The notes beneath the pieces were generated by a model that had not been told where the DNA came from, did not search any database, and was given only the letters and a program-made list of their open reading frames with translations. Below are positions 1 through 49,507 of a DNA stretch of 49,507 nt, piece after piece; position 1 is the stretch's first letter; each line of letters opens with the position of its first letter. Source of the stretch: Chitinophagaceae bacterium (GTDB taxonomy: Bacteria > Bacteroidota > Bacteroidia > Chitinophagales > Chitinophagaceae); NCBI GenBank assembly GCA_947442625.1, contig CANEWJ010000003.1, forward strand, positions 1-49,507. The letters are read 5' to 3'. Position numbers and translations under genes: made by a program.

Positions 1-372
1 ACACCAGAAAACACGAATGCATATTTTCCAAGAACAATGTCAAGAGCAGCCTCTAACGCCACTACCCGCACCCTGGGTGTAGCACAAACACGGTATCTGC
101 AAAACGTTGCTTACGTAAGGATGAAGAATATCCAAATTGGTTATAACCTTCCTTCAAATTGGACGAAGCGCATTGGTGCACAAAGCATGAGAATATATTT
201 CTCTGGAGAGAATTTATTTACGTATTCGCCGATGTATAGGGTTGTAAAAAATACCATTGATGTAGAAAATGCCGTGCGATCAGATCGTGATACAAACAGT
301 GGTAACAGCGGTGATGGCTACAATTACCCAATGTTAAAAAGCTATTCTTTTGGAGTAAACCTTGGTTTTTAA
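1..372 (+). CDS. SusC/RagA-family TonB-dependent receptor, C-terminal fragment
   Basis: The frame is open from base 1, so only about the last 123 residues of an outer-membrane nutrient receptor are present. The fragment has the alternating aromatic/polar pattern of the final barrel strands. It includes a stretch like 'RIYFSGENLFTYS' that is common near the end of SusC proteins, and it stops on an aromatic residue (NLGF), as outer-membrane barrels do. A SusD gene follows after 53 bp, the usual SusC-SusD order. The substrate cannot be told from this fragment. The call rests on sequence character plus the SusD neighbour. Confidence 0.9.
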   Translation, partial: TPENTNAYFPRTMSRAASNATTRTLGVAQTRYLQNVAYVRMKNIQIGYNLPSNWTKRIGAQSMRIYFSGENLFTYSPMYRVVKNTIDVENAVRSDRDTNSGNSGDGYNYPMLKSYSFGVNLGF

Positions 373-425
373 CCATAAAGTTAAAAACCAAACCAAGTAA
401 ACTGAAAACATTAAATATCAAACGG

Positions 426-2207
426 ATGAAAAAATTAATCATAGGATTGTTGCTGGCAAGTGTAGGTTTCTCAGCCTGCGAAAAATTAGAGCAGGTACCA
501 CAGTCAACTGCGTCTCAAGCCGCGGTGTTTGGGAACGAAAATGGCCTTAAACTCTATACGAATTCATTTTATGGAATGGGATTTCTTCCTGGTAATTCCA
601 TTTCGCTGGATGCAATGTCAGATTACCTGGCAGTAAGAGCTGTTCCTGATTTTATCAGGGAAGGCGGGTTTGCCGCCAACAATAGTTCAGGATGGTCTTG
701 GACAGATTTAAGGAACATCAACTATTTCATCCAGAATTGTAACAACCCGGCAGTACCCGTAAGCGTTCGGAACAATTATTTGGGTTTAGCGCGTTATTTT
801 AGGGCTTATTTCTACATGGATAAAGTTCGCCGCTTTGGCGATGTACCTTGGATCGGAAAACCGTTAGACATCAATGATACTACTGCATTGAATGCTGGAC
901 GCGACAAAAGAGAACTGGTTATGGACTCGGTATTGGCCGACCTTGACTTTGCCTGTGCTAACATTTCTACAGCAAACGATCCAAGCCGCACAACAATCAC
1001 AAAATGGGTTGCCTTTGCTTTTAAATCAAGGGTTTGTCTTTTTGAGGGAACGTTCAGAAAATACCATACTTCATTAAATCTGACAAGTACTGCCAACAAA
1101 TGGCTACAGGAAGCAGCTTCCGCAGCTGATCAAATTATTAAAAATGGCGGTTTTTCTATTAATACCGCTGGTGGTCCGGGTGTATCTTACCGCAATGTAT
1201 TTACCAGCAATACCCCATTGGCCAATGAGGTGCTACAAGCTGCAGTTGCAGATGTAAACCTTGGGGTATTAAGTGATGCTAACTGGTGGTGGACGAGTGG
1301 TACCTATGGTAGTAAAGCCAGCTTTACACGCGAATTCATCAATACGTTTCTAAATATTGATGGGACTCCTTATACAAACAATCCTGGTTATGCAACAATG
1401 CTTTTTAAAGATGAGGTTAAGAACCGCGATCTTAGGTTAAAACAATCCATCCGTTGCCAAGATTATAAAAGAACCACCAATGGACTGCCAGTACCTGCAC
1501 CGCCCGTTTTCTCATACACATTTACTGGTTACCAACCCATAAAGCTCACTTTAGATAATACAGCTTTAGACGCAGGTAGACTAAACACCAACATTGTTCC
1601 TTTGTTTCGCTATGCCGAGGTATTGCTAAATTTTGCAGAAGCAAAAGCAGAGTTGGGTACACTTACCAATCAGGAGTGGGCACTTACCATTGGTGCCCTT
1701 AGGGCAAGGGCTGGTATTACAGGTGGCTTAAGCATCAAGCCAACTGTAGCAGATCCTTATCTCGTAAGAAACTATTTCCCTAACATTTCTGATCCTTCCA
1801 TTCTTGAAATCAGAAGAGAGCGTGGTATTGAATTGAGCTTGGAAGGATTTCGTTTTTCGGATATTCTTCGCTGGAAAAGAGGAGAGTTGATGGAAAGGCC
1901 ATGGAATGGTTTTCATGTTCCTTCACTCAATGTACCAATGGATTTGAATGAGGATGGTATTTTAGACGTCGCATTTTTCCAGGGCACACGTCCTACGCCG
2001 GCAGTAAGTGGAGTAACGTATGTAGATGTTTCACCGCGAATTGGTGCTGCTATTAATTCACAATTATTGAAAAATAACACATCGGGAGAGCTGATATGGA
2101 TGAATGAAATTCCAAGGAAGTGGAACGAGAGAAATTACTTGTATCCTATTCCGCTCAATGATTTGCAACGCAATCCTAAGCTGAAACAGAACCCAGGCTG
2201 GAATTAA
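426..2207 (+). CDS. SusD/RagB-family nutrient-binding lipoprotein
   Basis: This is a surface glycan- or nutrient-binding lipoprotein, partner of the truncated SusC just upstream. The N-terminus is a lipoprotein signal (charged MKK, hydrophobic core, Cys near residue 19 in 'FSAC'). The body (593 aa) has the SusD pattern: an early 'YFRAYFYMDKVRRFGDVPWIG' type TPR-like segment at about residues 127-147, and a C-terminal 'RYAEVLLNFAEAKAE' followed by 'IRRERGIELSLEGFRFSDILRWKRG'. These are strong RagB/SusD hallmarks. It is probably co-transcribed with the SusC and perhaps with the SGNH hydrolase 83 bp downstream. The ligand is unknown. Confidence 0.95.
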   Translation: MKKLIIGLLLASVGFSACEKLEQVPQSTASQAAVFGNENGLKLYTNSFYGMGFLPGNSISLDAMSDYLAVRAVPDFIREGGFAANNSSGWSWTDLRNINYFIQNCNNPAVPVSVRNNYLGLARYFRAYFYMDKVRRFGDVPWIGKPLDINDTTALNAGRDKRELVMDSVLADLDFACANISTANDPSRTTITKWVAFAFKSRVCLFEGTFRKYHTSLNLTSTANKWLQEAASAADQIIKNGGFSINTAGGPGVSYRNVFTSNTPLANEVLQAAVADVNLGVLSDANWWWTSGTYGSKASFTREFINTFLNIDGTPYTNNPGYATMLFKDEVKNRDLRLKQSIRCQDYKRTTNGLPVPAPPVFSYTFTGYQPIKLTLDNTALDAGRLNTNIVPLFRYAEVLLNFAEAKAELGTLTNQEWALTIGALRARAGITGGLSIKPTVADPYLVRNYFPNISDPSILEIRRERGIELSLEGFRFSDILRWKRGELMERPWNGFHVPSLNVPMDLNEDGILDVAFFQGTRPTPAVSGVTYVDVSPRIGAAINSQLLKNNTSGELIWMNEIPRKWNERNYLYPIPLNDLQRNPKLKQNPGWN

Positions 2208-2290
2208 ACTTAAATAAATTTCTGTTATTGGAAGGCACATACATACGCTGTAAGTAGGCGATTATTGATGATAATATGTAATTTGCTTCA

Positions 2291-3058
2291 ATGAATACCC
2301 CCTCCAGAAGAAACTTCATCAAAAAAGCATCCCTTACAGGAATCCTTGCCCCTTTTGCAGGACAGGTTTTTTCATTGGATAATAGCGATAAGCTCAAAGT
2401 AAACTATACCATCCCTCCAGGAGAAAAAAACAATTACCTGGAACCCATCAAGCAGGAACTGGTAAAACAGTGGCCCAAAAATCGCACCATTAACTTGGTC
2501 TTTCATGGGCATTCGGTTCCTTCTGGATATTTCAAAACACCGGATGTGCGGCCCCTTCAATCCTATCCCCATCTCTTGTTGAAAGAACTCAAGCAAGTGT
2601 ATCCTTATGCGGTCATCAATACCATCCTCACTTGCATAGGCGGCGAAAATGCAGCACAAGGAGCCAAAAGGTTTAAGCGCGATGTGCTCAACCACAAGCC
2701 TGATGTGCTTTTCATCGACTACGCTTTGAATGACAGGCGTATTGGTTTGGAGGCTTCACGCCAGTCATGGGAGTTCATGATCAAGGCTGCCCTCAAAAAA
2801 AACATCAAGGTTATTTTGTTGACGGCAACACCTGACCAGAAAGTAGACTTGGCTGATGCGAAAACTGATCTTCAATTGCTTTGCAACCAGATAAAAGAAT
2901 TGTCTACTGAGTTCAAAGTTGGGTTGGTGAACAGCTATGCGTCTTTTCAAAAAATACATTCTAACGGTGGTATATTGGCTGATTATATGTCTCAAGTGAA
3001 CCATCCCAACGAAAAGGGACATCAGTTGGTGGTTGATGGGATAATGAATTATTTTTAA
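2291..3058 (+). CDS. Tat-exported SGNH/GDSL-type hydrolase (possible carbohydrate acetylesterase)
   Basis: This is a probable periplasmic ester hydrolase. Residues 5-14 (SRRNFIKKAS) form a near-perfect twin-arginine motif, followed by a hydrophobic stretch, so it should be exported folded. SGNH blocks can be read in order: 'FHGHSVPSGY' in place of the usual GDS block (GHS here), a Gly in 'CIGGENAAQG', 'ALND' as the Asn block, and 'NHPNEKGH' as the C-terminal Asp/His block, although the Asp position is occupied by Asn. Length (255 aa) fits the family. It lies behind a SusC/SusD pair and just before a sialic-acid locus, so deacetylation of a host or environmental glycan (for instance O-acetyl-sialic acid) is a reasonable guess, not shown. 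The variant catalytic blocks leave activity uncertain. Confidence 0.8.
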   Translation: MNTPSRRNFIKKASLTGILAPFAGQVFSLDNSDKLKVNYTIPPGEKNNYLEPIKQELVKQWPKNRTINLVFHGHSVPSGYFKTPDVRPLQSYPHLLLKELKQVYPYAVINTILTCIGGENAAQGAKRFKRDVLNHKPDVLFIDYALNDRRIGLEASRQSWEFMIKAALKKNIKVILLTATPDQKVDLADAKTDLQLLCNQIKELSTEFKVGLVNSYASFQKIHSNGGILADYMSQVNHPNEKGHQLVVDGIMNYF

Positions 3059-3067
3059 TGCGTTATT

Positions 3068-3102
3068 GGCCTCAATTGTTTTTAGCTCTTGAACATGAGG
3101 CC
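3068..3102 (+). terminator. Inverted repeat after the SGNH gene
   Basis: GGCCTCA at 3068-3074 pairs perfectly with TGAGGCC at 3096-3102 across a 21-nt loop that can itself pair partly (TGTT with AACA). There is no T run after it, so it is a weak intrinsic terminator candidate or a structured spacer. Confidence 0.3.
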
Positions 3103-3149
3103 ATCATGATAGATTGGCCTTCTCGTATAATAAAACAGCAATATGTAAT

Positions 3150-3164
3150 AATGTGCTACATTTG
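3150..3164 (+). promoter_or_regulatory. Probable autoregulatory operator overlapping a -7 box of the GntR gene
   Basis: Bases 3150-3162 read AATGTGCTACATT, an inverted repeat with a single mismatched pair around a central C. It shares the core ATGT-n-C-t-ACAT with the perfect palindrome upstream of the susC at 4016. The overlapping octamer TACATTTG at 3157-3164 matches the Bacteroidota -7 consensus TAnnTTTG exactly, but no TTTG -33 element is seen at the right distance. A bound repressor would cover the promoter. The match to the general GntR operator form (GTA/C...TAC) is partial because one half-site has G. Confidence 0.5.
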
Positions 3165-3178
3165 GCCAAAGCACTGTG

Positions 3179-3877
3179 ATGAAGAAAATGCTTTCTGCAA
3201 TTGATATTGAACCGGTCAGCCACCAAACCATGGCCGATATTGTAGAGCTCAAGTTATTGGCTTTCCTAAAGAAAAATGCTTTTAAACCCGGCGACGCACT
3301 GCCGAAAGAAATGGAACTTGCTGAGGCATTGGGTGTAAGCCGAAACATCCTGCGGGAGGCGCTCAGCAGGCTTCGCGTGTTGGGGATGGTGGATTCCAAA
3401 AAAAGGAGAGGAATGGTGCTGACCAGCCCGGATATACTGGGGTCTCTGGAAAAAGTAATGGACCCGCTGATCATCGATCAAAGTACGTTACAGGATTTTT
3501 TCGAACTTCGCCTTACCTTGGAAATGGGCTTGGCAGATATCTTGTTCATCCGCAAAACCGAAAAAGACGTCGCCGAGCTGGAGCAGATTGCATTGGCTGA
3601 AAAAGTGCGGGATAAAAACGATGTTGCGTTTCGAATCAAGAGTGAAGTGGAGTTTCATGGTAAAATATACCGGATGACGGGAAATCATACGATGCAACGT
3701 TTCCAAACCATGTTGCTTCCCATTTTTGGGCACCTGGTGACCGTAGAAAAAAAGCCTGCAGCAGCCAAGGTTACACACCTCGACCTTGTCAATCTTTTAA
3801 AAAATGGAACTATAGAAGAATTCAGAAAGGGTATGCGCGATCACCTGGAACCTCATTTCAAGCGCACTACTAAATAA
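3179..3877 (+). CDS. FadR-subfamily GntR transcriptional regulator (NanR-like)
   Basis: This is a DNA-binding ligand sensor that probably controls the adjacent sialic-acid uptake and degradation genes. Residues about 15-80 are a winged helix-turn-helix ('FKPGDALPKEMELAEALGVS' then 'RNILREALSRLRVLGMV'). The C-terminal half is a helical FCD ligand/metal domain with the characteristic 'EFHGKIYRMTGNH' and a final conserved His-rich helix ('MRDHLEPHF'). Start choice is unsure: GTG at 3176, ATG at 3179 or ATG at 3191 all fit, and the putative -7 box lies only about 15 bp upstream of 3179, so 3191 is attractive. It is transcribed in the same direction as susC at 4016 but separated by 138 bp containing its own promoter. 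NanR-like function is inferred from context, not from signature residues. Confidence 0.85.
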   Translation: MKKMLSAIDIEPVSHQTMADIVELKLLAFLKKNAFKPGDALPKEMELAEALGVSRNILREALSRLRVLGMVDSKKRRGMVLTSPDILGSLEKVMDPLIIDQSTLQDFFELRLTLEMGLADILFIRKTEKDVAELEQIALAEKVRDKNDVAFRIKSEVEFHGKIYRMTGNHTMQRFQTMLLPIFGHLVTVEKKPAAAKVTHLDLVNLLKNGTIEEFRKGMRDHLEPHFKRTTK

Positions 3878-3943
3878 GATTATTGGGATTCAGGGTAAAA
3901 TATTACTCAGCACAAGGCATTTAAGCCATGTTTTTTGTTTTTG

Positions 3944-3976
3944 TTTTGTTAATTATGTACTACATAAGTATATTCG
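3944..3976 (+). promoter_or_regulatory. Promoter with embedded 15-bp operator upstream of sialic-acid susC
   Basis: TTTTG at 3944-3948, a 20-bp spacer and TATATTCG at 3969-3976 (one mismatch to TAnnTTTG) form a Bacteroidota-type promoter whose expected start lies about 35 bp before the susC ATG. Inside the spacer, 3953-3967 is the perfect palindrome TTATGTA-C-TACATAA. Its core tGTA-C-TACa fits the GntR-family operator form yGTM-N0-1-KACy. An operator placed between -33 and -7 implies repression, most simply by the GntR protein encoded just upstream. Confidence 0.65.
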
Positions 3977-4015
3977 AACATAAATATTTCATTTTTCAAT
4001 TAAAAACTACTGCTT

Positions 4016-7000
4016 ATGAAATCAGGGATCAAAATTTTACTGGTACTGGTATTGCTGGTATTCAGTAACAATGTCACCTGGGGACAATCCAAAAAAATAT
4101 CCGGTACGGTCACCTCTCAGGAAGATGGAACGCCCATGGCTGGAGTCAGTATTTCCAAAAAAGGTTCTACTGTTGGTGCACAAACAAGCACAGATGGTCG
4201 TTATACCATTGCTGCCGACAAAGGCGATGTGCTTGTTTTCACATCAACCGGGTTTGCGAAATTAGAAATTACAGTAGGTGCAGCTGACATGATCAATGTT
4301 AAACTGCAGACCGATGATACAGATCTTGGTGAAGTAGTGGTAGTGGGTTATGGCACACAGAAGAAAAGCAGCCTGACAGCGTCAATTTCAAAACTGGACA
4401 AGCGAATCCTGGAAACAGGTGTCCGTGCCAATCCTGCTCAAGCATTGGCCGGAACGATAGCGGGTGTAAGGGTTTCAACCACTTCAGGTAAGCCTGGGGC
4501 GTTGCCTGCCATTGTACTCAGGGGTGGAACCAACTTTGATGGTTCCGGTTCTCCATTGGTTATTGTGGATGGGCAATTCAGGCCTTCTTTGGGCGATATC
4601 AATCCGGAGGAAATTGAAAGCCTTGAAGTGCTGAAGGATGCCTCTGCCACAGCCATCTACGGAGCAAGGGCCAGCAATGGTGTAATTTTGATTACTACCA
4701 AGCGCGGAAAGGCCGGTGCTTCATCCATTGCATTCAAAATGAAATCAGGGGTCAATACCCTCAATTCACCTTATGAATTGCTTAATGCTGAAGAATATTT
4801 GTTTTGGGGCAGGAAAGCATTGGTTGAAACCTTTAAAGTCAATGGCAACCAAAGTTTGATCAATACTTCTGGGCCTCGGGGAACAGGAAACGTATACAAG
4901 AATGCCGCTGGTGCAATAGTGGACGGCAATTATGACTTGAATGCCTTGTTCAGTCCTATGATTTTATCTGATGCAAACAGGGAATTGCTGAACAAAGGGA
5001 ATGGATGGAAAGTGATGAAGGATGCCATTCCAACGAATGCTGCAGGAGCGTATGACCCTGCAGGCACCATCAAAGATATTCTTTACAAGGAGTTCAGCTA
5101 TGCAGACAATGCATTCCGCAACCAGGCTGTATTGCAGGATTATAACATCGGCATGTCTGGCGGGAATGACAGGGGTACCTATTTTGCCAACTTGGGTATG
5201 TACAATGAAGATGGCATTGCCAAAGCTTCATTCTATCGCCGGTTAAACTTTGTCATCAATGGGGACTATAAAATCAAAAGCTGGTTGAAATCAGAAAGCA
5301 GCGTTGCCTTTGCAAAAGCAAACTTCAGGGATCAAGCCCAAACCTCAGATGCGAGTTATTGGGGTCGAATCCTGATGGCTGCACCGACCATGAGGGGTGT
5401 GAATGAAAACGGAGACGTATTGCTGGGCCGTAACGCAGGAGATGGTAACCCTACGATCAATGAGCCACAGTTTATCCGCAGGAACCAATCAGACAAGTTT
5501 ACTTTGATGCAGTCCTTGAAAGCAGATCTTTTCAAAGACCTTTACATCAAGGTAGGTGGTATTTTCATGTACGATGAGCAGGTTTCTGAAGCGTTTAACA
5601 AGGATTTCAGAACCGGTGTTTTGAGTTATACCAATCCCAATGCAGGCTGGAACCGTGACCGTGTCAGTTCTGCATCTTTTGACAGGGTATTCCGTCAAAC
5701 CTTCAATGCCATCTTGAACTATAAAAAAGAATTGTTTGGGAAAAGCAACTTGGATGCAATGATTGGTGGTGAGTATTTCGATGTGTACAACAATGGCATC
5801 TCTGCAAGTGGCCGCTTGGCGCCAACAGATGATTTTGAGGCTTTGGGATCTACTTCTACAGATGCCAACCAGCGCTCTATTGGCTCATACCATACTGAAG
5901 AAAGAATACTTTCTGCTTTTGGAAGGGTGAATTATGACTGGGATGGAAAATACCTGGCATCGTTTACTGCAAGGCAAGATGGTTATTCCAGGCTGATTGG
6001 TGACAACCAGTATGGTGTGTTTCCCGGTGCATCATTTGGATGGTTGGCGCATAAGGAAAAGTTCATGGAAGGTACTTCAGGATGGCTTTCTTTGTTGAAA
6101 CTGAGGGGAAGCTGGGGTAAAAACGGAAACATTGGCGGTATAGGCTTGTATGAATTGCAGGGTGGTTATAACACGACTGGCCGCTACGAAAACGTCATTG
6201 GATTCAGTTTGGGCGGTATTCCCAATCCTAAATTGAGGTGGGAAAAAACCAACACGGTAGAAGCGGCGGTAGAATATGGATTGTTCAAAAACAGGATAAC
6301 AGGTTCAATTGGTGTCTACAACCGTATCACCAATGATAAAATTGCCAACGTGCTGTTGCCCAACTCAACGGGTGTCAGCAGCATTCGTACCAACAATGGT
6401 TCGATGCAAAACACGGGCGTTGAGGCAGACATGTTTGTAAAGGTCATCCAGAACAAGGATTGGGACATACGCCTTGGTGCCAACATTGCCTGGAACAAGA
6501 ATAAAATATTGAAGCTGCCATTCAATGGCAATGAAAACAACAGACAAGGTGGTACCCAGATTTATGATCCTGTTACCGGAAAAATCATTTGGGTTGGTGG
6601 TTTGCAGGAAGGACAGGAGCCTGGTGAACTCTTTGGATTTGTCATGGAAGGGCTGATCAGGGATGCAAAAGATCTTGCAGCCTACAACAAAATTGATTTG
6701 GCAGCTGGGCAGGTACAGCTGAATGCTGCTGCTGGTCGTCCACTGACGAGTCGGCAATTGCTTACCCAAAGGGGATTGAATCCAAACCAGTGGTGGACAA
6801 CCAGCCTGGGTGATGTTCGCTGGAAAGACATTGACAAGAATGACACCATCGATTTCAGGGACAGGGTTTTCATGGGACGAACAATCCCACGCTGGACGGG
6901 TGGCTTTAATCTTTCCGTTGGCTGGAAAGGATTGCAATTGTTTGCCCGTATGGATTATGCCTTGGGATTTGTACAAATGGATTTCCGTCAGCTTTGGGCC

Positions 7001-7372
7001 ATGGGCAGCATGCAGGGCGAATTCAATGGTACAAATTTTGTAAAAGATTCATGGACACCAGAGAACCCCAATGCCAGGTTCCCAACGTATATGAACCAAG
7101 ACCAACAATTGAAAAAGAATTACGACAGGAACAGCAACATGTTCTGGGTGAGTTCAAATTACCTTTGTTTCAGGGAGGTAACGCTCAGCTACCCCGTTCC
7201 CCAGAATCTTTTGAAGCGGGCTAAAATTGCAGGACTTACCTTGATGGTGACGGGTCAGAACCTTGGCTATATCAGCAATGAAATGCTCAAACTGCCGGAA
7301 AGAACAGGCGAACAGGATGGTGCATATACCATTCCTACCCAAATGGTTTTTTCAGCAAATCTTACATTCTAA
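4016..7372 (+). CDS. SusC/RagA-family TonB-dependent receptor of the sialic-acid locus
   Basis: This is an outer-membrane active transporter energised by TonB, likely importing sialic acid or sialo-oligosaccharides. It is a full-length SusC (1118 aa) with a signal peptide (residues 1-24, ending 'TWGQ'), a carboxypeptidase-regulatory-like domain ('ISGTVTSQEDGTPMAGVSI...', about 28-100), a TonB-box-like 'GEVVVVGYGTQKK' near 110, a plug with 'VIVDGQF' and 'IESLEVLKDASATAIYGARA', and a 22-strand-type barrel ending in Phe (ANLTF). It is paired with the SusD at 7390 after a 17-bp gap. The operator in its promoter ties it to the GntR regulator. The downstream lyase and sialidase, rather than the receptor itself, identify the substrate class. 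Confidence 0.95.
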   Translation: MKSGIKILLVLVLLVFSNNVTWGQSKKISGTVTSQEDGTPMAGVSISKKGSTVGAQTSTDGRYTIAADKGDVLVFTSTGFAKLEITVGAADMINVKLQTDDTDLGEVVVVGYGTQKKSSLTASISKLDKRILETGVRANPAQALAGTIAGVRVSTTSGKPGALPAIVLRGGTNFDGSGSPLVIVDGQFRPSLGDINPEEIESLEVLKDASATAIYGARASNGVILITTKRGKAGASSIAFKMKSGVNTLNSPYELLNAEEYLFWGRKALVETFKVNGNQSLINTSGPRGTGNVYKNAAGAIVDGNYDLNALFSPMILSDANRELLNKGNGWKVMKDAIPTNAAGAYDPAGTIKDILYKEFSYADNAFRNQAVLQDYNIGMSGGNDRGTYFANLGMYNEDGIAKASFYRRLNFVINGDYKIKSWLKSESSVAFAKANFRDQAQTSDASYWGRILMAAPTMRGVNENGDVLLGRNAGDGNPTINEPQFIRRNQSDKFTLMQSLKADLFKDLYIKVGGIFMYDEQVSEAFNKDFRTGVLSYTNPNAGWNRDRVSSASFDRVFRQTFNAILNYKKELFGKSNLDAMIGGEYFDVYNNGISASGRLAPTDDFEALGSTSTDANQRSIGSYHTEERILSAFGRVNYDWDGKYLASFTARQDGYSRLIGDNQYGVFPGASFGWLAHKEKFMEGTSGWLSLLKLRGSWGKNGNIGGIGLYELQGGYNTTGRYENVIGFSLGGIPNPKLRWEKTNTVEAAVEYGLFKNRITGSIGVYNRITNDKIANVLLPNSTGVSSIRTNNGSMQNTGVEADMFVKVIQNKDWDIRLGANIAWNKNKILKLPFNGNENNRQGGTQIYDPVTGKIIWVGGLQEGQEPGELFGFVMEGLIRDAKDLAAYNKIDLAAGQVQLNAAAGRPLTSRQLLTQRGLNPNQWWTTSLGDVRWKDIDKNDTIDFRDRVFMGRTIPRWTGGFNLSVGWKGLQLFARMDYALGFVQMDFRQLWAMGSMQGEFNGTNFVKDSWTPENPNARFPTYMNQDQQLKKNYDRNSNMFWVSSNYLCFREVTLSYPVPQNLLKRAKIAGLTLMVTGQNLGYISNEMLKLPERTGEQDGAYTIPTQMVFSANLTF

Positions 7373-7389
7373 TTTTTTAATCATACACA

Positions 7390-8976
7390 ATGACAAAGAA
7401 TACATTTCAAGTCGTTCTGTTTTTCGCAATGTTGACAATCGGAATGACATCATGCAAAAAAACATTGGAGCTAACACCGCAGGATTCATTTGGTAGTGGA
7501 AATTTCTGGAAAAACGAAGCCCAGATCAGCGGTTTCATGCAAGGATTGCACACCCAGTTCAGGGGAAATATGTTTCAGTTTTTACGGTTGGGCGAAATGC
7601 GTGGAGGTGGTTTTACCACAGCTGAGATATTTCCTGTTTCTTTGAATGAAGTGCCTTTGATTCTGCAAAACCTGGAAGAGAATTCTTCTGGGGTAAGCAA
7701 TTGGGCTGGTTTCTATGGTCCAATCCTCCAGCTCAACCTTTTCATACAAGAGACCGAAGCATCAACCATTTTAACAGCAGCAAGAAAAAGTTATTTCCTC
7801 GGCCAGGCTTATGCGATGAGGGCATATTATTATTTTCATTTGCTGCGTACATACGGAGGTGTTCCGCTCAGGCTTGTTCCTGAGGTACCCAATGGTATTA
7901 CTGATCCTGTGGCTTTGCGCAAAGCAAGGGCCACTGAGGCCGAGGTGATGACTGCAGTAAAAGCTGATGTTGACAAAGCTGTTGTTACATTCGGAAATGC
8001 AGCTGTTGCCAACAAAGCCCAATGGAATCCTATGGCGGCTTTGATGTTGAAAGGGGAGATCTATCTATGGTCTGCCAAAGTATACAACACTACAGCTGAT
8101 TTGGCTACGGCAAAAGCAGCATTGAATACGGTTACTGGTTTTACGCTGCGTCCTAATTTTGCAGATGTGTTTTCATATGCCAACAAAAAGAACAGTGAGA
8201 TCATTTTTACATTGAGTTATTCTTTTGCTGAAGCGGAAATGCCAAGTGTATCACTTTTTACATACGATTTGCCTGGATTGGCTGGCGGTTTTTATGCAGA
8301 CTCTCTGGCATCGGGTGCTTTTATTTCTACCAATCCTGATCCACTCAATATCGGACAAACCAATGCCCAACAAATCATTCAACGCTACCGGTACAGCTTT
8401 GAGTTGTTCCAGAGCTATGAGATTGCAGACAGGCGTAAGCTGGCTACATTCTATGATTTTTACAAGGTGACTAAAACAGGTGCACCTCCATACAAAGTGC
8501 TTGCGCGGAATACCGTACTCAGGAAATTCCTGGGCACCATGGACCAAAACAAGCGTTATTTTTCTGATGACTGGCCTGTTTACAGGGAAGCCGACAGGTT
8601 GTTGATGCTGGCTGAAATTGTAAACGCTGAAGGCGGAGATCCAACTGTTTTCATCAAGCAAATCCGCGATAGGGCATATGGTGGAGCAGCCAATGACAGG
8701 GTTCCGTTTGTAAATCGTAGCAAGGATGCCAATGAACTCTTCATTTTTGCTGAGCGCAGCAAAGAGTTTGTATTTGAAGGGAAGCGTTGGTATGATGCAA
8801 GAAGAATGAAATTCGGAGCAGATCCGCTTGCATTCATCAGTACAAGTCATCCTTACGGTGTGTTGAATAAAGCCACAAACGCACACAAGTTATTGTGGCC
8901 CATTGAACCTGCTATTTGGACAAACGATCCATTGGTGAATCAAACACCGGGATATGTAACTTCAAAGCCAAAATAA
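7390..8976 (+). CDS. SusD/RagB-family lipoprotein of the sialic-acid locus
   Basis: This is the surface-exposed lid/binding partner of the SusC ending 17 bp upstream. A lipoprotein signal peptide ends at a Cys near residue 22 ('GMTSCKK'). SusD hallmarks follow: 'YFLGQAYAMRAYYYFHLLRTYGGVPL' type helical pair (about 130-155), and C-terminal 'YREADRLLMLAEIVNAEGG' and 'FAERSKEFVFEGKRWYDARRMK'. Length (528 aa) is normal. A strong hairpin lies 35 bp after its stop, so full read-through into the lyase gene is not guaranteed. Ligand assignment (sialic acid) is from context. Confidence 0.95.
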   Translation: MTKNTFQVVLFFAMLTIGMTSCKKTLELTPQDSFGSGNFWKNEAQISGFMQGLHTQFRGNMFQFLRLGEMRGGGFTTAEIFPVSLNEVPLILQNLEENSSGVSNWAGFYGPILQLNLFIQETEASTILTAARKSYFLGQAYAMRAYYYFHLLRTYGGVPLRLVPEVPNGITDPVALRKARATEAEVMTAVKADVDKAVVTFGNAAVANKAQWNPMAALMLKGEIYLWSAKVYNTTADLATAKAALNTVTGFTLRPNFADVFSYANKKNSEIIFTLSYSFAEAEMPSVSLFTYDLPGLAGGFYADSLASGAFISTNPDPLNIGQTNAQQIIQRYRYSFELFQSYEIADRRKLATFYDFYKVTKTGAPPYKVLARNTVLRKFLGTMDQNKRYFSDDWPVYREADRLLMLAEIVNAEGGDPTVFIKQIRDRAYGGAANDRVPFVNRSKDANELFIFAERSKEFVFEGKRWYDARRMKFGADPLAFISTSHPYGVLNKATNAHKLLWPIEPAIWTNDPLVNQTPGYVTSKPK

Positions 8977-9010
8977 AAACTGCATTCGGGAATTAGAACG
9001 TCATACAATG

Positions 9011-9041
9011 GGGTCTGGGGTTATTTTCCTCAGACCCTTTT
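9011..9041 (+). terminator. Intrinsic terminator or attenuator between susD and nanA
   Basis: GGGTCTGGGG (9011-9020) folds onto CCTCAGACCC (9028-9037) with one G-T wobble and a 7-nt loop, followed directly by TTTT. It separates the susC/susD unit from the catabolic genes. Incomplete termination here could make the surface proteins more abundant than the enzymes. Confidence 0.75.
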
Positions 9042-9078
9042 ATCTCATACAAACAGATGAATAAAAAAAGTGAATGAA

Positions 9079-10014
9079 ATGAAAATGAAGATTCAAGGTC
9101 TTATCGCTGCCGCTTTTACACCATTCAATGAAGACGGATCACTGAACCTTGGTTTGGTGCCTGCATTGGTTGAAAAGCTTTTACAAGATGGGTTGAAGGG
9201 GATATTTGTTTGTGGCAGCAACGGTGAAGGCCCTAACATGACCACTGAGGAGAGAATGATGGTGGCTGAGGCATTTGTAAAAGCCGCCAACAAGAGATTG
9301 CTGATCATTGTCCATGTTGGGCACAGCAGCATTGCTGAATCAAAAAGGCTTTCCATTCATGCTCAGGCAATTGGCGCTGATGCATTTTCATCTGTTGCAG
9401 CCTTCTATTTCAAACCCACTTCAGTCGAAACATTGGCGCATTGTATGGCTGAAATTGCAGCAGCTGCGCCCCAACTTCCTTTTTATTATTACCATATCCC
9501 CATCCTTACTGGTGTAGGAATGGACATGATAGATTTTTTGAATTATGCAGGTGATCTTATACCAAACCTAGCAGGAATCAAGTATACTTCTGCTACCATT
9601 CATGAATACCAAAGCTGTCTGGAACTTAAAAACGGAAAATTCGATGTGCTCTTTGGTTTTGATGAGTTGTTGTTGCCTGCCCTGTCCATTGGCTCAAAAG
9701 GCGCCATTGGAAGCACCTATACTTTCGCTGCGCCAGAGTACCTGAAAACGGCAGCACTATACCAGCAGTGTAAAAACGACGCAGCAAGGGAAAACCATTC
9801 ATTTATGGTAGAAGTGATCCGCATCTTTGCCCGTTATCCATCTGTCCCTGCCCAAAAAGCCATCATGAAAATGTTGGGTTTTGACATGGGTCCTTGCAGG
9901 CTTCCATTGGTTACACTGAACAAAACAAATTACGATAAGCTACATGCGGAGCTGGATGCGGTTGGGTTTTTTGATAGGGTCCCTTCCATTCCCATGGACA
10001 GAAAAGAATTATAA
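9079..10014 (+). CDS. nanA: N-acetylneuraminate lyase (DapA/NAL superfamily)
   Basis: This cytoplasmic class I aldolase splits N-acetylneuraminate into N-acetylmannosamine and pyruvate. It is a complete (beta/alpha)8 aldolase of the DHDPS/NAL family with the carboxylate-binding 'CGSNGEGPNM' near residues 47-56, the family Tyr in 'FYYYHIP' (135-141), and the Schiff-base Lys168 in 'GIKYTS'. The 'YYYHIP...TGV' and 'FGFDELLLPAL...GAIGSTY' segments are those of sialate lyases rather than of dihydrodipicolinate synthases. ATG 9079 was chosen; GTG 9070 and ATG 9085 are in frame. The next gene is an exo-sialidase 19 bp downstream, which supports the assignment. No ManNAc epimerase or kinase follows. 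Confidence 0.9.
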   Translation: MKMKIQGLIAAAFTPFNEDGSLNLGLVPALVEKLLQDGLKGIFVCGSNGEGPNMTTEERMMVAEAFVKAANKRLLIIVHVGHSSIAESKRLSIHAQAIGADAFSSVAAFYFKPTSVETLAHCMAEIAAAAPQLPFYYYHIPILTGVGMDMIDFLNYAGDLIPNLAGIKYTSATIHEYQSCLELKNGKFDVLFGFDELLLPALSIGSKGAIGSTYTFAAPEYLKTAALYQQCKNDAARENHSFMVEVIRIFARYPSVPAQKAIMKMLGFDMGPCRLPLVTLNKTNYDKLHAELDAVGFFDRVPSIPMDRKEL

Positions 10015-10033
10015 CTGTTTAAAATTTTCCCAA

Positions 10034-11701
10034 ATGAAGCTGAATAGATTTTTTGCCATGGTCATTTCCTTGTTGGTGCTCATCGCCAACGCAGATGCAC
10101 AATCCTCTGTTGAAGTAACGGTGTTGCAAGAGCAATACCAGGTGCCCTTGTTGAAAGGGAAATCAAGCAATCCATTCATCAGGTTGAAATTGGTGGTGTC
10201 AGGCAATAAGGGAGTGGCGGTAAATGGTTTTCAGTTCAGCTTGAAAGGGACTACCTCTTTGCAGGATATAGAACAACTTTCATTGTATTATTTTAAAAAT
10301 GATTCCACTGCAAGTGCATCATTGGATTTTTCCAAGGCACAACTGTTTGGCAGTGTTTCATCCATGAAGAATAAGGTAACCATCAGTGGTTCCCAGCAGC
10401 TCAATCCCGGTACGCATTATTTTTGGTTGAGTTGTACCCTGTCTCCCAATGCCAATGCTTTAAATGAAGCTGATGCCAGTTGTACCCAAGTCAACATTGG
10501 CGATAAGCGTCTTGTGCCTGCTCCCGAAGAAAAAAACATCCAGCAAAAATTTGCAGTTGCATTGAGAAAACCCAATGATGATAATGTACATACGTACCGC
10601 ATCCCAGGCATCACCACTTCTAAAAATGGAACCTTGCTGGCTGTGTATGACATGCGCCGTGAGAGCAGCCGTGACCTCCAGGGCCACATGGACATTGGCT
10701 TGAGCAGAAGCCTTGATGGCGGCAATACGTGGTTGCCCATGCAGGTTGCGATCGACATGAAAGAATGGGGTGGTTTGCCACAGAAGTTCAATGGGGTTTC
10801 TGATGCTTGTATTTTAAGCGATGACAAAACCGGAGCAATTTATATAGCCGGACTCTGGATGCATGGTGTCCTGGATAAAAATGGAAAATGGATTGAAGGC
10901 CTCACAGACAGCAGCAAAGCCTGGAACCACCAATGGCGCGAAAAAGGATCACAGCCGGGTTTTGATGTAAAACAGAGCAGCCAGTTTTTGATTGTGAAGA
11001 GCACAGATGAGGGCAAAACATGGAGTGATCCCATCAACCTTACAAGGATGTGTAAAAAAGAAGAGTGGTGGCTTTGGGCTCCCGGTCCCGGACATGGCAT
11101 CACCCTGAACGATGGCACCTTGGTATTCCCAACACAGGGCAGAGACAAGAACGGCAGACCATTTTCTAATATCACCTACAGCAAAGATGGTGGTGTAAAT
11201 TGGCATAGTTCAGCAGCTGCAGACACGGGCAGCACCACTGAAAGCATGGCTGTTCAATTGAGCAATGGAGACATCATGCTTAACATGCGGGCCAATGAAA
11301 ATGCTACCCGCAAAGGGGATAACAATGGCAGGGCAATGGCGGTTACCAGTGATTTGGGTAAAACTTGGACCAGTCATGCCGCAAGCCGCAATGCATTGAA
11401 CGAACCTGTATGCATGGCCAGTACCCACAAGCACAACTATACAAAAAATGGAAAACCTGCTTCAGTATTGCTGTTTTCAAACCCCAATACCAAAACCGGT
11501 CGCAACCACATGACCATTAAAATGAGTTTTGATGATGGGCTTACCTGGCCTAAAGAGCACTGGATGCTCTTGGATGAATGGAACAGTTTTGGTTATTCTT
11601 GCATAACTTCAGTTGATGAGCACACGATTGGTATTTTATACGAAGGCAGTGGTGCTCACATGGTTTTTCAAAAATTTTCTTTCAAGAAGATGCTGAAGTG
11701 A
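10034..11701 (+). CDS. nanH: Secreted exo-alpha-sialidase (GH33)
   Basis: This enzyme releases terminal sialic acids from glycoconjugates outside the cytoplasm. ATG 10034 gives a clean signal peptide ('ISLLVLIANADAQ', cleavage about residue 23); the longer in-frame start at 9944 would overlap nanA and lack one. Residues about 24-160 match the beta-sandwich found before the catalytic domain of Bacteroidota sialidases. The six-bladed propeller begins with the arginine motif YRIPG (188-192) and contains five Asp-boxes: SRSLDGGNTW (224-233), STDEGKTW, SKDGGVNW, TSDLGKTW and SFDDGLTW. A 'FGYSCIT' segment near the C-terminus carries the expected nucleophilic Tyr. Length 555 aa. It lies between nanA and a GH20 hexosaminidase. 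Confidence 0.93.
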   Translation: MKLNRFFAMVISLLVLIANADAQSSVEVTVLQEQYQVPLLKGKSSNPFIRLKLVVSGNKGVAVNGFQFSLKGTTSLQDIEQLSLYYFKNDSTASASLDFSKAQLFGSVSSMKNKVTISGSQQLNPGTHYFWLSCTLSPNANALNEADASCTQVNIGDKRLVPAPEEKNIQQKFAVALRKPNDDNVHTYRIPGITTSKNGTLLAVYDMRRESSRDLQGHMDIGLSRSLDGGNTWLPMQVAIDMKEWGGLPQKFNGVSDACILSDDKTGAIYIAGLWMHGVLDKNGKWIEGLTDSSKAWNHQWREKGSQPGFDVKQSSQFLIVKSTDEGKTWSDPINLTRMCKKEEWWLWAPGPGHGITLNDGTLVFPTQGRDKNGRPFSNITYSKDGGVNWHSSAAADTGSTTESMAVQLSNGDIMLNMRANENATRKGDNNGRAMAVTSDLGKTWTSHAASRNALNEPVCMASTHKHNYTKNGKPASVLLFSNPNTKTGRNHMTIKMSFDDGLTWPKEHWMLLDEWNSFGYSCITSVDEHTIGILYEGSGAHMVFQKFSFKKMLK

Positions 11702-11741
11702 TTTGCTGATGATGGGGAATCGCAAAACAACAATCGTTCAA

Positions 11742-13865
11742 ATGAAACCCTATATTTTTTTTCTACTGTTCCTCTTGGTGTTGGATACTCAAGCACAACA
11801 AACAGCAAGTGGTAGTTGGCTTGCACCTCAACGCTTACAAACCTTAAAGGAGGCACCTGTTGCATTAATTCCCTTTCCACAACAAGTACAGTGGTTGAAG
11901 GAAGCATGGAAGCGTCCTTCCCAACTGACAATTGTTGTTTGTGGAAATCAATCTTCGCTGACTGAAAATGCAGTTCGTTCTTTGAAAGAGCTGCTGGTAG
12001 CTGCTTCGATCCAATATAATGTGAAAAGCTTGTCTGCCAATGAACAAGCACCGCATCATGTTATCCAGCTAAAGCTGGGAAATAATCCAACTTTAAAGGC
12101 AGAGGGCTATCAATTGGATATTACACGTACTGGTATACTTATCCAGTCTAATGATGCTGCTGGGTTTTATTATGCGGTTCAAACCCTGCGGCAAATCATG
12201 GCTCAAAAAAGTACATTGCAACAACTTCCCGGATGCAAGATTAAGGACTGGCCAGCATTTGCCTTGCGTGGATTTATGCATGACAATGGAAGAAATTTTC
12301 AAAGCATTGCAATGTTGAAGGCACAGCTGGATAAACTTTCCTGGTATAAGTTCAATACATTTCACTGGCACCTTACCGACAATCCTGCATGGCGTGCCCA
12401 AAGCAAACGCTACCCACAACTGAACAATGCAAAAAATAGAATGCCAGGCCGTGATCCTGACAGCAGCTATAGTTTTGATGATATACGGGAGTTGATCCGC
12501 TATGCCCATGATCGCAATATTTCAATCATTCCTGAATTCGATATGCCTGGCCACAGCAAATATTTTGAGCCAACATTCGGATTTAAAATGGAAAGCGAAC
12601 AAGGAATGCAAGTGTTGGAAAAACTGATTGATGAATTTTGTGCCGAAGTACCGGTTACTGATTGCCCCACCATCCACCTCGGCTCTGATGAAGTACGGAT
12701 CGCCAATCCGGCAGCATTCATCAAGCGGATGACTGCCCGTGTAAAAGCCAATGGAAGAAATGTGATGGTATGGAACCCCGGTCTGACTGCTGAACCTGGC
12801 ACCATTGAGCAGGTTTGGCTGGAGGATGCAACTTTTGTTCACCGAAGGACAAGCAAAAATCCTTATGTTGATTCTTATGGTGGTTACCTCAACAATTACG
12901 ATGCTTACTCATTGATCCAGCGGTATTTCTTCCAGCAAATTTGCAGCAAGCCCTTGGGCGATTCATTGGCCCTGGGCGGTATCATTTGCTGTTGGCCAGA
13001 TGTAAGGGTGGAGGACAAGTCAAAAATTCCATTGATCAACCCTGTATGGCCCGGTTCCATTGCCTATAGCGAATCCCTTTGGTGTGGACGTCCGGATTTC
13101 AGACCAGATTATATGAATGTATTGCCAGCAGCAGGTACCGAAGCCAACAATCATTTTGTCGAATTCGAACGGCGTTTGAGAATGCAGAAGCAATTGTTTT
13201 TCTCAACTGATTATTTTCCTTATGTGCCCTTTGGTCATGTTGAATGGAGCATGTCAGGCCCTTTTTACCGCAGTGATAATGATGGCATTGATAAGGAATT
13301 CATTGGAGTGAATACAGCGGTTGGCACTTCACTATCCCACCAAACAAAAATTGTCACTGGCGGCATCCTTCGCTTTGAAGAGCTTTTGGGTGGAGCAAAA
13401 AAATTGTCAAAATCCGCCAATGAAACGGTATACCTGACTGCGTACACCTTCAGTGCAAAAGCCAGGAAAATAGATGCCGTCATTGGTTTTGAAGCTGCCG
13501 CACGCAGCAACAGGAGGAGTGCCGGCATTCCAAATAATGGCCACTGGGATGCCAATGGCGGAGCGATATTCATCAATGACAAAGAACTGCCCGGCCCTGT
13601 CTGGAACATGCCTGGAGGCCACAGGTACTTGCAAGCAACATGGGATAAGCCAGCCAATGAAATGCCGTATAGCGAAGAAGAGTTTTATTGGACTCGCCCG
13701 CCTGCTGCTGTCGAATTGCAAAAAGGTTGGAACAAGATTTTTGTGAGGGTGCCAAGAACGTATATAGACCAAAAATGGATTTTTGCTTTTGTGCCTGTCA
13801 AAAAGGATCAAAAGGGAAATTGGATTGAAGATGGATCAGTGAAAATTCAGGCTTTAAAAAAATAA
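11742..13865 (+). CDS. Secreted beta-N-acetylhexosaminidase (GH20)
   Basis: This enzyme removes terminal GlcNAc/GalNAc from glycans, continuing the trimming begun by the sialidase. ATG 11742 gives the signal peptide 'MKPYIFFLLFLLVLDTQAQ'; earlier in-frame starts (TTG 11703, ATG 11709/11712) add an unlikely hydrophilic leader. An N-terminal GH20b-like domain is followed by the (beta/alpha)8 catalytic domain with 'GFMHDNGRNF', 'FNTFHWHLTDNPAWR', 'PEFDMPGHS' and the substrate-assisted Asp316-Glu317 pair in 'IHLGSDEVRI' (the common motif is HxGGDE, so G to S here). The last 170 residues form an extra C-terminal beta-rich region. Length 708 aa. It lies 40 bp after the sialidase, in the same operon. 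Confidence 0.93.
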   Translation: MKPYIFFLLFLLVLDTQAQQTASGSWLAPQRLQTLKEAPVALIPFPQQVQWLKEAWKRPSQLTIVVCGNQSSLTENAVRSLKELLVAASIQYNVKSLSANEQAPHHVIQLKLGNNPTLKAEGYQLDITRTGILIQSNDAAGFYYAVQTLRQIMAQKSTLQQLPGCKIKDWPAFALRGFMHDNGRNFQSIAMLKAQLDKLSWYKFNTFHWHLTDNPAWRAQSKRYPQLNNAKNRMPGRDPDSSYSFDDIRELIRYAHDRNISIIPEFDMPGHSKYFEPTFGFKMESEQGMQVLEKLIDEFCAEVPVTDCPTIHLGSDEVRIANPAAFIKRMTARVKANGRNVMVWNPGLTAEPGTIEQVWLEDATFVHRRTSKNPYVDSYGGYLNNYDAYSLIQRYFFQQICSKPLGDSLALGGIICCWPDVRVEDKSKIPLINPVWPGSIAYSESLWCGRPDFRPDYMNVLPAAGTEANNHFVEFERRLRMQKQLFFSTDYFPYVPFGHVEWSMSGPFYRSDNDGIDKEFIGVNTAVGTSLSHQTKIVTGGILRFEELLGGAKKLSKSANETVYLTAYTFSAKARKIDAVIGFEAAARSNRRSAGIPNNGHWDANGGAIFINDKELPGPVWNMPGGHRYLQATWDKPANEMPYSEEEFYWTRPPAAVELQKGWNKIFVRVPRTYIDQKWIFAFVPVKKDQKGNWIEDGSVKIQALKK

Positions 13866-14128
13866 AATTCATTCTATTGACTGCTAGCCACTTCCTTGAA
13901 CATATTTTATGGGTTAGGGTTCATCATACCAGGTGTTTAATTTTGTTTATTCTCCAGGTTCAACCCAATGACCCAGGGTTGGATCAATAATTTTATGCCT
14001 TTGGTTTTTCCGCAAACGGTATAGATACTTAAATTGAAGATTTTTGACCCAGCTCAATTCAGCTTTTAAAGTATTTTGCGTAAACTCGTATAATTGTAGA
14101 AGTCTTTAGCCCTTTAACCCCAACCAAC
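13866..14128 (+). other. Intergenic region with a weak terminator-like hairpin
   Basis: This 263-bp gap has no credible coding potential. GTTCAACCC (13958-13966) can pair with GGGTTGGAT (13976-13984), using two G-T wobbles and a 9-nt loop; a TTTT follows only 7 nt later. It may end the sialic-acid operon. Nothing else is recognised. Confidence 0.35.
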
Positions 14129-14537
14129 ATGAAAAGAAGGCAATTTGTCGGATATATAGGCAATACCAGTTTGTTTTTATTGGCAGCTAGAATGCCTTTG
14201 TTCTCAAATGAATCCAATTCAACAGCTGCAGGAGAATTCCTATTTGTAGAAGCGGAACAATTTGCCAAGCATGGAGGATGGGAGCTGGACCAACAATCGA
14301 TGGAACAGATGGGTTCTCCTTATTTGTTGGCCCATGCGGGTACATTTGAAGACAGGAAAACTTGTTTCCGGCGAGGAATCTAAGGCAAAATACAATGGTA
14401 AGAAAATTGATGGTGGTGCTGCCACAGTCCTCGATATGTTGATTGATTCTTCCAAGACATTAAAAAGCATCACCTTGAAAACCATCGCAAATGATGTAGT
14501 CATTGGGCTGATGGGTATTAGTTTGCTGAGAGATTGA
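14129..14537 (+). pseudogene. Remnant of a secreted FAD-dependent oxidoreductase gene (large internal deletion)
   Basis: The reading frame from 14129 starts with a Tat-like signal (MKRRQFVGYIGN) and then has 'LFVEAEQFAKHGGWELDQQS' plus 'MEQMGSPYLLAHAG'. This is the typical N-terminus of large (about 600-700 aa) secreted FAD-dependent oxidoreductases found beside Bacteroidota glycan loci. It then loses sense and stops at 14383. From roughly 14355 another frame carries a coherent tail ending 'LKSITLKTIANDVVIGLMG' before a stop at 14537, which looks like the C-terminus of a secreted protein, probably the same one. The middle of the gene is missing and the ends are out of frame. It is called a pseudogene; that both ends came from one parent is inference. 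Confidence 0.6.
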
Positions 14538-14672
14538 TGTTGTTTTGTAAAAATTAACGTCGGCATTCCCCTCAGAGATGCTGAACTGTGATTGAACTGT
14601 TAAAGTATATTTACACCACTGTTTTCATTAAACCCGAACGTAAGCGATAGGTCATAGGAAAAACCCTGCTGT

Positions 14673-15890
14673 ATGAACAAATCATTGTTATGCCTTACAA
14701 TTGTAACATCCTTTCTCTTTTTTGCTGCTTGTAAGAAGGAGGAGGTTGTTTTACCCGCTTCTCCAACGGGGAATACTCCCACATCAACTGTTGATGCATA
14801 TGCAGCCATCAAGGCATTTTTTGGTACTGAAATTGATCCTTTGAATTTAGCCAATTATGCCAACCAGGGGAAGCCGGCTTACATCACCAGGGATAATACT
14901 GGCTCCAATACCATCACCAATGTAAAAGCCACCGTTGGGAGGGTACTTTTTTACGACAAGAATTTGAGCATAAACAACACTGTTTCTTGTGGAAGTTGTC
15001 ATAAACAAGCCTTTGCCTTTTCTGACACTGCATTGGTAAGCAATGGTGTTTTGGGTGGCGTTACTGATCGTCATTCCATGAGGTTGATCAATGCCCGTTA
15101 TGCAGAAGAGTCCAGGTTTTTTTGGGATGAACGCGCCATTAATCTTGAAGCACAGACAACACAGCCGATAGCCAATCATGTGGAAATGGGATATAGCGGG
15201 CAGTTCGGCAGGGACAACATCAATACCCTGTTGGCAAAATTGCAAAAAATTGGATACTACAATGAACTTTTCAAATTTGCTTATGGTGATGTAACCATTA
15301 CAGAGTCGCGGATGCAAGAATGCCTTGCCCAGTTTGTGAGGAGTATTCAATCTTTTGATAGCAAATATGACGCTGGACGTGCATTGGCCAACAACGCAAA
15401 TCAGGATTTCAGCAATTTTACCGCCATTGAAAATGAAGGGAAAAGATTGTTCATGACGCCTCCTGTTTTTGATGCGAACAGCAGCCGGATTGGCGGAGGA
15501 TTAGGCTGTAACGGTTGCCATAGGGCACCTGAGTTTGACATTGATCCCAGGTCAAGAAACAATGGTGTTACTGCTCTGGCTTCAGGGAATGGACAGGATA
15601 TCACCGTCACCCGTGCTCCCTCTCTGAGGGATCTGATGAACGCAGAGGGTATTTTAAACGGTCGCATGATGCATTCTGGAGGTGTTCGTGATCTTGCCAC
15701 TGCCATTTCACATTATGGCGGATTCATCAACGACAATGCAAACCTGGATCAAAGGCTAAAACCCAATGGTCGTAATGTCCAAAGACTGAACCTGCAGCAA
15801 TCAGAAATAACTTCAGTAGTGGCTTTTATCAAGACCTTATCAGGGAAGAATGTGTATACAGACAAGCGGTGGTCTACACCATTTAAATAG
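14673..15890 (+). CDS. Di-haem cytochrome c peroxidase family lipoprotein (CcpA/MauG superfamily)
   Basis: This periplasm-facing haem protein reduces hydrogen peroxide or carries out a related oxidation. A lipoprotein signal ends at the Cys in 'FFAACKKEE' (about residue 20). Two c-type haem sites are visible: CGSCH at residue 106 and CNGCH at 279, each followed by features of the family ('KQAFAFSDTALVSNG', 'RAPSLRDLMNAEGILNGRMMHSGG'). Length 405 aa suits the family. The upstream gap carries no clear promoter. It shows no functional tie to the sialic-acid genes or to the peptidase that follows 52 bp later. Whether it is a peroxidase or another di-haem enzyme cannot be decided here. Confidence 0.92.
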   Translation: MNKSLLCLTIVTSFLFFAACKKEEVVLPASPTGNTPTSTVDAYAAIKAFFGTEIDPLNLANYANQGKPAYITRDNTGSNTITNVKATVGRVLFYDKNLSINNTVSCGSCHKQAFAFSDTALVSNGVLGGVTDRHSMRLINARYAEESRFFWDERAINLEAQTTQPIANHVEMGYSGQFGRDNINTLLAKLQKIGYYNELFKFAYGDVTITESRMQECLAQFVRSIQSFDSKYDAGRALANNANQDFSNFTAIENEGKRLFMTPPVFDANSSRIGGGLGCNGCHRAPEFDIDPRSRNNGVTALASGNGQDITVTRAPSLRDLMNAEGILNGRMMHSGGVRDLATAISHYGGFINDNANLDQRLKPNGRNVQRLNLQQSEITSVVAFIKTLSGKNVYTDKRWSTPFK

Positions 15891-15942
15891 CCAGACCTGA
15901 TTGATTTCATCGATTTTTCTTACATTCATCAAAATAATTACA

Positions 15943-17499
15943 ATGAAAATATTGTCGTCTTTTATTCTTTTGATGATGACGTCCCTTGGGTCCTTTGCCC
16001 AGGAGAAAGTCGATCTCAACATGATGGCCAAGATCCGCGAACAGGGATTGGTAAAATCACAGGTCATGGACATTGCTCTTCATTTGACAGACCTCAATGG
16101 AAATAGGCTTGCCAATTCGCCAGGATACACCAAAGCGGCCAATTATGCGAAAAACAAACTGACCGAGTGGGGTGTTCAAAATGCAACCCTGGATCCCTGG
16201 GGTGAGTTTGGCAAGGGTTGGGAACTGGAGAAAATGTATTTCGCCATGACCGCTCCTTATTACAAACCCATGATGGTCTATCCCAAAACATGGACCAAGG
16301 GAACAAAGGGATTAAAATCCGCTGAAGTGTTGCTAGTAGATATCAAGGATTCTCTTGCTGTGATGGCGTACAAGGGCAAACTCAAGGGAAAAATCATTTT
16401 GCCAGACATGTCTTATGATTATGTGCAAAGCTTCAAGGCCGATGCACAGCGGTATACTGACGATCAACTCGCCAAAATGGCTGAGGCCAAAGGAGTTCCT
16501 GCCCAGCAACAACGTCAGCCCCGCGACACAGCCGCCATGCGCCGCATGCGCGAACAGATGCAGAGGGGTGGATTTGGTGCGATGCGTTTCTTGACCATGT
16601 TAAAAACCATGGCAGTAGAAGAAGGCGCGGTAGCCATGGTGAGCACATCATTGAGAAACCATGATGGTACTGTATTTGCCCAGGGTGGCGGAACATACAA
16701 GGGTGGTGATCCTGAAAACTTTTTGGACATGGCCATGGGTGTTGAAGATTACAATACCCTGTTGAGGATTGCAAAATCAGGCACTGCTGTTAAGGTGGAT
16801 ACTGAAGTGAAAACAAAATTCTATACTGATGATCTTCAGGGCTACAACGTTATTGCTGAAATTCCTGGCACTGATCCTGCATTCAAGGATGAGGTGGTCA
16901 TGATTGGTGCTCACCTCGACTCCTGGCAGGCTGGTACAGGCGCTACCGACAATGCATCTGGTTCTGCCGTGATGATGGAAGTGATGCGCATCATGAAGAC
17001 CCTCAATGTTCAGCCCCGCAGAACCATCCGCATCGGTCTCTGGAGTGCTGAAGAGCAAGGCTTGCTGGGATCCCGCGGATATGTTGCCAAGACCTTTGGT
17101 GGGAATGGCACCATTGCCAAGACTCCTGCACATGATAAGTTCTCTGCCTATTATAATATTGATAATGGTACAGGAAAGATCAGGGGCATCTACCTCCAGG
17201 GCAATGAGGCTTGCAGGAATATTTTCGCCGCCTGGTTTGAACCCTTCAAGGACCTTGGTGCATCTACTGTGACCATCAGCAATACCGGCGGTACAGACCA
17301 TCAATCTTTTGATGGTGTCGGGCTCCCAGGTTTCCAGTTCATTCAGGATGAAATTGAATATGATACCAGAACCCACCACAGCAACATGGATGTGTATGAC
17401 CACCTGTCTGCTCCAGATTTGAAACAAATTGCTACCATCGTGGCTGCATTTGTATACAATACTGCACAAAGGGACGCCAAGTTGCCCCGCAAAGAATAG
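15943..17499 (+). CDS. Secreted M28-family zinc metallopeptidase (carboxypeptidase Q-like)
   Basis: This is an exported aminopeptidase/carboxypeptidase. ATG 15943 gives a signal peptide ending 'SLGSFAQ'; the longer TTG start at 15901 is less likely. A PA-type insert domain occupies about 110-300, and within it lies an unusual Gln/Arg/Met-rich run ('QQQRQPRDTAAMRRMREQM'). The M28 metal ligands are readable: His324 and Asp336 in 'AHLDSW...GATDNASG', Glu370/371 in 'WSAEEQGLLGSRGY', an Asp in 'NIDNGTG', and the late His in 'TRTHHSNMDVYDHL'. Length 518 aa. It stands alone between the peroxidase and the proline-iminopeptidase-like gene. Substrate specificity is unknown. Confidence 0.93.
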   Translation: MKILSSFILLMMTSLGSFAQEKVDLNMMAKIREQGLVKSQVMDIALHLTDLNGNRLANSPGYTKAANYAKNKLTEWGVQNATLDPWGEFGKGWELEKMYFAMTAPYYKPMMVYPKTWTKGTKGLKSAEVLLVDIKDSLAVMAYKGKLKGKIILPDMSYDYVQSFKADAQRYTDDQLAKMAEAKGVPAQQQRQPRDTAAMRRMREQMQRGGFGAMRFLTMLKTMAVEEGAVAMVSTSLRNHDGTVFAQGGGTYKGGDPENFLDMAMGVEDYNTLLRIAKSGTAVKVDTEVKTKFYTDDLQGYNVIAEIPGTDPAFKDEVVMIGAHLDSWQAGTGATDNASGSAVMMEVMRIMKTLNVQPRRTIRIGLWSAEEQGLLGSRGYVAKTFGGNGTIAKTPAHDKFSAYYNIDNGTGKIRGIYLQGNEACRNIFAAWFEPFKDLGASTVTISNTGGTDHQSFDGVGLPGFQFIQDEIEYDTRTHHSNMDVYDHLSAPDLKQIATIVAAFVYNTAQRDAKLPRKE

Positions 17500-17530
17500 C
17501 GCGGCGCTGTTGTCAGTTTTTTAATTATTT

Positions 17531-17561
17531 TCATCCCCGTTACCCACCGTTTCGGGGATGA
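17531..17561 (+). terminator. Hairpin after the M28 peptidase gene
   Basis: TCATCCCCG (17531-17539) and CGGGGATGA (17553-17561) are perfect inverted repeats around a 13-nt loop. The following sequence has no T run, so termination efficiency is uncertain. The hairpin covers the ATG at 17558, an argument for the later start of the next gene. Confidence 0.5.
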
Positions 17562-17581
17562 ATCATTTAAACAGGATTCCA

Positions 17582-18604
17582 ATGAAAAAATTAGTGATTG
17601 TCTTGATGCTGTCAACAATTTTCTTTTCTTGCCAACCGGGAAACCAGCCAGCTGTTGACACGAAAGATTATTTTGCCCAACAGGATTCTGGTATACAGTC
17701 TGGCAATGTAAAATTTGTTGAAATTGAAAGTTTTGGCAAAAAATTCAAGGTATGGACCAAGCGGTTTGGCAACAATCCCAAAACAAGGATTTTGTTGTTG
17801 AATGGCGGACCCGGTGCCACCCACGAGTATTTTGAGTGTTTCGAAAACTTCCTTCCGCAGGAAGGCATTGAATTCATTTACTATGATCAACTGGGTTGTG
17901 GTTTGTCTGACAACCCCAATGATACTGCTTACTGGGATCTGCCAAGGTATGTAGAGGAAGTTGAGCAGGTGCGCAAGGCATTGGGCTTGAACAAGGATAA
18001 TTTTTATCTGCTCGGTCACAGTTGGGGAGGAATCCTGGCCATGCAATATGCCTTGAAATACCAGGACCAAATGAAAGCGCTGGTCATCTCCAACATGATG
18101 TCCAGTTGTCCGGACTACGGAAAATATGCGGATGAAGTCCTGTCCAAACAATTCGACAAGACCGTTTTGGATACACTCATGGCAATGGAAGCCAGGAATG
18201 ATTTTGCCAACCCCAATTACATGGGCCTGTTAATCCCTAATTTTTACGAAAAACATATTTTAAGACTTCCTTCCGCCCAGTGGCCTGAGCCCGTGAGCCG
18301 TTCATTTGCCAAAATGAATCAATCCCTTTACGTGACCATGCAAGGCCCCAGTGAGTTTGGTATTTCAGGCCGTTTAACGAGCTGGGATGTAAGCAAGGAA
18401 CTGAACAAAATCGCGATTCCAGCTTTGGTGGTGGGTGCCCAGCACGATACCATGGATCCAGAGCACATGAAATGGATGGCATCACAATTCAAAAAGGGAA
18501 CCTACCTCTATTGTGAAAACGGCAGCCATATGTCCATGTATGATGACCAGCAGACCTATTTCAAGGGTTTGATTGGGTTTGTCAAAGACGTTGAGCAAAA
18601 ATAA
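17582..18604 (+). CDS. Proline iminopeptidase-like alpha/beta-hydrolase lipoprotein (S33)
   Basis: This is a membrane-anchored serine peptidase that probably removes N-terminal proline from peptides. ATG 17582 starts a lipoprotein signal ending at Cys near residue 17 ('IFFSCQPG'); the in-frame ATG at 17558 lies inside a hairpin. S33 features: the oxyanion 'LLLNGGPGATHEY', nucleophile Ser147 in 'LLGHSWGGILAMQYAL', an acidic residue in 'VVGAQHDTMDPEHM', and His in 'ENGSHMSMYD'. Length 340 aa is normal. The position after an M28 peptidase suggests peptide scavenging, but a hairpin separates them. Confidence 0.92.
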   Translation: MKKLVIVLMLSTIFFSCQPGNQPAVDTKDYFAQQDSGIQSGNVKFVEIESFGKKFKVWTKRFGNNPKTRILLLNGGPGATHEYFECFENFLPQEGIEFIYYDQLGCGLSDNPNDTAYWDLPRYVEEVEQVRKALGLNKDNFYLLGHSWGGILAMQYALKYQDQMKALVISNMMSSCPDYGKYADEVLSKQFDKTVLDTLMAMEARNDFANPNYMGLLIPNFYEKHILRLPSAQWPEPVSRSFAKMNQSLYVTMQGPSEFGISGRLTSWDVSKELNKIAIPALVVGAQHDTMDPEHMKWMASQFKKGTYLYCENGSHMSMYDDQQTYFKGLIGFVKDVEQK

Positions 18605-18711
18605 ATATACGTTTGACCAGTCTTCATTTGCTACACCGCCCATAACATTCCCGTAATACTAGTGTAATGTTTCCTTTATAGCCTAGCAGTAATTCCTTTA
18701 CATTGCTCAGA

Positions 18712-18719
18712 TAATTTTG
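18712..18719 (+). promoter_or_regulatory. Candidate -7 promoter element of the third SusC gene
   Basis: TAATTTTG at 18712-18719 is an exact TAnnTTTG match, placing the expected transcription start about 18 bp before the susC ATG at 18744. No TTTG -33 element is found at 19-21 bp spacing, so support is partial. Confidence 0.4.
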
Positions 18720-18743
18720 CGAACAAACCAAAGTAAAATTATC

Positions 18744-21700
18744 ATGAGAAAATTTGCAAACAGCTTAATGATGCTTGCTTGTGTCTTGTTGGGTAGCTTG
18801 GCTCCTAACTTGGCCCTTGCACAGTCTACCATTAGCGGTAAAATTGTTTCCAGTGCAACCAGCCAGACTGTGGCAGGTGCATCTGTTATTGTCAAGAGTG
18901 CTAAAAACGGAACATCTACATCTGCAGATGGTACTTTCTACCTGACTGCAAAAGTTGGAGACGTACTGGTTATTTCTGGTGTGGGTATTAAAACACAAGA
19001 ATTCAAAATCAACCAGGCTGGAAGCCAACTTATTTCTGTTGAAACAGAAGCGGGTCAGCTGAATGAAGTGGTAGTGACTGCCTTGGGTATCAGAAAAGAA
19101 TCCAAGAGAATTGGTTACTCCGTTCAGGAAGTAAAAGGTGCTGATTTGATCAAGGCCCGTGAACCCAACGCCATCAACAGCCTTGTTGGTAAAGTTGCTG
19201 GCTTGAATGTTGGTGCTTCTGCTGAGATCCTCGGTCGTCCACAAGTAGTGCTTCGTGGTACTGGCATCAATTTTTATGTGGTTGATGGTATTCCAATCAA
19301 CTCAGACACTTGGAACATCAGCCCTGATGACATAGAATCATTCTCTGTTTTGAAAGGGCCCGCTGCATCTGCATTGTATGGTAACAGGGCCATCAATGGT
19401 GCCATCATCATCAATACAAAGAAGGGAACCAAAGACAAGCGTGGATATTCTGTTGAATTGAATTCAAGCGTAATGGTCGAAAGTGGTTTCAATGCGATCC
19501 CCAAAGTGCAGGATGAATATGGTCCTGGCGACCATGGTCAATATGCATTTGTAGATGGACGTGGCGGTGGACTCAACGATGGTGACTATGACGTTTGGGG
19601 ACCTAAATTTGAAGGACAACTGATAGCCCAATACGATTCACCGATTGATCCGTTAACTGGTAAACGCACAGCAACTCCTTGGACTGCACGAGGTAAGGAT
19701 AACCTTATGAGGTTTATTCAACCTGGTATGTTGTCAACTACCAACGTTGCTGTTTCAGCTAGCAATGAAAAATCGGACATCCGTTTTTCACTTACCCATA
19801 CTGGTCAAAAGGGTATCGTTCCCAACACTTCACTGAATTCAGTGAATTTCAATTCATCTATTGGATACAATTTCAGTTCTAAACTGCGTTTTGATGCCAA
19901 TGTCAACTATACCAGGCAGTTTACTCCCAATGTTCCTGATGTGAACTACGGACCGAACTCAATGATCTACAACATGATTATTTGGGGTGGTGCTGACTGG
20001 AGCGTTGATGACATGAAAAACTACTGGCAGAAAGGTAAAGAAGGTGTTCAGCAGATCTATGCTGAGTACCAGCGTTACAACAATCCTTGGTTCATGGCAA
20101 AAGAGTGGCTTCGTGGACATTACAAAAATGATTTCTATGGTTACATGACCTTGAGCTACAAGGCCAGCAAAAACCTCGATTTCATTGCACGTTCTTCTGC
20201 AACAACTTATGACCTTTTCCGTACTGAGAAATTCCCATACTCCGCTACGTCATATGGTCGTGAAGAAGCAAGAGGAGATTACAGGGAAGATGACAGGAAA
20301 TTGTTTGAAAATAATACTGAGTTGATTGGAAAATACAACAAATCTTTCCTTGGTGGCTTGAATGTATCAGCCCTCGCTGGTGCCAACCTCAGGACCATGA
20401 AGTTCAACTCAAGTTTCACCTCTACCAACTACCTGAACGTACCAGGCATTTATACGTTTGCTAACTCCAGAAATCCTGTAGTGGCTTCTAACTTTGCATC
20501 TGATATGATTGTTGGATCAGTCTACGGTTCACTTGATGTTGCTTTGTGGAAATATGCCAACATCAGTGCAACCATCCGTTCAGATAAGTCATCTGCAATT
20601 CCTGGTTCTAAAGCAGGAACCTATCCTTCATTGTCTATGAGCTCTGTATTGAGCGATTATCTTGATCTTCCAGCAGCCATCAGCTTTTTGAAATTAAAGG
20701 CGGCTTATGCTAATGTAAGGGACGGTGGTACTTCTTCTTATGTAGGACCTTCTTCTTATCCTGTTGGTTACGGCACTGCCTATACAACAGCGTATGATGG
20801 ACCAACATACAATTTGATCAGCAATGTGTATTCAACGCCTTTGAACTATAACAATACCACTGCTGCCTATTTTACAGACAATCTTTATGATGAAATCAAG
20901 CCCGCTTCCCGTACAAACATTGAAGCTGGACTTGAAATCAGGTTCCTGAAGAACAGATTGGCCATCGAGCCAACCATCTTCCAATATATTGATGGTCCTC
21001 AAATCTTCCGTAACCCCATTTCACAAACAACAGGTTACTCAGGTATCTTCATCAATGCTGCAAAATATGCAACCAAAGGTGCTGAGGTTGTTATTTCTGG
21101 TACACCCATCATGAAGAAGAACTTCTCTTGGGATGTGAATTTCAACTGGGCTGCTTATAAGCAAACCTATGCTGAATTGCCTAATGGTGCTGATTCAATT
21201 CAGGTAGGTGCATTGTACCTTAAAAAAGGTGACAGGTTGGATATTTATCAAGCAGGTGACTTTGCCAGAACGTCTGATGGAAAGATAATTAACGATGCAG
21301 GTGGTCGTCCTATCGTTCTTCCTAAGGCCCAACGTCTTGGTTTTGGAGCTCCTGATTGGTCATGGGGATTTATCAACAAGTTTAAATACAAGTCTGTTTT
21401 CTTGACCATACAGTTTGATGGACGTGTAGGTGGAACCATGCAAAACTACATCAGGAAGCAAACCTTCCGTGGTGGACGCCATATTGAAACAACTGAGGGT
21501 GCATTGGGTACAGCCAGATACCAAGATACCAAAGGGATAAAATCTTATGTAGGCGAAGGGGTGAAGATTGTTGCTGGAACACCTGTCTATGATGCTGTTA
21601 CTGGAAAGCTAAGCAATGAGAAGAGCCTGACATTTGCTCCTAATGACATCAAGACATACGCTCAGGATTATATTAGCCGTTATTATGGCCAAGATGGTGG

Positions 21701-21950
21701 AAACCTGATAGACAAGTCGTTTTCAAAACTCCGTGAAATCACCCTTGGGTATGCATTCCCTGAATCTATGATGAAAAAGACTGTATTCCGTTCCGCCAAC
21801 ATCTCATTTGTTGGAAGGAATCTGTTCTACTTCCAGGAGAAGCAAAACAAGGATGTTGATTTGGACCAGTATGCTGGTACACAAACTTCAACTTCATTGC
21901 AGACACCTACAGTTAGAAGGTTTGGATTGAACATCAACCTTGTATTCTAA
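18744..21950 (+). CDS. SusC/RagA-family TonB-dependent receptor
   Basis: This is an outer-membrane active transporter of unknown substrate. ATG 18744 is chosen because it gives a signal peptide ('MRKFANSLMMLACVLLGSLA...LALAQ', about 27 residues); the TTG at 18717 falls within a candidate -7 box. A carboxypeptidase-regulatory-like domain (about 30-105), 'LNEVVVTALGIRKE' TonB-box region, plug ('FYVVDGIPINSDTW', 'IESFSVLKGPAASALYGNRA') and barrel ending 'NINLVF' follow. The plug's 'VVLRGTGINFYVVDG' is shorter than usual for SusC at this point. Length 1068 aa (1069 codons with stop). It is paired with the SusD-like gene 21 bp downstream and lies immediately before the phosphonate gene run. Confidence 0.95.
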   Translation: MRKFANSLMMLACVLLGSLAPNLALAQSTISGKIVSSATSQTVAGASVIVKSAKNGTSTSADGTFYLTAKVGDVLVISGVGIKTQEFKINQAGSQLISVETEAGQLNEVVVTALGIRKESKRIGYSVQEVKGADLIKAREPNAINSLVGKVAGLNVGASAEILGRPQVVLRGTGINFYVVDGIPINSDTWNISPDDIESFSVLKGPAASALYGNRAINGAIIINTKKGTKDKRGYSVELNSSVMVESGFNAIPKVQDEYGPGDHGQYAFVDGRGGGLNDGDYDVWGPKFEGQLIAQYDSPIDPLTGKRTATPWTARGKDNLMRFIQPGMLSTTNVAVSASNEKSDIRFSLTHTGQKGIVPNTSLNSVNFNSSIGYNFSSKLRFDANVNYTRQFTPNVPDVNYGPNSMIYNMIIWGGADWSVDDMKNYWQKGKEGVQQIYAEYQRYNNPWFMAKEWLRGHYKNDFYGYMTLSYKASKNLDFIARSSATTYDLFRTEKFPYSATSYGREEARGDYREDDRKLFENNTELIGKYNKSFLGGLNVSALAGANLRTMKFNSSFTSTNYLNVPGIYTFANSRNPVVASNFASDMIVGSVYGSLDVALWKYANISATIRSDKSSAIPGSKAGTYPSLSMSSVLSDYLDLPAAISFLKLKAAYANVRDGGTSSYVGPSSYPVGYGTAYTTAYDGPTYNLISNVYSTPLNYNNTTAAYFTDNLYDEIKPASRTNIEAGLEIRFLKNRLAIEPTIFQYIDGPQIFRNPISQTTGYSGIFINAAKYATKGAEVVISGTPIMKKNFSWDVNFNWAAYKQTYAELPNGADSIQVGALYLKKGDRLDIYQAGDFARTSDGKIINDAGGRPIVLPKAQRLGFGAPDWSWGFINKFKYKSVFLTIQFDGRVGGTMQNYIRKQTFRGGRHIETTEGALGTARYQDTKGIKSYVGEGVKIVAGTPVYDAVTGKLSNEKSLTFAPNDIKTYAQDYISRYYGQDGGNLIDKSFSKLREITLGYAFPESMMKKTVFRSANISFVGRNLFYFQEKQNKDVDLDQYAGTQTSTSLQTPTVRRFGLNINLVF

Positions 21951-21971
21951 TTAACCTCAAAATCAAGGAAA

Positions 21972-23561
21972 ATGAAAAAGATTATATCGTATATCATGTT
22001 GATAGCCTTGTTTGCTTCTTCTTGCAGCAAGACCTATGACAAAATGGAAATGAACCCCAATAATCCTGAATCAGTGCCAGCATCACTGGTATTAAATGGT
22101 GTTGAAGCTAGTTTGGCCCCCGGTGCATGGGGTCTCCAGCAGCGCTGGAACCAGTTCTCATGCTGTAATTACAACTATTATGGAAACCAGGAATACAACT
22201 GGGGTGGTGCATCTTTGTCTTATGGTACGTTGAAAAACGTAGTGAAGATGGAAGAGGAAGCCCTAAAATCTGGTGCTTCTGCTGTAAATCCTTACAGCAC
22301 CATCGGTAAGTTTGTTCGTGCTTATCTTTTCTATCAAATGACCATGACCGTTGGTGATATACCAATGACTGAGGCATTGAAAGGTGCCGAAAACCTCAAG
22401 CCAAAGTACAACACACAAAAAGAGGTGTTTGTACAAATAAACAAATGGTTAGAAGAAGCCAATGCAGATTTCGCTTCATTGATTACAAAGGCGGATAACT
22501 CATTGCTTGGTGATTTCTATTATAACAATGACCTGAGGAAATGGCAAAAACTGGTAAACACCTTTAGGCTTCGTGTGTTGATTACATTAAGCAAGAAGGA
22601 TACGGATGCAGACTTGAATGTTAAAGCAACTTTTGCTAAAATTATTGGTGGTGCATCAACCTATCCAATTTTTTCATCAATGAATGACAACTTTCAATTT
22701 GTATATGTAAATCCATTCAACAAGTATCCTTCAAATCCTGATAACTATGGATTTGATGCTACACGTTACAATACATCTTCCACTTTCCTCAATTTGCTGA
22801 CAGCCAACAAGGATCCAAGGACTTTCGTTGTTGCTGAACCAGCTGGTTCAAAGTTGAAAGCTGGTTTGTTGCCTTCTGACCATGCAGCTTATGTTGGTGC
22901 AAGCCCTGCTGCTGACCTTGCAGACATGTCTTCAAAGGCAGGTATAAACAATGGTGCTGCATTTGTTCCTGGCGAATATTCTTTCAACGGAAGAAAGCGT
23001 TACTACAGCACTTACCTTGCAGAAAATACATTCATCGTAGGCTATCCTGAAATGTGTTTCAACATGGCAGAAGCCATCAACCGTGGATGGATCACAGGAG
23101 ATGCTGAGCAGTGGTACAAGAATGGTATCAATGCTTCACATGGTTTCTATGGAATCAAAGATGGTGCCAACACGTTTTTCTACCTTAAAGCTGGTGGAAA
23201 AGTAACTGAAGGTGGAGACTATATTCCTTACAATGTAAACTTTACTTTTGCTACTTTTTATGCACAGCCAAGTGTAAAGTATGCAGGAAACAATGCAACG
23301 GGGCTTGAGCAGATCATCAAGCAAAAATATGTTGCATTCTTCCAGAACTCTGGTTCAGAGGCCTACTTCAATTACAGGAGAACTGGTTTCCCTGCATTTG
23401 CCCTTGGTGGACCTGGAACTGGAAACAGCGGAAAAATTCCTCTCCGTTTTCAATACCCTGGAACAGAAAGGACAACCAATGGTGCAAATCTGACATCTGC
23501 ACTTTCCAGCCAGTTTGGTGGGAATGATGACATCAATGCAGCGATGTGGATTATCAAATAA
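21972..23561 (+). CDS. SusD-like (SusD-2 type) nutrient-binding lipoprotein
   Basis: This is the partner lipoprotein of the preceding SusC. The lipoprotein signal ends at Cys18 ('IALFASSCSK'). The next part, 'YDKMEMNPNNPESVPASLVL', is characteristic of the SusD/RagB-like family that opens with an 'NPN.P' segment, and the pattern 'TIGKFVRAYLFYQMTMTVGDIPMTEAL' with a C-terminal 'IIKQKYVAFFQNSGSEAYFNYRRTGFPAF' confirms the fold family. Length 529 aa. A perfect hairpin follows 35 bp after the stop, so this SusC/SusD pair is probably transcribed separately from the phosphonate genes behind it. Substrate unknown. Confidence 0.92.
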   Translation: MKKIISYIMLIALFASSCSKTYDKMEMNPNNPESVPASLVLNGVEASLAPGAWGLQQRWNQFSCCNYNYYGNQEYNWGGASLSYGTLKNVVKMEEEALKSGASAVNPYSTIGKFVRAYLFYQMTMTVGDIPMTEALKGAENLKPKYNTQKEVFVQINKWLEEANADFASLITKADNSLLGDFYYNNDLRKWQKLVNTFRLRVLITLSKKDTDADLNVKATFAKIIGGASTYPIFSSMNDNFQFVYVNPFNKYPSNPDNYGFDATRYNTSSTFLNLLTANKDPRTFVVAEPAGSKLKAGLLPSDHAAYVGASPAADLADMSSKAGINNGAAFVPGEYSFNGRKRYYSTYLAENTFIVGYPEMCFNMAEAINRGWITGDAEQWYKNGINASHGFYGIKDGANTFFYLKAGGKVTEGGDYIPYNVNFTFATFYAQPSVKYAGNNATGLEQIIKQKYVAFFQNSGSEAYFNYRRTGFPAFALGGPGTGNSGKIPLRFQYPGTERTTNGANLTSALSSQFGGNDDINAAMWIIK

Positions 23562-23596
23562 ACAATTTCAAGTATTTTTTCTCATAAGCAGTAGTC

Positions 23597-23620
23597 GGGC
23601 CCCTATTTCTATAGGGGCCC
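23597..23620 (+). terminator. Perfect hairpin closing the SusC/SusD unit
   Basis: GGGCCCCTAT (23597-23606) and ATAGGGGCCC (23611-23620) form a perfect GC-rich 10-bp stem with a 4-nt loop, followed by the T-rich ACTTTATTTA. It is a good intrinsic terminator candidate between the SusD-like gene and the phosphoesterase gene. Confidence 0.75.
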
Positions 23621-23671
23621 ACTTTATTTACTTAATTTCTTTTCTTTATATTGAACCATAAATCCAGCCAC

Positions 23672-26398
23672 ATGCGTATCAGATTGTTTTTTATTCTTGG
23701 TGCATTCCTTTGTCAGTTTACTGTACAGGCCCAGCAGAATAAATATCTACAGGTTCCAGGCGTTAATCAATTCGCTACCATCAACCATTCAGGTATTTCG
23801 GTACTCCCCAGTGGACGCTATGTGAAACCTGCAGGAAAAGTTTCCATGATTACCCATGACCCATTTGGCTTGACCATATCTCCCGATGGGAAAAAAGCAG
23901 TTGCCCTGCACAATGGGGTAATAACCATTTTCCATTTGGATCTAGACTCAATTGTTAGGGTACCTGATTATGGGAAAACGATTCCATCGCCTTTCAGCAA
24001 AGGCTCATTACTGGGTGCTTCTTTTCACAAGGACAGCAGGATAGTATACCTGAGTGGGGGAGACAATGGAACCGTTATTGCGTATGATATCATTGCGCTT
24101 AAAGTTATCAATACCTATTTGCTGGATGGGAAAGTGGGTGATATTGATTTCAAGGACAGCTTTACCTCTGATTTGCTTTATAATGAAACTGAAAATGAAT
24201 TGATGGTTCTTGATCAGGCCAATTATCGCCTGGTCCGCATTGACTGCACTACCAAACGAATTAAAGCGAGTATACCTGTAGGAAGATTACCATTCGGATT
24301 GGCATTGAGCCCCGATAAAAGAACTGCTGTAGTCGCCAATGTTGGCATGTATGCTTATCCATTGATCAAAGGAATGACCAAGGAAAACTACAATCAAATG
24401 GTGATCAATCATCACCCCTATGGCCATAATACTCCTGAGTCGAGAAATGGTACAGTCATTGATGGAAAAGTTATTCCTGGATTGGGAGATCCCAATGCTC
24501 CAGAGTCCATGAGTGTTTTCACCATCGATTTAACTACCAATACCGTTACCGCAAAATTGAAAACTGGCCACCTGGTTGGAGAAATGATTGAGGATGCTGA
24601 AGTGATTGGCGGCGCAAGTCCCAACAGTATTGCCATTAACGAACAGTTTGCTTATGTGACCAATGCAACCAATGACAATATTGCAGTAATTGATTACCGC
24701 AATGGGAAAATACTGAGGCATATCCAGATAAAGGTTGATCCCAAATTGGATGCTTTCAGGGGTTTACTTCCCTTTGGTATCACCATTTCAAAAGATGGAT
24801 CGAGGTTATATGTTGCATTGCTTGGGTTCAATGCTGTTGCGGTGATTGATACCAAAACAGACCAGACCCTGGGCCTGATTCCTGCTGGTTGGGGGCCTTC
24901 GCGTGTTAAATTATCCCCTGATGAAAAAGAAATCTACATCATCAGCAGCAGGGGTTTGGGTGCAGGCCCAAATGGCGGTAAAAACTTTGTCAGCCCACCC
25001 CAGGGTACTTACGTTGGAGACATACAGATGGCTACATTCCAGCGTCTTCCAACACCTGGCTTGGATCAGTTGAAAGCGTATTGGAAGGATGTGATTTCCT
25101 ATACCTATGCAGCAGTTGATATAAAAAAGACCACAAACCCTTTGCCCAATTTTCCTGGTGAAAAGGAATCTCCCATCAAGCATATCGTTTATATAACCAA
25201 AGAGAACCGTACATACGATGAGGTATTTGGGCAAATGAAAACGGGCAATGGGGATTCAAGCCTTTCAAGGTTTGGACTTGGTGTTGATGTTCGGGTTAAG
25301 CGCAGATCGTTAAAAGAAAGCCTCACAGATAGCCTTGTGCTGACCAATGCCAACATTACGCCCAATCACCACAAGGTGTCTACACAATTTGCCTATTCAG
25401 ATAATTTCTATTGTGACAGCGATGCATCCATCCATGGTCATCATTGGATGATGGGCGTCATTCCCAATGAGTGGGTTGAAGTGAATTCAAAAACGAACAA
25501 GACTGCCAATTATTTTTCTGCTGCTCCCGGCCGTCGATTTCCTGGTTCTACCGGTAGCATGGATCCAGAGGATTATGCTGAAACTGGAGGTTTATGGGAA
25601 GCATTGGAAAGAAAAAAAGTATCATTCTATAATTTTGGTGAGGCGAATGAAACGGCCCACGTTCGTGAAGAGTGGATGGATACAGCCACCGGAGCAGCCC
25701 ATGGTGTGATGGTACCCATGCAAAATGCTGCATTCAAGAGAACCAGCCGAAATTATGCAGGGTACAATACCAATATTCCTGATCAGTTCCGAATGAACCA
25801 GTTTGAAGATGAATTCACCAAAATGTGGTTGAAGGGAAAAGAGAAAATGCCATCCTTGGTTACCGTGCAAATCCCAAATGACCATACTGCATCACCAAGA
25901 CCACTGGATGGTTATCCCTATACACACAGTTATGTAGCAGACAATGACCTTGCCGTAGGAAGGATTTTGCATTTTCTTTCCAGGACACCTTATTGGAAGA
26001 ACATGCTCGTAGTCATTACAGAAGATGATCCACAGGGAGGTGTTGACCATGTTGATGCACACAGAAGCATATTGATGCTGGCTGGCCCTTATGTAAAGCC
26101 GAATCATGTTTCTCATACCCATGCCAATTTCGGATCCATCCTGAAAATGATCTACAACACGCTTGCAGTGCCGTACGTCAACCAATACGATGTAACATCC
26201 TCACTGCTTTCAGATTTTTTTACTGACAAGCCTAATTTTGCACCCTATACCTTGGTGATGCCAGATAAAAGGGTATTCGACCCATCCAAGGCCATGAAAA
26301 AATACAAGCGTGATTTGGATTGGAAAAAAATCATGCAAGGGCCAGCGATGGATGATGAGGATGAGCAACGTGAAAACCATTATAAGAAAGAAAATTAA
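23672..26398 (+). CDS. Secreted YncE-type beta-propeller / phosphoesterase fusion (PF04185-like), copy 1
   Basis: This is an exported two-domain protein. ATG 23672 gives a signal peptide ('LFFILGAFLCQFTVQAQ'); the TTG at 23651 is less likely. Residues about 35-430 are YVTN/YncE-like propeller blades ('PFGLTISPDGKKAVALHNG', 'LPFGLALSPDKRTAVVANVG', 'GPSRVKLSPDEKEIYIIS'). Residues about 505-880 are an alkaline-phosphatase-superfamily phosphoesterase of the phospholipase-C/acid-phosphatase type, with 'KENRTYDEVFG' (Glu511), a 'DASIHGHHWMMG' segment and metal-site 'TEDDPQGGVDHVDAHRS' near 782. It should cleave phosphate or phosphonate mono- or diesters in the periplasm or outside. It is first in the phosphonate gene run, 12 bp before the TonB receptor, and has a paralogue at 32886. 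The substrate is inferred from context. Confidence 0.9.
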   Translation: MRIRLFFILGAFLCQFTVQAQQNKYLQVPGVNQFATINHSGISVLPSGRYVKPAGKVSMITHDPFGLTISPDGKKAVALHNGVITIFHLDLDSIVRVPDYGKTIPSPFSKGSLLGASFHKDSRIVYLSGGDNGTVIAYDIIALKVINTYLLDGKVGDIDFKDSFTSDLLYNETENELMVLDQANYRLVRIDCTTKRIKASIPVGRLPFGLALSPDKRTAVVANVGMYAYPLIKGMTKENYNQMVINHHPYGHNTPESRNGTVIDGKVIPGLGDPNAPESMSVFTIDLTTNTVTAKLKTGHLVGEMIEDAEVIGGASPNSIAINEQFAYVTNATNDNIAVIDYRNGKILRHIQIKVDPKLDAFRGLLPFGITISKDGSRLYVALLGFNAVAVIDTKTDQTLGLIPAGWGPSRVKLSPDEKEIYIISSRGLGAGPNGGKNFVSPPQGTYVGDIQMATFQRLPTPGLDQLKAYWKDVISYTYAAVDIKKTTNPLPNFPGEKESPIKHIVYITKENRTYDEVFGQMKTGNGDSSLSRFGLGVDVRVKRRSLKESLTDSLVLTNANITPNHHKVSTQFAYSDNFYCDSDASIHGHHWMMGVIPNEWVEVNSKTNKTANYFSAAPGRRFPGSTGSMDPEDYAETGGLWEALERKKVSFYNFGEANETAHVREEWMDTATGAAHGVMVPMQNAAFKRTSRNYAGYNTNIPDQFRMNQFEDEFTKMWLKGKEKMPSLVTVQIPNDHTASPRPLDGYPYTHSYVADNDLAVGRILHFLSRTPYWKNMLVVITEDDPQGGVDHVDAHRSILMLAGPYVKPNHVSHTHANFGSILKMIYNTLAVPYVNQYDVTSSLLSDFFTDKPNFAPYTLVMPDKRVFDPSKAMKKYKRDLDWKKIMQGPAMDDEDEQRENHYKKEN

Positions 26399-26410
26399 TA
26401 AGTAAATTTG

Positions 26411-28480
26411 ATGACCATGTCGGGAGTAAAGGCTATTTGGTTGTTCGGATTATCTTTTTCATTTTTTGCTGCGCATTCCCAAACACCAGCTGACTCGGTC
26501 AAGCGAATGGATGATGTCGTTATTACTGCCACAAGGAAGTCAACAGCAATTGCCGTTCTTCCCTATGCCGTAAATGTACTGGATCAAAATTCCATTCAAA
26601 GCCAATTATCAAGGACTGTTCCAGAATCCCTGACTGGAGTGCCAGGCCTTTTCATTCAGAAAACCAATCATGGAGGTGGATCTCCTTTTTTGCGTGGACT
26701 TACTGGAAACCAATCCTTGATTTTGGTGGATGGTATCAGGCTCAATAATTCCATATTTAGGTATGGGCCTAACCAGTACCTTACCCTGGTTGATCCTTAT
26801 CTTGTTGAGAAAATTGAAGTCATCAAAGGAACTGGTTCTGTGCAACATGGAAGTGATGCCATGACCGGAGTAATCAATATCCAAACAACTTCCCTTCAAT
26901 TGGGGTCTAAGCCAAGCTGGCAGAGCAAGGTCCTGATAAGGTTATCAGAATCTGGCATGGAATTTACGCAGAGGCCTGAACTAAAGTATGAAGGCAAAAA
27001 GTTTGCTTTTGTTCTTGGGGCAACCTCGAAGAAATTCGGCGATCTCAAAGGTGGTGACACCACTGGGTTTCAACGGCCAACAGGATATGGAGAGTTTTCT
27101 TATGACGTGAAAATGAAAATTGATCTTGGTGCTGAATGGCGATTGACGGCAGCATACCAATGGTTGAATCAAACCGATGTTCCGGTTTTTCATAGGTACA
27201 GGTTGGAGAATTTTGCCATCAATACTTCTGATCCATTGAAAAGGGGTTTCGGTTATGTGCAACTTCAAAAAAAATTCAAATCAGTTTTTTTCAAACAGCT
27301 TGATGTATTCCTTGCTGAGCAGATGATCAGCGAATCGAGGTATGCCCAAAAAAATGTTTCACGCGTGCTCCGGTTTGAGAAAGATGACACCAGGACAGTT
27401 TCTGCAGGGGCTGATTTGCTTGTTCAATGCAACAAGGTTTGGGATGTCAATACTGGAATTGAAACCTATAATGATTTGGTAAGCAGCAAGCGTTCTGAAA
27501 AAGACGCCTTTTCTGGTTCCGTAAAGCAACTCAGAGGCTTATATCCAGATCAGTCAACCTACTCCAATTTTTCGATCTACAACCTGCATCATTTGAATGT
27601 GGGTCGTTTAAAGGCAGAGGCTGGCGTGCGGTTAAATTTCTATACTGCGAAGATCACTGATACAACCTTGGGTAACGTAAAGATTTCTCCCAGTGCAGCA
27701 GTTTTTCAGGGAGGGTTGAATTACCAGCTCCTCAAACCTTTATTCTTGTATGCCAACATCAGTGATGGTTTTCGTGCCCCAAACATTGATGATCTTGGCA
27801 CCCTGGGTATTGTAGACTTTAGGTATGAGATTCCCGCGTATGATCTTAAGCCAGAGCGTTCAGTCAATACTGAAATTGGGTTAAAAGTCATCACCAGAAA
27901 AATATCTTTTTCAACTGCCCTGTTCAGAACAAACCTGTATGGACTCATCACCCGTGTAGCTACCGGGGCCAGCATAAATGGCATTACGGTGTACAAAAAA
28001 ATCAATGTGGACAGGGGTTTCATCAAGGGATGGGAAGCACAATTTGACTTTAAGCCATTCAGGGGTTTCAATTTCTATGGCAACGCTACCAGTTTGTTTG
28101 GAGAAAGCATCACAAGGAATCAGCCGTTGAGAAGAATTCCCCCATTCAATGCCCGTTTGGGTACATCTTTTGCAAAAAAGCAATGGATGGGTGGACTGAC
28201 TTTCGATCATGCCTCCCCGCAGCGCAGGCTTGATGCAGGCGATAAAGCAGATAATCGAATTCCTGCAGGCGGAACGCCCGGTTTTAACCTTCTCAACCTT
28301 TATTCTGGATATCAGCATAAAAGCTTAACATTCAGGTTGTATTGGAACAATATCTTCAATGCCGATTTCAGAACCCATGGCTCAGGTGTCAATGGCATGG
28401 GAAGTGCAGTTTCTGGAATGTTGATCCATTCATTAAACCATTCAAATGGAAAAAGAAGAAGCAAAAATTATCGTGGATGA
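26411..28480 (+). CDS. TonB-dependent outer-membrane receptor of the phosphonate locus
   Basis: This is a classical (non-SusC) TonB-dependent receptor, about 690 aa. ATG 26411 or 26417 gives a signal peptide ending 'FFAAHSQ'. The TonB box 'MDDVVITATRK' follows directly, then a plug with 'FLRGLTGNQSLILVDGIRLN' and 'IEVIKGTGSVQHGSDAMTGVI', then the barrel. There is no SusD partner. It likely imports a small or lipid-derived phosphonate compound, judged only by its place between a secreted phosphoesterase and phosphonate-cleaving enzymes. Oddity: instead of ending on an aromatic residue, the protein runs 35 bp into the next gene and ends in a basic tail (about '...GKRRSKNYRG'), so the C-terminal barrel strand may be altered or a recent stop change has occurred. 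Confidence 0.9.
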   Translation: MTMSGVKAIWLFGLSFSFFAAHSQTPADSVKRMDDVVITATRKSTAIAVLPYAVNVLDQNSIQSQLSRTVPESLTGVPGLFIQKTNHGGGSPFLRGLTGNQSLILVDGIRLNNSIFRYGPNQYLTLVDPYLVEKIEVIKGTGSVQHGSDAMTGVINIQTTSLQLGSKPSWQSKVLIRLSESGMEFTQRPELKYEGKKFAFVLGATSKKFGDLKGGDTTGFQRPTGYGEFSYDVKMKIDLGAEWRLTAAYQWLNQTDVPVFHRYRLENFAINTSDPLKRGFGYVQLQKKFKSVFFKQLDVFLAEQMISESRYAQKNVSRVLRFEKDDTRTVSAGADLLVQCNKVWDVNTGIETYNDLVSSKRSEKDAFSGSVKQLRGLYPDQSTYSNFSIYNLHHLNVGRLKAEAGVRLNFYTAKITDTTLGNVKISPSAAVFQGGLNYQLLKPLFLYANISDGFRAPNIDDLGTLGIVDFRYEIPAYDLKPERSVNTEIGLKVITRKISFSTALFRTNLYGLITRVATGASINGITVYKKINVDRGFIKGWEAQFDFKPFRGFNFYGNATSLFGESITRNQPLRRIPPFNARLGTSFAKKQWMGGLTFDHASPQRRLDAGDKADNRIPAGGTPGFNLLNLYSGYQHKSLTFRLYWNNIFNADFRTHGSGVNGMGSAVSGMLIHSLNHSNGKRRSKNYRG

Positions 28481-29021
28481 GATTTTCTCCTTGTATGAGC
28501 GTCACGGTAATGCCGATTATATTGGTGAGCCAGTTTCACAATTAGAGCACATGTGTCAAGCTGCACAGCTCGCAGAGGAAGAGGGTTGCGATGATGAGGT
28601 GGTATTGGCCGCTTTTTTTCATGACATAGGGCACCTCTGTGAATTTATCATGCCAGTTGAACTGATGGAAGGTGTTGGTGTGCTGGATCATGAGTCCATC
28701 GGGCAGGCGTATTTGGTTAACAAAGGCTTTTCTGAAAGAATTGCCAAACTGGTTAGAAGCCATGTAGAGGCTAAGCGATTCCTTACCTTCAAGTTCCCCG
28801 CCTATTTTGAAAAACTGTCTGATGCCAGCAAATTAACACTCCAGCATCAAGGCGGAAGGATGAATGCAGAAGAGGCAGAAGCCTTTGAGACTGATCCCAT
28901 GTTTGATCTTTTCATAAAAATGCGCACTTGGGATGACTTGGCAAAAATTACCAATAAGGCGCTCCCTGATTTGAACAAGTATAAGAAAATGGCCGTTTTA
29001 CACCTTATGCAAAACAATTGA
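28446..29021 (+). CDS. PhnZ-like HD-domain mixed-valent di-iron oxygenase (phosphonate C-P bond cleavage)
   Basis: Proteins of this type (phosphonate-operon HDIG family, including PhnZ) use two irons and O2 to cleave 1-hydroxy-2-aminoethylphosphonate into glycine and phosphate. In this 191-aa protein all key PhnZ positions can be read: Tyr25 and Glu28 in 'DYIGEPVSQLEH', His35, His59-Asp60 and His63 in 'FFHDIGHL', His82, His106 and Lys110 in 'RSHVEAKRF', Arg160 and Asp163 in 'MRTWDDL'. These are offset by one or two from the known enzyme. It is cytoplasmic, with no signal peptide. It overlaps the receptor gene by 35 bp and precedes a PhnX-like gene by 6 bp. No PhnY hydroxylase is nearby, so the hydroxylated compound may be taken up directly. 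The exact substrate within the family (for example methylated aminophosphonates) is open. Confidence 0.88.
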   Translation: MEKEEAKIIVDEIFSLYERHGNADYIGEPVSQLEHMCQAAQLAEEEGCDDEVVLAAFFHDIGHLCEFIMPVELMEGVGVLDHESIGQAYLVNKGFSERIAKLVRSHVEAKRFLTFKFPAYFEKLSDASKLTLQHQGGRMNAEEAEAFETDPMFDLFIKMRTWDDLAKITNKALPDLNKYKKMAVLHLMQNN

Positions 29022-29027
29022 TTGAAT

Positions 29028-29705
29028 ATGAGCACAGCCTACAAATTAGCAGTTTTGGATATCGCGGGTACAACCGTTGTCGATAAAGATTTTGTTGCCA
29101 TCGCATTCGTTGAAGCATTCATGCAATATGGCATAGACTTGCGGATTGAAGAGATAAATCCTTTGATGGGATTTAAAAAAACTGAGGCCATATCAACCGT
29201 ATTGCAAAGAAAAAAAATTGAGGTAACACCTGAGAAAGTTGATTTTATCAACAATATTTTTACCAATCAAATGATTTATTTCTATTCCACTTCTTCACAA
29301 GTGGAGGCTTTGCCGCATGCGGAAGCGTTTTTTCAGTTTTTAAAATCAAAGGGCATTGCAGTAGCCCTTGATTCAGGTTTTCCAAGGGTAATTGTTGATG
29401 CCATTGTTGACCGATTGGGTTGGCTTGAAAGGGGATTGGTTGATTTCGTAATTGCCAGTGATGAAGTAGAAAAAGGAAGGCCATTCCCTTTTATGATCAA
29501 CAGGTTGATGGCCTTGGCGGGGGTAGAGGAAACTGCAGCGGTAATCAAGGTTGGAGATACCATGGTTGATATTCAGGAAGGCAGAATGTCTGCTTGTGGT
29601 CTGGTGGCTGCAGTTACCACCGGTGCATACAGCAGGGCTGAGCTGATGGCCTATTCTCCTGACCATGTTGTTGATTCATTGGCGGAATTGGAGCAATATA
29701 TCTGA
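29028..29705 (+). CDS. PhnX-like HAD hydrolase, copy 1 (phosphonatase-like)
   Basis: This is a cytoplasmic HAD hydrolase resembling phosphonoacetaldehyde hydrolase, which releases phosphate from phosphonoaldehydes. ATG 29028 preferred over TTG 29022. Motif I is 'LDIAGTT' (Asp11; phosphonatases have Asp followed by a small residue instead of the second Asp). The cap carries 'MGFKKTEAI' with Lys51 at the position of the Schiff-base Lys of PhnX. Motif II Ser is in 'ALDSGFPR', the motif III region is 'GRPFPFM' and motif IV is 'KVGDTMVDIQEG'. Length 225 aa, slightly shorter than PhnX. It is 1 bp from the alcohol dehydrogenase gene. It belongs to the phosphonatase-like clade often found with phosphonate oxidoreductases; its substrate may differ from phosphonoacetaldehyde. 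Confidence 0.85.
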   Translation: MSTAYKLAVLDIAGTTVVDKDFVAIAFVEAFMQYGIDLRIEEINPLMGFKKTEAISTVLQRKKIEVTPEKVDFINNIFTNQMIYFYSTSSQVEALPHAEAFFQFLKSKGIAVALDSGFPRVIVDAIVDRLGWLERGLVDFVIASDEVEKGRPFPFMINRLMALAGVEETAAVIKVGDTMVDIQEGRMSACGLVAAVTTGAYSRAELMAYSPDHVVDSLAELEQYI

Positions 29706-29706
29706 G

Positions 29707-30804
29707 ATGAAGGGCCAATCAAGTTTTGCGCAATTTGAAGACAGTGCGAATGGGTTTTCCATCAGGACTACCCGTATTCCTGAATTAAAGACCGGTGAGG
29801 TTTTGGTAAGAAATACCTATACGACCATTTGCCGAAGTGATATTTATACATTTCAAGGAAAACGAAAAGAGAAAAGCCCTACAATTTTGGGCCATGAGAT
29901 TGTTGGCAAAATAGTTGCACTTGGCCCAGACGCCCCTTTCAATGATTTGAGGGGGCAGGTACTGAAGATAGGAGACAGAATTACCTGGGGCATCTATGCC
30001 AGTAATCCAGATTCTGTTTTCGCAAAAAAAGGTATTCCACAAAAGGGGGAAGATCTTTTCAAATATGGACATGAGCAAATCACCGAGCATAGTACCTTGC
30101 ACGGAGGATTGTCCGAATACATTATCCTTAGAAAAAATACTCCCATCATTGGCATTCAGGATGATGCGCTGAGCAACAAAGCAGCATCACTCATCAACTG
30201 TGCTGTTGCCACTGCCGCTGGGGCGATACGTCTGGCTGGCAGTCTTGAAAACCAGACCGTCCTTGTCAATGGTGCCGGCATGCTTGGTATCATTGCATGT
30301 GCAATGGCCCATAAAGCGGGTGCACGAAAAGTTATTGCAGTAGATTTTAACAAAGACCGTGCAAATCTAGCATTGAAATTTGGTGCTGATCTCGCATTGG
30401 GTGCAGATGAACCTGTACTTTCATCTTCACCTGCTGCTGATGGTGTAGAGAAATTAAAGGTAGATGTAGTGCTGGAGTTCAGTGGCATTCCAGAAGCCAT
30501 GAAGTCAACACTTGAATTGCTTGACATTGGCGGAACAGCTGTTTGGATTGGTGCAACTTTTCCCCAGCCAGACATTGCCATCAATGGTGAGAAAATGATC
30601 AGAAGGGTATTGACCATCAGGGGCCTTCATAATTACAACCAATCCGATTTGGTGGCTGCAGTTGATTTCATGGAGTCTTCCTTTAATAATTTTGATTTTG
30701 ATTCTCTTGTTCATGGAGGCTTTTCGCTTGAACAAACAGCTGCGGCCTATCAATATGCTATTGACCATAATCCCTTTAGGGTGGGCATTGATCTTGTTGA
30801 TTAA
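29707..30804 (+). CDS. Zinc-dependent alcohol dehydrogenase, phosphonate-catabolism-associated type
   Basis: This is a medium-chain NAD(P)-dependent dehydrogenase. ATG 29707 is chosen because the longer ORF start overlaps the upstream gene in the wrong context. The catalytic zinc ligands are visible: Cys42 in 'TTICRSDIYTFQG' and His63-Glu64 in 'ILGHEIVGKI'. The Rossmann motif is 'LVNGAGMLGIIACAMAHKAG'. The usual four-Cys structural zinc lobe is absent and replaced by a longer 'WGIYASNP...YGHEQI' segment, a feature I associate with the family proposed to act in phosphonate clusters (TIGR03366 type). It may oxidise a hydroxyalkylphosphonate to a phosphonoaldehyde for a PhnX-like enzyme. It lies between the two HAD genes. 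The reaction is inferred. Confidence 0.85.
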   Translation: MKGQSSFAQFEDSANGFSIRTTRIPELKTGEVLVRNTYTTICRSDIYTFQGKRKEKSPTILGHEIVGKIVALGPDAPFNDLRGQVLKIGDRITWGIYASNPDSVFAKKGIPQKGEDLFKYGHEQITEHSTLHGGLSEYIILRKNTPIIGIQDDALSNKAASLINCAVATAAGAIRLAGSLENQTVLVNGAGMLGIIACAMAHKAGARKVIAVDFNKDRANLALKFGADLALGADEPVLSSSPAADGVEKLKVDVVLEFSGIPEAMKSTLELLDIGGTAVWIGATFPQPDIAINGEKMIRRVLTIRGLHNYNQSDLVAAVDFMESSFNNFDFDSLVHGGFSLEQTAAAYQYAIDHNPFRVGIDLVD

Positions 30805-30814
30805 ATTTATCCAT

Positions 30815-31546
30815 ATGCGCAAAATAAGTTTAGTAGTATTTGACTTGTCTGGTACAACAGTAAGCGATGACAATGCTGTTGCAAAATGTTTGTACGAGGG
30901 TGCCAGGCATTTTGGACTTGATGCAACGATTGAAGATTTTGAAAAGACAATTGGAACCAACAAGATCAAGCTCTATGAGTTCATGATTGCCAGAGACAAT
31001 GGCGTGGATGTATTGATTGAAAACCTGGAGCGCTATCATTTTCCTGAGTACCATGAAAAGGCATTGACTGTATTTGATCATTATTCGAAACTGATGGTTG
31101 ACTACTATCGTAATGAGGTCAAAGCGATGCCTGGCGCAGAGGAAACTTTCGAATGGTGTCATCAGAACGGCATCAAGGTGGCTACCGATACTGGATTTCA
31201 CAGGGATGTCAATACTGCCATCATGGAAGGTTTACAATGGCGTGAGAGGGGGTTGATTGACCTTTCTTTGGATGTTGAAAGCACTGAGGGGGTAGGAAGG
31301 CCTGCGCCTTACCTCATCCATCAAGCCATGTTTTCCTTGGGTATTCAAAGTGTTCATGAAGTGATTAAAATTGGAGATACTCCTGCAGATTTACTTTCTG
31401 GATACAATGCAGGTTGCGAAGGCAATATCGGTGTGTTGTCTGGTGCCAATAACCGCGAAACACTTTCCCTTTATCCCCATACTCATATTATTCAGGATGT
31501 AGCACAGCTTCCCGCAACAATCTTAGCAGATTTTTCAAACGCTTAG
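30815..31546 (+). CDS. PhnX-like HAD hydrolase, copy 2 (phosphonatase-like, divergent)
   Basis: This is a second, clearly different phosphonatase-like enzyme. ATG 30815 is chosen; the longer in-frame start at 30662 lies deep in the dehydrogenase gene and encodes an unrelated hydrophobic leader. Motif I 'VFDLSGTT' (Asp10), cap Lys50 in 'IGTNKIKL' (same G-x-x-K spacing as in copy 1), motif II Thr/Asp in 'VATDTGFHRD', 'GRPAPYLIHQAM' as in PhnX, and motif IV 'KIGDTPADLLSGYNAGC'. Length 243 aa. It has an insert of about 15 residues after the cap Lys ('ENLERYHFPEYHEKA') relative to copy 1, which suggests a different substrate. It is 10 bp after the dehydrogenase gene and 2 bp before the transporter. 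Confidence 0.86.
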   Translation: MRKISLVVFDLSGTTVSDDNAVAKCLYEGARHFGLDATIEDFEKTIGTNKIKLYEFMIARDNGVDVLIENLERYHFPEYHEKALTVFDHYSKLMVDYYRNEVKAMPGAEETFEWCHQNGIKVATDTGFHRDVNTAIMEGLQWRERGLIDLSLDVESTEGVGRPAPYLIHQAMFSLGIQSVHEVIKIGDTPADLLSGYNAGCEGNIGVLSGANNRETLSLYPHTHIIQDVAQLPATILADFSNA

Positions 31547-31548
31547 CC

Positions 31549-32838
31549 ATGGCTGCATCCAACATATACCCAACAACCATTAAAAAAATCGATGTTAGAT
31601 TTTTGATGAATGCCGCCGCCGCAGCCTTCATTACGTATCTGAGCATGTATGCATTCAGAAAACCTTTTACCGCTGCAACCTTTGACGGCTTATCGCTTTG
31701 GGGTATGGATTACAAGATCTTACTGATCATTACCCAGTTGATAGGATATACCATTTCCAAATATGTTGGCATAAAGTTGGTTTCTGAATTGCATGCGGGG
31801 AACAGAACCAGGATGTTGATCATGCTCATGGGTTTTGCATGGGTTTCATTGTTCTTGTTTGCCATAACTCCCTTTCCCTACAACCTTCCTTTCATGTTTC
31901 TCAATGGTTTGCCACTTGGCATGATTTGGGGTGTCGTGTTTGGTTTTCTGGAAGGACGAAAATCAACAGAATTGTTGGGCGCTGTGATGGCATCCAGCTT
32001 TATTGTTTCTTCGGGATTGGTCAAGGGGGTGGGTAAATTATTGTTGGACAAATTTGATGTGCCTGAACTGTGGATGCCTTTTGCGGCTGGTTTGGTTTTT
32101 TTACCTCTTCTTGTTCTTGGCATTTGGATGTTGAACAAGATTCCGGCTCCAGATGAAGAAGATATAAAGCTAAGAACACAAAGGGTTCCGATGAAAAGCC
32201 AAGAGCGCCTGCTATTTCTCAAAAGGTTCGCCCCAGGAATATTGTTTTCCATCCTTATTTATGTTGGACTAACCATTTTCCGAGACATGCGCGATAATTT
32301 TGCAGTAGAATTTTGGAGTGCATTGGGGTATTCCACAATGCCAGCCTTGCTTGTTTTTTCAGAAATTCCTATCGCCGTAGCCGTTTTGATTATTATTTCT
32401 TGCATGATTCTGATCAGGAACAACAGGATCGCCTTTTACTCCAACCACATGATCACATTTTTTTGTGGTTTGCTGTTGGTCGTTTCAACATTCCTCTTCA
32501 TCTCAAAATTGATGGATCCTGTGCTTTGGATGATTGTTGCAGGTTTTTCCATGTACCTGCCTTACATCGCCATACACACCATGTATTTTGAAAGATGGAT
32601 TGCTCATTTTCGGTACAAGAGCAACATTGGTTTCATGATGTCCATGGCTGATGCAGCGGGGTATCTGGGTAGTACCATCATTCTGCTGGTCAAAAATTTT
32701 GCAACACCAAATGTAAGTTGGGTGGATTTTTTTATGGTTAGTGCGATTGTGATTGGACTGGCGATGGCAGTTTTTGCTATTGCGGCCTTTTTCTTTTTCA
32801 AGCGGTTGGAGATAAATGCCCAACCTCAATTGGTTTAA
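31549..32838 (+). CDS. DUF5690-family MFS transporter, candidate phosphonate permease
   Basis: This is a 12-helix inner-membrane protein of 429 aa related to organophosphate:phosphate antiporters. It opens with 'FLMNAAAAAFITYLSMYAFR' and 'KPFTAATFDG', characteristic of the DUF5690 family, and continues through regular hydrophobic helices ('LPLGMIWGVVFGFLEGRKST', 'LYFMYLPYIAIHTMYFERW'-like central part). It is translated 2 bp after a PhnX-like gene, so it is almost surely co-expressed with the phosphonate enzymes. In the absence of any PhnCDE ABC transporter or PhnS-type importer here, it is the natural candidate to move the phosphonate from periplasm to cytoplasm. The transport role is inference; the family has no assigned function that I know of. 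Confidence 0.85.
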   Translation: MAASNIYPTTIKKIDVRFLMNAAAAAFITYLSMYAFRKPFTAATFDGLSLWGMDYKILLIITQLIGYTISKYVGIKLVSELHAGNRTRMLIMLMGFAWVSLFLFAITPFPYNLPFMFLNGLPLGMIWGVVFGFLEGRKSTELLGAVMASSFIVSSGLVKGVGKLLLDKFDVPELWMPFAAGLVFLPLLVLGIWMLNKIPAPDEEDIKLRTQRVPMKSQERLLFLKRFAPGILFSILIYVGLTIFRDMRDNFAVEFWSALGYSTMPALLVFSEIPIAVAVLIIISCMILIRNNRIAFYSNHMITFFCGLLLVVSTFLFISKLMDPVLWMIVAGFSMYLPYIAIHTMYFERWIAHFRYKSNIGFMMSMADAAGYLGSTIILLVKNFATPNVSWVDFFMVSAIVIGLAMAVFAIAAFFFFKRLEINAQPQLV

Positions 32839-32885
32839 TGATGCTATATTTATTTTTTGGAAATTAGTTAAAAAAACAATGTTTT

Positions 32886-35306
32886 ATGATGAATAAGAGA
32901 ATAATTGGATCAATAGCTTTGATGCTTGTGTCTACATTATTGAACGCACAGCAATTACCCAAGCAGGTAGTTTTACCCAATGGTTGGAAGCTTAGCCCTG
33001 CAGGAAAATCTTTTGGTTTGGGTGATTTGCCTCTCAATATTGCTGTGAGTAGCACAGGCCGCTTGATGGCTGTTACCAACAACGGTCAAAGTACACAGAC
33101 AATTCAGCTGATCGATGTCAAAGCTGAAAAGGTTGTTGACTCTATTGTGATTGGAAAATCATGGTATGGTCTGACGTTTTCAAATGATGAGAAATACTTG
33201 TACGCTTCAGGAGGACACGACAACCGTATTGTCAAGTATGCTATTGCGAACAACAAGCTTGCTTTTGCTGATGAGTTTATCATGGACAAACCATGGCCAA
33301 CAAGGGTGGGTCCTGCGGGAATTACGATCGATGAAAAACGCAACAGGCTCTATGTCGTAACAAGAGAGGACAAGCAATTTTATTCGTTTGACCTCAGTTC
33401 TAAAAAAATCATTTCGAAACTGGGGCTTGATGCAGAAGCCTATGATTGTAAATTAGGCAAGGGTGCTAAAGAACTTTATATCACCTGCTGGGGTTGCGAC
33501 AAAGTGCTGGTGTATGATCTTGAAAAAAATCTTTGGAAATCACCAATCATTGTTGGAGACAATCCCAATGAAATGCTCGTTACCAACGATGGGAAGTATC
33601 TCTATGTTTGCAATTCCAATGATAATTCAGTGTCTGTTGTTGACCTCTCTACCCGCCGCGTGATTGAAACCTTGGATGCAGCCTTGTTCCCCAATTCTCC
33701 GAGCGGATCGACAACCAATAGCCTTGCCCTTGATCCTATTGCGAAAAGACTCTATATCGCCAATGCCAACAACAACTGTCTGGCTGTTTTTGATGTAGCT
33801 GTTCCTGGCAAAAGCATTGCAAAGGGGTTTGTGCCAGTTGGTTGGTATCCAACTGCTGTAAAAATCGTAAACAGCAAGCTTTGGGTAGCCAACGGCAAAG
33901 GAATGACTTCATTGGCCAATCCATTTGGGCCATCACCCCTTAGGAAAAAGGAGGAGATCATTCACCATGGATTCAATACCAAAGATGCCTCACAGGTTGA
34001 ATATATTGGGGGATTGTTCAAAGGAACCATGAGCATCATCGATTTGCCTAACCAAGCTTCATTGGATATGTATACGAAGGCAGTATATGCCAATGCTGCA
34101 TACTCCCAGGCCAAAGCTGAGATGGCTGATGTAAAAGCGCCGACATTTCCCATTCCTATGAAAGTGGGTTCTCCTTCACCCATCAAATATGTTTTTTACG
34201 TGATCAAGGAGAATAGAACCTATGACCAGGTGTTGGCTGATGTCAAAGGAGGAAATGGAGACACAAGTTTGCTGCTTTTCGGAAAAAATATCACTCCGAA
34301 CCAACACAAGCTGGCAGAGTCATTTGTTCTCTTGGATAATTTTTATGTAGATGCGGAAGTGAGCGCCGATGGACACAACTGGAGCATGGGTGCTTATGCC
34401 AATGATTATCTTGAGAAGACCTGGCCAAGCAGTTATGGCTCTCGCGGAGGAACCTATGGTGGTGAAGGAGAAAGGGAGATTGCAAACAACAAGGCTGGAT
34501 TTATTTGGAACAATTGTTTTAGGTATGGTGTTTCATTCAGGACTTACGGTGAATTTATTGCTGGTGATAAGCCTACGCTTAAGGTATTGGACAATAACTA
34601 TTGCAGCTATTTCCCAAGCTATACTTTGTCTATTGCTGATACAACAAGGTTCCGGTATTGGAAGCAAGATTTTGATTCCTTGCTCAGGCTAAACAAGGTT
34701 CCACAATTCAATACGGTGCGGTTTGGCAATGATCATACTGAGGGCATCAGGCTGGGTAGACCCACACCGTATGCCCATGTTGCAGACAATGATCTTGCCG
34801 TTGGCATGTTTATTGAAGCCCTTTCAAAGAGCCCAATCTGGAATGAAACTGCGGTATTTATTCTTGAGGATGATGCACAAAATGGGGCAGACCATGTAGA
34901 TGCTCACCGAAGCACTGCCTATGTTGCAGGGGGCTTTGTCAAGAGGGGTTTTGTTGATCATACGCCTTATTCAACTTCTTCGATGCTCAGAACCATGGAA
35001 CTTATTCTTGGGATGGGGCCTATGACGCAGTATGATGCTGCTGCTACTCCCATGTGGCGTTGTTTTGATAGTTTGGCCAGGCCTTTTGATTTTAAGGCGA
35101 TCATCCCATCTGTGGGGTTGAAAGAAGTCAATCTTGTAAAGAATGAATGGCAAAGAAAATCTGAGCAATTCAATTTTGCAAAAGAAGACAGCAATAACGA
35201 TATTGAATTCAATAAAGTACTTTGGCATGCGTTGAAAGGGGATATACCCTTTCCTGGGCCAAGAAGGGCAGCCTTCCTCTCTGTTAAGTCCGAAGAGGAG
35301 GATTAA
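32886..35306 (+). CDS. Secreted YncE-type beta-propeller / phosphoesterase fusion, copy 2
   Basis: This is an exported paralogue of the protein at 23672. It starts with a signal peptide ('IIGSIALMLVSTLLNAQ'). Residues about 30-340 form a propeller ('PLNIAVSSTGRLMAVTNNG', 'NPNEMLVTNDGKYLYVCNSN', 'IAKRLYIANANNNCLAVFD'), shorter than in copy 1. The phosphoesterase domain begins at Glu442 in 'VIKENRTYDQV', continues with 'DAEVSADGHNWSMGAYAND' and ends with 'LEDDAQNGADHVDAHRS' near residue 660. Length 806 aa. A 47-bp gap from the transporter and 15 bp to the FAD oxidase place it within the run. Having two of these enzymes around one receptor suggests they act on different ester types or different localisations. 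Confidence 0.88.
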   Translation: MMNKRIIGSIALMLVSTLLNAQQLPKQVVLPNGWKLSPAGKSFGLGDLPLNIAVSSTGRLMAVTNNGQSTQTIQLIDVKAEKVVDSIVIGKSWYGLTFSNDEKYLYASGGHDNRIVKYAIANNKLAFADEFIMDKPWPTRVGPAGITIDEKRNRLYVVTREDKQFYSFDLSSKKIISKLGLDAEAYDCKLGKGAKELYITCWGCDKVLVYDLEKNLWKSPIIVGDNPNEMLVTNDGKYLYVCNSNDNSVSVVDLSTRRVIETLDAALFPNSPSGSTTNSLALDPIAKRLYIANANNNCLAVFDVAVPGKSIAKGFVPVGWYPTAVKIVNSKLWVANGKGMTSLANPFGPSPLRKKEEIIHHGFNTKDASQVEYIGGLFKGTMSIIDLPNQASLDMYTKAVYANAAYSQAKAEMADVKAPTFPIPMKVGSPSPIKYVFYVIKENRTYDQVLADVKGGNGDTSLLLFGKNITPNQHKLAESFVLLDNFYVDAEVSADGHNWSMGAYANDYLEKTWPSSYGSRGGTYGGEGEREIANNKAGFIWNNCFRYGVSFRTYGEFIAGDKPTLKVLDNNYCSYFPSYTLSIADTTRFRYWKQDFDSLLRLNKVPQFNTVRFGNDHTEGIRLGRPTPYAHVADNDLAVGMFIEALSKSPIWNETAVFILEDDAQNGADHVDAHRSTAYVAGGFVKRGFVDHTPYSTSSMLRTMELILGMGPMTQYDAAATPMWRCFDSLARPFDFKAIIPSVGLKEVNLVKNEWQRKSEQFNFAKEDSNNDIEFNKVLWHALKGDIPFPGPRRAAFLSVKSEEED

Positions 35307-35321
35307 CAATTTTCTAAATTG

Positions 35322-36461
35322 ATGCAAATGAAGTCGAATGCAATTGTTATAGGTGCTGGTATTGTTGGGCTTGCTACTGCCAGGGCCCTTGCTATCAGGG
35401 GCAAGAAAGTAAGGGTATTGGAAAGGAGTTCCTTTGCTGTTGGAGCTTCCATCAGAAATTTTGGTATGATCTGGCCCATTGGCCAAGCCGATGGTAAAAT
35501 GTATGAAAGGGCAATGTTGTCCCAATCCATCTGGAAAGAAATTGCTGCAGCTTCTGGGATATGGCATGATCCAGTGGGCTCTCTTCATCTTGCTTATTCC
35601 GATTTGGAAATGGAAGTATTGGAGTCGTTTCGCGATTCGGTAAAAAATACAAGGAATTATACCTTGATGTCTCCATCTGAAGCCTCCGTGCATTCAACGG
35701 CAATTGTTCACAATGGACTGAAAGGGGGCCTGTTCAGTCCTGATGAAATGATTGTCGATTCACCAACAGCCATCAAGGCTTTACCAGCTTTTCTACACCA
35801 ACAATATGGCGTAGAATTTATTTGGGATACCCATGTTCAACAAGTAGAAACCGGCAAGGTGTACAGTGGAAACAAGGTTTTTGAAGCCGACGAAATCTAT
35901 GTTTGCAATGGGCCAGATTTTGAAAATCTTTTCCCGGAAACATTTGCTGCTATGCCCATAACCAAATGCAAATTGCAAATGATGCGTATGGGGGTCCAAC
36001 CCAATGGATGGAGAATGGGTCCTTCCCTTTGCGGAGGATTATCACTTACCCATTATGCCAGTTTTTCGGCTGCAGGAGAACCATTGCAGCGATTAAAGCA
36101 GCATATTGAGGAAGTATTGCCTGATTATGTCAAGTGGGGGATTCATGTGATGGTTTCTCAGAATGCATCAGGAGAGTTGATCATTGGAGATTCTCACGAA
36201 TATGGTCCAACACATGATCCTTTTGAAAAGTCATTTATCAATGAGTTGATCTTGAAATACCTGTCTGGTTTCGCAAGGTTCCAAGAGGAAAAAATTACAG
36301 TGAACTGGAATGGTGTCTATGCCAAACTAAAAGATGGCAGAACAGAAATTGTAACATCTCCAATACCAGGAGTAACAATCATCAATGGATTGGGCGGCGC
36401 CGGCATGACACTTTCATTTGGACTGGCTGAACAGTTGATGGCTGGGGAGTATATTCCTTAA
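35322..36461 (+). CDS. FAD-dependent aminophosphonate oxidase-like protein (HpnW/TIGR03364 type)
   Basis: This is a cytoplasmic DAO-fold flavoenzyme that would oxidatively deaminate an aminophosphonate to a phosphonoaldehyde plus ammonia or an amine. ATG 35322 (or 35328) follows the previous stop by 15 bp. The N-terminus has the FAD motif 'VIGAGIVGLATARALAIRGK' and the very characteristic 'GASIRNFGMIWPIGQ', which I recognise from the FAD oxidoreductase family that travels with phosphonatase-like genes. The C-terminus has a second nucleotide-contacting stretch, 'INGLGGAGMTLSFGLAEQL'. Length 380 aa. A product aldehyde would feed one of the two PhnX-like hydrolases. Substrate (AEP, N-methyl-AEP or hydroxylated AEP) is not decided by sequence. 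Confidence 0.88.
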   Translation: MQMKSNAIVIGAGIVGLATARALAIRGKKVRVLERSSFAVGASIRNFGMIWPIGQADGKMYERAMLSQSIWKEIAAASGIWHDPVGSLHLAYSDLEMEVLESFRDSVKNTRNYTLMSPSEASVHSTAIVHNGLKGGLFSPDEMIVDSPTAIKALPAFLHQQYGVEFIWDTHVQQVETGKVYSGNKVFEADEIYVCNGPDFENLFPETFAAMPITKCKLQMMRMGVQPNGWRMGPSLCGGLSLTHYASFSAAGEPLQRLKQHIEEVLPDYVKWGIHVMVSQNASGELIIGDSHEYGPTHDPFEKSFINELILKYLSGFARFQEEKITVNWNGVYAKLKDGRTEIVTSPIPGVTIINGLGGAGMTLSFGLAEQLMAGEYIP

Positions 36462-36488
36462 TTTTAAATTCACAATAAATTAAGGAAT
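36453..36488 (+). terminator. 12-bp perfect inverted repeat at the end of the phosphonate run
   Basis: ATTCCTTAATTT (36453-36464) pairs perfectly with AAATTAAGGAAT (36477-36488) across a 12-nt loop, overlapping the stop codon of the FAD oxidase gene. It is AT-rich and lacks a following T run, so it may be a weak terminator or an mRNA-stabilising end. Confidence 0.45.
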
Positions 36489-36539
36489 TACTAGCATTCA
36501 ATCCACATTAGCAAAACAATGCCTTTTTAGATTTATGGG

Positions 36540-37787
36540 GTGAAAAAAATTTTTTTTACCCTTTTTCTGGTGCTATTTGTAGCCATAACATGGCTTCTTG
36601 TAGACCAATATCTGCTTTGCCCACATTACAGCTTTACTGATCCCCGTCCTTTTCACGGTGAAAACATTGTCAATCCTTATGCGGATGCAAATTTTAAAGA
36701 TGTGTCAACTGCAAATTTTCATGCACATACAAAATCGTGGGGCGGGTTGACCAATGGGAAGGGAAATTCTTCCGATGTTTGGCAGCGGTATGATAGCCTT
36801 GGACATACTTTTCATGCAGTCTCACAATACCATAAAATAGACAACTATAACCAAGAAAAACAAAATTATGTTCCAGTCTATGAACATGGGTACAACATAA
36901 AGAAGACACATCAATTGGTCATAGGTGCTAAAAAAGTTATTTGGAAAGATTATATTTTTCCGCAGACCCTTCACAACAAACAATTTATTTTGCATGAGAT
37001 GGCGAAGGATACAAGCAATCTGGTTGTCCTCAATCATCCGGCAGTAAGAAGCGGGTATGATGCAAATGACTTAAAACTACTGCATTACTACGATCATATT
37101 GAGCTGCTGAATCCCTCTGCACAATCATTCGCACATTGGGATACTGCATTGACTGCTGGTAAGAAGATTTTTGTTGTAGGGAATGATGATAACCACAACA
37201 TCTTTAATGACAATGCAATTGGCCGGTTCACCACCCTCATTTTTGGCGCTTCATCCGATAGCAAAAAAATGATAGAAAAGATGAAAAAAGGGCAGAGTGT
37301 TGCCGTTTGGCTTCCGCAAATCCACAATGAAACCCTTGAAAGCAAGCGCTCAAAACTGCTTAACCTGCGCTCTTTAATTTCAGGTATTTCTCTGGTAGAT
37401 TCAATGTTGGCAATCAATCTAAGCAAGTCAGTTGCTGAAATAAGGGTTATTGGTCATCATGGACAACTCAAACTGAAGCAAAGAAATACCTCATCCCTGT
37501 CATTTCCATTCTCTATCAATGATCCTTATTTACGGGTAGAACTATCTACTGAAGATGGTACAATATTGTACCTGAATCCTATTTACAGGGATGCGGAATT
37601 TGGTAACCAAGGGCGAAATATGACAGCAGCAAACTTTATCAGCCGTGACAGGTCAAATCCGCTGATGGAAAGTTTCGCATTGGCCTCTATGATAGGACTA
37701 TTTGTTTCTGTTCGCAATGTTAGAAAGCGCAAGAAGAGGAGTTTTAAGAACATGAATATTGATACAACCGGCATGAGCCTTGGATAA
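36540..37787 (+). CDS. PHP-domain-like membrane-anchored or exported metallohydrolase
   Basis: The only plausible start is GTG 36540, which yields an N-terminal hydrophobic helix (residues 3-24) acting as signal anchor or signal peptide. After it comes 'STANFHAHTKSWGGLTNG' with His61 and His63, then 'YEHG', 'LNHPAV' and 'VGNDDNHN', in the order of metal-binding motifs of PHP-type phosphoesterases. The C-terminal part is beta-rich, ending with a short hydrophobic segment and a basic cluster (RKRKKR). Length 415 aa. It lies 78 bp after the phosphonate run and 9 bp before an ArnT-like glycosyltransferase. I infer a phosphoesterase acting in the cell envelope; the exact reaction is unknown. Confidence 0.7.
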   Translation: MKKIFFTLFLVLFVAITWLLVDQYLLCPHYSFTDPRPFHGENIVNPYADANFKDVSTANFHAHTKSWGGLTNGKGNSSDVWQRYDSLGHTFHAVSQYHKIDNYNQEKQNYVPVYEHGYNIKKTHQLVIGAKKVIWKDYIFPQTLHNKQFILHEMAKDTSNLVVLNHPAVRSGYDANDLKLLHYYDHIELLNPSAQSFAHWDTALTAGKKIFVVGNDDNHNIFNDNAIGRFTTLIFGASSDSKKMIEKMKKGQSVAVWLPQIHNETLESKRSKLLNLRSLISGISLVDSMLAINLSKSVAEIRVIGHHGQLKLKQRNTSSLSFPFSINDPYLRVELSTEDGTILYLNPIYRDAEFGNQGRNMTAANFISRDRSNPLMESFALASMIGLFVSVRNVRKRKKRSFKNMNIDTTGMSLG

Positions 37788-37796
37788 ATTGATCTG

Positions 37797-39308
37797 ATGA
37801 ATGCAAGAAGCCTCGTGGTACTTTGTTTTCTCACATTCCTTGTTCGAGGAATAATTGCTGCATTGCTTCCTCTGGGGAATGACGAAGCCTACTATATCAT
37901 GTATGCACGTTTTCCGGATTTTCATTATTATGATCATCCTTTACTGATTGGATGGGCCATAAAGTTTTCAACCTGGAATTTTAAGTTTCAGCATCCATTT
38001 TTTTATCGATTGCCAGCAATTTTGCTTTCAATTCCTACAACTGTTTTTGTGTATAAAATTGCTAGTGCCATCAGAAACCCGAAAGCAGGATGGGTAGCAG
38101 CTTGCATTTTTTCTGCTTCATTTTATGGTTCTGTCATTGCGGGAGTATTTGCAATGCCAGATTCCATTATGGTTTTTTTCTGGACATTTTCTCTATTGAT
38201 TGCCACACATATTTTCATTTCAGACAAGTACAGGCCAGAAGACAAGAACGAATTGATTCTCTGGTTTGGCTTGGTTGTTGGATTGGCTGCTTTGGCAAAA
38301 ATTCATGCTGTTTTTTTATGGGTAAGTTTCATCGGATTTGCGATTTTTCGCAAACCTGAATGCTTCAAAAAATATGAATTTTGGGTAGGGCTCGGGATTA
38401 CCTCACTAGCATTCCTGCCCATTTTACTTTGGAATGTGCAAAACGATTGGGTGCATTTTAATTTCTATGCATCCAGGGTTGGCACCCAATCTGGCTTCCA
38501 TCCAGACTTGCTTCTGAGGGAGCTCTTGGGCGAATTAGGCTATCAGGGTCCAATCGTGTTTTCGTGCATTCTAATCTTTGGCTTTTTTAAGTCAGGAACT
38601 GCTGTAAAAAGGAATGAGAAATTCTTTTTGTTGTGGATGGCATTTCCATTGATTTTTTTCATCTTGGGTTTGTCTTTATTCCGTGAAACATTGCCTCACT
38701 GGAGTGGGCCTGCCTACGTATCCTTGATAGTGCTATCGTCCGTTACAATGGTAGACATCCTGAAGGTCAAGAAAATTGGCATATGGATTTGGGGATCATT
38801 TTCTTTCATGCTGATTGCGTTGATATTGGGTATGATGCTCATTTTTTACTATCCTGGCACCATTGGTTCAACCAAGAATACCTCAAACTACGGAAGTGGA
38901 GACTTTACGCTGGATATGTATGGCTGGGAAAAGTCTGGAAATCAAATAGCAGCGTATATTGGGAATAATCACCTGACTAACTTGCCAATGTATAGCCACC
39001 AATGGTTTCCTGCGGCCCACCTGGATGAGTATTTGACCAGGAAAACAGGAAACACCTTGTATGCAGTAGGTTCGATTGAGCAAATCCATCAATATAAATG
39101 GATCAATGCCCGAAGGGGTGGATTACCTCTTTCAGATTCTGCACTTTTTGTCGTACCTACAAATTATTTCCGCGATCCTGTTCAGCTTTATGGAGGCACA
39201 TTTAAGTCAATTCAGTTGCTAAAAAAGTTTCCGCAATATCGCGGTGGCCGATTGACCCGTTATTTTAATTTGTATTTAATGTGTCAGAGAAAAGGCCACT
39301 CTTTTTGA
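37797..39308 (+). CDS. ArnT/PMT-type polyprenyl-phosphate-sugar glycosyltransferase (GT39/GT83-like)
   Basis: This is a multi-pass inner-membrane GT-C glycosyltransferase of 503 aa. The first periplasmic loop has the catalytic acidic pair in 'LGNDEAYYIMYARFPDFHYY', directly after the first helix, followed by about a dozen hydrophobic helices and a C-terminal soluble part (about residues 370-503). The family transfers a sugar from a lipid-phosphate carrier to lipid A, protein or another envelope acceptor on the periplasmic face. It is closely coupled (9 bp) to the PHP-like gene, so both may modify the same envelope molecule. The acceptor is unknown. Confidence 0.87.
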   Translation: MNARSLVVLCFLTFLVRGIIAALLPLGNDEAYYIMYARFPDFHYYDHPLLIGWAIKFSTWNFKFQHPFFYRLPAILLSIPTTVFVYKIASAIRNPKAGWVAACIFSASFYGSVIAGVFAMPDSIMVFFWTFSLLIATHIFISDKYRPEDKNELILWFGLVVGLAALAKIHAVFLWVSFIGFAIFRKPECFKKYEFWVGLGITSLAFLPILLWNVQNDWVHFNFYASRVGTQSGFHPDLLLRELLGELGYQGPIVFSCILIFGFFKSGTAVKRNEKFFLLWMAFPLIFFILGLSLFRETLPHWSGPAYVSLIVLSSVTMVDILKVKKIGIWIWGSFSFMLIALILGMMLIFYYPGTIGSTKNTSNYGSGDFTLDMYGWEKSGNQIAAYIGNNHLTNLPMYSHQWFPAAHLDEYLTRKTGNTLYAVGSIEQIHQYKWINARRGGLPLSDSALFVVPTNYFRDPVQLYGGTFKSIQLLKKFPQYRGGRLTRYFNLYLMCQRKGHSF

Positions 39309-39333
39309 ATTCCTTATCTTAGGGATTCAAAAA
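39302..39333 (+). terminator. 12-bp inverted repeat after the glycosyltransferase gene
   Basis: TTTTTGAATTCC (39302-39313) pairs with GGGATTCAAAAA (39322-39333), one G-T wobble, 8-nt loop. It covers the glycosyltransferase stop codon and ends 8 bp before the next ATG. It could terminate, or it could shield the start of the next gene; no separate T run follows. Confidence 0.45.
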
Positions 39334-39341
39334 CATAGGTC

Positions 39342-42300
39342 ATGCAGTCTACACGTCGCTTCTTTTCCATCATCAATCTTGTTGTATTTTTTTCTTTTCT
39401 GGTGAGCAGTTCATTCGCCCAGAAAAAGATGATAAAGCCTGTTGTGCAGGAAACTCCTCACATTGACCTTGAATCATACTTCAAGCCAGTACTGTGGCGC
39501 AACCTGGGCCATACCCGTGGTGGTCGATCTGTTACTGCGACAGGTATAAAAGGGAATACCCAAACGTATTACATGGGAACCACCGGTGGCGGTGTTTGGA
39601 AAACAGAAGATGCGGGGCAAAGCTGGAAAAATATTTCTGATGGGTATTTTAAAACCGGATCAGTAGGGGCTGTTGCCGTTGCTGCATCGGATGCCAATGT
39701 TGTTTACGTGGGAATGGGAGAGCACGCTCCCCGCGGTGTAATGACCTCCTATGGTGATGGAGTTTACCGCTCCACAGATGCAGGAAAGACCTGGAAACAC
39801 CTGGGGTTGGAGCTCACGCGCCACATTGCCAATATTCGGATTCATCCCACAAACCCTGATATCGCCTATGTTGCAGCCCAGGGTGCCTTGCACGGTCCGT
39901 CAAAAGAAAGAGGAATTTACAAAACCGAAGATGGGGGTAAGACTTGGAAACATCTGCTTTATGTGGACGAGAATACAGGTTGTGCTGATTTGAACATGGA
40001 CATGAGCAATCCCCGGATTATATATGCTGCCATGTGGGACCATCGCCGTTTGCCATGGGCTGTACAAAGTGGTGGCAAAGGATCTGGCTTGTACAAGAGC
40101 ACAGATGGTGGAGAAACCTGGGAGAAAATCCACAATGGTTTGCCCAAGGAATTGGGTAAAATGAGCGTCTCCGTTTCTTTGTCCAATTCAAACAAAGTGT
40201 ATGCATTGGTTGAGAGTGATACGCAAAAGGAGCAGGGTGGACTGTTTGTGTCAAACGATGCAGGATCCAACTGGACAAGGATCAGCAAGGATCATCGCTT
40301 GATTTCCCGTGCCTGGTACTATATTGAAGTATTTGCCGATCCTGTGAATGAAAATACCGTTTATGTGTTGGGTGCAGCAGGATTGAAATCTGAAGATGGT
40401 GGGAAGTCATGGAAAAATCTCAGTGGTACCCATGGTGATTATCACCAGCTCTGGATCAATCCTGAAAACAACCAGAACATGGTCATCGCCAATGATGGAG
40501 GAGCAGCAGTCACTTTCAATGGTGGAAAGATCTGGTCTGCACAAAACAACCAGCCCACTGCGCAGTTTTACAGAATCAATGTTGACAATCTTTTTCCGTA
40601 CAATATTTACGCCGGTCAGCAAGACAATACCTCTGTGAAGATTGCCAGCCGCAATACCAGTGGTGGCGGCATTACAGAACGCCAGTGGAATTATTCTGCA
40701 GGTGGCGAATCGGCTTTTCTGGGTTTTGATCCCAACAATCCACGCTATGTCATGGGCGGAAGTTATCAGGGTACCATCGAGCTCTTGGATGCCAATACCA
40801 GCGAGGGTGTTGGCGTGATGGTTCATCCTGTGCAATACCAGGCCATGCAACCCAAGGATATGCAATACCGCTTCAACTGGAATGCACCGATTCTCTATTC
40901 AAAGCATGAAAAAAATGTCTATTACCATGCGGGCAATAGGTTGTTCAAGACCACCGATATGGGTAAATCCTGGAACCCGATTTCTCCTGATTTGACCACA
41001 CACGATACAACCAAGATGGGCATCAGTGGTTATCCCTATACCAACGAGGGTGCAGGTGGAGAAAACTATTGCACCATCACCTATGTCATGGAATCAGACA
41101 AGGAGAAAGGCGTCATCTACACCGGAAGTGACGATGGCTTGGTGCACATCACCAAAGACGATGGAGCAAGCTGGACCAACATCACACCAAAGGATCTCGG
41201 TGAAGCACTGATCAATGCCATTGAAGTTTCTCCACATGATCCTGCCACTGTTTATATTGCTGCAAACAAGTACAAGACCAACGATTTTACTCCCTTTGCC
41301 TACAAGTCTACCGATTACGGAAAAACCTGGACCAAGATTGTGAATGGAATTCCATACGGTGCTTTTCTAAGGGTTGTAAGGGAAGATGAAAGAAGAAAAG
41401 GCCTCTTGTTTGCCGGAACAGAAACAGGACTTTATATTTCCTATGACGATGGGGCCAACTGGACAAACTTCCAGCGCAATCTTCCCGTAACACCCATCAC
41501 TGATCTGAAGGTGCACAAGGGGAATCTGATCGCCTCCACACAGGGCCGTGCCTTTTGGATCCTGGATGATCTGCAGCCCATCAGAAGCTTTGATCCTGCT
41601 GCCAATGACAAGGCAAGGTTATTACCCGTGGCTGAAACCTTCAGGGTTTCTGGATACAGCATGTCTGATGGCAATGAGGAAATAAAACAATCCTATCCCA
41701 TTACCACTGGAGCCAATCCCAGCACTGGTGCGGTTATTTACTATCAACTCTCCAACAATGCAGACTCAATCAAGGACCTGTCTATTGAAATCAAAGACCA
41801 GCAGGGAAAGGTACTGAGGACGTTCAGCAGCAAGGCCTATACTAGGGCAGGGTCCAACAACAGTTACAGGGAAGAACCCTTGCTCACAGTAAAAAAAGGA
41901 CTGAACCGGTTTGTATGGAACCTCAGAAGGCAGGAGATGCCCACCATTGATGAGGTGTACATCGAGGGAAGTTACAGTGGAGGACGGGCGGTTCCAGGAA
42001 TCTATGTGGTGGTTATGAAGGTTGATGGACAGGAGTATTCCACCCCTATGGTCATCCAGCAAGACCCCAGGGTCAATGTAGCGCAAACTGATTTTGTTGA
42101 ACAGGACGAACTGCTCAAAAAATTGGAACAGGATGTTACAGACATTCATGTAGCCGTCACGCGCATGCGCAACCTCTCAAAACAGATCAGCCAGCTCAGT
42201 GCATTGATTGAAAATGATCCCTCAAAAGCAGGGGTGGTCAAGCTGGGCAAGGAAATCAACGAAAAGCTGAAGGTCCTGGAAGACAAGCTCATTCAGCCCA

Positions 42301-42548
42301 AGAGCCAGTCTTATGACGATGTGATCAACTTTGTCAACAAGCTCAGTGCCAACATCATTTTTGTTCACGGAGAGGTCAATTCGAATGTGCCCTACGTTAC
42401 TGCCGGACAAAAAGCCCGCTACCAGGAATTGCATGCAGAATGGCTGGTGCTCAGGCAAGACATGGATCAACTCATCAAGAAAGATGTAGCAGGTTTCAAT
42501 GCACTTTGCAAGCAACTTGCCGTTGAGCATGTATTGCTGCCCGAGTAA
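39342..42548 (+). CDS. Secreted VPS10/sortilin-like multi-Asp-box beta-propeller protein
   Basis: This is a large exported protein (1068 aa) of the 'VPS10 domain-containing / glycosyl hydrolase' type common in Bacteroidota. Signal peptide '[17 protein letters not shown]'. Through residues about 45-740 there are about ten Asp-boxes, for example [56 protein letters not shown] and SYDDGANW, building one or two large propellers. Residues about 760-930 look Ig-like, and 930-1068 form a charged helical tail. Asp-boxes are structural and do not prove glycosidase activity, and I see no sialidase arginine motif. It lies 33 bp before a sulfatase, probably in one transcript. Confidence 0.88.
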
Positions 42549-42581
42549 GCGTCTTTCTTTGTATAAAACTCAACTGCCGTC

Positions 42582-44060
42582 ATGAAAAAAAAGCTGCCCT
42601 TCTTTGCACTGCTCGCATTGCTGTTGACATCACAACAGTCGCTTGTTTCACCTGTCCTAAAACCATCTGAGACAGCTGCGACCCAATCCCCCAACATCAT
42701 CCTCATCTTCATGGATGACATGGGCTATGGAGATCTTTCTTGCAATGGTGCCTTGGACATACAAACGCCTAATCTTGACAGGCTAGCATCAGAGGGAATC
42801 CGTTTCACCAATTTTCTGTCTTCTCAAGCAGTGTGCAGTGCCTCCAGGGCTTCATTGATGACAGGCTGCTATGCCAACAGGGTGGGTATTTCAGGAGCTT
42901 TGTTTCCGGGTGCAAAGGTTGGATTGGCCAAAGATGAAATGACAATCGCTGACTTGCTCAAGCAAAAAAACTACGCTACGGGTATTTTTGGGAAATGGCA
43001 TCTCGGTGATGCCAGGGAGTTCCTGCCCTTTAACCAGGGATTTGACGAGTATCTTGGTTTGCCCTATTCCAATGATATGTGGCCAATGGGCTATGATGGA
43101 AAGCCTGCTACATCAGGCAGCAATAAAAGTCAACATCCACCCCTTCCTTTGATTAAAAATGACAAGCCTATCGATACCATCCAAACCCTGGACGACCAGG
43201 CAACACTGACAGGAAGGCTTGCAGATGCAGCCATTCAGTTCATTCGGAAAAACAAGCACAAACCCTTTTTTGCCTATATCCCCAATCCAATGCCACATGT
43301 GCCCATCAATGCCTCTCCGGCTTTCCGTGGAAAGAGCAAGCAGGGAATGTATGGTGATGTGATCCAAGAAGTGGATTACAATGTCGGCAAGATCATGCAG
43401 ACCCTAAAAGAGGAAGGGTTGGACAAGAATACCCTGGTCATTTTTACCAGCGACAACGGACCCTGGTTGAATTTCGGCAACCATGCAGGTTCTGCCGGAG
43501 GATTCAGGGAAGGAAAAGGTACTTCATTTGAAGGTGGGCAAAGGGTTCCCTGCATCATGCGCTGGAAAGGGGTGCTGCCAGCCGGCATCGTCGCAAACCA
43601 GCTTGCATCAACCATTGATATTCTGCCCACCATTTCTGCCCTGACCAAAGCGCCATTGTCAGAAAAGAAAATCGATGGGGTAGACTTGTCTCCGATATTG
43701 AAAGGAGATTTAACCGCCTCTCCAAGAAAAACCTTCCTGTATTATTACCGTAGAAATGCATTGGAGGCCGTGCGCATGGATAACTGGAAGCTCGTGTTCC
43801 AGCATCCTGCAAGGTCTTACGAGGTTGCTTCACCTGGATTCAATGGTTTTCCTGGCCCAACCCCTGAAAATGTGATGGTGTACAAGGCGCTCTACGACCT
43901 CAGAAGGGATCCGGGTGAAGAATACGATGTGAAGGGTTACTATCCTGAAATTGTTTCACAGCTTGAAGCCCTTGCAGAGGAAGCGCGGAAAGACCTCGGC
44001 GATGATCTTCAAAATCGCAAAGGAGCCAACAACAGGCCTTCAGGTCAGCTTAACAAGTAG
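42582..44060 (+). CDS. Secreted S1-family sulfatase (Cys-type)
   Basis: This enzyme hydrolyses sulfate esters, probably on a polysaccharide, in the periplasm. It has a signal peptide (first about 24 residues). The metal-binding 'FMDDMGYGDLSCNG' has Asp45-Asp46. The formylglycine motif CSASR lies at Cys85-Arg89, followed by 'ASLMTGCYANRVG'; Cys85 must be converted by a maturation enzyme that is not encoded in the window. 'GIFGKWHLGDA' and 'FTSDNGPWL' complete the active site. Length 492 aa. It is co-directional and 33 bp behind the VPS10-like gene. The formylglycine position has Cys-x-Ala-x-Arg rather than Cys-x-Pro-x-Arg, an accepted variant. Substrate unknown. Confidence 0.93.
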   Translation: MKKKLPFFALLALLLTSQQSLVSPVLKPSETAATQSPNIILIFMDDMGYGDLSCNGALDIQTPNLDRLASEGIRFTNFLSSQAVCSASRASLMTGCYANRVGISGALFPGAKVGLAKDEMTIADLLKQKNYATGIFGKWHLGDAREFLPFNQGFDEYLGLPYSNDMWPMGYDGKPATSGSNKSQHPPLPLIKNDKPIDTIQTLDDQATLTGRLADAAIQFIRKNKHKPFFAYIPNPMPHVPINASPAFRGKSKQGMYGDVIQEVDYNVGKIMQTLKEEGLDKNTLVIFTSDNGPWLNFGNHAGSAGGFREGKGTSFEGGQRVPCIMRWKGVLPAGIVANQLASTIDILPTISALTKAPLSEKKIDGVDLSPILKGDLTASPRKTFLYYYRRNALEAVRMDNWKLVFQHPARSYEVASPGFNGFPGPTPENVMVYKALYDLRRDPGEEYDVKGYYPEIVSQLEALAEEARKDLGDDLQNRKGANNRPSGQLNK

Positions 44061-44118
44061 AATTCCCAGTCATTCAGTGGAGTTGAATATCAGTTTTGTA
44101 CAGCACCCAAATGTATCT

Positions 44119-44149
44119 GTTAACTGACCAATATTAGGGGTCAGTCAAC
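44119..44149 (+). other. Inverted repeat between sulfatase and exosortase genes
   Basis: GTTAACTGACC (44119-44129) and GGTCAGTCAAC (44139-44149) pair over 11 bp with one mismatch and a 9-nt loop. There is no T run. It could end the sulfatase transcript or control the exosortase gene. Confidence 0.4.
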
Positions 44150-44179
44150 TGTGAACTGTCATGTATATAAAGCTTAGTA

Positions 44180-44860
44180 TTGCAAAAGAAAAGTCAGGAA
44201 GAAAAATTTCAGATTATCACTGAACCAGTATCAATTAAATTTCGAAAAACATTGGCCCTCAACAATATTTTTACTTCTTTTCCCAAACCTGTTGTTTCTT
44301 TTTTAAAGAAGTCAATATTTTTATTTGTTCTTTGGAAGACAGTTTACATTCTTTTTTTGATTCCGAATGAAATACCAGATGCATGGGTGGTCAAAAATCT
44401 GTGCAGTTCAACTGCACAGATGCTGAATGTTTTTTATGGTGCTGACAAATTTGAGGCAAAGGATACAAGAAGATTGAAGACATATGGGAATGACCAGGTA
44501 TGGGTGACGCATTCCTATGTCTACAAGTCAGGAGGTCGAGCTGTAATTGGTATTTACCAGGCCTGTAATGGAGTAGAATTGATGGTATTGACCGCAGGCT
44601 TCATCTTGTGCTTCAATGGGCCAGTGGTATTAAAGTTCAATTACATCATTGTGGGTATGCTGGGATTGTTTTTTTTAAATGTTTTACGATGCTCACTTTT
44701 GGCCATGGTAAATTTGGAATTTCCTCAGCATTTTCAGCTTGCTCACAAGTATCTATTCAATCTTTTTGTTTACGGATTTACATTTTTGTTGTGGGTGAGT
44801 TTTGTTAACAGGGTTAAGCCTTCGTCTCAAGGCACTAAAAACAAGGCAAGTGATGTTTAA
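44180..44860 (+). CDS. Exosortase/archaeosortase-family membrane protease-transpeptidase
   Basis: This is a multi-pass inner-membrane enzyme that cleaves C-terminal sorting signals of exported proteins. The family's catalytic triad is readable: Cys129 in 'IYQACNGVELMVLTAGF', Arg170 in 'LNVLRCSLLAM' and His189 in 'QLAHKYLFNLFVYGFTFLLW' (numbered from TTG 44180), each at a membrane-helix edge. The first helix is at about residues 43-62. No ATG exists before the first helix: TTG 44180 is the earliest possible start, and TTG 44252 is an alternative that fits the domain better. The next gene overlaps its stop. Subtype (XrtX, XrtF or other) is not settled. No protein in the window has a clear sorting signal. 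Confidence 0.85.
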   Translation: MQKKSQEEKFQIITEPVSIKFRKTLALNNIFTSFPKPVVSFLKKSIFLFVLWKTVYILFLIPNEIPDAWVVKNLCSSTAQMLNVFYGADKFEAKDTRRLKTYGNDQVWVTHSYVYKSGGRAVIGIYQACNGVELMVLTAGFILCFNGPVVLKFNYIIVGMLGLFFLNVLRCSLLAMVNLEFPQHFQLAHKYLFNLFVYGFTFLLWVSFVNRVKPSSQGTKNKASDV

Positions 44861-45251
44861 TACATTAAGTTTTCCCAGGCGATTTTGGAAAGGGATGGTC
44901 TTTATTTTGTTGGCGTATACAGTAGTGCAACTAATCTCATACCAATCTTTTTTAAGGTTGCCGATTATCATTCAAGAGAACAAGCAGTTGATGCGTTGGA
45001 TGGCTATTGCATTTGTTTATTTTGTTGGCTGTTTGGTATTGAAAGCAAATGGAGTTGCCTGGCTTCTCGGCATCTGGCACCTGATTCATCTCTCTTTGGT
45101 CGGATACCTTTTTTTAATAGGTGTATACGAGTACACGATAGCCCCAGTCCCTTATGGCATAAGGGCTTCAGTTGCTCCGGTAGTGGAGTTCTTGATATCT
45201 CCGCTGCTTTATTTTGCTGCCGGTCTTGTATATGCGATGAGTAAGGAATAA
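44853..45251 (+). CDS. Small membrane protein coupled to the exosortase
   Basis: ATG 44853 overlaps the exosortase stop by 8 bp, typical of translational coupling; the longer TTG form starting at 44802 is less likely. The 132-aa product has about four hydrophobic helices ('GMVFILLAYTVVQLISY', 'WMAIAFVYFVGCLVL', 'LIHLSLVGYLFLIGVY', 'FLISPLLYFAAGLVYAM') and no soluble domain. I do not recognise a family. Its place suggests an exosortase-associated membrane partner, as seen in other Bacteroidota exosortase systems, but the sequence does not clearly match the partner families I know. It ends 23 bp from the convergent hom gene. Confidence 0.7.
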   Translation: MFNTLSFPRRFWKGMVFILLAYTVVQLISYQSFLRLPIIIQENKQLMRWMAIAFVYFVGCLVLKANGVAWLLGIWHLIHLSLVGYLFLIGVYEYTIAPVPYGIRASVAPVVEFLISPLLYFAAGLVYAMSKE

Positions 45252-45274
45252 AGGTCAATGCTACCCACAGGTTG

Positions 45275-46534
45275 TCAAACAGTCAGCCCCGCCAGCGACA
45301 AGCTCATTTTCTTCAGCTCAGTAAGGGCTGTATTTTCAATGATGTTATCCGGCATCAGCACCAGGGAAGTATTGTTGGTCTTCCACCAGTCTTTGTGCAA
45401 AAGGGATTTGAAGGGGATGGTGCCAATCAGGTAACTTCTCTCATTGCCAGAATGCCATTCTTCGATGCTAGTAAATTCTTCTTTTGGAATATTGGCAAGA
45501 TCTTCAAAGCTGATGTAAATCCTCAAATGGAAATCGTCTGAAAGGGTTGATGGCACTTGCTGTTTGAGTTTCTTGTATTCATACCGGTAACCATATCTTA
45601 AAGCTGCAATATCACTCAATACCGCTGAGGCCGTTGGAAAACTTCCCGCACCTTTTCCATAGAAGAATTGCTTGTCGGCAAATCCACTTTCAATCACCAC
45701 GCCATTGTATTCATTTTTTACAAAATACAATTGGTCTGCATGGTCTACAAACTGTGGAAGCAGGAAGGAGGCAACCGTGCCATTTTGTAATTTCTTTGCC
45801 TGTGCAACCAATTTGATGGATTGGTTTCTTGACTGCGCCACTTTTGCATCCAGCTCATTGATTTGTGTGATGCCATTAAACAGCATTTTGTCAATGGTTG
45901 TTATGATGCCATAGCTATGGGCCAGCAGAAGTACCCATTTGTTGGCAGCATCATATCCCTCAATGTCAAGCGTGGGGTCTGTTTCTGCAAAACCAAGTTG
46001 CTGGGCAAGCAACAAGGCTTCCTTGAAATTCAGTTTTTCCTCAAACATCTTGGTAAGGATAAAATTGGTTGATCCATTGACGATGGCCTTGATAGAATGT
46101 AAAAGATCGTTGTCGTAATATTCCTCCAGGTTCCTGATCACGGGGATGGATGCACATGCCGATGCCTCATAGAGCAAAGACCTGCCGGTAGTGTGTTGAA
46201 GTTCGATGAGTTCTGGCAGGTGCTCTGAAAGCATTTTCTTGCTGGCACTCACAACGTCTTTCCCATTTTTCAATGCAGTGGTTACAATTTCATATCCCGC
46301 TACGCTATCATTGATTACTTCAACAATCACATTGATTTCAGGATCAAAAAGCAAGTCATTTTTTTCGGAAGTGAACAGTGATGCAGGCGCATTCCTTTTC
46401 TTGCTCGTATTCTTGATGCATACTTTTTTGATGGAGGCCTTGAGGGAAGGGGTTTGCTTCAGTACCTTGTACAATCCTTCACCTACCACGCCAAATCCAA
46501 ACATTCCAATCACCAGTGTTTTTTCAGAACCCAT
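45275..46534 (-). CDS. hom: Homoserine dehydrogenase
   Basis: This cytoplasmic enzyme reduces aspartate-semialdehyde to homoserine with NAD(P)H, feeding methionine and threonine synthesis. The N-terminus carries the Rossmann motif 'IGMFGFGVVGEGLYKVL'. The catalytic part has 'NGSTNFILTKMFE', 'LGFAETDPTLDIEGYDAANK' (the family signature with the catalytic Asp and Lys) and 'YGKGAGSFPTASAVLSD'. The C-terminal about 80 residues form a small ACT-like region. Length 419 aa. It is second in a two-gene unit behind metX (27-bp gap), so it is under the same SAM riboswitch. This is an unusual but sensible pairing that raises homoserine supply when methionine is short. Confidence 0.95.
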   Translation of the reverse strand: MGSEKTLVIGMFGFGVVGEGLYKVLKQTPSLKASIKKVCIKNTSKKRNAPASLFTSEKNDLLFDPEINVIVEVINDSVAGYEIVTTALKNGKDVVSASKKMLSEHLPELIELQHTTGRSLLYEASACASIPVIRNLEEYYDNDLLHSIKAIVNGSTNFILTKMFEEKLNFKEALLLAQQLGFAETDPTLDIEGYDAANKWVLLLAHSYGIITTIDKMLFNGITQINELDAKVAQSRNQSIKLVAQAKKLQNGTVASFLLPQFVDHADQLYFVKNEYNGVVIESGFADKQFFYGKGAGSFPTASAVLSDIAALRYGYRYEYKKLKQQVPSTLSDDFHLRIYISFEDLANIPKEEFTSIEEWHSGNERSYLIGTIPFKSLLHKDWWKTNNTSLVLMPDNIIENTALTELKKMSLSLAGLTV

Positions 46535-46561
46535 TTTTATTTGTTTTAAATTTTATATGAA

Positions 46562-47578
46562 TCAGTTGATCAGTCTATTGAGCAGTTCATTCAATTTTTC
46601 ATGTTCAATCAGGAATCCATCATGGCCATAAATAGATGCAATCACCTGCAGTTGTGCACCTGGAATATGCTTTGCAAGAAACATTTGCTCAGACACAGGG
46701 AAAAGCAAATCTGATGAAATGCCGATGACCAGTGTTCTTGAAATGATTTTTTCGAGCATTTCCTCCGCCTCCAGCAGGCCTCTGCCCAAATGATGGCTGT
46801 CCATGCTTTTGGTGAGCATATAATAACTCAATGCATTGAAGCGCTTGGCCAGTTTCTCTCCTTGGTATTTTTGGTAGGATTCACTTCTGGTATTGTCAAT
46901 CGCCTTGTCCAGGTCCTCCTGTGTTTTACCATAGGTGTCATAATGCCTGTAGCTGATCAGCGCAACCGATCGTGCCACTTTCAATCCCTCCATTCCTGCT
47001 TTGGAACTTCTTTCTTTCCAGGTAGGGTCTGCTTCAATGCACATCCGCTGTGAGGCATTGAATGCCTTGCCCCAGGGAGAATGAAGTGCATTGGTGGCAA
47101 TGGGAACAAGGAATTTGAACAAGCTTGGTTGCAGGCAAGCCCAGGCAATCAGCTGCTGTCCACCCATTGATCCGCCAATCCCCATGTATATTTCAGCTAT
47201 TCCGAGTGAAAGCCTCAGCTGTTCATAGGACCTTGCCATGTCCATTGGCGTAAAGAAAGGGAAATCCTGAAGGAAAGGCATGCCAGTCTCTTCATTATTG
47301 TCCAGGGGATTTACGCTTCCATAAAAACTGCCTGGCATATTGACACAGATGATGAAATACTTGCTTGGGTCAAAGAATTTTCCTTCGCCCACCATTCCTG
47401 CCCACCAATCAGAAGGATCGCTGTTGGCTGTCATGGCATGAAATATCCATACCACATTGTCTTTGTTGGTTGTGATTTCGCCCATGGTGGTATAAACCAG
47501 CCTGAAATCCTGGATTGTTCTTCCAGACTCCAAGGTCAGTACCCCTTTGTAATGATATGTGTGTAATGTTTTGTTCAT
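46562..47578 (-). CDS. metX: Homoserine O-acetyltransferase (MetX family)
   Basis: This cytoplasmic alpha/beta-hydrolase-fold acyltransferase activates homoserine for methionine synthesis. ATG at 47578 is used; the longer in-frame start at 47662 would translate through the terminator hairpin. Family features: 'LVYTTMGEI', 'NMPGSFYGSVNP', nucleophile Ser in 'GIGGSMGGQQLIAWACLQP', catalytic Asp in 'ISSDLLFPVSEQ' and His in 'YGHDGFLIEHEKL'. Length 338 aa. Acetyl versus succinyl donor cannot be decided by sequence alone. It is the first gene after a SAM-I riboswitch and terminator, so it should be shut off when S-adenosylmethionine is abundant. Confidence 0.95.
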   Translation of the reverse strand: MNKTLHTYHYKGVLTLESGRTIQDFRLVYTTMGEITTNKDNVVWIFHAMTANSDPSDWWAGMVGEGKFFDPSKYFIICVNMPGSFYGSVNPLDNNEETGMPFLQDFPFFTPMDMARSYEQLRLSLGIAEIYMGIGGSMGGQQLIAWACLQPSLFKFLVPIATNALHSPWGKAFNASQRMCIEADPTWKERSSKAGMEGLKVARSVALISYRHYDTYGKTQEDLDKAIDNTRSESYQKYQGEKLAKRFNALSYYMLTKSMDSHHLGRGLLEAEEMLEKIISRTLVIGISSDLLFPVSEQMFLAKHIPGAQLQVIASIYGHDGFLIEHEKLNELLNRLIN

Positions 47579-47606
47579 GATGATCAATGCTTTCCAGAAA
47601 GGGCAT

Positions 47607-47637
47607 AAAAAAACCCACCTGAGGCCAGATGGGTTTT
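47607..47637 (-). terminator. Riboswitch-controlled intrinsic terminator upstream of metX
   Basis: On the minus strand AAAACCCATCTG (47637-47626), loop GCCT, CAGGTGGGTTTT (47621-47610) forms a 12-bp stem with one G-T wobble and continues into a run of seven T residues. It lies 29 bp before the metX ATG and about 40 nt after the SAM aptamer, exactly where an expression platform is expected. Confidence 0.85.
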
Positions 47638-47676
47638 CACTATAAAGCGTTGATCTTGTCAAGGGAAAATATCTGA

Positions 47677-47781
47677 CTTATCTGTGCTTGCCTGCGCAAG
47701 CTGGAGTTGACACCTTATTAATTGTTGGTTAACAGGTTGTCAAGGCGTCATCGGGCCAATCCCTCTGCCTTTCTGGATAAG
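47677..47781 (-). ncRNA. SAM-I (S-box) riboswitch aptamer
   Basis: The minus strand contains the S-box core: P1 strand CTTATC (47781-47776), 'CAGAAAGGCAGAGGGATTGG', then 'CCCGATGACGCC' and 'AACC', a variable arm, 'CAGCTTGCGCAGGCAAGCAC' helix and the closing GATAAG (47682-47677), which pairs perfectly with the 5' CTTATC. The order and the conserved internal bases match the S-adenosylmethionine aptamer. It controls metX-hom through the terminator that follows. Confidence 0.92.
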
Positions 47782-47799
47782 AATAATAAAGAACTTAGG

Positions 47800-47830
47800 C
47801 AAAGATAGGTATTTTTTCAATCATGACAAA
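47800..47830 (-). promoter_or_regulatory. Consensus Bacteroidota promoter of the metX-hom unit
   Basis: On the minus strand TTTG (47830-47827), a 19-bp spacer and TATCTTTG (47807-47800) match TTTG-N19-21-TAnnTTTG exactly. The expected start falls a few bases before the riboswitch, leaving a leader of about 215 nt to metX. Confidence 0.8.
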
Positions 47831-47855
47831 TCCTGCCCGCTGACTTGATTTGCTT

Positions 47856-47863
47856 TAATTTTG
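47856..47863 (+). promoter_or_regulatory. Candidate -7 element of uvrA
   Basis: TAATTTTG at 47856-47863 is an exact TAnnTTTG match, about 65 bp before the uvrA ATG, on the opposite strand to the metX promoter. No TTTG lies at the right -33 distance. Confidence 0.4.
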
Positions 47864-47927
47864 AACGAAACAATATCACTGATCAGTTGTTCTCCCTAAA
47901 CCCCTAAACCCACAACCCACCCACTCA

Positions 47928-49507
47928 ATGGTAAAAAAAGACAACATAGAAGTAATCGGTGCCCGGGCACATAACCTGAAAAATATTGACATCACCATCC
48001 CCAAGCATCAGTTGGTGGTCATCACTGGAATCAGTGGAAGCGGTAAATCTTCTTTGGCCTTTGATACCATTTATGCGGAGGGGCACAGGCGGTACATGGA
48101 AACCTTTGGCACCTATGCAAGACAGTTTATGGGGGAAATGGAAAGACCGGATGTAGACAAGATTTCTGGCTTGTCGCCTGTTATTTCAATTGAACAAAAA
48201 ACCACCAATCGAAATCCGAGATCTACTGTTGGAACGGTGACGGAAGTATATGATTTTCTCAGGCTGCTTTTTGCCCGGGCGGGGGATGCTTATTCCATGA
48301 ATACGGGCAAGAAAATGGTCAAGTTTACGGATGAAGAAATCGTTGCTGACCTTTTCAAAAAATTAGCCAATAAAAAAATTACCATACTGGCACCCATGGT
48401 GAGGGGTAGGAAAGGACATTACCGTGAATTGTTTGAAGAAACCAGGAAGAAAGGTTTTGTGAAAGTGAGGGTGGATGGCGAATTGAAAGACCTGGTGCCC
48501 AAGATGCAGGTAGACAGGTATAAGGTTCACGACATTGAGGTGGTGGTAGACAGGCTTGCCGTTACACCAGACATGAAAATCAGGATTGGACAAAGCATCA
48601 ACCAGTCCATGCAGATAGGCAAGGGGCTTTTGTTTATTCTTGTGCACGACAATGATTCGGTTGTCCAGTACAGCAAGAAACTCATGTGTGCGACTACCGG
48701 AATTTCTTACGAAGAGCCTTCCCCCAATACTTTTTCATTCAACTCTCCTTATGGCGCTTGCCCTGCCTGCAAAGGCCTGGGCCAGCAGCATGCCATCGAC
48801 CTCAATGCCGTGATGCCCGATAGGTCTGTTTCCATTGCAGATGGTGCCATCCTGCCTTTGGGTGAAGAGCGGGATTCTTATTATTTCAAGATGGTGGAGC
48901 AGCTTTCCAAAAAGCATAAGTTCAGCCTTAAATTGCCCATAGAACAGCTGTCCGAAAAGGCCATGAACATTATATTGTTTGGTAATGAGGATGGAATCCA
49001 GGGGGATATCGATCATTTGGAAAAAGGCGAATATCCCGGTGTCATCAATATGGTGGTCCGGTGGTTTACAGATAGTACCAGTGAATCAATCCGCGAATGG
49101 GCTGAGAAGTACATGATGCTCAGGCCTTGCACTGATTGCCATGGAACAAGATTGAAAAATGAGAGTTTGTGGTTTCGCATTGACGATAAACATATTGCTG
49201 ATCTGTCTGAGATGAATCTCTCAGGTTTGCAGCAATGGTTTGCAAGCCTTGAAAAGCGCATGGATACCCGGCAAAACCTGATTGCCAAAGACATCCTCAA
49301 GGAGATTCGCAGCCGTTTGGGATTTCTGTTGGATGTAGGCTTGGGTTATCTTTCATTGGGCCGCCCCACGAGGACATTGAGTGGCGGAGAATCCCAGCGC
49401 ATCAGGCTGGCAACCCAGATTGGATCGCAGTTACAGGGCATTACCTATATTTTGGATGAGCCCTCCATCGGCCTGCATCAACGAGACAACCAGCAGCTGA
49501 TTGGGGC
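47928..49507 (+). CDS. uvrA: Excinuclease ABC subunit A, N-terminal part (runs off the window)
   Basis: This is the DNA-damage recognition ATPase of nucleotide excision repair; 526 of the usual roughly 940 residues are present. The frame is open from ATG 47928 to the last base. Visible features: 'GARAHNLKNIDITIP', Walker A 'GISGSGKSSLAFDTIYAEG', 'RRYMETFGTYARQFMGEMER', the UvrB-binding and insertion regions, zinc-ligand pairs 'CPACKGLG' and 'CTDCHGTRLK', the ABC signature 'LSGGESQRIRLATQIG' and Walker B 'YILDEPSIGLHQRD'. The short Cys pair seen near residue 110 of enterobacterial UvrA is replaced by 'AYSMNTGKKM', as I expect for Bacteroidota. It is divergent from metX. Confidence 0.97.
   Translation, partial: MVKKDNIEVIGARAHNLKNIDITIPKHQLVVITGISGSGKSSLAFDTIYAEGHRRYMETFGTYARQFMGEMERPDVDKISGLSPVISIEQKTTNRNPRSTVGTVTEVYDFLRLLFARAGDAYSMNTGKKMVKFTDEEIVADLFKKLANKKITILAPMVRGRKGHYRELFEETRKKGFVKVRVDGELKDLVPKMQVDRYKVHDIEVVVDRLAVTPDMKIRIGQSINQSMQIGKGLLFILVHDNDSVVQYSKKLMCATTGISYEEPSPNTFSFNSPYGACPACKGLGQQHAIDLNAVMPDRSVSIADGAILPLGEERDSYYFKMVEQLSKKHKFSLKLPIEQLSEKAMNIILFGNEDGIQGDIDHLEKGEYPGVINMVVRWFTDSTSESIREWAEKYMMLRPCTDCHGTRLKNESLWFRIDDKHIADLSEMNLSGLQQWFASLEKRMDTRQNLIAKDILKEIRSRLGFLLDVGLGYLSLGRPTRTLSGGESQRIRLATQIGSQLQGITYILDEPSIGLHQRDNQQLIG

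Follow-up and report, generated by a model that had tools for sequence, protein, structure and literature searches.

The window, i.e., the whole 49,507-nt stretch of a Chitinophagaceae contig that was analyzed, carries nine closely packed open reading frames at 23672–36461, all on the plus strand, and the compact same-strand block described in the first-pass annotation was recovered in full, with no internal gap above 47 bp. With coordinates given from ATG starts, the block comprises PE1, a putatively secreted fusion of a beta-propeller and a PF04185 phosphoesterase (23672–26398); an accessory TonB-dependent receptor of the heme/siderophore-like type (26411–28480); HD, a predicted PhnZ-like oxygenase of the mixed-valence diiron type (28446–29021), whose start overlaps the end of the TonB gene by 35 bp; HADa, a predicted PhnX-like phosphonatase (29028–29705); ADH, an HpnZ-like zinc alcohol dehydrogenase (29665 or 29707 to 30804); HADb, a second predicted PhnX-like hydrolase (30815–31546); a DUF5690 membrane protein, a candidate inner-membrane phosphonate transporter (31549–32838); PE2, the second putatively secreted propeller/PF04185 fusion (32886–35306); and an FAD amine oxidase of the TIGR03364/PbfD type (35322–36461).

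The boundary formerly placed at 23672 was not retained, since the conserved unit begins upstream, on the same strand, with two genes that had been left out, those of a SusC-type TonB-linked outer-membrane transporter (18744–21950; TIGR04056 score 424.9, over the cut-off of 368.25) and of a SusD-like surface lipoprotein (21972–23561; SusD-like_2, PF12771 score 222.8). Putative outer-membrane uptake of the Bacteroidota type, as claimed before, was upheld, but its recurrent partner is this SusC/SusD pair, whereas the block's own TonB receptor is only occasional, being a variable addition found in 7/80 named loci. This receptor (PF00593 142.6, PF07715 79.7) had TonB-hemin as its best NCBIfam match, at 177.7 and under the cut-off of 316.85, and its resemblance to heme/siderophore receptors counts against a phosphonate locus. 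A terminator scan of 18500–37000 revealed 26 terminator-like sites against 17.8 (sd 3.9) in shuffled sequences, and the site with the most G-C pairs was a 10-bp plus-strand hairpin between SusD and PE1 (23597–23620), a possible attenuator. Because of this hairpin, and since a Bacteroidota promoter pattern had no match close to the operon, co-transcription is putative.

Profile searches placed the enzymes inside or beside the phosphonate families to which they had been assigned, but strict membership was confirmed for the FAD oxidase only (TIGR03364 409.1 against a cut-off of 285.1), with HD, both HADs and ADH under their curated cut-offs. HD scored 212.9 with TIGR03276, 1.7 bits under a cut-off of 214.6 that was reached in 5/147 family genomes; its best solved structure was PhnZ (150.5 bits), with TmpB at 107.1. 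Residues Y25, E28, H35, H59, D60, H82, H106, K110, S128, Q135, R160, and D163 were invariant in 27 sequences, and nine of them are common to PhnZ: H35, H59, D60, H82, H106, and D163, which we take to be the PhnZ iron ligands, and Y25, E28, and K110, presumably active-site residues. The HD family is uncommon across the phylum (17/395 sampled genomes at E ≤ 1e-20). Similarly, HADa and HADb reached 176.7 and 175.3 with TIGR03351, both under the cut-off of 218.9, which was passed in some relatives (e.g., 250.2 in L247 and 235.8 in L228), and PhnX provided the best solved structures for both. D13 and the cap lysine K53 of HADa, presumably the nucleophile and the Schiff-base lysine, aligned to PhnX and were invariant in 18 rows (17 distinct sequences), an alignment in which HADb also keeps the cap lysine. 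ADH, whose family (HpnZ, TIGR03366) is linked to phosphonate clusters, scored 316.1 against a cut-off of 328.1 that was reached in 0/147 family genomes.

Both esterases exceeded their thresholds, PE1 with PF04185 (44.0, gathering score 23) and the TIGR02276 repeat (70.7 against 27.85), and PE2 with PF04185 (40.8 against 23) and PF10282 (43.7 against 21.7), and their secretion was judged by eye from the N-termini. The AF2 model of PE1 was poor (pLDDT 66.5), so its active site could not be checked. PE1 homologues were found in 15/80 named loci, and PE2, a variable addition, in 6/80. Any esterase of the PDE, PE, PLC or GDPD type was present in 57/80 named and 37/49 family loci, compared with 1/17 loci carrying DUF5690 without FAD, HD or PhnW within 20 kb. 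The phospholipase C of relatives scored 822.4 with TIGR03396, over the cut-off of 580.25.

The own genome (assembly 92% complete) yielded no PhnJ, no PhnD at E ≤ 1e-10, no PhnW over the cut-off and no PEP mutase, and PhnJ of the C-P lyase occurred in 2/147 family genomes. The FAD gene was also carried by 8/12 PhnD-positive family genomes and by both PhnJ genomes, so the locus is no simple substitute for the two systems. No hydroxylase of the PhnY* type was found among the ORFs of the locus. Three PhyH matches lie on two other contigs of the genome, two of which seem to be pieces of a single gene broken at contig ends, and their best NCBIfam matches, ectoine hydroxylase (53.5) and methylphosphonate hydroxylase (47.2), were far under the cut-off. 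Since the locus lacks such a hydroxylase, the HD enzyme would be useful only if 1-hydroxyphosphonates arrive ready-made; the PhnY*/PhnZ oxidative pathway (PMC10574752) resembles the locus in an HD oxygenase with the PhnZ iron ligands and substrate residues, and differs in the hydroxylase partner.

Co-occurrence in related genomes was assessed in 80 named HD loci, those closest to that of the window, in 49 family FAD loci, and in 147 sampled family genomes, and it was conserved. HD, HAD, DUF5690, and FAD were found together in 49/80 named loci. In the same-genus genome G139 the gene order is conserved as SusC-SusD-PE1-HD-HADa-ADH-HADb-DUF5690-FAD, with TonB and PE2 missing, and the core cluster recurs in named Bacteroidota, its HD/HAD/FAD/DUF5690 set being found in Chitinophagaceae, Sphingobacteriaceae, and Cyclobacteriaceae, so that the gene arrangement goes beyond chance. 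Moreover, in the relative L117 (SusC-SusD-PDE-HD-PhnA-PhnY-PhnW-FAD-DUF5690), PhnW (485.1), PhnY (665.1), and PhnA (496), all over their cut-offs, take the place of the FAD/HAD pair within an otherwise shared frame; the hydrolytic phnWYA pathway is present there, and the window has FAD and HAD instead. This module exchange is the main functional anchor for the putative phosphonate role. L118 carries similar genes by reading, with its PhnW over the cut-off. An XRE-cupin regulator accompanied 41/80 named loci and PhoB/PhoR-like genes lay near some relatives only, and neither was found in the window.

The DUF5690 protein (PF18943 score 511.9) was modeled with AF2 at a pLDDT of 90.8 and showed a predicted MFS fold resembling, among others, G6PT. 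Fourteen of the top 50 Foldseek matches were G6PT/SLC37A4 entries, with identities of 18–20% against ≤16% for the non-SLC37 rows; rank 1 was NorA, and by TM-score sialin (0.70) and SPNS2 (0.69) ranked above the best G6PT (0.68). For OPA proteins, sequence comparison gave no match among PDB profiles (E ≤ 10) or in NCBIfam. Pairwise hhalign gave P values of 0.0013 for UhpT, 0.042 for UhpC and 0.048 for GlpT, against 0.20 for the control NarK and 0.41 for LacY, and with an OPA-type MFS protein of L249 the alignment was about as weak as with NarK (0.14 vs 0.20). DUF5690 is like the OPA transporters (GlpT, UhpT, SLC37/G6PT) in its predicted MFS fold, its frequent G6PT matches and a TM1 Y..RK.F pattern that aligned to UhpT, GlpT, and UhpC, and unlike them in forming a Pfam family of its own with no significant sequence match. 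In the 147 family genomes it was present in 51/51 with FAD, 38/38 with HD, and 8/8 with PhnW, and 80 genomes lacked all four genes; for FAD, the Fisher test gave p = 1e-25, with no correction for kinship. Eighteen of 74 DUF5690 genes had no FAD, HD or PhnW within 20 kb, a PhoR-like kinase lay in the stretch of 9/17 such loci, and PF18943 also matches in Caulobacter. No mention of DUF5690 was found in the literature searched. The AepP permease of Pseudomonas putida BIRD-1, reported as a single MFS protein for 2-aminoethylphosphonate (AEP) uptake and also, adjoining AEP catabolic genes, in one Bacteroidetes genome, parallels the candidate role of DUF5690, but it belongs to the OPA family and is 27.75% identical to GlpT (PMC8316502).

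Taken together, 18744–36461, from SusC to the FAD oxidase, is probably (at roughly 80%) a Bacteroidota phosphonate-utilization locus of the PusCD (phosphate-utilization SusCD) kind. What the sequences themselves show is how the genes are ordered and to which families they relate, that catalytic residues and linkage are conserved, the module exchange in a relative, which genes were not found in the 92%-complete own genome, and the predicted DUF5690 fold, whereas every substrate, transport direction, and reaction is inferred. SusC/SusD and the TonB receptor would bring phosphonate-bearing esters across the outer membrane, most likely lipid-type head-group diesters, and the putatively secreted PE1 and PE2 would release the phosphonate by cleaving the ester, a step for which relatives would use phospholipase C, GDPD-like proteins, and PF01663/PF00884 proteins. 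The window lacks phospholipase C, GDPD-like, and PF01663-type genes, so the case for lipids depends on what relatives carry. DUF5690 may then carry the phosphonate into the cytoplasm, where the PbfD-type oxidase would convert AEP or its N-methyl form to phosphonoacetaldehyde, from which a PhnX-like HAD, acting through its Schiff-base lysine, would produce acetaldehyde and phosphate by cleavage. Alongside this route, the PhnZ-like oxygenase would cleave pre-formed (R)-1-hydroxyphosphonates, and ADH may turn hydroxyalkylphosphonates to aldehydes for the second HAD. The earlier proposal, that phosphonates are scavenged and degraded with no C-P lyase, stands as to family relations and co-occurrence, and falls short in its boundary and in strict family membership.

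A linear 1-hydroxy-AEP route, in which FAD would deaminate this compound to hydroxyphosphonoacetaldehyde, HAD would release glycolaldehyde and phosphate, and ADH would reduce the glycolaldehyde, appears unlikely. This is reportedly the original proposal behind the HpnW and HpnZ names. It is favored by the occurrence of HAD, FAD, and ADH together in the window, G139, and Algoriphagus, by an FAD gene somewhere in all eight of the 147 family genomes with ADH (E ≤ 1e-60), and by the TIGR03364 description, the FAD part of the HpnW proposal, as quoted in PMC10590968. However, five of those eight ADH genes lie away from FAD (on other contigs in G013, G026, G060, and G096, and >5 Mb distant in G114) and that of G109 lies 11.5 kb from it, while ADH is in the stretch of 1/49 family FAD loci. 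ADH was a variable addition in named loci (5/80); a PhnX-like HAD lay within three genes of it in each of the eight genomes, and in five the two formed a unit outside the FAD/HD cluster. Moreover, the PbfC and PbfD enzymes studied oxidize N-methyl-AEP; PbfD1 of A. baumannii is annotated as TIGR03364 in GenBank, and PbfD2 of M. fucicola also oxidizes AEP, only four-fold more slowly, and could replace PhnW (PMC10590968). The PbfD/phnX clusters of that report likewise combine a TIGR03364-type oxidase with a PhnX-type enzyme in the absence of PhnW, whereas the window adds outer-membrane capture, esterases, the HD oxygenase, and DUF5690, and its HADs are PhnX-like, under the cut-off for PhnX.

It is more improbable still that 23672–36461 alone is a phosphonate operon, with SusC/SusD as a chance neighbor that belongs to the sialidase-type locus. 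The hairpin between SusD and PE1 would fit such a break, and further SusD homologues occur elsewhere in some genomes, but the best one lay within the cluster in 14/14 cluster-positive genomes tested (45–57% identity in 13, 32% in one). Among 15 cluster-negative genomes, a SusD match at E ≤ 1e-40 was found in four, and 45% identity was reached by one (G014, 49%). SusC homologues accompanied 60/80 named HD loci and 31/49 family FAD loci, and SusC, SusD, and an esterase were found together in 52/80 named loci, though 19 of the 58 SusD proteins in the named loci represent a more distant type (<40% identity); G139 has the pair at the same place. Least probable is an ordinary harvest of phosphodiesters from lipid head groups or nucleic acids, with the HADs as phosphatases, FAD and HD acting on ethanolamine- or choline-like products and no C-P bond involved, which would suit the abundance of phosphodiesterase-type proteins around the cluster in related genomes, the HAD scores under the PhnX-like cut-off and the proposal of PUSI for phosphodiesters (PMC8115612), but is opposed by the phosphonatase cap lysine invariant in 17 distinct HADs, the proximity of HD to PhnZ and TmpB with shared residues, the over-cut-off PhnA, PhnY, and PhnW of L117 and the TIGR03364 score of FAD.

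Prior art for a phosphonate locus of this kind consists of PusCD loci beside phosphonate-degrading enzymes (PMC8115612) and of AepP as an OPA-type AEP permease (PMC8316502). The window shows the PUS/PusCD hallmark of a SusCD-like pair co-localized with organophosphorus enzymes. The PUS clusters were defined in Flavobacterium by induction under phosphate depletion, with the phosphonate enzymes left unnamed in that account (PMC8115612), whereas the present type is a defined HD/HAD/FAD/DUF5690 set, often with an XRE-cupin regulator. Phosphonate-cleavage genes have been counted mainly in Pseudomonadota, in a paper whose main text has no word starting with "Bacteroid" (PMC10574752), and a Pedobacter genome paper reports that the complete AEP pathway was not found (PMC4642753). 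More tentatively, and short of even odds, a system spanning several Bacteroidota families may harvest the phosphonate head groups of phosphonolipids or of further phosphonate esters, with SusCD capture, phospholipase-C/GDPD-like release, and DUF5690 as an unrecognized aminophosphonate:phosphate antiporter that would be a counterpart of AepP from a separate sequence family, while FAD+HAD, PhnWYA, and ADH+HAD modules would be swapped in one uptake frame. The PhnZ-type oxygenase would need no PhnY* there, since its head-group substrates would arrive already hydroxylated, as in the case of 1-hydroxy-AEP, a compound reported in a Bdellovibrio sphingophosphonolipid according to a title cited in PMC4642753.

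If the phosphonate reading is true, a share of Bacteroidota from several families would use esterified phosphonates, for which an outer-membrane route would exist, and phosphonate transport would become a testable function for DUF5690. Consequently, surveys counting only phnJ, phnW, phnX or phnA would overlook such organisms.

The nine genes that the first-pass annotation had placed on one strand at 23672-36461 (+ strand) were borne out; no intergenic gap exceeds 47 bp, and some of the genes overlap. They encode two propeller-PF04185 phosphoesterase fusions (PE1 and PE2), a TonB-dependent receptor, an HD protein, two PhnX-like HADs (HADa and HADb), a zinc dehydrogenase (ADH), a DUF5690 protein and a FAD oxidase. 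The operon limits proposed there held for these nine genes but not for the start of the unit, which extends beyond that block to an upstream SusC/SusD pair (18744-23561, + strand) ending 110 bp before the PE1 start. A hairpin found between SusD and PE1 (23597-23620) may terminate the SusCD transcript, and a scan with a Bacteroidota promoter pattern gave one match, located away from the operon. As for the claimed membership in phosphonate families, by NCBI cut-offs it stood for the FAD oxidase only (TIGR03364, 409.1 vs 285.1) and not for HD, the two HADs and ADH, which fell short by 1.7 bits, 42 and 44 bits, and 12 bits, respectively. The TonB receptor resembled heme and siderophore receptors, which counts against the phosphonate reading, and the AF2 model of PE1 was poor (pLDDT 66.5).

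It can be argued that the chemistry is retained in the sub-threshold HD and HAD proteins despite the missed cut-offs, because their catalytic residues are conserved. PhnZ was the best solved relative of HD, followed by TmpB, and the PhnZ iron ligands and the Tyr, Glu, Lys and Gln active-site residues were invariant among 27 relatives, the roles being those that these residues have in PhnZ. Similarly, the best solved relative of each HAD was the PhnX of B. cereus type, and the Asp nucleophile and the cap lysine, the Schiff base former of PhnX, were invariant in the 18 aligned rows, 17 of them distinct.

The co-occurrence of these genes in related genomes, a check proposed with the initial annotation, was confirmed; HD, HAD, DUF5690 and FAD were found together in 25 of 49 family loci. 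In a sample of 147 Chitinophagaceae genomes, drawn as one assembly per species, 50 carried TIGR03364 over cut-off, that of the window included. With the window left out, the 49 FAD loci contained DUF5690 (44), any esterase (37), a PF01663/PF00884-type esterase (33), SusD (33), SusC (31), HD (32) and HAD (32), and absences among them are no proof, because the stretches covered about 10 kb per side and some lay on short contigs. The second set comprised the best 80 of at least 546 confirmed HD relatives and was therefore biased to near relatives; these 80 named loci carried DUF5690 (66), FAD (62) and HAD (57), all four core genes in 49, SusC (60), SusD (58), SusCD plus an esterase (52), any esterase (57), phospholipase C (18) and a GDPD-like gene (14). 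They include Mucilaginibacter, Pedobacter, Algoriphagus, Cyclobacterium, Chitinophaga-labelled, Ginsengibacter and Flavihumibacter records, and since six loci were common to both sets, the two are non-independent. Culturable relatives with the cluster include Mucilaginibacter lappiensis (L206) and Algoriphagus locisalis (L171). The locus tallies were obtained by tblastn (at least 55 bits), with HADa and HADb merged and a distant SusD type counted in, because ORF calling missed overlapping genes. The HD family was patchy across the phylum (17/395 sampled genomes at E<=1e-20, in 13/171 genera and five families) and occurred in 40/147 genomes of the window's own family (E<=0.001). A locus labelled as a Myxococcota MAG (L216) carried an HD 56% identical to that of the window, reflecting either transfer or a mis-binned contig. 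An XRE-cupin regulator of about 192 aa (HTH_3, Cupin_2; for example, L188:9219-9797) was also observed; it had homologues in 41 of the 80 named loci (best 80 of at least 546), often divergent to HD, and no match within the window.

Occurrence of this SusD type is linked to the cluster. Among hand-picked genomes (14 cluster-positive and 15 cluster-negative, plus the window's own), the best SusD homologue lay inside the cluster in 14/14 positive genomes, and a match at E<=1e-40 was present in 4/15 negative ones, reaching 49% identity in G014. In each of the 31 family loci that carry both genes, SusC and SusD shared a strand, their matches lying a median of 36 bp apart. Another, more distant type of SusD (<40% identity) accounted for 5 of 33 family SusD loci and for 19 of the 58 named ones (best 80 of at least 546).

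A functional clue came from a relative's locus, L117, with the order SusC, SusD, PF01663-type protein, HD, PhnA, PhnY, PhnW, a different FAD protein and DUF5690, in which PhnA, PhnY and PhnW were each over cut-off; L118 had a similar gene set. By this order, the FAD/HAD pair of the window occupies the position that a known phosphonoacetaldehyde route has in a relative, and this natural swap is the strongest functional anchor. In a quick DUF5690 tree, L117 fell among the FAD-cluster sequences as sister to L059 (SH-aLRT 86), and the other five PhnW-linked sequences formed a separate group. The possibility of a PhnW concealed in the gene of about 360 aa between SusD and HD of relatives was dismissed, as the three scanned were PF01663/PF00884-type proteins.

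DUF5690 was a constant companion of these enzymes, being present in 51/51 FAD genomes (50 over cut-off plus the contig-edge fragment of G048), 38/38 HD genomes (40 minus the weak G062 and G128, extra fragments also dropped) and 8/8 PhnW genomes of the 147 sampled, 80 of which had none of FAD, HD, PhnW and DUF5690. Of 74 DUF5690 genes, 56 lay within 20 kb of FAD, HD or PhnW. From the remaining 18, 17 loci were fetched, which carried HAD in two, ADH in one, a PhoR-like kinase in nine and a PhoB-like regulator in eight, the Pho-like calls being made by BLAST with the L062 pair as reference; the HMM scores of that pair were themselves under the Pho cut-offs. The PhoB/PhoR-like pair was often seen near a lone DUF5690 (L223, L225, L227, L230-L232, L236 and L237), and also near 9 of 49 family FAD clusters.

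The AF2 model of DUF5690 was confident (pLDDT 90.8, pTM 0.89). Foldseek ranked NorA first, the top 50 held 14 G6PT/SLC37A4 entries, whose identities (18-20%) were the highest, and the TM-scores of sialin and SPNS2 equalled or exceeded those of G6PT. Profile alignment over TM1 gave P values of 0.0013 for UhpT, 0.042 for UhpC and 0.048 for GlpT, compared with 0.41 for LacY, 0.20 for NarK and 0.14 for the OPA-type MFS protein of L249; a PDB profile search gave no useful match. GlpT has two substrate arginines, in TM1 and TM7, and R37, K38 and R245 were invariant in 35 DUF5690 sequences. The likeness to OPA proteins is thus suggestive, short of membership. A match in Caulobacter indicated that the family is not restricted to Bacteroidota, and no paper naming DUF5690 was found in the literature search. 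The DUF5690 in a record labelled as a Bacteroides MAG was almost the same as the one of Ohtaekwangia koreensis (L166 and L174), so that the genome is possibly mislabelled.

ADH and HAD look like a module in their own right. TIGR03366 was found at E<=1e-60 in 8/147 family genomes, inside the cluster in the window and the same-genus G139, adjoining DUF5690 and HAD in G013 and G109, and with HAD and another MFS protein in G026, G060, G096 and G114. The ADH was distant from the FAD gene in 5/8 genomes and 11.5 kb from it in another, G109, and a FAD gene was present somewhere in 8/8. In the simplest reading, ADH would perform an alcohol-to-aldehyde step supplying the phosphonatase-like HAD, 2-hydroxyethylphosphonate being a guess at an example substrate. 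Four loci apart from the FAD/HD cluster (L246-L249) combined ADH, a PhnX-like HAD and an OPA-type MFS protein, a possible separate hydroxyalkylphosphonate system; the three MFS proteins scanned (L246, L247 and L249) scored best, below threshold, with the OPA subfamily TIGR00881, and an XRE regulator was also present in L247, L248 and L249.

The description of the pathway as lacking C-P lyase agreed with the window's own genome, a 92% complete draft assembly on which the absence calls were made, in which PhnJ was not found. PhnD-type uptake (no PhnD at E<=1e-10) and phosphonate biosynthesis (no PEP mutase) were likewise rejected there, and no PhnW was over cut-off. Such systems co-exist in the family, with a FAD gene in 8/12 PhnD genomes and 2/2 PhnJ genomes. 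Since no PhyH protein on the other contigs of this genome was over the cut-off of any phosphonate hydroxylase model, HD probably acts on 1-hydroxyphosphonates arriving pre-formed. Contigs C157 and C19 (L239 and L240) end in apparently the same PhyH gene, as if one locus had been divided by the assembly. A title cited in PMC4642753 reports a 1-hydroxy-2-aminoethylphosphonate head group in a Bdellovibrio sphingophosphonolipid. Ester substrates are indicated by the esterases that lie close to the relatives' clusters, namely phospholipase C (TIGR03396, 822.4 vs cut-off 580.25), GDPD-like proteins under cut-off and PF01663/PF00884 proteins, with lipid head groups as our preferred guess; the window carries PE1 and PE2 and had no match to these esterases.

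Other loci were observed in the window. The region 2291-13865 looks like a sialoglycan locus, with a second SusC/SusD pair, a NanA-like aldolase scoring below threshold (NF003164, 155.5) and a BNR sialidase (PF13088, PF14873); a GntR-type regulator and a hexosaminidase-like ORF were recognized there by eye. The FAD gene is followed by a PHP/CehA-like protein (NF038032, 43.4, under cut-off) and a PMT_2 glycosyltransferase (36540-39308), a pair lying upstream of SusC in the same-genus L141; glycosyltransferase homologues occurred in 6 of the 80 named HD loci (best 80 of at least 546). Two small membrane ORFs, seen by eye, follow a sulfatase (44180-45251), the first exosortase-like by eye and with no Pfam match.

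Regarding previous work, PMC10590968 defines PbfD and shows that PbfD2 could replace PhnW, and PMC8316502 describes AepP of P. putida as an OPA-type MFS protein importing 2-aminoethylphosphonate (AEP), found also in one Bacteroidetes genome. The authors of PMC4642753 did not find a complete AEP pathway in Pedobacter glucosidilyticus, nor any other known organophosphonate pathway in the six Pedobacter genomes, and the PMC10574752 main text has no word starting with Bacteroid or TonB. PMC8115612 was the closest among the matches listed for literature on phosphonates in Bacteroidota, SusCD, DUF5690 and the family names. Because of this prior work on PbfD, AepP and PusCD, the phosphate-utilisation SusCD loci, the architecture is seen as a variant of known PusCD/PbfD loci. 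It is a defined architecture common to several families, with a candidate transporter and exchangeable catabolic modules.
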